Origin: a virus
IMG/VR virus record: IMGVR_UViG_3300025522_000031
Coordinates: 1-31,490 of that record
Direction: 5' to 3' (one strand)
Length of the DNA: 31,490 nt
The notes beneath the pieces were generated by a model, which worked only from the letters and a program-made list of their open reading frames with translations, was not told where the DNA came from and did not search any database. Positions 1 to 31,490 of the stretch are shown piece after piece (the stretch's first letter is position 1; every line of letters begins with the position of its first letter). A program made the position numbers and the translations under genes.

Positions 1-237
1 ATGCGAACAGTTGTCAAGTACCCCGCTAACCGCGAAGTAAAGAAAAAGTTGAAACACGGTGATACGAAGGTTTTGGCTAACAGAACCGGCTATAAAAAAA
101 GTACGATTGGAGTCATCTTAAATGGCCACAGGCGGATGCCGGACATGATTGCAACTGAGATTATAAAATTGATAGAGGAGCGTAGCGCCCTCGCCCAAAA
201 AATGAATCAGTTAGTTCAAGAAAAACCCCAATCATGA
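1..237 (+). CDS. Ner/Cro-like small HTH regulator
   Basis: A 78-residue basic protein with one helix-turn-helix-like segment at about residues 21-46 (LANRTGYKKSTIGVILNGHR), similar in style to XRE/Cro-type DNA-binding domains. It lies directly upstream of the transposase, where Mu carries ner, a 75-residue regulator that represses early transcription. By that synteny I infer an early-operon regulator. The ATG is the first base of the window, so a longer upstream start cannot be excluded and its promoter and any divergent repressor gene are out of view. The HTH is visible; the Ner role is inference. Confidence 0.6.
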   Translation: MRTVVKYPANREVKKKLKHGDTKVLANRTGYKKSTIGVILNGHRRMPDMIATEIIKLIEERSALAQKMNQLVQEKPQS

Positions 238-296
238 AGACCGCGCCGACAGGGAGGAGTTTCGCCGCGTACAGTGTGGATAAGCGGCACAAATTT

Positions 297-324
297 AACC
301 ACGGGGGTGAGGCCTCCCGCGGTT
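297..324 (+). other. hairpin before the transposase gene
   Basis: The 93-base gap between the regulator and the transposase holds an inverted repeat: AACCACGGG (297-305) and CCCGCGGTT (316-324), with one A-C mismatch. It has no T tract, so it is not a good terminator. It sits just before the transposase start and could limit its translation or be a protein-binding dyad. Only the structure is seen. Confidence 0.4.
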
Positions 325-330
325 ATCTGA

Positions 331-2379
331 GTGGTTTTTTTTATCAATAAGATATCACTAGTGGAGCTATACGATAACATAAGGTGTGTGTCTGTGCCGG
401 AACTATCTGCCGGCGAAATGCCTGTTATTGGTTACGATGCACTTAAGAAATACATCAACAGAAGCCCTCATATCAGGGTGCGCCGCGGGTCACCGGCTGG
501 CCCGGCCCTGTTATCATGGAGTCTGCTGCGTGACGACATAAAAGCCCGCTATATAGATAAGTATGGCGAGCCAGACAAGGCCCTGCGGCGCAACCTACTG
601 CGCGACCTATTTACACCCGACGCAAAGGCCTCCACCTATTTTGCCGCCTACGAGCTTGAAGATGGCCGCAGGCTTCCGGCAAAGGTGCAGGTTGAATACA
701 CCACCAACGCGGCCCTGCTCAACGCAATATCGGGTATGGTGGGCAAGGTGAAAGGACGCGCAAAAAGCCTTGGCAGCAACGCCCGCAATGTGTGGGAAAT
801 GGCAGCGCATGCAATTAACGAGCTTGATAAAGACGAGTTCCCACACTCGCTTCCGGGAAACCCCGTGCGCCTGCGAGAGAAGCTGAAGGCATATATGTCG
901 CACGGCTACGACAGCCTGATACATAAAGGCTATTGCAACACAAACAGCCGCAAGGTTAATGATCAGATGGAGCGCCTATTGCTTTCAATATATTGCATGA
1001 AAAACCTGCCTTTCATTGACTGGGTGCATGATTATTACCTCCGTTTTGTATCGGGACAGCTTGAGGTTGTGGACTCCGAAACAGGCCAACTGTTTGACAG
1101 GGCCGATTTTTTTGATAATACAAAGGACACCTTTATAAGTATCAGTCGCGCAACGGTTTGGAACGTGGTGAACAACCCGGCAAACAAGGTGATCATTGAC
1201 CGGCTGCGCAATAACCGCATTGACCACGTTACGCGGGCAACGCCCTTTAACCACCGCCGGCTGCCTCAGTACAGTTTGTCAAAAATCACGATGGATGACC
1301 GCACCTTTAGCCGCAAAACTATTGACGGCAAGTGGTATAATTCATATGTGGCTTTTGACGTGCTTTCGGGCGCTATCCTGGGTAGTACTCAAAGCGTTGA
1401 AAAACCAAGCGTTGGCATGGTGTGGGAGTGCTTCCGTGATATGTATCGCAATTTGGAGGCAAATAACCTCATGTGGCCCGCCGAGGTGGAGGTCGAAAAC
1501 CACCTTATGAAAGACATTGAGGAGGAGCTGCGCGCCATGTTTGCATATGTAACCTTCACGGCCCCGGGCTTGTCGCGCTCAAAACGTGCCGAGCACCTGA
1601 TACGCGGCAAAAAATACGGCGACGAAAAGCGTCACCAGGTGGGCATCGGGCGCTGGAACGGCAAGGGGGCCTACAAAACTAAGAGCGAGGGCAAAGATGA
1701 GGACTACAAGCAGCCCCGCCTGAGCATTGAACGGCTCGACGCCGAAGAGCGCGAAAGCATCAGCCGCTACAACCACAGCCTGCACCCAAATCAGAAAATG
1801 TTCCCGGGCAAAACCCGCTGGCAGGTGCTAGTCGAAAACATAAACCCCGACCTGGGACGCCCGCAGCGCTACAAGCTAACCCGCTACCTCGGGCTAAGCA
1901 CACAAACAAGCCTTAGAAACAACGATTTTGTTACGGTGCAATATGAAAAGTATGCAATTGACAGCTATTCGGTGCTTACACACCTGAAGGCAAATAACTA
2001 CTCGGTACAGGCTTATTATGTGCCCGGAGCTGACGGCATAATCAACGAGGTTTATTTATACCAGGGCGACACCTTCCTGAGCCGTGCGGCCCGCGTTGAA
2101 GGATATAACGAGGCAAAGGCCGAGCGCACTCCGGCAGACGAGGCGGTAAGGCAGTCACAGGCGGTGAGGCAGGCGCGATTCTTTAAAATGGAGCGCGAGG
2201 GCATCGAGGGCAAGATATTGCGAAACATCGAAATCATTGAAAGCTCGAAGATGGCCAGCGCTATTGAGGCCGCCGTTGAAATAGCCGAAACAACACGGGC
2301 AACCGACAACACCCTTGACGAACTGATGACAATGTATGGCGCTGAGTATTACAAAAACAAGGCCTTAAACGATATTTAA
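331..2379 (+). CDS. Mu-type DDE transposase (MuA-like)
   Basis: A 682-residue protein that would cut and join the phage ends during transposition, replication and integration. MuA is 663 residues, so length fits. The RNase-H-like core begins with the beta-strand motif ITMDDRTFS (D322/D323), followed by EVEVENHLM (E389) and KRAEHLIRGKKYGDEKR (E421). The spacing is about 66 and 32 residues. The second carboxylate appears to be Glu in VEN rather than the usual Asp. The N-terminal 250 residues should hold DNA-end-binding HTH domains; the C-terminal 100 are charged and helical, as in the MuB-contacting tail. The start is GTG 331; GTG 361 (VELYDNIRCVSV) is an equally plausible start because conserved-looking sequence begins there. 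The MuB-like gene follows 22 bases later. Confidence 0.9.
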   Translation: MVFFINKISLVELYDNIRCVSVPELSAGEMPVIGYDALKKYINRSPHIRVRRGSPAGPALLSWSLLRDDIKARYIDKYGEPDKALRRNLLRDLFTPDAKASTYFAAYELEDGRRLPAKVQVEYTTNAALLNAISGMVGKVKGRAKSLGSNARNVWEMAAHAINELDKDEFPHSLPGNPVRLREKLKAYMSHGYDSLIHKGYCNTNSRKVNDQMERLLLSIYCMKNLPFIDWVHDYYLRFVSGQLEVVDSETGQLFDRADFFDNTKDTFISISRATVWNVVNNPANKVIIDRLRNNRIDHVTRATPFNHRRLPQYSLSKITMDDRTFSRKTIDGKWYNSYVAFDVLSGAILGSTQSVEKPSVGMVWECFRDMYRNLEANNLMWPAEVEVENHLMKDIEEELRAMFAYVTFTAPGLSRSKRAEHLIRGKKYGDEKRHQVGIGRWNGKGAYKTKSEGKDEDYKQPRLSIERLDAEERESISRYNHSLHPNQKMFPGKTRWQVLVENINPDLGRPQRYKLTRYLGLSTQTSLRNNDFVTVQYEKYAIDSYSVLTHLKANNYSVQAYYVPGADGIINEVYLYQGDTFLSRAARVEGYNEAKAERTPADEAVRQSQAVRQARFFKMEREGIEGKILRNIEIIESSKMASAIEAAVEIAETTRATDNTLDELMTMYGAEYYKNKALNDI

Positions 2380-2401
2380 AACACCTTAAAACACCACAAA
2401 A

Positions 2402-3268
2402 ATGAATGATCAATTACAAAAAAGGGTAGTAGGGGCCCTGGCCGAAAGGCGCAAAAACTGGGGAGGCTCGGACGCCAAGTTTGCCAACTCATTAGGCATA
2501 AACCCGGCAGCATACAGCCGTATAAAGAACGGCGACACAACAAACGTGTTATCAGACGCAAACTGGATCAGCCTTGCCCGCCGCCTGGGCGTGCAGCTGG
2601 ACAACGAGCGCGAGTGGAAGGTTGCCGTAACCGGCGCCTTTCAGTTCATTATGGGTCAGCTTGAATTTTGCAAAATCAATGCGGCCAGCCGCCTGCTTTG
2701 CGACGCACCCGACATCGGCAAAACCTTCACCGCACGTCACTATGCAGCAACACACAAAAACACCGCCTATGTTGACTGCTCGCAGGTAAAAAGCAAGCAA
2801 AAGCTTGTGCGCCACATTGCGCAATCATTTGGTGTGGGCCACACGGGGCGTTATGGTGATGTGTACGCAGACTTGGTGTTTTATCTGCGTGCACTCCCGC
2901 AGCCCCTTATCATTTTGGACGAGGCAGGCGATTTGGATTATAGCGCTTTTTTGGAGCTAAAAGCGCTATGGAACGCAACCGAGGGTGCCTGCGGATGGTA
3001 TATGATGGGTGCAGACGGTCTAAGGGAGAAGATCAGGCGCTCAATTGAGCACAAAAAAGTGGGCTATACCGAGCTGTTTAGCCGCTATGGAAGCCGCTAT
3101 CAACGAGTAAGCCCCGACACCGAGGCCGAGCTCAAGCATTTTCGTATGGCACACGCTGCGCAGGTTATACAGGCCAACGCCCCCGGAACTACAGACATAC
3201 AAAAACTAATCATCCGCAGCGACTATAGCCTGCGCAGGATTTATCATGAGCTAAGGAAGGAAGCATGA
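2402..3268 (+). CDS. MuB-like AAA+ transposition ATPase
   Basis: A 288-residue protein. Residues about 19-68 form an XRE-like DNA-binding domain (FANSLGINPAAYSRIKNG), as in the N-terminal domain of MuB. The ATPase follows, with Walker A DAPDIGKT at 101-108 and Walker B LIILDEAGDL with D173/E174. The first Gly of the classical P loop is Asp here, but the essential GKT is intact. In Mu, MuB binds target DNA, stimulates the transposase and gives target immunity. The A-then-B order supports the same role. It overlaps the next gene by 4 bases (ATGA), so the two are translationally coupled. Confidence 0.88.
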   Translation: MNDQLQKRVVGALAERRKNWGGSDAKFANSLGINPAAYSRIKNGDTTNVLSDANWISLARRLGVQLDNEREWKVAVTGAFQFIMGQLEFCKINAASRLLCDAPDIGKTFTARHYAATHKNTAYVDCSQVKSKQKLVRHIAQSFGVGHTGRYGDVYADLVFYLRALPQPLIILDEAGDLDYSAFLELKALWNATEGACGWYMMGADGLREKIRRSIEHKKVGYTELFSRYGSRYQRVSPDTEAELKHFRMAHAAQVIQANAPGTTDIQKLIIRSDYSLRRIYHELRKEA

Positions 3269-3891
3269 AACAACGCGCCATACCAATAAGCCAGCTAAGT
3301 AAGCAAAGGTTCAGAGGCCTCGAGTTTGAGGGCCCCTGGGCTGATGCTTTGGGGCAGCCTGAAATCACAGGCGCATGGCTCATTTGGGGCAACAGCGGCA
3401 ACGGCAAAACACGCTTTGCACTGCAGCTTGCAAAATACATGTGTCGTTTTGGCCGTGTGGCATACAACAGCCTCGAGGAGGGCGCATCGCTGAGCTTTCA
3501 ACGCGCAGTTGACGCAGTTGATTTTACACCCGTGAGCAGGCGTATGATAGTCCTTGACAAGGAGCCGGTGCACGAACTGATTGCGCGACTGAAAAGGCAG
3601 AAAAGCCCCGACATTATCATTATAGACAGTGTGCAATACACAGGACTAAAGTATCAGGACTACATCAGCCTGCGCGACACATTCAGACGAAAACTATTTA
3701 TCCTGGTGAGCCATGCCGACGGCAAACTTCCCGAAGGTCGTGTTGCTAAAAGCATCCGCTACGACGCGATGGTAAAAGTTTGGGTTGAGGGCTACGTGGC
3801 TTATCCCGTGAGCCGCTATGGAGGCGGACAACCTTATGTGATTTGGGAAGAGGGATCACAACAATTTTATCAAAATACCGAACAGCAATGA
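3265..3891 (+). CDS. RecA/RadA-like P-loop ATPase
   Basis: A 208-residue single-domain ATPase with Walker A GNSGNGKT (42-49) and Walker B PDIIIIDSVQY (D121), followed by a beta strand ILVSHAD resembling the sensor strand of RecA/KaiC/DnaB-type folds. It has no visible DNA-binding domain. Being the third gene after transposase and MuB, it probably acts on DNA early, in replication or repair of transposition intermediates; that role is inference. It shares ATGA overlaps with both neighbours. Similar ATPases are common in the early regions of Bacteroidetes Mu-like elements, but I cannot name a characterised homologue. Confidence 0.7.
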   Translation: MKQRAIPISQLSKQRFRGLEFEGPWADALGQPEITGAWLIWGNSGNGKTRFALQLAKYMCRFGRVAYNSLEEGASLSFQRAVDAVDFTPVSRRMIVLDKEPVHELIARLKRQKSPDIIIIDSVQYTGLKYQDYISLRDTFRRKLFILVSHADGKLPEGRVAKSIRYDAMVKVWVEGYVAYPVSRYGGGQPYVIWEEGSQQFYQNTEQQ

Positions 3892-4292
3892 AACACACAA
3901 TTAAAGAACAACGCGAAATGCGGCAGGCCGAGCTTGCACACCAGGTGTGCAGGCTGCTTGAATTTGACCGCCGCCGCCACAGCGCACTCATGTTTGAACA
4001 GGCCTGCGCATATATGGAAAATCTTGCCGTATCGGGCGAGGTGGCGCAGGAGTTTTTGAGTGAACCGACGTTCTGGAGCTGGTGGAAGCAACAGTGGGCA
4101 ATTATTGATGAGGCATTTATTATGCAGGCGCGGCAAAGCCCCATGGCGGCTGACATCATGCGCAGCTGGTATGAATCGATGCACCGCGAAATTGACACCT
4201 ATCCGGATGCCATCATTTGGCAAATAATTCACTGTTCGTATGAAAAAATGGCTTCGGGCCTGATCACAAAAAAAGTTAGGGCACATGGTTGA
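3888..4292 (+). CDS. hypothetical early protein
   Basis: A 134-residue protein starting at ATG 3888, which overlaps the stop of the ATPase gene by ATGA; a longer frame upstream would overlap that gene by 49 bases and is unlikely. The protein is mostly helical, with a charged N-terminal helix (KEQREMRQAELAHQVCRLLE) and Trp-rich middle (FWSWWKQQW). I do not recognise it. Position within the coupled early operon suggests a phage-replication or host-takeover function, with no direct support. Confidence 0.55.
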   Translation: MKHTIKEQREMRQAELAHQVCRLLEFDRRRHSALMFEQACAYMENLAVSGEVAQEFLSEPTFWSWWKQQWAIIDEAFIMQARQSPMAADIMRSWYESMHREIDTYPDAIIWQIIHCSYEKMASGLITKKVRAHG

Positions 4293-4503
4293 AAATTCAC
4301 GATTGCGGAGCGATTTGAATAAAAATATCGAGCAGTTAAACAAAGAAATTGATGCAGTTGAGGCCGACAAAGGACTCAACATTGAAACCCGCAACAGGCG
4401 GGTGAGCCTGCTGCAGCACAAATTATTATGCCGGCAAACACGCCTCGATTTGCTGGACGGTAAGGTAATTCGCGAGGCGTTTTTTTATCCAAACACCTTT
4501 TAA
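4285..4503 (+). CDS. small coiled-coil protein
   Basis: A 72-residue, highly charged protein with a likely coiled coil over residues 8-60 (LNKNIEQLNKEIDAVEADKG). It overlaps the preceding gene by 8 bases, which supports coupled translation. No known family was recognised. The start at ATG 4285 follows the preceding coding end closely and no better start lies downstream until deep in the coil. Confidence 0.5.
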   Translation: MVENSRLRSDLNKNIEQLNKEIDAVEADKGLNIETRNRRVSLLQHKLLCRQTRLDLLDGKVIREAFFYPNTF

Positions 4504-4507
4504 CCCC

Positions 4508-4723
4508 ATGTACAAAGAATTTTTTCAGCAGGTGGCCCAAATGCGCCATCTTCAAAAATTAAGGGAAACGGGCGTCGAAACCTGTTTTTATGAAACAAAG
4601 CCTGTGTCGCAGATATGCGTTGAACACGAAAGGCGTGTTGATATGATGATTGGCGACATTGAGCGCGGGCAGCTCATGGTTGACCGCGAAGTGGCGGCTG
4701 CAATTACAAAGGAGGCGCAGTAA
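4508..4723 (+). CDS. hypothetical small protein
   Basis: A 71-residue protein with no recognised domain. It is helical and charged, with FFQQVAQMRHLQKLRETG at the N terminus. It begins 4 bases after the previous stop and its TAA shares one base with the next ATG (TAATG at 4721-4725), so it belongs to the same translation unit. Function unknown. Confidence 0.5.
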   Translation: MYKEFFQQVAQMRHLQKLRETGVETCFYETKPVSQICVEHERRVDMMIGDIERGQLMVDREVAAAITKEAQ

Positions 4724-5142
4724 TGAAACAGACAATAACTCCATCGCTTGTTTCGCGCTGCGGCCTCGGTACACCGACGGTTACAATACATGCCCGCGGA
4801 ATTGTATTTAACAAGAGCGCAACGGCACTACTTGCGCTACATGAGGGCTCGCGCTATGTGTTTGAGCTAGACCAAAACGAAATCTACTACATTGACCGCG
4901 CCGGTGATAAAACCGACTGTTTTCAGGTAAACACGGTGCGCAAAACACGGGTTGCCGAAACCAGGAACACGGGCATATTGCCTTACCTGTTTGAAAAGCG
5001 CGACAGCGTAACGCTCGAGATTCTTGAGTTTAGCGAGGGCCGCCGCCTGCTGCGCGAAATGCCTGAGACGTTAAAAACCATTGGAACCGCTAATGGGTTT
5101 GACGTGCCCGTTGTAAAACGCGGCCGAAAGCCGAAAAATTAA
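4723..5142 (+). CDS. hypothetical early protein with basic C-terminal tail
   Basis: A 139-residue protein. The first 70 residues look beta-rich (TVTIHARGIVFNKSATALLA), and the protein ends in a basic tail, VVKRGRKPKN, that could contact DNA. The N-terminal pattern is loosely like small beta-barrel DNA-binding folds, but I do not assign a family. It ends 23 bases before the DUF3164 gene; the gap TTAACCCTAATTTTTTAAAT is the AT-rich leader type seen before several genes in this window. Confidence 0.5.
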   Translation: MKQTITPSLVSRCGLGTPTVTIHARGIVFNKSATALLALHEGSRYVFELDQNEIYYIDRAGDKTDCFQVNTVRKTRVAETRNTGILPYLFEKRDSVTLEILEFSEGRRLLREMPETLKTIGTANGFDVPVVKRGRKPKN

Positions 5143-5165
5143 TCATTAACCCTAATTTTTTAAAT

Positions 5166-5858
5166 ATGTCAGAAACGATTGACTTATCAAAATTGAGCGC
5201 GGCCGAACTGCGCGCCCTGCTCGCCCAGCGCGAGGCGGAAGAAAGGCTGGCGCGCATTGAAGAGCGCGCTGCATACGAAAAGAAACGTGATAACCTGGTG
5301 CAGTCACTTGTTGCACGTGCTATGGTGCTTCAGCACCAGATGCAGCAGTTTAAGAACTACTGCATGGAGCAGCTCGACGAGTTCAGAGAAACAGCACACC
5401 GTTATGGCGACATCCGTAGCAACTCAAAGGGCGGTTTTAGTCTGCGGCACAGCAAAACCGGCGAGCTCGTGAGCCTCGACAGGAATTCGATACCTGAATA
5501 CGATGAGCGCGCCGCACTGGCCGAGCAGTTGCTTAAGGAGTTCCTTGAGGATAAGGTAAAGAAAAAAGACTTGCAAACCTACCGCACCATTGCCGCGCTG
5601 ATGGAGCGCAACAGACAGGGCGATTTCACGCCCTCGCGTATTGCCGCATTGCTCAAGGTGCGCGATAATTACGATGATGAGCGCTGGCAAAAAGCAATGC
5701 AGATGTTTGTGGAGTCGTTTGGAAACCGCGAAATATCCTACTCTGTGAGCTTTGCCCGCAAGGATTCGATGAGCAAGGATAAAAGCATACTATTGAATTT
5801 TGCGAGCCTTCCGGTGGTAGTTGATGTCGAGGATCAGGGAAGAATGGAGGAAAAATGA
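5166..5858 (+). CDS. DUF3164 family phage protein
   Basis: A 230-residue protein matching the DUF3164 pattern as I know it: an N-terminal charged helix, a central segment (RDNLVQSLVARAMVLQHQMQ) and the C-terminal stretch RIAALLKVRDNYDDERWQKA. DUF3164 genes are a regular part of the early region of Mu-like phages, between transposition genes and GemA. Their biochemical role is not established. The gene overlaps the next small gene by ATGA at 5855-5858. Confidence 0.75.
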   Translation: MSETIDLSKLSAAELRALLAQREAEERLARIEERAAYEKKRDNLVQSLVARAMVLQHQMQQFKNYCMEQLDEFRETAHRYGDIRSNSKGGFSLRHSKTGELVSLDRNSIPEYDERAALAEQLLKEFLEDKVKKKDLQTYRTIAALMERNRQGDFTPSRIAALLKVRDNYDDERWQKAMQMFVESFGNREISYSVSFARKDSMSKDKSILLNFASLPVVVDVEDQGRMEEK

Positions 5859-6031
5859 TCAGCCCAGATATTTTCATGCTTAGTTCTTTGCCTGTCTATC
5901 AAGATATTTTGTTAGTAGATTCTCCTTCTGTAGAGTTTTATCCGGCAAAACATCCTTACATGACTCCCGCCGCACAACGCAGGGCAGCGCGCAAAAGGCG
6001 AAACATACTAAAACGTAAAAGCAAGAGGTAA
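5855..6031 (+). CDS. very small basic protein (58 residues)
   Basis: An open frame of 58 codons starting at ATG 5855, overlapping the DUF3164 stop by ATGA and sharing one base of its TAA with the next ATG at 6031. The first half is neutral and hydrophobic (MISPDIFMLSSLPVYQDILL). The last 20 residues are strongly basic (RRAARKRRNILKRKSKR). The perfect fit between two coupled genes is the main evidence that it is translated. The basic tail suggests nucleic-acid contact; function unknown. Confidence 0.5.
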   Translation: MISPDIFMLSSLPVYQDILLVDSPSVEFYPAKHPYMTPAAQRRAARKRRNILKRKSKR

Positions 6032-6273
6032 TGATAAAACTATTCATCACCGCCTACTTTCAGGTTGCCCTCATAACGGCCAACACCTGGTTCATCAGCC
6101 GCGAGGCATGGGCCGGTGTGGCCGTGTGCGGCTTTGGCATCAGCTATCTGTGGAGCATGAACGTGCGCCGCATCAGCATCAGCTCCGGGCGTGAGCGTAT
6201 TGTGTATTCTACGGGCGCTATGCTTGGAGGCATTAGCGGCTTGCTGGTAGGCAAATTAATTAAAATGCTATGA
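6031..6273 (+). CDS. small inner-membrane protein
   Basis: An 80-residue protein with hydrophobic segments at about 5-22, 28-43 and 62-78, separated by a short basic loop (NVRRISISSGRER). This indicates a two- or three-pass membrane protein. It overlaps both neighbours by a few bases. Small membrane proteins in early phage operons often serve superinfection exclusion or host modulation, but nothing here identifies the role. Confidence 0.55.
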   Translation: MIKLFITAYFQVALITANTWFISREAWAGVAVCGFGISYLWSMNVRRISISSGRERIVYSTGAMLGGISGLLVGKLIKML

Positions 6274-6635
6274 AATACAATGCAAGTAAAAACACCGCCT
6301 GGATGCAGCGGCTGCAGCGGCTCGATAAGATTGTTTGCAAGGAGCTCGTGTTAAGTGATGACTTTTTGGCGCAACACGGCCGATCGCGCAAGCGCGAAAA
6401 CGTGCTTCGCGTGCAGGTGGCAACTCAAATTGCCCGGGCATATGGCACCAAACTAAGAAGGCTCAGCGCTTATTACAAACTCGACCACGCAACATTTACA
6501 AACTCCAGCAGGCGCGTTGAGGGCTATATTGATGTTAACGACAAGCTTACGGTTGACCTGCTTGAGCGGGTGTGCGCCGCGGGCGGCTTTAGTTTCACAC
6601 GTGTAAAATCATATCGCCATGACCGCCGTAAGTGA
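6270..6635 (+). CDS. DnaA domain IV-like DNA-binding protein
   Basis: A 121-residue protein. Residues about 43-85 (VQVATQIARAYGTKLRRLSA, then YKLDHATF and RRVEGYI) resemble the helix-turn-helix of DnaA domain IV, including a D-H-A-T signature like the DHTTV motif that contacts DnaA boxes. The ATPase part of DnaA is absent. I infer a sequence-specific DNA-binding protein that could recruit or block host replication factors at the phage. The match is by pattern only. Confidence 0.5.
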   Translation: MKYNASKNTAWMQRLQRLDKIVCKELVLSDDFLAQHGRSRKRENVLRVQVATQIARAYGTKLRRLSAYYKLDHATFTNSSRRVEGYIDVNDKLTVDLLERVCAAGGFSFTRVKSYRHDRRK

Positions 6636-7059
6636 GTATGACCGCCCAACAAAACACATGATCAGGTGCTTTCACGCCGCACTTGCCAAACGTGGCATTA
6701 TGGACATGAAACCCCTGCTCGTGAGCCAGGCAAGCGACGGGCGCACCGAGCACTGCGGCGAGCTTACGCTCGACGAAATGCAGCGGTTGCTTCGCCTTGC
6801 AAGCCCTGGCTCGCAGGTGCAGGTGTCGGTTGACGTGGAGGCCGGAAATCGCATGAGGCGCCGCATACTGAGCCTGTGCTACACAATAGGCTGGACATCA
6901 TACAGCGCCACACAGCGGCGCGCCGTGGTTGACATGGCGAGGCTTGACGAGTGGATGGTGAGTTACAGCTACGGCCACAAACCGATGCAGGACTACACCA
7001 TTGACGAGCTTCCGCGCCTGGTGTCGCAGTTTGAGTTAATGACAAAAACCCTTGTGTGA
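6619..7059 (+). CDS. GemA-like regulatory protein (DUF1018, Mu gp16)
   Basis: A 146-residue protein with the two-part layout of GemA. The N-terminal helices include TKHMIRCFHAALAKRGIMDM and a middle ELTLDEMQRLLRLA; the C-terminal part has RRILSLCYTIGWTS followed by LDEWMVSYSYGHKPMQDYTI. Mu GemA alters host gene expression and DNA supercoiling. Its position after the DUF3164 gene agrees. The start overlaps the upstream gene by 17 bases. Similarity is moderate, so the assignment is probable, not certain. Confidence 0.6.
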   Translation: MTAVSEYDRPTKHMIRCFHAALAKRGIMDMKPLLVSQASDGRTEHCGELTLDEMQRLLRLASPGSQVQVSVDVEAGNRMRRRILSLCYTIGWTSYSATQRRAVVDMARLDEWMVSYSYGHKPMQDYTIDELPRLVSQFELMTKTLV

Positions 7060-7478
7060 TGAAACACTACAGCCTGACGAGTACTACATTTACGGGTGAG
7101 GTGACCTTCGTGTTTAACGACGATGGTTTGCTTCAGAGCTTTGACCAGAGCGGGGCCGGTCTAAGCGAGGCGCAACAGGTTTTTTTGCTGCGCCAGCTTC
7201 CCCGAGACCTGCCCGATATTGAGAAGTTTTTAAAAACATCGCCCACGGCAGTCTTCACCGAAATAAAGCAAAACATTACGTTCGAGATGTTTTGGGATAA
7301 GTACAACGAAAAAATCAGGAGTTCGAAAAAGCGCACACAAAGGGCCTGGCAGCGCTTAAAAGCCACCGACCAGGTGAGGGCCTACAACTTCATTTTGAAG
7401 TACGAAAGCTCGCTTTACCCTGGCACTCAAAAAAAGTATGCAGAAACCTATTTAAATGCCGAATTATGGAACAATTAA
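7059..7478 (+). CDS. hypothetical protein of Mu-like early region
   Basis: A 139-residue protein. I choose ATG 7059, which overlaps the TGA of the GemA-like gene by one base, over the GTG three bases earlier. The C-terminal half (FEMFWDKYNEKIRSSKKRTQ, then AWQRL, Y, TYLNAELW) has the W-x-x-L repeat pattern found in small proteins and replication accessory domains of Bacteroidetes phages. The N-terminal half is beta-rich. Role unknown. Confidence 0.5.
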   Translation: MKHYSLTSTTFTGEVTFVFNDDGLLQSFDQSGAGLSEAQQVFLLRQLPRDLPDIEKFLKTSPTAVFTEIKQNITFEMFWDKYNEKIRSSKKRTQRAWQRLKATDQVRAYNFILKYESSLYPGTQKKYAETYLNAELWNN

Positions 7479-7705
7479 ACCCCACCGAACAGGAAAGAGT
7501 AGGTACACAAAATCAGATGATCCTACGGGCCCTGCAACGGGGCCGCAGCCTTACTCCGTTGCACATTTTTCGCGAGTTTGGATGCCTGCGTGCATCGGCA
7601 CGCATCTACGATTTGCGCCGGATGGGCCACGCCGTGAAGACGCGTATGGTGCAGGTGCGGGGCAGTAAGCGTGTGGCTGAATATTACATTGAAAACAACG
7701 ATTAA
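7466..7705 (+). CDS. winged-helix/HTH regulator
   Basis: A 79-residue protein with a helix-turn-helix over residues 17-55 (QMILRALQRGRSLTPLHIFR, then EFGCLRASARIYDLRRMGH). It matches a small phage HTH family in which the segment ARIYDLRRxGH is typical. In Mu the end of the early region encodes Mor, the middle-promoter activator. This gene occupies a comparable place but has a different fold signature, so a Mor-like role is speculation. It overlaps the preceding gene by 13 bases. Confidence 0.65.
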   Translation: MEQLNPTEQERVGTQNQMILRALQRGRSLTPLHIFREFGCLRASARIYDLRRMGHAVKTRMVQVRGSKRVAEYYIENND

Positions 7706-7729
7706 ACACAATTTAAAAACCCTTTAAAC

Positions 7730-8128
7730 ATGACAACAACGACAATTATTTACCTGGTTATTGCCATACAGTTGGTGATAATGCTGCTGATGGCGGTTTA
7801 CAACGTGCAATTTATTGCCTGGGAGCGCGCCGGGCGCGCGGGCAAGCAACTATGGAGCCGCCGCTGGCACCGCACGGGTGCGCTGATCCGCGGCGGTGTG
7901 TGGCTTGTGATGCTGCTGCTGAAGGTTCCAGCCGCGTGGGTGTTGCTGGCCGCATTGCTCGCCTGGCCGGTTTACAATGGCATCATCAATATGTCTTTGG
8001 GCAGGTCATTCTTTTACCTTGGCGCAACTGCCTGGACCGACCGCGTGATACCTGAGTGGGTGCATTACATGGCCTACCTGGGGCTATTATGGGGAACCGT
8101 GGCGGCTTTTATTATGGGAATGTTTTGA
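7730..8128 (+). CDS. multi-pass membrane protein
   Basis: A 132-residue protein with hydrophobic segments at about 5-24, 55-80 (probably two passes) and 112-131, and a basic cytoplasmic loop at 32-50 (WERAGRAGKQLWSRRWHR). No holin or transporter signature was recognised. It is preceded by an AT-rich leader (TTTAAAAACCCTTTAAAC). Possible roles include exclusion or host-membrane modification; none is supported directly. Confidence 0.55.
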   Translation: MTTTTIIYLVIAIQLVIMLLMAVYNVQFIAWERAGRAGKQLWSRRWHRTGALIRGGVWLVMLLLKVPAAWVLLAALLAWPVYNGIINMSLGRSFFYLGATAWTDRVIPEWVHYMAYLGLLWGTVAAFIMGMF

Positions 8129-8184
8129 GTGACGGTAACACAAAAACAACCTACTGCGCGAATGCGTGGAGGTTGTTGACTGTT

Positions 8185-8206
8185 AGCTGGCGTTTTAATG
8201 CCAGCT
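8185..8206 (+). other. 7-bp hairpin between two membrane-protein genes
   Basis: The 120-base gap 8129-8248 contains AGCTGGC (8185-8191) and GCCAGCT (8200-8206), a perfect 7-bp stem with an 8-base loop. No U tract follows, so it may be a processing or attenuation hairpin instead of a terminator. Nothing else was seen in this gap. Confidence 0.45.
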
Positions 8207-8248
8207 TTGATTCGCACAATTTAAAATTGCAAAATAATCTCTAAAAAA

Positions 8249-8443
8249 ATGAAAACAGAGTACACCACACCCCGCCGTATTGTTCGCACACAGCTTGCGG
8301 CATTTATTATCCTTTTAACGCTCCGCCTAACAGGGCTTGTAAAGCTCGGCTGGTGGACCATCACCGCGCCATTTTGGGCGCCGGTGGCTTTTATCGTCGT
8401 GTTTTTCGCGCTGCTGTTTATTTTCACCCCTAAAGACATCTGA
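8249..8443 (+). CDS. small two-pass membrane protein
   Basis: A 64-residue protein with hydrophobic helices at about 14-31 and 38-60, a basic N terminus (RRIVRTQ) and a short polar C terminus. It lies two bases before the next gene. It is too short for functional assignment. It and the previous gene make a pair of early membrane proteins. Confidence 0.45.
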   Translation: MKTEYTTPRRIVRTQLAAFIILLTLRLTGLVKLGWWTITAPFWAPVAFIVVFFALLFIFTPKDI

Positions 8444-8445
8444 TC

Positions 8446-8847
8446 ATGGCTGACAATATCACAACCACATACAGCGGCCAGGCCGCTGAAGTGCTGTACA
8501 AACACACGGGCCTTGCCATGTTGCTCAACAAAAAAATCAAGGTAAAGCTCGACAGCCGCGAGCAGGCCACGGCCCTGCGCACTATTTTAACTGCATTTGT
8601 TTCGAGCTTCAAGCCGGCGCCTGAGCTCGATGTTTACCACCAGATGCTTGTGCAGGAGCTGCTCCAGATAACTGAAAAGCTGCGCAGCAGAGGATTCAAA
8701 CCAAACAAAAAAACGGGGCTGTCGCTATCACTATCCGCGGCATATGCGCTGCAGGTTACCTGCGACAATTTCCCCTTTGTTGATAGCGCAGTGTATGAGG
8801 AAACCCTATTGATGAATATTAACGAACAAATTGACAAACAACGATGA
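8446..8847 (+). CDS. hypothetical protein
   Basis: A 133-residue, mostly helical protein with no recognised domain. The central region (IKVKLDSREQATALRTILTA) and the segment LVQELLQITEKLRSRGFKPN are amphipathic. It overlaps the next gene by ATGA at 8844-8847. Small genes with this pattern occur in early regions of Bacteroidetes phages; function unknown. Confidence 0.5.
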   Translation: MADNITTTYSGQAAEVLYKHTGLAMLLNKKIKVKLDSREQATALRTILTAFVSSFKPAPELDVYHQMLVQELLQITEKLRSRGFKPNKKTGLSLSLSAAYALQVTCDNFPFVDSAVYEETLLMNINEQIDKQR

Positions 8848-9050
8848 GCGAAACACCCGCCCCATACACCACCCGGAACCAGGAGCCCGATACCCTGAAC
8901 CCCGAACTCGCAACCCTCCTGGAAGCATTTGAGAGCATACACGAAAAGGCCTCGCGCCTCACCTCGGGCAACTGTGCCCACACCGCGCAAAGCATTAAAG
9001 CGATCGCGTATTACATGATCGAGTTGATTAACGAAACCAAAAAAACGTAA
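8844..9050 (+). CDS. hypothetical small protein
   Basis: A 68-residue acidic protein with a disordered, Pro-rich N terminus (SETPAPYTTRNQEPDTLNPE) and a helical C-terminal half (IKAIAYYMIELINETKK). It is coupled to the upstream gene by an ATGA overlap, which is the main support for translation. Function unknown. Confidence 0.45.
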   Translation: MSETPAPYTTRNQEPDTLNPELATLLEAFESIHEKASRLTSGNCAHTAQSIKAIAYYMIELINETKKT

Positions 9051-9054
9051 TTTT

Positions 9055-9318
9055 ATGGGCTACAATAACACGAATCTTTTAAAAGTAATTGTTGAAGTGC
9101 AAACTGTTTACCTGTTTTTTCAGGACAAAGGCATTGACGCGAAAACGATTTATGCGCGCGTTATTGAGCCTCAATACAGGTTTACCAGGCGCACGCTGTT
9201 CAACTACCTGAACACACCCGCCCGCCGCGAGCTGCGCCGCGTGGTGAGCGATCATGAGCTTGCCCAGATCATTTCGCAGGCGCAGGAAAAAGCAAAGTAC
9301 ATCAATCCTTTTAAGTAA
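9055..9318 (+). CDS. hypothetical small basic protein
   Basis: An 87-residue protein with a helix-rich middle (IDAKTIYARVIEPQYRFTRR) and segment FNYLNTPARRELRR, which could be an HTH-like DNA-binding fold. It starts 4 bases after the preceding stop. No family was recognised and the DNA-binding idea rests only on charge and helix pattern. Confidence 0.45.
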   Translation: MGYNNTNLLKVIVEVQTVYLFFQDKGIDAKTIYARVIEPQYRFTRRTLFNYLNTPARRELRRVVSDHELAQIISQAQEKAKYINPFK

Positions 9319-9337
9319 TCACAAACACACACGAATC

Positions 9338-9871
9338 ATGAAAAAGTTTATCATTGTTATTATTGTAATTTTTGGGGTCATAGTGTTTTTTAACGCGCTG
9401 CTGGAAAACGAAGAATCGCAACCTTTGACCAGCTATAAAACAATTGCTAAGGCATTGGATAAAGCCGAAACAGTGGCCGAAGTTGACAGCCTGTTTAAAA
9501 CCCTCACAGATCTGCGTGAAAAAATAACGGATAGCGCCAAAGCACACAGAACCGACAGTTTGCTGGCCACCCGTGGCGCGCACACCAAGCGCGTTGCCCT
9601 TGCCGAAAAGAACCGCGCCGCGGCTTATGCCTTTGAACTGGCAAAGGCCTCAATATTGAAAGGTTTGAAAAGCCCAAAAACGGCCAGTTTTAGCGGCTAT
9701 AACGAAAGCAAATACTGGTACTATCCCAAAGATGATATTTACATTGTGCAGCTTTATGTTGACGCACAAAATAGCTTTGGGGCCATGATACGGCAGTATT
9801 ATCAAATAAAGCTTAAAAAAACCAATGGCGAATGGAGAGTAGTTGACTTGATGGAAATTAATGGGTATTAG
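9338..9871 (+). CDS. membrane-anchored extracytoplasmic protein
   Basis: A 177-residue protein starting at ATG 9338; an in-frame start at 9254 would overlap the preceding gene and put 28 residues before a clear signal-anchor, so it is rejected. Residues 4-21 (FIIVIIVIFGVIVFFNAL) form an N-terminal membrane anchor, followed by a helical linker and a globular C-terminal domain containing GLKSPKTASFSGYNESKYWY and YQIKLKKTNGEWRVVDL. The C-terminal domain looks like a small alpha+beta fold facing the periplasm. Last gene of the early operon. An exclusion or host-surface role is possible but not shown. Confidence 0.55.
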   Translation: MKKFIIVIIVIFGVIVFFNALLENEESQPLTSYKTIAKALDKAETVAEVDSLFKTLTDLREKITDSAKAHRTDSLLATRGAHTKRVALAEKNRAAAYAFELAKASILKGLKSPKTASFSGYNESKYWYYPKDDIYIVQLYVDAQNSFGAMIRQYYQIKLKKTNGEWRVVDLMEINGY

Positions 9872-9890
9872 TTAATAAATCAACAATTGC

Positions 9891-9918
9891 AAAGGGGTGG
9901 CAAAACTTACCACCCCTT
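9891..9918 (+). repeat. 28-bp palindromic element, copy 1 (also a hairpin)
   Basis: The arms AAGGGGTGG (9892-9900) and CCACCCCTT (9910-9918) pair perfectly around a 9-base loop. It lies 20 bases after the early operon and just upstream of the promoter at 9928. It could act as a terminator-like hairpin (followed by A and not T residues) or as an operator. A sibling copy with compensating stem changes is inside the next gene at 10288-10315. Confidence 0.6.
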
Positions 9919-9927
9919 AAAAAACAC

Positions 9928-9957
9928 TTGACAAATTCTATTTAATACTTATCTTTG
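9928..9957 (+). promoter_or_regulatory. Bacteroidetes-type promoter
   Basis: TTG at 9928-9930, a 19-base spacer, and TATCTTTG at 9950-9957. This matches the Bacteroidetes primary-sigma consensus (TTG at -33, TAnnTTTG at -7) with normal spacing. The predicted start of transcription is about 9961-9964, exactly where the first arm of the structured leader begins (9962). Confidence 0.75.
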
Positions 9958-9961
9958 CCCT

Positions 9962-10110
9962 TGCAAACTCAGGTCAGGGAGATTACTGACAATTATTAAT
10001 GACATAACCCCGTAAGGTGAATCGTGGCGAAAGCGCGATAATCCAGTCCTTGACTGAGTTTGCACACCTAAGCGGGGTTATATATTTAATACCTTTTCGA
10101 TATGCAAACT
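9962..10110 (+). ncRNA. structured leader RNA with pseudoknot-type arms and start-codon mimic
   Basis: Arm A, TGCAAACTCAG plus TCA (9962-9976, with G9973 bulged), pairs with A', TGACTGAGTTTGCA (10051-10064). Arm B, ATAACCCCG (10004-10012), pairs with B', CGGGGTTAT (10073-10081). The order A-B-A'-B' is that of a pseudoknot. Between B and A' lies a hairpin capped by a GAAA tetraloop (10029-10032). The start-codon region of the next gene repeats the first eight bases of arm A (TGCAAACT, 10103-10110), so A' could instead pair across the start codon. This suggests a cis-acting switch or autoregulated leader. I recognise no known RNA family. Confidence 0.6.
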
Positions 10111-10752
10111 GAAAAGATTAACAAAGCCGGCAACTTACTGCCCATCGAGTTTAAAAACTCAGATCAACAAGCAATCAGAACAGTGGTGCTGAATGACCAA
10201 CCAATGTTCGTTGCTAAAGATGTTTTTAAAACACTTGGAATTAGTTGGTATGGACAAAGAACGCTTTCGAAAATTCCAGATAACTGGAAAGGGGTTGTAA
10301 AACTTACAACCCCTTCAGGCGTTCAGTCGTTTAATGTTATTAACGAACCCGCAATGTACAAGGTTGCTTTCAGAAGCAACAAACCCGAGGCGGACAAATT
10401 CACTAACTGGGTAGCCTCGGAGGTTTTGCCTGAAATTCGTAAGACAGGAAGTTACGAGTTAAATTTATCAGGGCTTCCTATAATCATTGTAAACGATCGC
10501 CAACTGATTCCATACCGCGAGTTGCTGTCGAAACTTGGCCTTTCGACGGGTGGCAGTGCTTATGTAAGAACAAGAAAATACCCTAATCATTTTTTAAGTT
10601 TTAGCCGTGTTTTGTATGTGAGCCGCGAAATGGCCCAGTACATTGCTATGAATAAAATGGCCTATAAAAAAAGGCAACGTATCAAATACATGGACATGAT
10701 TTTACCACGCAATTTTGGCACTCAGCTTATTCTGAAAGGGGTTAGCCAATGA
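10102..10752 (+). CDS. BRO-N antirepressor-like protein
   Basis: A 216-residue protein. Residues about 12-115 match the BRO N-terminal domain: FVAKDVFKTLGI, then W(K)GV, TPSGVQSF, INEPAMYKVAFRSNKPEADK and VLPEIRKTGSY. BRO-N domains bind DNA and in phages are usually antirepressors or regulators. The C-terminal 100 residues (LPIIIVNDRQLIPYRELLSK onward) form a second domain that I do not recognise. It has its own promoter and a structured leader. It overlaps the next gene by ATGA. An internal 28-bp palindrome lies at 10288-10315. Confidence 0.8.
   Translation: MQTEKINKAGNLLPIEFKNSDQQAIRTVVLNDQPMFVAKDVFKTLGISWYGQRTLSKIPDNWKGVVKLTTPSGVQSFNVINEPAMYKVAFRSNKPEADKFTNWVASEVLPEIRKTGSYELNLSGLPIIIVNDRQLIPYRELLSKLGLSTGGSAYVRTRKYPNHFLSFSRVLYVSREMAQYIAMNKMAYKKRQRIKYMDMILPRNFGTQLILKGVSQ
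10288..10315 (+). repeat. 28-bp palindromic element, copy 2, inside the BRO-N gene
   Basis: It matches copy 1 at 25 of 28 positions. The arms here extend to 12 bp (AAGGGGTTGTAA and TTACAACCCCTT, loop AAC). Two of the three differences from copy 1 are at paired stem positions and keep pairing (G-C becomes T-A). It encodes part of the BRO-N core (KGVVKLTTP). Base-pair conservation across copies implies a function for the hairpin or dyad beyond coding. Confidence 0.55.
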
Positions 10753-10949
10753 AAGTTTATGTAGCAAAAAAGAGTGAACTAACAACGGAAATCAGCAAGT
10801 ACACTGATTTGGGCTTTGTTAGTTACCGCACCAGAATCACTTGCAATTGCCATCCAAACCAAAATATACGGTATGGCGCAATTATACTCTCAGAAATTAC
10901 TATGATACGCATAATTATTCGTTGCAAACAATGTCAAAAATCTTGTTAA
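10749..10949 (+). CDS. small Cys-containing protein
   Basis: A 66-residue protein with a possible zinc-binding set: CNCH at about residues 32-35 and CKQC plus a final Cys at the C terminus. It overlaps the BRO-N gene by ATGA. Its base composition is visibly more AT-rich than the rest of the phage, which suggests recent acquisition as a cargo (moron) gene. No family was recognised. Confidence 0.45.
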   Translation: MKVYVAKKSELTTEISKYTDLGFVSYRTRITCNCHPNQNIRYGAIILSEITMIRIIIRCKQCQKSC

Positions 10950-10950
10950 T

Positions 10951-11148
10951 ATGGAAGATGGGGATATAATAAAAATCATAACCAGCACGACTAAAATTGA
11001 AATATTTGAAGAAACCCTTGAAGAAATGCTACTAATAGTGTTTGAATCAAGCGATTCATTAACTGGTGATTTTAAGCATAATACATTAATGACATATCGC
11101 ACATTAAGGGAGCTGCTTACAGCGATCAAAAAACGCAATAAACATTAA
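10951..11148 (+). CDS. small acidic hypothetical protein
   Basis: A 65-residue acidic protein (EIFEETLEEMLLIVFESSDS) that starts one base after the previous stop. It is AT-rich like its neighbour. Small acidic proteins of phages include DNA mimics and anti-defence factors, but there is no specific evidence for that here. Confidence 0.42.
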   Translation: MEDGDIIKIITSTTKIEIFEETLEEMLLIVFESSDSLTGDFKHNTLMTYRTLRELLTAIKKRNKH

Positions 11149-11184
11149 TCATCTTCCTGACTACAGGAAAATGATCACCAACAA

Positions 11185-11216
11185 AAAAGCCGCCTCACAA
11201 GGGCGGCTTTTGTTTT
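11185..11216 (+). terminator. bidirectional terminator between convergent operons
   Basis: The stem AAAAGCCGCC (11185-11194) pairs with GGCGGCTTTT (11202-11211), with a 7-base loop and flanking A and T tracts on both sides. It therefore works as an intrinsic terminator for both strands. It separates the plus-strand BRO unit from the end of the minus-strand packaging operon (last stop at 11229). Confidence 0.85.
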
Positions 11217-11228
11217 TACGGTTTTATG

Positions 11229-11726
11229 CTATGCCTCAACCTCGGTCGTAAACTCAACAAAGGTAACCATCTGCCCCTCAAAATAATGATAATAGCGCCA
11301 GCCGGTGAAGCTCAGGGCGCGGCAAAGCTGCTGCGCCTGCGGATTCGAAATAAAAAAATCTTCATTATCAAAATCAGCGGCATAAAAGTCGCCTTCAGCT
11401 TCAAAAAGTCCTTTGTTATCAAGCTGATCGCGCACCATCAGCGCAAAGGTGTCGTGCGCTTCGGCCTGCTCGTGTGGCACATAACCGTCAACGTCTCGAA
11501 TCACTTTTGTGTACACATGCAGGCGTATGCGCACAGGCGCGCGTTTCATTGACTTAGTGATTTTCTCAAACAAAATCTCGTCAGGGAAATCAATGAAAAT
11601 ACCCTGCTCGCGCAAAACTATGTTTTCGTAGCCGTGAAACCAGTTCACGTCTTCAACGCCAGTGAGGTCGTAAATGCCTCGCTTCAGGGCCTTGTACAGG
11701 GGGCTTAAACCTTCAAACTTTTTCAT
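11229..11726 (-). CDS. head-tail joining or tail completion protein (putative)
   Basis: A 165-residue protein, last in the minus-strand operon, directly after the gpG-like gene. It contains FEKITKSMKRAPVRIRLHVY followed by a helical C-terminal half (FALMVRDQLDNKGLFE). The pattern of a short helix, a beta strand with VRIRLHVYT and a second alpha/beta half is like small tail-terminator proteins. I do not recognise the family, so the role is inferred mainly from position between connector proteins and tail genes. Confidence 0.5.
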   Translation of the reverse strand: MKKFEGLSPLYKALKRGIYDLTGVEDVNWFHGYENIVLREQGIFIDFPDEILFEKITKSMKRAPVRIRLHVYTKVIRDVDGYVPHEQAEAHDTFALMVRDQLDNKGLFEAEGDFYAADFDNEDFFISNPQAQQLCRALSFTGWRYYHYFEGQMVTFVEFTTEVEA

Positions 11727-12173
11727 TTATTTAAGTATTAGTTCATCCATCATTTTGTCGAGCTTTTCGCCTATGCGTCTGTTGAGCTCCTCGCTGGGGC
11801 CTATCATGCGGCGCTCGGGCATTGTAAACCCTGGCGGGCGGCCTGCCTTAAGGCCCTCGTTGTGCACGCCTGCATAAATTCTGTTGCTACTAAACACAAC
11901 CTGCTTGTTGCCCGCCTGTGCCTGCCAGCTGCGGCGCAGCGATCCGCCACGTTTTTCGCCGATCAGGTTTGGTTTTTTGGCGTCTTTTACCTGCTTTTTT
12001 TTCCACTTTTGCACACTACCGGGCTTGTCCTGGAAGCCCTGCACGCGGAAATTGTCGGCAATAAACTGCAGCCCCTCAACGCGCAGCACCTGCGGCGCGC
12101 GCGCAAGCAGGGCCGGAAACTCGCGCTCTATTTTGCTCAGCCTGTTGAGCAGGGCCTGGTTATCGTTGCTCAT
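11727..12173 (-). CDS. Mu gpG-like virion morphogenesis protein
   Basis: A 148-residue protein. The C-terminal motif PPGFTMPERRMIGPSEE is the hallmark (R-x-F/MPxRPFxG) of the phage virion-morphogenesis family that includes Mu gpG, a tail-completion or head-tail joining protein. The N-terminal half is basic and helical. It overlaps the end of the portal-MuF gene by 14 bases, as expected in a coupled late operon. Confidence 0.75.
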   Translation of the reverse strand: MSNDNQALLNRLSKIEREFPALLARAPQVLRVEGLQFIADNFRVQGFQDKPGSVQKWKKKQVKDAKKPNLIGEKRGGSLRRSWQAQAGNKQVVFSSNRIYAGVHNEGLKAGRPPGFTMPERRMIGPSEELNRRIGEKLDKMMDELILK

Positions 12174-14052
12174 CGAGGTAATCGTTTAGCAGCGTTTCGG
12201 CGCTGGCGCGGATGTTGAGGGCTGTTGCCTCGTCAACATCTTTATAGGTTTTGTCGTCGAATAGTTTGCGGTCCTTGCCGGGGTTAAACCTAAATCCGGC
12301 ATCGGGTTTAAAGTCTGGTTTCCTGGTTGCCGGCTTATCGGTTTGTGTTACCGTGCAGCGACAGCCCCAGCCGTTGGGTGGGTAGTTGCGGTTCCAGAAT
12401 GGGTCATCAATCGGCAAAACGGTTCCGTCAAGTGCCGCGTGGTCGTCGCGGGTAAACTCGTCCATAACGGCGTCGTAGCGCAAATTTGGATAAAGGTCTT
12501 TTGCCTCCTGAAACCCTTCCCATTTGACGGCCATCTGCGCGCTTGCCTGCGCCTGGCTGTATTCAGTCAGTAGCCACTCGCGGTTGTATTTTTCGGTCAA
12601 CGGGGCCGCCGCCTTGCGAAAAGTTTGCCAGTTAACGGGCTTACCGTCTGCGCCAACGAGTAGTTTTGCAAGTGCCTGCTGCTCGTCGTGGTTTTTAAAA
12701 GCCGCAAAAACTGCTGCGTCATGCCTCAGTGTGCGCGCAAGGTCGGCATACTGATATGTGGCCTCGTAGCTCATGCCAACGTCACTCAGCGCGCGCAACA
12801 GCCTGCGAAGGGTAAATTGCCACATGGTCTTGTCAACCCCCTGCACAGTGCCCTCAAAATAGCGCCTTAGCCATGAGTCGAGCGCCGAGGCCGCAACAGG
12901 CTGCAGGTCGGGCGAAAAAATCAGCTCAGTCTTTTTTTTTTGCGCGACGAGGCGGTTAACAGGTTCCTGCGTTGCGTTTGTGTCGTCGCGCTTTTCCTCA
13001 ATAACAAACTCAAAGGTGCAATCAGCAAGCGGATAACCGAGTTTGACCATCAGGGGGATCAAACTGTAATTAATATGGTTGCTGATCCGGCGCAGCCTGG
13101 CCTTGGTGTAGTCGTTCAAAATGCGCTCGCCCACTTCGGCACTGCCCACAAAGGCTTTTTCGTCGGATGTACCGCTTTGCCCGTTGATGACTTTGCTGAT
13201 ATACTCATCCGACATCCGCATAGAGCGCTCAAAGTTTGCCGCGTTGCTGCTAGTGCTTTTTGCCTCCAGGATATTAACCTGGTCGTCGAAGTCGCGCACA
13301 ATGTACAGGTTGCTACCGAAGCTGCTTGCCATGGCCACTTTTTTCATTGTTTCCTGGTCGTCGCTGGTGTCGGTTGCAATGTCGAGGATTGGCTTACCGT
13401 AACGCTCGTTAAAATCTGACCAGTCGGCGCGGCTGAAGTTTTTATAGATCACCTCGAGCGTGATCAGCTGCATGGTGCCCAGGTCGGCCGGATCGCCCGC
13501 CTCGAGCATATGAAAACCCTCTAAAACGGCATCATCGTAAGGCGCGCCGCGTAGCATGGCGGGGTGAGTGATCATCTCGCGGCGGTCGGCAATCACGTAG
13601 CGGCGCGGAAACACGGAGCATTTTACAAACTCACCGTTTACCAGGTCGCCCAGTTCGAGCAGCGTGTAGCCCATCAACTCAGCGTCAATCAGGCCCTCAA
13701 GATAGCCGTCAAACCAGGGTCTTTTGAAGTAATACTTCAGATCGTCGTTTTCGGTGTCGCCCTGCCATATTATATAAGGAACAGACTGCACCTTATTAAC
13801 GGCGATAGTAAACTGGCTTTCAACGTGGCTGTCTTTGCGCGCCTGCTTGTATAACAGCTGCAGGTCGTTCCGCGTTGGGTTGTAGGCGTCTTCTGCCGCG
13901 TCAACAGCCTCCTTCAGATTGCTGATCGTTAGCCCGATCCGATTTATATTGTCAGGCTGTAGGGGCGGGGGTTGGTTTTTGCGCCTTTTTGTGGGCGGTA
14001 TGGGTGCAAACTTATCGAGCAGCCGCTCTAAAATGCTTGGTTTTTTAGTCAT
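12160..14052 (-). CDS. portal (DUF935, Mu gp29-like) fused to MuF head protein (gp30-like)
   Basis: A 630-residue protein. Residues 1 to about 400 match the DUF935 portal family (YNPTRNDLQLLYKQARKDSH, then TMQLITLEVIYKNFSRADWS and FVGSAEVGERIL). Residues about 400-570 match the MuF minor head domain, ending with WNRNYPPNGWGCRCTV (GWGCRC at 561-566). In Mu these are two genes, 29 and 30. Here they form one polypeptide with no internal stop. The portal ring is the DNA channel and MuF lies beside it inside the head. The fusion appears genuine because reading is continuous across the junction. Confidence 0.85.
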   Translation of the reverse strand: MTKKPSILERLLDKFAPIPPTKRRKNQPPPLQPDNINRIGLTISNLKEAVDAAEDAYNPTRNDLQLLYKQARKDSHVESQFTIAVNKVQSVPYIIWQGDTENDDLKYYFKRPWFDGYLEGLIDAELMGYTLLELGDLVNGEFVKCSVFPRRYVIADRREMITHPAMLRGAPYDDAVLEGFHMLEAGDPADLGTMQLITLEVIYKNFSRADWSDFNERYGKPILDIATDTSDDQETMKKVAMASSFGSNLYIVRDFDDQVNILEAKSTSSNAANFERSMRMSDEYISKVINGQSGTSDEKAFVGSAEVGERILNDYTKARLRRISNHINYSLIPLMVKLGYPLADCTFEFVIEEKRDDTNATQEPVNRLVAQKKKTELIFSPDLQPVAASALDSWLRRYFEGTVQGVDKTMWQFTLRRLLRALSDVGMSYEATYQYADLARTLRHDAAVFAAFKNHDEQQALAKLLVGADGKPVNWQTFRKAAAPLTEKYNREWLLTEYSQAQASAQMAVKWEGFQEAKDLYPNLRYDAVMDEFTRDDHAALDGTVLPIDDPFWNRNYPPNGWGCRCTVTQTDKPATRKPDFKPDAGFRFNPGKDRKLFDDKTYKDVDEATALNIRASAETLLNDYLDEQR

Positions 14053-14076
14053 ATTTAAAGGGGTTTTTAAATCAGT

Positions 14077-14517
14077 TTAAAAGGCGTTGTGTTCGCGGCG
14101 TGTTTCGCTTCCAAATTGAAACCTGGTTTTTTTGCCCGTGCTGTCGCTGATCCGGTCGAGTTGCACCCTCACCTTTCCCGCGTTAACCTGCCTTAGCTCG
14201 CCCATCACGTCATCATAGTTTTTTACCACACGCTCGGGAATATCATTGTCTGCAATCGAACCGTATAGCAGATAGGCCGTAAGTGTTGCCATCCACCTGA
14301 TCAGGGTTGCGTTGCGGGCGGGTCCGGTCTTACCCAGCTCGCCCGTTATGTCGTAGCGTGACCCGCATGCATCGCGCACCATGCCGATTGCCATGTTTTC
14401 GGCGTTCACAAGCTCACTGTTGTATTGATTGTTGAGCTGCGCCAACACGCGGTCGCTAATGAAGCCTTTAAAGTCTTTTGTTTGGTCGATAAAAACAGTC
14501 TGTTTTACTGCGCTCAT
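14077..14517 (-). CDS. DUF1320 (Mu gp36-like) head-tail connector
   Basis: A 146-residue protein with the DUF1320 layout: helices SDRVLAQLNN..., NAENMAIGMVRDACGSRYDI, then ATLIRWMATLTAYLLYGSIA and VVKNYDDVMGELRQVNAGKV. Gp36-type proteins join the head to the tail. It sits between the large terminase and the portal, with 6 and 24 bases to its neighbours on the minus strand. Confidence 0.7.
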   Translation of the reverse strand: MSAVKQTVFIDQTKDFKGFISDRVLAQLNNQYNSELVNAENMAIGMVRDACGSRYDITGELGKTGPARNATLIRWMATLTAYLLYGSIADNDIPERVVKNYDDVMGELRQVNAGKVRVQLDRISDSTGKKTRFQFGSETRREHNAF

Positions 14518-14523
14518 ATGTGA

Positions 14524-16104
14524 TTAGGCGCTCCTTCGCCTGCTGTTAACTGGTTTTCCGGTCACTATTTTGCCGCTTTTGCCCCCACGTTTTTCGCCCC
14601 CCCGCTGGTTTAGCAGATACACGGCGCCCTCAACGGCATCAGGGCCATCGTCGTGTTGCGCGTCGGGGAAGCCGGTAAACTGCTCGCGCAGTTGCTGCAT
14701 ATCGGGGCTGTGCTTCAAGTCTTTGTTAAACCGCACAAAACCCTGCTCAGTAAAGGGACTAAGGTTTTCAATGCGGGCTTCTTTGTCGGGTTTTTTGCGG
14801 TGGTCGCCCCTGATGCGCAAAAACTTGCCCCTGCGCTCGCCCTCGCGCCAATACTCTTCAAGCATTAAGTCCTGTATGAAATTTGCTTCCATATAGTGCC
14901 TGCAGGCCTTTTTCTCCGGTACTTGATCGGCCACGTTATAATGACCGCGCACCATCTCGCCGGTGCTGCACTGGCGCACAAAGCAGTCAATGATGTCGTA
15001 ATATCTGCCTTTGCGTCCAACAAGCACAATAGCCTTGTAATCGCTCGTAACCGTGCCCTTGTAGCTCGGGTCATTGTAGGTGATCAGGGCGTCATAATCA
15101 TTCAGGCTTAGAACCTGTATCCAGGGCAGATGCTCCTCGCGGAATATTTTGCCCTCAACAATGTGCTCGTGAAAGAATTCGCGCAGACCGATCCGGCTTC
15201 CCTGCCTGGTCATTTTTTTAATGATCTCGTCGCGGCTGTAGCGCTCTTTCCATGCAGGCGCGCCCTTTTCGCCCATGTCTTTCGCCCTGGTGTTAGGATT
15301 CTCAAGAGCGAATACCTTGCTGTGATAAATCCCCTCGCGCTTTGGGTCGCCTGGTTCAAGATCACCGACCATATGTGCAAGTATCGAGTGCCTGTGAATG
15401 CGGTTTCCGGCAATAATCAGGCGGCTGGCCTTGTTTGGCATAGCCCCGTAAAGGTCGCCTAAAATCCAGTCAACTACCTCCAGCACACGGGCCTTGTTGC
15501 GCACAATCACAGCATCGTCAATGTCATCCACAACGCAATAGTTTGGCCGCTTGTCGGCCTTGCGTGTTCCGCGCGGGCTCTGGCCACGGCCAAAGGCCCA
15601 AAATCCCAGGCCGTCGGCAGTAACAAAATAGCCGTCCTGCCAGTTGCCTAACGAATACTGGCTTCCGTAGTCGGCTTCGTATTGTTTGTTGAACATGAGC
15701 TCTGCCTGAATGTCGCCCAGCAGGGTGCTGGCCTTATCCTGGTTTGCGCTAGCTATCATCATGCCTGTGAGCTCGCCGCGTGTTTTGAGCCACATGGGAA
15801 CCATTACATCTGCAATAATTGATTTTGCATGCTCGCGGGGCCACTCGAGCACACCGAGCATGTCGGGGTTTTGCGCAATATACTGCACAGCAGATTTGTG
15901 AAAATAAGCAAAGTCGCTCCCGGCAAGGTGACTGAAATAGCGCCTTGCAAAAAACACAAAATCAGTTTTTGCCCGCGCTATGCTTGCCTGTTGCTCTGTT
16001 TCGGTCTCCCTGGCAACAGGGTTGGTGTTGATGATAGCCTGTTTTTCTTTCATCCAGGCCTCGTACTGCCGCTTTTCGGCTATGTTCCAGCCTGCAGTCT
16101 TCAT
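14524..16104 (-). CDS. terminase large subunit (Mu gp28-like)
   Basis: A 526-residue packaging motor. The ATPase has Walker A WPREHAKS (88-95), a form typical of large terminases, and Walker B CVVDDIDD (D193/D194). The nuclease domain has TYNDPSYKG (D345) and DAQHDDGPDAVEGA (D485-D489). The C-terminal tail is basic. It would move DNA into proheads and cut it. Four bases of overlap with the small-terminase gene indicate coupling. Confidence 0.92.
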   Translation of the reverse strand: MKTAGWNIAEKRQYEAWMKEKQAIINTNPVARETETEQQASIARAKTDFVFFARRYFSHLAGSDFAYFHKSAVQYIAQNPDMLGVLEWPREHAKSIIADVMVPMWLKTRGELTGMMIASANQDKASTLLGDIQAELMFNKQYEADYGSQYSLGNWQDGYFVTADGLGFWAFGRGQSPRGTRKADKRPNYCVVDDIDDAVIVRNKARVLEVVDWILGDLYGAMPNKASRLIIAGNRIHRHSILAHMVGDLEPGDPKREGIYHSKVFALENPNTRAKDMGEKGAPAWKERYSRDEIIKKMTRQGSRIGLREFFHEHIVEGKIFREEHLPWIQVLSLNDYDALITYNDPSYKGTVTSDYKAIVLVGRKGRYYDIIDCFVRQCSTGEMVRGHYNVADQVPEKKACRHYMEANFIQDLMLEEYWREGERRGKFLRIRGDHRKKPDKEARIENLSPFTEQGFVRFNKDLKHSPDMQQLREQFTGFPDAQHDDGPDAVEGAVYLLNQRGGEKRGGKSGKIVTGKPVNSRRRSA

Positions 16105-16592
16105 CCAATACGGCGCTTTTCGTTGATGTAAACGTCAATAATAGGCACAAGGCGCTGCGCAAGCTCAATATCTTCCTCTTTGACGTAGGCCATGAGGTTG
16201 CGTAATATCTGCACCATGGCGCTCCAGTCGAGCTCGCGGCCTTTTACCGTGGTGAAAAGCTTTTGCACTGCGTCAATTTCGCCTTTTGGGATCAGCTTGC
16301 TGGCCATTTCGCTCACGCTCATGTCCTCTTTGAGCTCGCTTTCGAGCTTTTCGCTGATCATGCGCAGTACCTTGGTTTGATACGCCAGGGCCGCAAGTGC
16401 GTTTTCTTCGCTTGTTTGCCTGTTGATGCTGTGTTCGATGCGTTTGCGCTTCATATTGCCCTTGGCAACGTGTTTGCTCACCGTTGCCTCAGTGAGGCGT
16501 AATATCCGGGCAATATCGCGTTGCTCATAACCTGCGTTGAATAGGGTGCGTATTGCTGCGTGTTTGTCGAGCATAATGTAGATTTTGTCCAA
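16101..16592 (-). CDS. terminase small subunit (Mu gp27-like)
   Basis: A 163-residue protein. Residues 12-45 form an HTH (AIRTLFNAGYEQRDIARILR, then LTEATVSKHV), and the rest is a helical oligomerisation region. This is the usual form of small terminases, which choose the packaging site. It is first in the minus-strand operon and next to the large subunit. The start could also be ATG 16574, six codons in (MLDKHAA). Confidence 0.75.
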   Translation of the reverse strand: MDKIYIMLDKHAAIRTLFNAGYEQRDIARILRLTEATVSKHVAKGNMKRKRIEHSINRQTSEENALAALAYQTKVLRMISEKLESELKEDMSVSEMASKLIPKGEIDAVQKLFTTVKGRELDWSAMVQILRNLMAYVKEEDIELAQRLVPIIDVYINEKRRIG

Positions 16593-16719
16593 AAATGCAA
16601 TATGATTTCTTAAAAAAGAAAATTTCCAGAAATGCTTACATAATTCCAGGAATGGGATTCCATATTAATTGACTATATGAAATTATGCAGTCATTTTTGC
16701 CACAACAAACGCACCCAAC
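16593..16719. promoter_or_regulatory. divergent late promoter region with overlapping palindromes
   Basis: This 127-base region separates the minus packaging operon from the plus capsid-tail operon. On the plus strand TTG (16669-16671) and CATTTTTG (16692-16699) are spaced 20 bases apart, a fair match to the Bacteroidetes promoter. Upstream are overlapping palindromes: ATTCCAGGAAT (16643-16653) and GGAATGGGATTCC (16649-16661), plus a TTCC half-site at 16624-16627. These would suit a dimeric late activator or repressor. The minus-strand promoter is not clear. Confidence 0.5.
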
Positions 16720-17823
16720 ATGGAGCTTAAGCATGGTAAAATTGTAAACCGCGAACTAAAACAGGCCGAAATGCTACTGTTTGGCCCACTTGGTAACGAG
16801 CAGGGTCAAATTAACGGCCATTATTTCGCACAAGAACTGATTTACCTGGCAAACAACTACGACACCGTTAAGGTAAGGCTAAACTGTGACGGTGGGCTGA
16901 TCAGCCACGGACTTTCGATTTTTAGCGCGATGATGGGGGCGCCAGCCCACATACACTTACATATTGAAGGCATCGCCGCCTCGATGGGCGCTATATTCGT
17001 GGCAGCCGCCGACCGCGTTACAATGAATGACTTTGCGCGCCTGATGCTACACTCGCCCTATTATGTCAACGAGGACAACGAGGCTGTTACAAAGCTCAGT
17101 GCAAAGGATAAAAAAGCACTTGCCGTGCTGCGCTTACAGCTTGTTGAGATGCTCGCCAAACGCGGCATCGAAACGTCGGAGGTGGAACGCATGTTAACCA
17201 CAACAGACCTGTGGCTAACCGCCGACAAGGCGGCAGCGGCAAAACTGGTTGACGAGGTGATTATAACCGGACGCAAACGCGAGCTTATGGCGCTTGATCA
17301 CACAGCCATAGCTGCAATGCTCACAAAAGAAACTTTTAACCCTAATAATCATAAAATGAACAATCTGATCGCAAAATTGAAGCTTCCGGCCACAGCCGAC
17401 GAAGCGGCTATTATGGCAGCAGTTGATCAGCTCGAAACCTCGCACAACAATGCGGTTGCCGCACTCAACGCGGTTAACAAAAAGCTGGTTGATAAGCTCA
17501 TTGCAGTTGCTAAAGGCGCAGGTGTGATCACCGACGCAACCGAGGCAGGATTTCAGCGCCTTGCCACACAAGACCCCGGCCTGTTTGCTGATTTCGTCAA
17601 TATTGACCCGGCGGCGCTTAAGGGCAACACAAACCCGCGTTTGAGCGAATTCATCGCACAGCTCAGTGCACTCAGGCAGGACCAACAGGCAGCAGCCGGG
17701 GCCGACACCCGCGACTGGGACTGGTATCAAAAAAACAATCCACAGGCACTTGCCCAGATGGAATCAACCGACAAGGCTAAGTTTGATAAACTGAAGGCCG
17801 AGTACGAAGCTAAATTCGTGTAA
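16720..17823 (+). CDS. ClpP-like prohead protease with C-terminal scaffold (Mu I/Z-like)
   Basis: A 367-residue protein. Residues 1 to about 195 are a ClpP/crotonase-like serine protease: GGLISHGLSI (58-67), nucleophile Ser88 in GIAASMGA and His111 in LMLHSPYY. The rest is a helical scaffold (KLPATADEAAIMAAVDQLE...) ending in DWDWYQKNNPQALAQM, a typical C-terminal signature. Mu encodes protease I with scaffold Z nested in the same frame. Here ATG 17356 (codon 213, MNNLIAKLKLP) follows an AT-rich leader-like stretch and may start a separate scaffold of 155 residues. Confidence 0.85.
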   Translation: MELKHGKIVNRELKQAEMLLFGPLGNEQGQINGHYFAQELIYLANNYDTVKVRLNCDGGLISHGLSIFSAMMGAPAHIHLHIEGIAASMGAIFVAAADRVTMNDFARLMLHSPYYVNEDNEAVTKLSAKDKKALAVLRLQLVEMLAKRGIETSEVERMLTTTDLWLTADKAAAAKLVDEVIITGRKRELMALDHTAIAAMLTKETFNPNNHKMNNLIAKLKLPATADEAAIMAAVDQLETSHNNAVAALNAVNKKLVDKLIAVAKGAGVITDATEAGFQRLATQDPGLFADFVNIDPAALKGNTNPRLSEFIAQLSALRQDQQAAAGADTRDWDWYQKNNPQALAQMESTDKAKFDKLKAEYEAKFV

Positions 17824-17841
17824 CCAAACCCCTTAAATAAA

Positions 17842-18177
17842 ATGGCTGAAAAAATCAGATTCCCATTCGACGATGCGCAGACTATTGCGCTCACCGCAAC
17901 CGGTGCACAGGCCCTTACCATCGTTGACACCGTCACCATCATCGATGGTGTCACCGTGCCGGCAACTGGCAACCGCACCCTCAACCTCACCATCGACAGC
18001 GAAGTGCCCGTAGGCGCAAGGATGTTCGTGAAATCAAAGACCGACGGAACCGAAACAACAGCGTTCGGCCCCGGTATGACTGGCGCAACCATCACAGGTG
18101 TTGCCGGCAAAACAAAAACAAAAAGCTTCACCTACGACGGCAGCAAGTTTGTGGCCGAAGGCGAGCAAATCGACTAA
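17842..18177 (+). CDS. capsid decoration-like protein (putative)
   Basis: A 111-residue, beta-rich protein, Thr/Gly rich with alternating strands (TVTIIDGVTVPATGNRTLNL). It lies between the protease-scaffold and the major capsid gene, where many phages encode a head-decoration (gpD-like) protein. The family was not recognised by sequence, so the role rests on position and composition. An AT-rich leader (AAACCCCTTAAATAAA) precedes it. Confidence 0.55.
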   Translation: MAEKIRFPFDDAQTIALTATGAQALTIVDTVTIIDGVTVPATGNRTLNLTIDSEVPVGARMFVKSKTDGTETTAFGPGMTGATITGVAGKTKTKSFTYDGSKFVAEGEQID

Positions 18178-18194
18178 CCAAAAAACCCAATAAA

Positions 18195-19121
18195 ATGTCT
18201 GAAATTAGCAAAGTAGTATACACCGGTGAGGTGGCTAAACTTCTTGAGCCTAACAACTCATTCTGGATCAAAGCGCGTAGGATAAGCGAGGCCGCTGACG
18301 CGGGCAGCTTTGAAATCCCGCAGCTTTCGACACCCGCAACGGCACATCGCGGCGAGCCAAAAACGCTGCCCATACAGGTGAAAATTGCAACTGACGGCAA
18401 AAAAACAGGTACTATGTATCCCTTCTGGGCCGACGGTATTCTTATCACAAACGAAAGCGAAATTGTGACCAACTACAGCAAGCGCCAGAACCACCAGGAG
18501 CAGCAGGCGGCACAAATTCGCACTAAAATTGCTGACTGGGCTGCATACCAGTGGTGTCCGACCACAAGCGGCCTTATCATTCCCACAACCGGAGCCGGAC
18601 GCGCAAGCTCGGTAGAGGGAGTCACGGGCACCCGTAAGGCCGCTACTAAAGCTGACATGATCAGCGTTGCAAAGGTGTTGCGCAAAAGCAATATCTTCAA
18701 CATGCCGGGTCAAATGTTTGGCCTCGTAACTGAGGACGTGTACGCCGATTTGCTTGCCCTTGCCGAATTTGTTGATTACGACAAACTGGGTGTTACCAGC
18801 AAGCTGGAAAAGGGCATCCTGGGCAAAATTGCAAACATCGAAATCATGAGCAGGTTCAACGGTAATGGCCACATCGGTGTGATTATGACCGCCGCTGGAG
18901 CTAAGCTCGAGGACGTTGCAACAGCAGCCACCGACCGCCCGGCAAGCATTTTCTGGCACGAAGCATATGTATGCTTTGGCGATGCGCCAGCCGGCGTGAA
19001 TATTACTCCAAATGCGCCAGGAATGAACGGTGGAACCCTGCTCGAGGCCTGGAAACGCTTTGGCGCTGAAACTGTTCGTGCTGACGAAAAAGGAACCGTG
19101 GTTCTGGTTGAGGCGGCATGA
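18195..19121 (+). CDS. major capsid protein (putative)
   Basis: A 308-residue protein directly after the protease/scaffold and decoration genes and before a strong terminator, as expected for the most highly expressed late product. It has an N-terminal extension followed by alpha/beta pattern (PIQVKIATDGKKTGTMYPFW, then EDVYADLLALAEFVDYDKLG and GILGKIANIEIM), consistent with an HK97-fold capsid. I cannot point to a decisive motif, so the assignment is positional plus pattern. Confidence 0.75.
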   Translation: MSEISKVVYTGEVAKLLEPNNSFWIKARRISEAADAGSFEIPQLSTPATAHRGEPKTLPIQVKIATDGKKTGTMYPFWADGILITNESEIVTNYSKRQNHQEQQAAQIRTKIADWAAYQWCPTTSGLIIPTTGAGRASSVEGVTGTRKAATKADMISVAKVLRKSNIFNMPGQMFGLVTEDVYADLLALAEFVDYDKLGVTSKLEKGILGKIANIEIMSRFNGNGHIGVIMTAAGAKLEDVATAATDRPASIFWHEAYVCFGDAPAGVNITPNAPGMNGGTLLEAWKRFGAETVRADEKGTVVLVEAA

Positions 19122-19155
19122 TAAGACACTGTTCGTGTGTCATCATTCTGATTAA

Positions 19156-19184
19156 GCACCCGGCCTTAGCGCCGGGGGCTTTTT
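19156..19184 (+). terminator. intrinsic terminator after the capsid gene
   Basis: CCCGGC (19159-19164) pairs with GCCGGG (19171-19176); outer pairs G56-C79 and C57-G78 flank an A-G mismatch, and a T5 tract follows (19180-19184). It lies 35 bases after the capsid stop and would end or reduce transcription before the lysis genes. Confidence 0.8.
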
Positions 19185-19213
19185 CAAAAAAATAAACCTA
19201 AAAAAGCAGAAGG

Positions 19214-19603
19214 ATGAAAAAGCTCACAAAGCCCATCAACGGAAAGCTCACAAGCAAATTTGGCGAGCGGGTGCACCCTGTCACTAAGGTAAAAGGTTTT
19301 CACAACGGCATCGACATCGCCGCGCCGGTGGGCACTCCGGTGTTAGCACCTGCAGACGGTAAAATTACAGAGCTGTTTGACAGCGAAAAAGGCGGCCTAT
19401 GCATGGCCCTCGAAACCCCTGATGGAACACGCTTTGGTTTTGCGCATTTAAGCAAGCGCTATGCAGCGTGGAATGAGCCGGTGGCGCAGGGGCAACATAT
19501 AGCGGCATCGGGCAATACAGGACGCACCACGGGGCCTCATTTGCATTTTACGGTGAAGCAAAACGGCGATTGGATTGACCCTTTGACAATGTTCAAATAC
19601 TAG
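19214..19603 (+). CDS. M23 (LytM-type) peptidase, phage endolysin
   Basis: A 129-residue single-domain enzyme covering a whole M23 core: HNGIDIAAP gives H30 and D34 as zinc ligands, and AHLS (H78) and GPHLHF (H109, H111) complete the site. It would cut peptide crosslinks in peptidoglycan. There is no signal peptide, so export would depend on a holin or another route. It is followed by two genes with membrane features, which together make a lysis cassette. The SD-like sequence AGAAGG lies directly before the ATG. Confidence 0.88.
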   Translation: MKKLTKPINGKLTSKFGERVHPVTKVKGFHNGIDIAAPVGTPVLAPADGKITELFDSEKGGLCMALETPDGTRFGFAHLSKRYAAWNEPVAQGQHIAASGNTGRTTGPHLHFTVKQNGDWIDPLTMFKY

Positions 19604-19607
19604 ATGC

Positions 19608-19901
19608 ATGATTGACACAATCATTACGATACTCGGCAGCGGGTCAGTTGCAAGTGCGGTAACCTGGCTGGTAAGCCGCCGCAAGCGAAACAACGACTTT
19701 TTGAGCGAACTTCAAAATTCGATTAATCTGCTGACTGAAAACTACACACGCACACTAAACGAACTTATTGAGGTAAAGGCGCAAAACGCAAACCTCATGA
19801 GCAGGGTAAATGAGCTACAGATCGAGGTGCAGCAGCTTAAAGGCGAAAATGCCGGCCTCCTCAAAAAAATCAACGAGCTAAAAAGCCTAATTAAACCTTA
19901 A
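19608..19901 (+). CDS. membrane-anchored coiled-coil protein in the lysis cassette
   Basis: A 97-residue protein with one N-terminal hydrophobic segment (about 4-22) and a long coiled coil over 30-95 (LIEVKAQNANLMSRVNELQI). One transmembrane span plus coil can fit a small holin-like protein or an inner-membrane spanin. Its last base overlaps the start of the lipoprotein gene, so the two are coupled. The role is inferred from context. Confidence 0.5.
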   Translation: MIDTIITILGSGSVASAVTWLVSRRKRNNDFLSELQNSINLLTENYTRTLNELIEVKAQNANLMSRVNELQIEVQQLKGENAGLLKKINELKSLIKP

Positions 19902-20362
19902 TGAAACACACATTAATCATCGCATTATTGATATTTCTTTCCTCATGCGGCGCTAAACCGCCGGTGCGATATGTGCCGGTAAATAGCGAAACGACTGTCC
20001 GGGAGCGCCCGGCAATGGTAGTAATACCGGCCGACAGTGCCAACCTACGCGCCTTGCTTGAATGCGACAGCCTTAACCGGGTTGTTTTGCGCGCGCTCGA
20101 CGAAATAAAAACGCCAGGCCTCGAGAGCAACTTTAGCCTCGAGGAAGGCAAAATCATCTATCGCCTGCGTACCATCCGCGACACGATAACTGTTTACGTT
20201 ACTGACACGGTGTTCCGCGAGCAGGTGCCGGTCGAAGTGCCCGTACCCTACGAAGTGAACCGGCTCAAGTGGTATCAGCTGCTTCTGATTTGTGTGGGTG
20301 TGTTTTCAATTGTATTGTTCTTAATTAAAGTAATTTATAAATCATTAACTAAAGTCTTATAG
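19901..20362 (+). CDS. lipoprotein with C-terminal transmembrane segment (u-spanin candidate)
   Basis: A 153-residue protein with a lipoprotein signal (LLIFLSSCGA, lipidated Cys16). A periplasmic linker follows, rich in beta strand and charge (YRLRTIRDTITVYVTDTVF). A C-terminal transmembrane helix lies at about 125-145 (WYQLLLICVGVFSIVLFLIK). A protein tethered to the outer membrane at one end and the inner membrane at the other is the design of unimolecular spanins such as T1 gp11. It lies next to the endolysin. The features are visible; the function is inference. Confidence 0.6.
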   Translation: MKHTLIIALLIFLSSCGAKPPVRYVPVNSETTVRERPAMVVIPADSANLRALLECDSLNRVVLRALDEIKTPGLESNFSLEEGKIIYRLRTIRDTITVYVTDTVFREQVPVEVPVPYEVNRLKWYQLLLICVGVFSIVLFLIKVIYKSLTKVL

Positions 20363-20364
20363 TC

Positions 20365-20841
20365 ATGCCAAACACAGGAATTGTTAACGGGGGCGACATC
20401 ATGGTGTACATCAACACCGGCACCACACAAGCGCCAACATGGACACCGGTTGCCCACGCAACTGAGCACACACAGAGCCATAAAAGTAACCTGCGCGAGC
20501 GGGTAACGAAGCAAACCGGACCGTTTAAGGGCCGCAAGGCAGGCGTTCAGGAGGCAACAATCACAATCAATGCGCTGCAGACTTATGACGGTTATGGCTT
20601 TCACGATCTGCTGGCCCTTAAGATCGCCAGCACCGCCGTCACGGTAAAATATTCGGGCAGGCCAACGGCCGACGTAACCGCAAAAACTGCAGAGGTTGCA
20701 GAGGTAGCCGGAGACAAATATGTTGAGGGGCTTTTCCTCATCGAAAGCATCGACAGAAACGATGCGGTTGATGCCGACAGCACGATCAGCTGCACTTTGC
20801 AGAGCGCCGGGGCAATTGAAATCAAAACCGTTTCAGTTTAA
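20365..20841 (+). CDS. tail tube protein (putative)
   Basis: A 158-residue protein with beta-rich sequence: an N-terminal strand (GGDIMVYINTGTTQAPTWTP), an EATITINALQ strand, and a C-terminal strand pair ending TISCTLQSAGAIEIKTVSV. This matches the general pattern of small TP901-1/lambda gpV-type tail tube proteins. It is followed by two chaperone-like genes and the tape measure, the usual order. No tail sheath gene is present, so a non-contractile tail is likely. Confidence 0.7.
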   Translation: MPNTGIVNGGDIMVYINTGTTQAPTWTPVAHATEHTQSHKSNLRERVTKQTGPFKGRKAGVQEATITINALQTYDGYGFHDLLALKIASTAVTVKYSGRPTADVTAKTAEVAEVAGDKYVEGLFLIESIDRNDAVDADSTISCTLQSAGAIEIKTVSV

Positions 20842-20853
20842 CAACACAGCAAT

Positions 20854-21222
20854 ATGACACAAACTACAGTAGCAAAAGTGAAATTTGACGGAAGTGCGTG
20901 GCCTTTTTATCGCACAAACCGCGGGGCCTACGACCTGCAAATGGCGGGTTACACGTTTGAGCAGCTGCAAAATGGCGACATAGGGGCCCTGTTTGCAAGC
21001 GTGTATTACCAACTCCGCGACTGCGCTAAGCGCGCCGACATCTCCTTCAGGTATTCTTTTGACCAGTTCATTGATTTATCAGACGTCGGCGACAGCAATG
21101 TGATGCGCGCCTGGAGCCTGCTCAGCGACGCCGAAAAAGCAAAGACAAAAATTCCGAACCCTCAACCCGGGCCCGGCCAAGATGAAGAGCCAGGCTTGGG
21201 GGAGGGACAGGAAGGCCTTTAA
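20854..21222 (+). CDS. tail assembly chaperone, upstream product (gpG-like)
   Basis: A 122-residue protein. The N terminus is beta strand and helix (KVKFDGSAWPFYRTNRGAYD), then helices, and it ends in an unstructured acidic Gly/Pro tail (PQPGPGQDEEPGLGEGQEGL). It lies between the tail tube and tape measure genes, the position of tail chaperones in siphophages, where the longer product is usually made by -1 frameshifting. The frame one base back stays open from 21186 and enters the next gene; see the frameshift site. Confidence 0.6.
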   Translation: MTQTTVAKVKFDGSAWPFYRTNRGAYDLQMAGYTFEQLQNGDIGALFASVYYQLRDCAKRADISFRYSFDQFIDLSDVGDSNVMRAWSLLSDAEKAKTKIPNPQPGPGQDEEPGLGEGQEGL

Positions 21223-21554
21223 GCCTCGATGAGCAAATAGGAATCGCCCTGGGGCAGATGGGGATGAGTTTGAGTACTTTTCTTGATCTCACCCCGGGGC
21301 AATTTTTTGAGGCTCTGAGGGCCTTCCGCGAGCAGCGCGAGGCGCAGGTGAGGCGCGATGAGGAGCTCGCCTGGCAGGTAGCGCGGTGGCAGGTGTGGCG
21401 CACGCTGGCCCCGCCGGCGGCAAAAAAAATAAGCGTGTTCGACCTGATCGAGCTGCCCGGCGATGATGCTATCAAGCGGCTGAAGCTGGACAACGCGAAA
21501 CCAAGTACACGCGAGCGGTTTGAACAGTTAAAACGAAAGTGGCAAAATGGCTGA
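21186..21554 (+). CDS. tail assembly chaperone, downstream frame (gpT-like)
   Basis: This frame is open from 21186 (TGA at 21183) and has an ATG at 21258 that could allow a separate 98-residue protein. Before that ATG the frame already reads SLDEQIGIALGQMGMSLSTF, which looks conserved and continuous with the rest, so it is probably read as a -1 extension of the upstream gene. The rest is helical with EALRAFREQREAQVRRDEEL. It overlaps the tape measure gene by 8 bases. Confidence 0.6.
   Translation, partial: RARLGGGTGRPLSLDEQIGIALGQMGMSLSTFLDLTPGQFFEALRAFREQREAQVRRDEELAWQVARWQVWRTLAPPAAKKISVFDLIELPGDDAIKRLKLDNAKPSTRERFEQLKRKWQNG
21196..21204 (+). promoter_or_regulatory. candidate -1 frameshift site in the tail chaperone
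   Basis: TTG GGG GAG carries a run of five G (21198-21202) within the overlap of the two open frames (21186-21222). Re-pairing of the P-site tRNA one base back (GGG to GGG) is perfect; the A-site change is not an ideal XXXYYYZ. It is the best slippery site I see in the overlap. Confidence 0.4.
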
Positions 21555-23763
21555 TAAAACGTATAGATACATACTTGATTTTAAAGGCAAAACCGACCAG
21601 GTTAACGGCCAGGTAGGCGGGCTTAAGTCACTGATGAAAGGCGCGGCTGTTGCGGCAGGCGCGCTGTTTGCAGCCGATAAGATCAAAGACGCCGCCATGG
21701 CAGTTGCTAACTACGCCCGCGAAATTGGTAAGGTGCAAAGCGAAATCAGTAAGCTTACAGGCCTGCAGGGCGCCGCGCTCGATAATATGACCGGGCAGGT
21801 GAAGGCAATCGCCGACAGTTACGATCAGGACGTAAACGCCACCCTTCGCGCATCGAACGCCCTCATGGCCACTTTTGGAGCAAACAACAGGCAGGCGTTC
21901 GATATAATGAATGCCGGCTTTGCCACAACGGCAAACCTTCAGGGCGACTTCCTGCAGCAGATATCAGAATACAGTACGCATTTTAAGGAGGCCGGACTCG
22001 AGGCCGCGCAAATGGTTGCCGTGATCGCAGAAGGCAACAAAATGGGTGTGTTTAACGACAAATCAGCTGACGCAATCAAGGAAGGAAGCATCAGGCTGCG
22101 CGAAATGACGCAGAGCACACGCGACGCACTCGACGCAATTGGCCTAAGCAGCTCGCGGATACAGCAGGCAATCAGCTCGGGCAATATGAGCATGTTTCAG
22201 GTGATGCAGCTCGTGAGCAGACAGCTGAGCACCCTGCCCGCGCAGGCGCCGCAGGTGGGCACCGCCCTGGCCGACATTTTCGGGGGGCCTGGCGAAGACG
22301 CCGTGCAGTTTATACGAAACCTGCATGAAATGGAAACCGATCTTGCGAAAGTAATGGCCACCGCAGGCGAAGCTGCGGAGCTGCAAAAAAAATATACTGA
22401 CACCTTGGCCGATTTTCATACAGTTGCGTCTCAGGTTTTTGGCGACACAACCAATTTAATGCTAAGGCTTAAAATAACAATGGTTGAATGGGCAAATACC
22501 TCAATTAAGGAAATTGTTAAAGTCACGAATTATTTTATTGATTTATATAATGAAAGTGAGTTTTTTCGCTTCAGTATAGAAATGATAAAATTCTCAGTTC
22601 AATCTACTTTTACTTATATGTTTCATCAATTGAAGCAGGTAGGTAATATATTAAAAACATTAGGTACAGCATATACATTTTTTTCAACTGGATTTTATTC
22701 ACTGGCGGCAGAAACTTTAAAAAGCGGATGGGATGATATAGCTCAAACTTGGGAGGATTCCGGAAAAGCGGCTGGTGAAGATTTTGTCAGAGCATTTTTA
22801 AATGCAATGGGCAAAAGAGAAAAGGTTGAACAAATAATTTTGAGTACCGAAGCCGCCACAACTGCGGCAACCACCACCGGACTCGCCTACGGTAAAAGCT
22901 TTGCCCGCGCGGCAAAAGAAGGCGCAGCGGCTGTTCAGTTTGATCCGGGTTACGATATGGGCCCCGCCGGCATTGATATTGTTAAACTGGCAGAGGAAAC
23001 GCACAACGAGCGCCGCCTGGCAATTGCAAAACAGCGCGAGGCCGGGCTGGTTGACGCGCAAGCCTACAACCAGCTGCTCGAGGCAGAGGATCTCCGCCAC
23101 CTGGAGGCAATGATGCAGTTTGCGGCAATTAACGGACAGCGCACGACAGAGATAGACCTCGAGATCACTGAACTTAAAATACAGGCAAACGAGCGACTTG
23201 CACAAAGCTATGAGCAGCTTGCTTCATCAGCCGCCGGTAGCCTGCGCACCATAGCCGGTGCATTTGACCAGGCTACAGGCTCCTGGTTCAATTTTTTTGC
23301 AACGGCAATTGAGCAAATTCCCGTCATTATTACTCAAATAAGTGCACTCACGGCCGCGCAAATGGCCAGCTCTGGCAGTATCATTGCGGCCAAGCAGGGC
23401 GAGGCGGCGGCGTCGGCGGTTGCGGGAGCCGCAAAAATGCCTTTCCCGGCTTCGCTGGTGGCTATGTTCGGAGCGGTTGCCGCTGTTGCTTCAATTTTTG
23501 CGGCTATTCCGCGCTTTGAAACGGGGGGTGTAATAGGCGGCAACAGTTTCATTGGCGACAAAATGCTCATTCGTGCAAACTCGGGCGAGGAGGTGCTCCG
23601 GCGCGACGATCCGCGACACACCCTTAACCGTAAGGCAACTAATCAGGGTGGGGCCATGCAGGTGGCCGTTAACCTGGTGCAAGATGGCTTATATATCGAC
23701 GGCGACAAGCTTCGCGTTTTGCTGCGCCGCGCTGATCAAAAACTAGCTTTAAGAACAATCTGA
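21547..23763 (+). CDS. tail tape measure protein
   Basis: A 738-residue helical protein that sets tail length and is ejected with the DNA. Hydrophobic segments occur early (VAAGALFAADKI), near 590-660 (ATAIEQIPVIITQISALTAA and SLVAMFGAVAAVASIFAAIP) and centrally. The C-terminal FETGGVIGGNSFIGDKMLIR, followed by SGEEVLRRDDPRH, is the common tape-measure C-terminal motif. Bases about 22440-22850 are clearly richer in A+T than the rest of the gene, suggesting recombination within it. Its TGA overlaps the next start (TGATG). Confidence 0.85.
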   Translation: MADKTYRYILDFKGKTDQVNGQVGGLKSLMKGAAVAAGALFAADKIKDAAMAVANYAREIGKVQSEISKLTGLQGAALDNMTGQVKAIADSYDQDVNATLRASNALMATFGANNRQAFDIMNAGFATTANLQGDFLQQISEYSTHFKEAGLEAAQMVAVIAEGNKMGVFNDKSADAIKEGSIRLREMTQSTRDALDAIGLSSSRIQQAISSGNMSMFQVMQLVSRQLSTLPAQAPQVGTALADIFGGPGEDAVQFIRNLHEMETDLAKVMATAGEAAELQKKYTDTLADFHTVASQVFGDTTNLMLRLKITMVEWANTSIKEIVKVTNYFIDLYNESEFFRFSIEMIKFSVQSTFTYMFHQLKQVGNILKTLGTAYTFFSTGFYSLAAETLKSGWDDIAQTWEDSGKAAGEDFVRAFLNAMGKREKVEQIILSTEAATTAATTTGLAYGKSFARAAKEGAAAVQFDPGYDMGPAGIDIVKLAEETHNERRLAIAKQREAGLVDAQAYNQLLEAEDLRHLEAMMQFAAINGQRTTEIDLEITELKIQANERLAQSYEQLASSAAGSLRTIAGAFDQATGSWFNFFATAIEQIPVIITQISALTAAQMASSGSIIAAKQGEAAASAVAGAAKMPFPASLVAMFGAVAAVASIFAAIPRFETGGVIGGNSFIGDKMLIRANSGEEVLRRDDPRHTLNRKATNQGGAMQVAVNLVQDGLYIDGDKLRVLLRRADQKLALRTI

Positions 23764-25625
23764 TGGCTGACGTAAGAGACATAAGGCTAAAAATTGAATA
23801 CCAGGACTTCAATGGCGCGCAAACGCGCATCGAGGTGTGGCAATATGAATATAAAGACGACCCGGTTGTGTGCGAAGCGCGGGAAGACCCTCTTGTAATT
23901 GAGTGGGGCGACCAGGGTGTACAAAACTGGCCGGTGGTATATGGCAGCACAGCAACAATCAGCTTTTATGCCTCGTCCGAGGCAGAATTTGCTGATTTAT
24001 TCAGTACATATGTTTTTGCCAACCTGGTGCATATTTTTAAAGATGATGTATTGTTCTGGGCCGGCTATATCGTTGCGGATCAATATAACGAGGCCCGGGT
24101 TCCGGATGGCACACCAATTCCAATGCAGTTTGTTGCGACAGACCTGCTCACCTACGCGTGCGGTCTCGAGGCGTCAGCAGTTGTGGGCGACCAGCGTCGA
24201 AGCCTCAAAAGCTGGCTCACTGGCGCGCTGTCTTTAACTGGCACCGGTTTAGAGCTTCACAGTGCGATCGACTGGCAAAACACCCTTTCAGTTCCTTTTT
24301 TAGACCTGCTTATTGACACCCGCGCTTTTGAAGGCAAAAAAATTGGTGAGGTGATCGAGGGCCTATTTTACGGCTGCCGTTTATTACAGCGCGCCGGCAA
24401 ATGGTGCCTGATTACCTACACAAACTACATGCTCGATGAATTTAGCCTTGTGCCACCAACGGGCAGCGCAGCCACGGTAGCGGCTGAGCGCGACGACTTT
24501 TGGTTTGAGAGTCACCTGAACATTGAGTATTTTCCTCCGGTGAAGGCGCAGCCCTTTATTCAGCAAAATGCGCTGGTTAAAAATTTAATCCTGAATGGTG
24601 ATTTTAAATCAGGAACGGACAGCTGGACAGCTAACGACTGTACAATTGCCGCAATTGATGGAGGCTTTGAAAAAAAAGACCTCAGGCTTGTAAAGTTGAA
24701 CAATGTTCGTAATACACCTGGACCGTCATATCTGTGGACTAAATACATAACACAAACATTTGTTGATGTTAAACAGTCAACCGAGTGCTTTGAAATTAGT
24801 GTTGATTATGGCCTGATTGGCGCATCGGGTACGCGCAAAGCCGCGCCTTTGTACATGGTGTTGTATCTGCAGGACGTACCATACACGCAGACGTTATACG
24901 GCTATCTTAACGACGACCAGGAGGCCGGCCTTCTATGGGTTCAATTCGCCAATATACCGCTACTTGACCCGGCAATGCGTATAGGCGTGTACATTGACAC
25001 GTCCGGCAATTTCGGTGTTGTTGACGCCGAAACTGTTGAGGAAGGCGCAATTGGTAAATCAGTAAAAACCTGGAAAGTATACAGCTATGGCATACCCATG
25101 TCGGGCACACTCACGGTGCGCCTGTATGCGGCGGTCACAACCGATACCGATATTGTAGACACCGTTTTCACAAATGTGAAGGTACGCGTTGTAACAAAAG
25201 ACCGCATGAACTATGATGACAGCGTTAGTGGCACCCTGGTAAATGCAAACGTAAGCGGGCGAATGGTCCAGGATGAAATTGAGTTTTTGTGCGGTGATTT
25301 TGAAGACGTCACGAACAAGCAAAACATATACAACTATGGCCTGTTTAGTGCCGCCGGCGGTTTCACATCGCTATGGAACCGCACCGGCTATGCAACGCAG
25401 CGCTCGCTCAACTTTATGCGTATGCGGCACACGCTCGAGCTAAGTAAACTTAAGCGCATGAACTATCAAACACAGCTTTCAGATTGTGTTCCGTCGCTCG
25501 CGCTGTCGTACATTGACCTCGAAAATAGCCGTGCGCGGATGCTCGAAAATGGTATCAGCTACCACGACCGCATGAACGTGACCGAGGGACAGTTTACCGA
25601 GCTGCTTTATTTAACCGTTGAATAA
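23763..25625 (+). CDS. tail tip / distal tail protein
   Basis: A 620-residue beta-rich protein directly after the tape measure. The N-terminal 250 residues (DIRLKIEYQDFNGAQTRIEV, SEAEFADLFS, WAGYIVADQYNEARVPDGTP) match the pattern of distal-tail and tail-hub proteins of Bacteroidetes phages. The middle has NLILNGDFKSGTDSWTA, the opening typical of a carbohydrate-binding beta-sandwich module. It likely joins tail tube to the receptor-binding fibre. Its boundaries with other baseplate roles are uncertain. Confidence 0.6.
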   Translation: MADVRDIRLKIEYQDFNGAQTRIEVWQYEYKDDPVVCEAREDPLVIEWGDQGVQNWPVVYGSTATISFYASSEAEFADLFSTYVFANLVHIFKDDVLFWAGYIVADQYNEARVPDGTPIPMQFVATDLLTYACGLEASAVVGDQRRSLKSWLTGALSLTGTGLELHSAIDWQNTLSVPFLDLLIDTRAFEGKKIGEVIEGLFYGCRLLQRAGKWCLITYTNYMLDEFSLVPPTGSAATVAAERDDFWFESHLNIEYFPPVKAQPFIQQNALVKNLILNGDFKSGTDSWTANDCTIAAIDGGFEKKDLRLVKLNNVRNTPGPSYLWTKYITQTFVDVKQSTECFEISVDYGLIGASGTRKAAPLYMVLYLQDVPYTQTLYGYLNDDQEAGLLWVQFANIPLLDPAMRIGVYIDTSGNFGVVDAETVEEGAIGKSVKTWKVYSYGIPMSGTLTVRLYAAVTTDTDIVDTVFTNVKVRVVTKDRMNYDDSVSGTLVNANVSGRMVQDEIEFLCGDFEDVTNKQNIYNYGLFSAAGGFTSLWNRTGYATQRSLNFMRMRHTLELSKLKRMNYQTQLSDCVPSLALSYIDLENSRARMLENGISYHDRMNVTEGQFTELLYLTVE

Positions 25626-25658
25626 ACATGATTTAAATAACCTTTAAACCGTAATAAA

Positions 25659-27635
25659 ATGGCACTTGACCCAACCGCCCTTTACGAAAAAATTGACAGC
25701 CTGGTGGGTAGCGACAAGCTTACCGAAGGCCCTGAAATGAATCAGCTTTTGAAAGACGTTTTTGAAAGCCTTGAGGTGCAAACAGCGGCCGACGCAGCCG
25801 CCACCGCTGCGGACCGTGTTCAAACCGGGTTTGATGTATCCGCAACCGGCGCCAACGCGGCCGTCACCGCGGCTGATCGCGTTCAAACCGGGTTTGATGT
25901 AGCCGCAACCGGCGCTGACGCAACCGCCACCGCAGCCGACCGCGTTCAAACCGGTTCAGACCGCGTTGCCACGGGTGAGGATAAAGTAGCTACAGCTGCA
26001 GATCGCGTTCAAACCGGACTCGATGTTGTTGCCACAAATGCCGATGCAGTTGCCACCGCAGCCGACCGCGTTCAAACCGGTTTAGACCGTGTTGCCACGG
26101 GTGAGGATAAATTAGCCACGGCTGCAGATCGTGTTCAAACCGGTTTAGACCGCGTTGCCACGGGTGAGGATAAAGTAGCTACAGCTGCAGATCGTGTTCA
26201 GACCGGTTCAGACCGCGTTGCCACGGGTGAGGATAAAGTAGCCACGGCGGCAGATCGTGTTCAAACGGGGCTAGATGTCGCAGCCACAAATGCCGATGCG
26301 GTTGCCACCGCCGCCGACCGTGTGGCTGTGGCCGCCGATAAAGATTATGTTGAAAGCCTTGTTGTCACAGCCGGCACATATCCTTTGTGGTACGGTGTGC
26401 AGTTTGACACCACCATTTCAAGCCCTGATGGAACACGGATTGGTAACAGCGATTTGCACCGCGAGCTTCCTATTCAAAATGGTATGTACGGCTGTGTGCT
26501 TGCCGACAATGGCGTGGAGGCCTACCGGCTTAACCCTGCTAATTGGGCTGAAAAAATTAACGGAGGGGCTTCCGTTCTGGATGGCACCGATGGGCAGGTG
26601 ATGGTTTATGTGCCGGGTTTTTATTTTAAATATGAGCTTGTGGGCACAACCTGGCGCTTTAAAATAAGCCAGTTTGAGCTGCCGGGCTTTACCTATTCCA
26701 AACCTCAATATGTAAGTGCTTATGAGGCATCTGTAAGGCGCGCTGATAACGTGCTTAGCTCGGTTAAAAACACCACCGCGGCCTATCGCGGCGGAAACAA
26801 CAATGCCGCTTGGGATGCTGAAGACCGCACATTGTTAGGAATGGCAGCCACTTCACTTTCGCGAACTAATTACCGAACCTATGCCCGCGCACGTGGTGCA
26901 GGGTGGGAAATGTATAACTACTACGCACATTGGAAAATAACCTGGTTGTTTACAGTTGAATATGCCACATTGAACAGCCAGAAGGCTTACAATGCCGCCC
27001 TTGATGTGAATGGCTATCGGCAAGGCGGACTAGGGAATGGAGTTACGAATTTAAACGGCACGCACTGGAACGCATGGAATCTTTATTATCTATTCGTGCC
27101 TTGCGGCTACACCGATAGTTTGTCCAACGGCACCGGCGAAGTTTCATTTATTATGCCCGCAGGTTATAATGCCGGCAGCGGTCTGCAAACATTTGCCAAC
27201 CGCTACAGGGGCATTGAACAGGTATTTGGCCACGGATGGAAAAATGTTGATGGTATTAATATAAGGGCCGCACACGCAGCCGATGCCGACCCCACGCACA
27301 GGATTTATGTTAGTGAAAACCCCGCGCACTGGAACGACGCTAATTATAATAACATGACTGATATAGGTATCGCACCGCGTGCTGATGGTTATATCAAACA
27401 AATGCTACCAGGGCATCTTGTGCCTTTAATCGCCACAGGCGGCGGGTCAACCACCTTCTGGTGTGACTACTGGTATCAAAACATACCTGCATCTGCACCT
27501 GCACTGCGTACCCTCCTGCTCGGCGGCGCTGCGCTTTCTGGCGCGCTTGCGGGGCTCGGTTGCTCGTATTCGGCTGATTCGCCGGCGTCTGCGATTGCGC
27601 TTATCGGGTCTCGGCTTTGCTTTATCTCTGCTTAA
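25659..27635 (+). CDS. DGR-diversified receptor-binding tail fibre
   Basis: A 658-residue protein. Residues 1-48 form an N-terminal attachment helix. Residues 49-216 are eight 21-residue repeats (TAADRVQTGxD... each three heptads), a predicted coiled-coil or helical shaft. The C-terminal domain from about 245 resembles the C-type-lectin-like fold of DGR target proteins (VMVYVPGFYFKYELVG, ARARGAGWEMYNYYAHWKIT, FVPCGY, then RTLLLGGAALSGALAGLG). The last 40 codons are the variable repeat. The tip is the likely receptor-binding surface, retargeted by the retroelement. An AT-rich leader precedes ATG 25659. Start choice is firm: it follows the tail-tip stop by 33 bases. Confidence 0.85.
   Translation: MALDPTALYEKIDSLVGSDKLTEGPEMNQLLKDVFESLEVQTAADAAATAADRVQTGFDVSATGANAAVTAADRVQTGFDVAATGADATATAADRVQTGSDRVATGEDKVATAADRVQTGLDVVATNADAVATAADRVQTGLDRVATGEDKLATAADRVQTGLDRVATGEDKVATAADRVQTGSDRVATGEDKVATAADRVQTGLDVAATNADAVATAADRVAVAADKDYVESLVVTAGTYPLWYGVQFDTTISSPDGTRIGNSDLHRELPIQNGMYGCVLADNGVEAYRLNPANWAEKINGGASVLDGTDGQVMVYVPGFYFKYELVGTTWRFKISQFELPGFTYSKPQYVSAYEASVRRADNVLSSVKNTTAAYRGGNNNAAWDAEDRTLLGMAATSLSRTNYRTYARARGAGWEMYNYYAHWKITWLFTVEYATLNSQKAYNAALDVNGYRQGGLGNGVTNLNGTHWNAWNLYYLFVPCGYTDSLSNGTGEVSFIMPAGYNAGSGLQTFANRYRGIEQVFGHGWKNVDGINIRAAHAADADPTHRIYVSENPAHWNDANYNNMTDIGIAPRADGYIKQMLPGHLVPLIATGGGSTTFWCDYWYQNIPASAPALRTLLLGGAALSGALAGLGCSYSADSPASAIALIGSRLCFISA
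25803..26350 (+). repeat. eight tandem 63-bp coding repeats
   Basis: Each unit encodes 21 residues of the form TAADRVQTGxDxxATxxDxxA; starts fall every 63 bases from 25803 to 26244, with a partial ninth. Near-identical stretches recur (GATCGTGTTCAAAC), which would allow copy-number change by slippage or recombination. Confidence 0.85.
27510..27621 (+). repeat. DGR variable repeat (VR)
   Basis: 112 bases at the 3' end of the fibre gene, aligned to the template at 27704-27815 (offset 194). I count 23 differences at template adenines, 5 adenines unchanged, and one non-adenine difference (T27778 in the template, G27584 here). Ten template Asn codons all differ here (to Ala, Leu, Ser, Leu, Tyr, Ala, Asp, Ser, Ile, Leu). 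Homology stops near 27621, 11 bases before the TAA. Confidence 0.93.
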
Positions 27636-27639
27636 GCAG
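27628..27639 (+). promoter_or_regulatory. palindrome at the VR end
   Basis: CTGCTTAAGCAG is a perfect 12-bp palindrome that includes the fibre stop codon and lies 6 bases after the VR. Many DGRs need a hairpin or cruciform just downstream of the VR for efficient retargeting; this is the obvious candidate, though the stem is short. Confidence 0.4.
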
Positions 27640-27703
27640 GGCGGCACTCGGGCGGTTAAAAAAAAGATAGTTCTTTAATTTATTTACAGGTTGTTACTTT
27701 TCG

Positions 27704-27815
27704 ACCCTCCTGCTCAGCGGCAATGCGAATAATGGCGCGAATGCAGGGCTCGGTTACTCGAATTCGAATAATTCGCCTGCGAATACGAATGCGAATATCG
27801 GGTCTCAGCTATGCT
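27704..27815 (+). repeat. DGR template repeat (TR)
   Basis: The template copy of the variable repeat, 194 bases downstream. It is rich in AAT codons in the fibre reading frame (10 Asn), the usual design for maximal variety after adenine mutagenesis. The frame stays open to TAA at 27914-27916 but lacks a start, so it is not a gene. Bases 27816-27945 between TR and the reverse transcriptase are the expected spacer RNA that primes cDNA synthesis in other DGRs. Confidence 0.92.
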
Positions 27816-27945
27816 ATTTTGGTGTAAAAACCACGAAAGGTAAGGCCTTGCCTCTTGGCAAAAAACGAAACATTCAAAACGGTGTTGGTATCTGCCCCGG
27901 CAGTAGAAGACGCTAAGTACGAATAGCAAAATAAATTGTGTAGTT

Positions 27946-28953
27946 ATGAAGCGGTATGGTAATTTGTATGAAAAGATTATAAGCCTCGAAAATTTGAGGC
28001 TTGCCGATGAGCGCGCCCGAAAAGGCAAATTAAAATCATACGGTGTTGTGAGGCACTGCCGCAATGCAGATGCCAATATTTACGCGCTTCATGAAAGCCT
28101 GAAAACAATGAGTTATAAAACAGGTAAATATCACATTTTTAATATCATCGCCGATAATAACAAAGAGCGCACTATTTACCGCCTGCCATATTACCCCGAT
28201 CGTATTGTGCACCATGCAATCATGAACGTGCTTGAACCAATATGGGTATCAACATTAATTAAACAAACCTATTCGTGTGTAAAAAACAGGGGCATACACG
28301 GAGCGTTTTATGATGTAAAAAAAGCCTTAAGCGATAAGGAAAACACAGTCTATTGCTTGAAAATAGATATAAGAAAATACTATCCAAACATTGATCACGA
28401 AATATTAAAAGAGATAGTAAGGCAAAAGATCAAAGACCCACAATTGCTTAACTTGCTCGATGGCATTATTGAAAGTGCACCGGGTTTGCCTATCGGTAAT
28501 TATTTATCGCAATACATGGCAAATCTTTACTTGTCGAATTTTGACCACTGGCTCAAAGAAACCAAGTCCGTAAAATACTATTTCCGCTATGCTGATGATA
28601 TAGTTGTTTTGCACAGCGACAAAGCCTTTTTGCAAACATTGCTCAACGAAATGAGAGCCTACTTGCGCGACAGCCTGAAGCTCGAAATCAAAAGCAATCA
28701 CCAGGTGTTTCCGTTAGAATCGCGCGGCCTCGATTTTGTTGGTTATGTATTCAGGCACACACACATAAAGCTGCGGAAAAGCATTAAGCAAAACTTTGCA
28801 CGAAAAGTAAAACGTGCCAAAAACTTTAATCCTGAAACATTCAAACAATTGTTTTGTAGCTATCAGGGTTGGGCAACACATTGCAATTCAATAAACTTAA
28901 TTAATAAACTACAAAATAATGCAAAAAGCACATTACGACCAACAGCCGCCTAA
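27946..28953 (+). CDS. DGR reverse transcriptase
   Basis: A 335-residue RT. The catalytic Asp is in CLKIDIRKYYPNID (D141) and YFRYADDIVVL (YADD, 215-218). The stretch GLPIGNYLSQYMANLYLSN (about 180-198) carries the SQ form of motif 4 typical of DGR RTs, where retroviral and group II enzymes have QGxxxSP or similar. It has no maturase or endonuclease domain. It copies TR RNA into cDNA with adenine errors, which then replaces VR. It follows the template by 130 bases and overlaps the next gene by 35 bases. Confidence 0.93.
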   Translation: MKRYGNLYEKIISLENLRLADERARKGKLKSYGVVRHCRNADANIYALHESLKTMSYKTGKYHIFNIIADNNKERTIYRLPYYPDRIVHHAIMNVLEPIWVSTLIKQTYSCVKNRGIHGAFYDVKKALSDKENTVYCLKIDIRKYYPNIDHEILKEIVRQKIKDPQLLNLLDGIIESAPGLPIGNYLSQYMANLYLSNFDHWLKETKSVKYYFRYADDIVVLHSDKAFLQTLLNEMRAYLRDSLKLEIKSNHQVFPLESRGLDFVGYVFRHTHIKLRKSIKQNFARKVKRAKNFNPETFKQLFCSYQGWATHCNSINLINKLQNNAKSTLRPTAA

Positions 28954-29272
28954 GCTTGAAGCCGTTGGTAATGGTAGTCACCTTTACCGGTGGAACATTG
29001 AGCCAATAACACAACCAGCCACCGGCGACCAGCCTGAAAAAACCATGTGGCAATGCAACGAGGTGGTTGTTTGGAACAGGGTAACACGCGAAACTGTTAC
29101 CGAAGCTGTGGTAACAGCTATGTGGCCTATCAATATCGAGGGTAAGTTGATTAATGATTACAATGCCGCAAAAGAAGGCTTGCTTGACGCGAAGTATGAA
29201 CAAGCCTACATTGACTTCATTAAACTGCGGGGCGAGTTGAAAGACGAGATAAAAGCATTTTTCGAACAATGA
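28919..29272 (+). CDS. hypothetical protein next to the DGR
   Basis: A 117-residue protein starting inside the last 35 bases of the RT gene. The layout (QPPKLEAVGNGSHLYRWNIE, CNEVVVWNRVTRETVTEAVV, then a helical C terminus with YNAAKEGLLD and KDEIKAFFE) recalls small proteins encoded after tail fibres in Bacteroides phages, possibly fibre chaperones. It is not a four-helix Avd-like protein. An accessory role for the DGR or fibre folding are both possible. Confidence 0.5.
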   Translation: MQKAHYDQQPPKLEAVGNGSHLYRWNIEPITQPATGDQPEKTMWQCNEVVVWNRVTRETVTEAVVTAMWPINIEGKLINDYNAAKEGLLDAKYEQAYIDFIKLRGELKDEIKAFFEQ

Positions 29273-29571
29273 AATCATTTAAAGACTTTGGTATAAAGCC
29301 AACGAAGCAACATTTTGTTGGTGATAAAATTAAAATTGTCAAGGTTTTAAATAAACAAATTGTTGTAAGCAACTATAAAATTGAGGCAAGCAAATACCCA
29401 AAAAACAAAAGCGGCAACGTAATGACATTACAAGTTATCATCGATGGTGTAAGCTCAATAATATTCACAGGAAGCGACTTTCTGATGGATCAGATTGCCC
29501 AAGTGCCAGAAAGTGATATGCCGTTTACTACAACCATAGTGAAGAATGGAGAGCATTTTGAGTTTAGTTAA
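29269..29571 (+). CDS. small beta-rich protein, possible nucleic-acid binder
   Basis: A 100-residue protein overlapping the previous gene by ATGA. It has alternating strands (GDKIKIVKVLNKQIVVSNYK, NVMTLQVIIDGVSSIIFTG) and ends PFTTTIVKNGEHFEF. The strand order could fit an OB fold of the kind that binds single-stranded nucleic acids, but this is a guess from pattern. It is the last gene of the DGR group, with a large hairpin behind it. Confidence 0.5.
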   Translation: MKSFKDFGIKPTKQHFVGDKIKIVKVLNKQIVVSNYKIEASKYPKNKSGNVMTLQVIIDGVSSIIFTGSDFLMDQIAQVPESDMPFTTTIVKNGEHFEFS

Positions 29572-29587
29572 AAATTAGATAATAAAT

Positions 29588-29716
29588 AGAGGCCTTTGCC
29601 GGCCTCGCGGCGTGTCTCACGACGCCGAAAAGTAAAGGTGCCTATACACCAACGACAAAGACCTCAAAGTCTTTGGAGTGTATAGGCACTTTTTTATTTT
29701 ATAACGTGTGAGACAC
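29588..29716 (+). ncRNA. structured leader before the com-like ORF
   Basis: Consecutive hairpins: GAGGCC/GGCCTC (29588-29605), CGGCGT/ACGCCG (29607-29626) with loop GTCTCACG, and a long hairpin around 29637-29689 (arms near GTGCCTATACAC/GTGTATAGGCAC, inner AAAGAC/GTCTTT) followed by T6. The segment GTGTCTCAC (29611-29619) is also complementary to GTGAGACAC (29708-29716), so the second hairpin and the long-range pairing compete. It lies 18 bases before the ATG at 29735. Confidence 0.55.
29637..29700 (+). terminator. strong intrinsic terminator
   Basis: The long hairpin around 29637-29689 is followed by TTTTTT-A-TTTT, a classical terminator for the DGR group. Being inside a leader that also offers an alternative long-range pairing, it may be conditional. 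Confidence 0.7.
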
Positions 29717-29734
29717 TACAAAATTAACATTAAA

Positions 29735-29875
29735 ATGAGTAAACCACAAAAAAAATCCTACGCCTACAAACCCGCCTACGGGCTTGTAATCATCTGCAAA
29801 AGTGAGGCCGAACAAATCGAATTGTTTAACCGCCTCAAGGCCCATGGTCTTGAGCTAAAAGTAGTAACTGTATGA
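29735..29875 (+). CDS. 46-residue Com-like small protein
   Basis: A 46-codon frame starting ATG 29735 and overlapping the next start by ATGA (29872-29875). The sequence KPAYGLVIICKSEAEQIELF and KVVTV at the C terminus is of a kind I have seen before phage modification genes, but without an established function. Mu com, a small translational activator, overlaps mom in the same way. Unlike Com, this protein lacks a four-Cys zinc finger (one Cys only). So position is similar, mechanism need not be. Confidence 0.5.
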   Translation: MSKPQKKSYAYKPAYGLVIICKSEAEQIELFNRLKAHGLELKVVTV

Positions 29876-31002
29876 AAATTGAAATTAATCACAGCTGCCA
29901 GAACTATAGCAGCTACCGCGCCGAGCGTGTGAAATCACTATTCAACCCAGAGCATGGCCACACCTGGAGCCACACCACTGAATTGCCTATTGAAAACGCT
30001 CAATGGCAAATTGGGTTAATAGTTGGTCCATCCGGCAGTGGTAAAACATCAATTGGGGCTCAGGTTTGGCCGGAAAGGCCCTTATATGACCTTTACGCAG
30101 ACTGGCCCGGTAACACACCCATTATTGACGCAATATCCCCACACGGCGACTTTAATGCCGTTACAGCATCACTGGCCGCCGTGGGCTTGGGCGATGTTCC
30201 GGCTTGGCTCAGGCCGTTTAATGTGCTGTCGAACGGCGAGAAATTTAGGGCAGGTTTAGCCAGGCTAATATGCGACCGCCCTACAACAGCCGTAATTGAT
30301 GAATTTACATCAGTCATCGACCGGCAAATTGCCAAAGTAGGCGCGGCGGCATTTGCCAAAAGCTGGAGGCGTGGCACTGGGCAGGTCGTTTTACTTACGC
30401 CACACTACGACGTGGCCGAGTGGCTTCAACCGGATTGGGTTTACGACACAAAAGAGGCGCGGTTTTTTAACCGTGACTGCCTTCGGCGTCGCCCGCAGAT
30501 TGAACTCACAATTTACCGAGTTCCGGGGACAAAATGGAGTTATTTTAAGCCGCATTATTATTTAGACCTCCCGCACCCGGTTGCGGCTCAGTACTTCATT
30601 GCGTTTGTTGGCGATGAGCCAGTCGCACACCTGGCCGTTTGCCCTATGTTCCAGGGTGGCCACTATAGGGCCACACGCCTGGTCGTTATGCCCGAGTGGC
30701 AGGGTATTGGAGTTGGCACGGCCTTTCTTAACGAAATTTGTCGTTTACATCTTGATGGCCATGGCCGCAACGGCCATAGGTTTACAACACTATTTCACAC
30801 CAGCCACCCGCAGTTATGCGAGGCACTACGAAGGTCAAAAAAGTGGGTGCAGGTTTCAGGTGCTTTAAAGTTTGCAAACAAGGCTAAAAGCATTCACACC
30901 TTGCAAAACGCCGCTGTTAAAAAAGGTGAAAAGTGTAAGTCAGGCGGCTTTGGGGGCCACTTCAGAGCTGTACAGGGATTTGAATATATTGGAGGTGTAT
31001 AA
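29872..31002 (+). CDS. ABC-type ATPase fused to a GNAT acyltransferase (putative DNA modification, Mom-like position)
   Basis: A 376-residue protein. The ABC ATPase covers about 40-195: Walker A GPSGSGKT (52-59), signature LSNGEKFRAG (119-128), Walker B TAVIDEF (D143, E144) and H-loop LLTPHYD (H178). A GNAT domain follows, about 210-340, with motif A ATRLVVMPEWQGIGVGTAF (267-285), the acyl-CoA pyrophosphate loop. There are no transmembrane segments, so this is not a transporter. In Mu the right-end gene mom is itself a GNAT-like enzyme that modifies adenine. I infer an ATP-driven base-modifying enzyme. It shares a base with the next start. Confidence 0.65.
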   Translation: MKIEINHSCQNYSSYRAERVKSLFNPEHGHTWSHTTELPIENAQWQIGLIVGPSGSGKTSIGAQVWPERPLYDLYADWPGNTPIIDAISPHGDFNAVTASLAAVGLGDVPAWLRPFNVLSNGEKFRAGLARLICDRPTTAVIDEFTSVIDRQIAKVGAAAFAKSWRRGTGQVVLLTPHYDVAEWLQPDWVYDTKEARFFNRDCLRRRPQIELTIYRVPGTKWSYFKPHYYLDLPHPVAAQYFIAFVGDEPVAHLAVCPMFQGGHYRATRLVVMPEWQGIGVGTAFLNEICRLHLDGHGRNGHRFTTLFHTSHPQLCEALRRSKKWVQVSGALKFANKAKSIHTLQNAAVKKGEKCKSGGFGGHFRAVQGFEYIGGV

Positions 31003-31490
31003 TGATTATAAAAGTAATAGGCGACCCGGGAGCGCCTGCGTATCAGACAAGCTTAAGTGTTGTGCGTAAGCTGGGCCACGCCGTGCATGATAGTAGGTAT
31101 TTTTACTGCGATTTAGCGGTTGCCCCACTACTGACCTTTAGGCTCTCCCCTGACGAGATTAACGAGCCGATACACGGCACGTTGATATTTCACCCAAGCC
31201 CATTGCCTTACGGCCGTGGCGCGAGCTCACTAAGGTGGGCATACAGGCGTAAGGAGCCCATAACCGCCGCGTGTTGGTTTTGGGCCACCGAGCGCCTCGA
31301 CGCGGGTGATATATGCGAAAGTGAAATAATAAAGATAGACTATTCAATGAGCCCTAAGGCCTACTATCACATGCATGTATTGCCAGCTCTTGAAAGAACT
31401 CTGCAACAGGCCTTAAAGGCCATTTCGGGGGGATATATACGCCGCATTCCGCAGCAGGAGGCCTACGCCTCATATGATCTTAAGTTGTAG
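31002..31490 (+). CDS. small formyltransferase-like enzyme
   Basis: A 162-residue protein ending at the last base of the window. It has the core signature of methionyl-tRNA and GART formyltransferases: FHPSPLPYGRGASSLRWAY (H64) and WATERLDAGDI (D100). The Asn two residues before the His, nearly always present (NVH or NIH), is Ile62 here. It lacks the C-terminal tRNA-binding domain of Fmt and is about half its length. It begins at the stop of the ABC-GNAT gene (TAATG), so they share a pathway. Likely substrate: a modified base or its acyl donor, by context only. Confidence 0.7.
   Translation: MIIKVIGDPGAPAYQTSLSVVRKLGHAVHDSRYFYCDLAVAPLLTFRLSPDEINEPIHGTLIFHPSPLPYGRGASSLRWAYRRKEPITAACWFWATERLDAGDICESEIIKIDYSMSPKAYYHMHVLPALERTLQQALKAISGGYIRRIPQQEAYASYDLKL

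Follow-up and report, generated by a model that had tools for sequence, protein, structure and literature searches.

A probable Avd-less diversity-generating retroelement directed at the tail protein of a Mu-like phage

A tail gene, a pair of near-identical repeats and a reverse transcriptase (RT) gene lie in succession in the viral record IMGVR_UViG_3300025522_000031, of which we analyzed a 31,490-nucleotide stretch (the window). The locus raises the question of whether these parts form a working diversity-generating retroelement (DGR) that alters what the phage tail can bind. The original prediction, made from the DNA letters alone, had proposed an intact DGR, and the template and variable repeats, the RT and the fold of the target uphold that proposal. 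We conclude that the locus is very probably a functional DGR of the Avd-less target-TR-RT type that varies the tail binding of a Mu-like phage.

Phage genome, repeats and target protein

The predicted kinship to Mu was borne out by MuA-type and MuB-type genes (phrog_310 and phrog_296), a Mu portal (Portal_Mu, E = 2e-48) and Mu F domains (Phage_Mu_F, E = 3e-17); DUF3164 is also present. The terminase and portal are encoded on the minus strand. A single 630-aa fusion protein (12160-14052, minus strand) carries both the Mu portal domain and the Mu F minor head domain. The record starts and ends at gene boundaries, and the true phage ends lie outside it. A contig of 8624 bp (L110) is identical to window positions 1-7925 and extends 699 bp further upstream with a probable repressor gene. 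Upstream of this gene, positions 1-50 of the contig carry short G-rich repeats (GGGGGGACAAAT) that possibly represent the left end of the phage with its transposase sites. The window closes with an ABC-type ATPase-GNAT acetyltransferase fusion (29872-31002, phrog_11143) and a formyltransferase-like gene (31002-31490, PF00551). Together they recall DNA-modification pairs of phages, such as Mu mom.

The variable repeat (VR, 27510-27623, plus strand, 114 bp) has a translation that ends in GSRLCF. The template repeat (TR, 27704-27817, plus strand, 114 bp) contains 29 adenines and ten AAT codons. Direct alignment of the two is gapless at an offset of 194 and reveals 25 differences, 24 of which fall on the 29 template adenines. 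The repeats had first been drawn over 112 bp (27510-27621 and 27704-27815); over that length, which includes 28 adenines, we recovered the same gapless alignment and the same 23 of 24 differences at template adenines. The full repeat is 114 bp, 2 bp longer than first noted, because T27622 in the VR stands opposite A27816 in the TR. Were the 24 differing sites of the 112-bp alignment placed randomly, so many would fall on adenines with P ~5e-18. The sole non-adenine change is from T27778 to G27584, as had been described, and it is silent (Pro, CCT/CCG). All ten template Asn codons, in-frame AAT, are indeed altered in the VR. No A-to-N change in the TR can yield a stop codon, and its 17 variable codons allow for ~9e15 possible proteins. 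A second VR is absent from both strands of the window, where the next-best site has at least 43 non-A mismatches versus one for the VR. Just 3' of the VR, a perfect palindrome (CTGCTTAAGCAG, 27629-27640, plus strand) is a candidate for the element found at the BPP-1 stem-loop position. Stems of at least six pairs occur at this position in 11 of 66 loci versus 3 of 66 control stretches, a weak enrichment.

The target gene (25659-27635, plus strand) encodes a 658-aa protein with N-terminal repeats and a C-terminal C-type-lectin-type domain that carries the VR. It had been called a tail fibre, and its match to phrog_5302 (E = 8e-107) identifies it as a tail protein; Pfam lectin families gave no match to it. 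The C-terminal domain was modeled with AlphaFold (residues 242-658, 417 residues, built from 32 relatives; pLDDT 89.6, pTM 0.92). The best structural match of the model is TaqVP, a Thermus DGR variable protein (5vf4, Z 24.3 over 259 residues), followed by the formylglycine-generating-enzyme/C-lectin group with TvpA (2y3c, Z 12.2) and Mtd (Z ~10). The domain is thus predicted to adopt the same C-type-lectin fold as DGR variable proteins of known structure, in line with the lectin-fold target proposed at the outset, and the VR forms the end of the modeled domain. The N-terminal repeats (25780-26340; AADRVQTG.DRVATGEDKVAT...) match the structure of the autotransporter adhesin BpaC in sequence and, weakly, an ice-binding beta-roll. 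Scans with the tail gene returned almost solely relatives of the N-terminal repeats from viral contigs and none from genome contigs, and a search for relatives of the 620-aa gene upstream found none.

Reverse transcriptase, spacer RNA and the search for Avd

The RT gene (27946-28953, plus strand) is an intact ORF of 335 aa with a Pfam RVT_1 match (E = 4e-19) and the YADD and LPIGNYLSQ motifs noted earlier. Its best solved match is 8ub7 (E = 8e-42), which we take to be the BPP-1 DGR RT (the molecule name of the entry is only 'Reverse transcriptase'); group II intron RTs trail at 4e-13 and weaker. Residues 2 to 321 align with 8ub7, placing YADD opposite YMDD and PIGNYLSQ opposite PIGSLTSQ. The protein is 57% identical to the RT of the crAss-like phage cr55_1 and ~32% identical to that of Hankyphage. 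It groups with cr55_1 in a phylogenetic tree (support 92/93), of which only this neighborhood was used because Hankyphage and BPP-1 form long branches.

The spacer between the TR and the RT is structured and matches the RT-17 RNA (Rfam RF03020; 27844-27933, plus strand) with 49.2 bits, against a gathering threshold of 40.4 (E = 9e-7 over the whole window). RT-17 also occurs in 31 of 46 other loci with related RTs, always within ~35 bases of the RT start. In 30 of the 31 it lies 3' of a detected TR, and the remaining locus (L122) is without a detected pair. The first RT-17 hairpin (27848-27861) covaries across 24 loci, with pairing kept in 95% of cells and two-sided changes at two pairs; control positions obtained by sliding are all far lower in pairing. 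Taken as a single sequence, the spacer is not unusually stable (z 0.4). The slot between TR and RT is occupied by Phage_DGR (Rfam) in BPP-1, by RT-3 in Hankyphage (L112, 38553-38702) and by RT-14 in the Mu-like Bacillus phage BalMu-1 (L117, 2834-2977). These families, together with RT-17, look like DGR spacer RNAs.

In BPP-1, the spacer RNA both brings in the RT-Avd complex and serves to prime cDNA synthesis (PMC12875486). By analogy, RT-17 is probably an RNA for RT recruitment and priming. A wider proposal casts RT-17, RT-3 and RT-14 as priming RNAs of DGRs, compact equivalents of the BPP-1 spacer, and holds that in the Avd-less lineage RT-17 and the RT alone recruit and prime, a step that is Avd-dependent in BPP-1. 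We consider the case for this proposal evenly balanced. RT-17, listed in Rfam without a function, gains a definite slot and a likely role in Avd-less DGRs, and the Avd-less RT-17 cassette could provide a small system for studying priming without an accessory protein.

The window has the order target-TR-RT without avd: it contains no match to PF05635, a search that covers known Avd families only, and a homolog of the annotated Avd of Hankyphage is absent from every locus examined. The RT gene is followed by a gene for a 117-aa acidic protein (28919-29272, plus strand, pI 5.0) that is not Avd-like. A 100-aa protein comes next (29269-29571, plus strand), with homologs in 28 relative loci, often in the same neighborhood. 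After this ORF, a strong hairpin (29640-29690, GTGCCTATACACC ... GGAGTGTATAGGCAC) and a T-run are probably a terminator.

The 117-aa protein could be thought to replace Avd as an RT partner that the DGR needs, given that its homologs also directly follow the RT in 17 relative loci and that the annotated Avd of Hankyphage occupies the same position. We regard this role as unlikely. The Avd fold is a four-helix bundle, whereas the model of the 117-aa protein combines a beta sheet with three helices and gave no confident solved match in a fold search. Moreover, its homolog in the crAss-like cr50_1 follows the tail gene while the RT is elsewhere, and it goes undetected in most DGR relatives. Its acidity counts against the role as well, a weak point since the annotated Avd of Hankyphage is also acidic (pI 4.7). 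The 117-aa protein is probably a member of the tail module, as a tail-protein partner or chaperone.

Variation among relatives

An upstream VR/TR pair was found in 65 of 80 IMG/VR relatives of the RT. Pooled, these pairs are changed at 1294 of 1997 template adenines (65%) versus 37 of 5373 other bases (0.7%), figures that are somewhat biased, as the pair finder favors adenine differences. Comparison of VRs between near-identical contigs shows variation (nearly) solely at template-adenine positions. Three contigs (L046, L047 and L048) are identical across 3029 flanking bases, the TR and the non-adenine VR sites, yet 13-17 of the 27 VR sites that face adenines vary between them. A pair (L010 and L011) differs at 17 of 29 such sites versus 2 of 2643 flanking bases, and another (L054 and L055) at 20 of 34 versus none of 1483 flanking bases and 2 of 97 other VR sites. 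The RTs of the trio are 47% identical to the window RT and those of the first pair 57%, and L046 carries RT-17. These sequence comparisons bear the signature of mutagenic retrohoming and show that a lineage with the same kind of cassette is active, and we infer activity in the phage studied here. A search of IMG/VR with the TR/VR pattern (N at adenine sites) returned no close relative of this phage that carries a VR of its own, and the sole near-identical contig, L110, ends at window position 7925, so activity in this phage rests on one VR/TR comparison.

Two other arrangements were observed among the relatives. In nine loci (L006, L008, L014-L017, L118, L120 and L121), two VRs ~400-420 bp apart are served by one TR. 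An apparently identical DGR element, judged by coordinates and scores, occurs in three yak-gut MAGs labeled Salinivirgaceae, Paludibacteraceae and Opitutales (L153, L164 and L171), which indicates either a mobile element or a binning error.

The single VR state known for this phage would fit a DGR that worked recently and is now inactive, as a decayed or silent copy. We consider this improbable: the RT ORF, the catalytic motifs, the TR, the RT-17 match and the reading frame of the target are all intact, relatives are active, and the differences take in 24 of 29 adenines but a single other base. More radically, the RT might serve another purpose, as an anti-phage RT, a retron or a group II intron, the repeat being a coincidence. 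PADLOC and NCBIfam do return defense and group II RT families, but the matches to defense families reflect general RT similarity, and those in NCBIfam fall far under the curated cut-offs. The best solved match is a DGR RT, and neither the adenine bias of the repeats nor the same arrangement in 65 relatives fits a coincidence. We therefore reject the defense-RT reading, to which we assign a negligible probability, and retain that of a functional DGR.

The relatives also provide information on errors at bases other than adenine. Across 111 distinct TR/VR pairs, counted at interior positions only, T to G accounts for 19 of 35 distinct non-adenine events, where equal frequencies of the nine types would give ~4 (P 5e-10). 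The lone non-adenine difference of the window (27584/27778) is of this type. The commonest change at adenines is A to G; both excesses fit an RT that prefers C misinsertion, and T to G is possibly a second error preference of DGR RTs.

Proposed mechanism and comparison with known retroelements

We propose that the TR and the RT-17 RNA are co-transcribed and that the latter recruits the RT. The RT would then reverse-transcribe the TR, introducing errors at its adenines, and the resulting cDNA would take the place of the VR, at the 3' end of the tail gene. In the lectin-fold domain, as many as 17 codons could change in this way, never to a stop, giving access to the ~9e15 protein variants. The result would be variation in what the tail of the Mu-like phage binds, and an effect on host range, including host switching, is plausible.

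BPP-1, a Bordetella phage that to our knowledge is not Mu-like, shares the VR/TR logic, full-length RT homology, a lectin-type target (Mtd) and a structured RNA between TR and RT. It differs in that its avd lies between target and TR and in its RNA family (Phage_DGR).

Hankyphage (p00), a Bacteroides Mu-like phage with an active tail-fibre DGR (PMC6199706, PMC12135933), resembles the window in its nearly identical gene order, minus-strand portal and terminase, and a DGR near the right end that targets a tail fibre. Its cassette is distinct, with RT-3 rather than RT-17 as the spacer RNA and an Avd annotated after the RT.

The published DGR of crAss-like phages has the order target-VR-TR-RT, no avd, a lineage 3 assignment and CLec3 targets (PMC7290462). 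The window shares with this type (crAssphage LMMB, PMC7290462; cr55_1) the order, the lack of avd, a tail target and a C-terminal lectin-type VR, and cr55_1 has its own VR/TR pair. The window cassette differs by residing in a Mu-like transposable phage and by a spacer that is recognizable as RT-17, whereas a search of cr55_1 for RT-17 gave no match above threshold. VRs of crAss genus I have lost the SRLC motif (PMC7290462), which the window VR keeps. By sequence, the cassette appears to match the published Avd-less lineage-3 type and to be nearer to crAss-like cassettes than to that of Hankyphage; the grouping of its RT with cr55_1 lends indirect support to a lineage-3 placement. A Mu transposase was detected in 3 of 41 relative records, possibly an underestimate, since many of these records are fragmentary. 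Most simply read, the data suggest that a tail-DGR cassette has been exchanged between crAss-like and Mu-like phages, which are unrelated types.

A Mu-like phage with an active tail-fibre DGR is already published (PMC6199706, PMC12135933), as is the Avd-less architecture (PMC7290462). The locus described here adds a second DGR cassette type for Mu-like phages of Hankyphage-like gene order, along with the modest additions of the RT-17 assignment, the apparent cassette exchange and the predominance of T to G among putative secondary errors.
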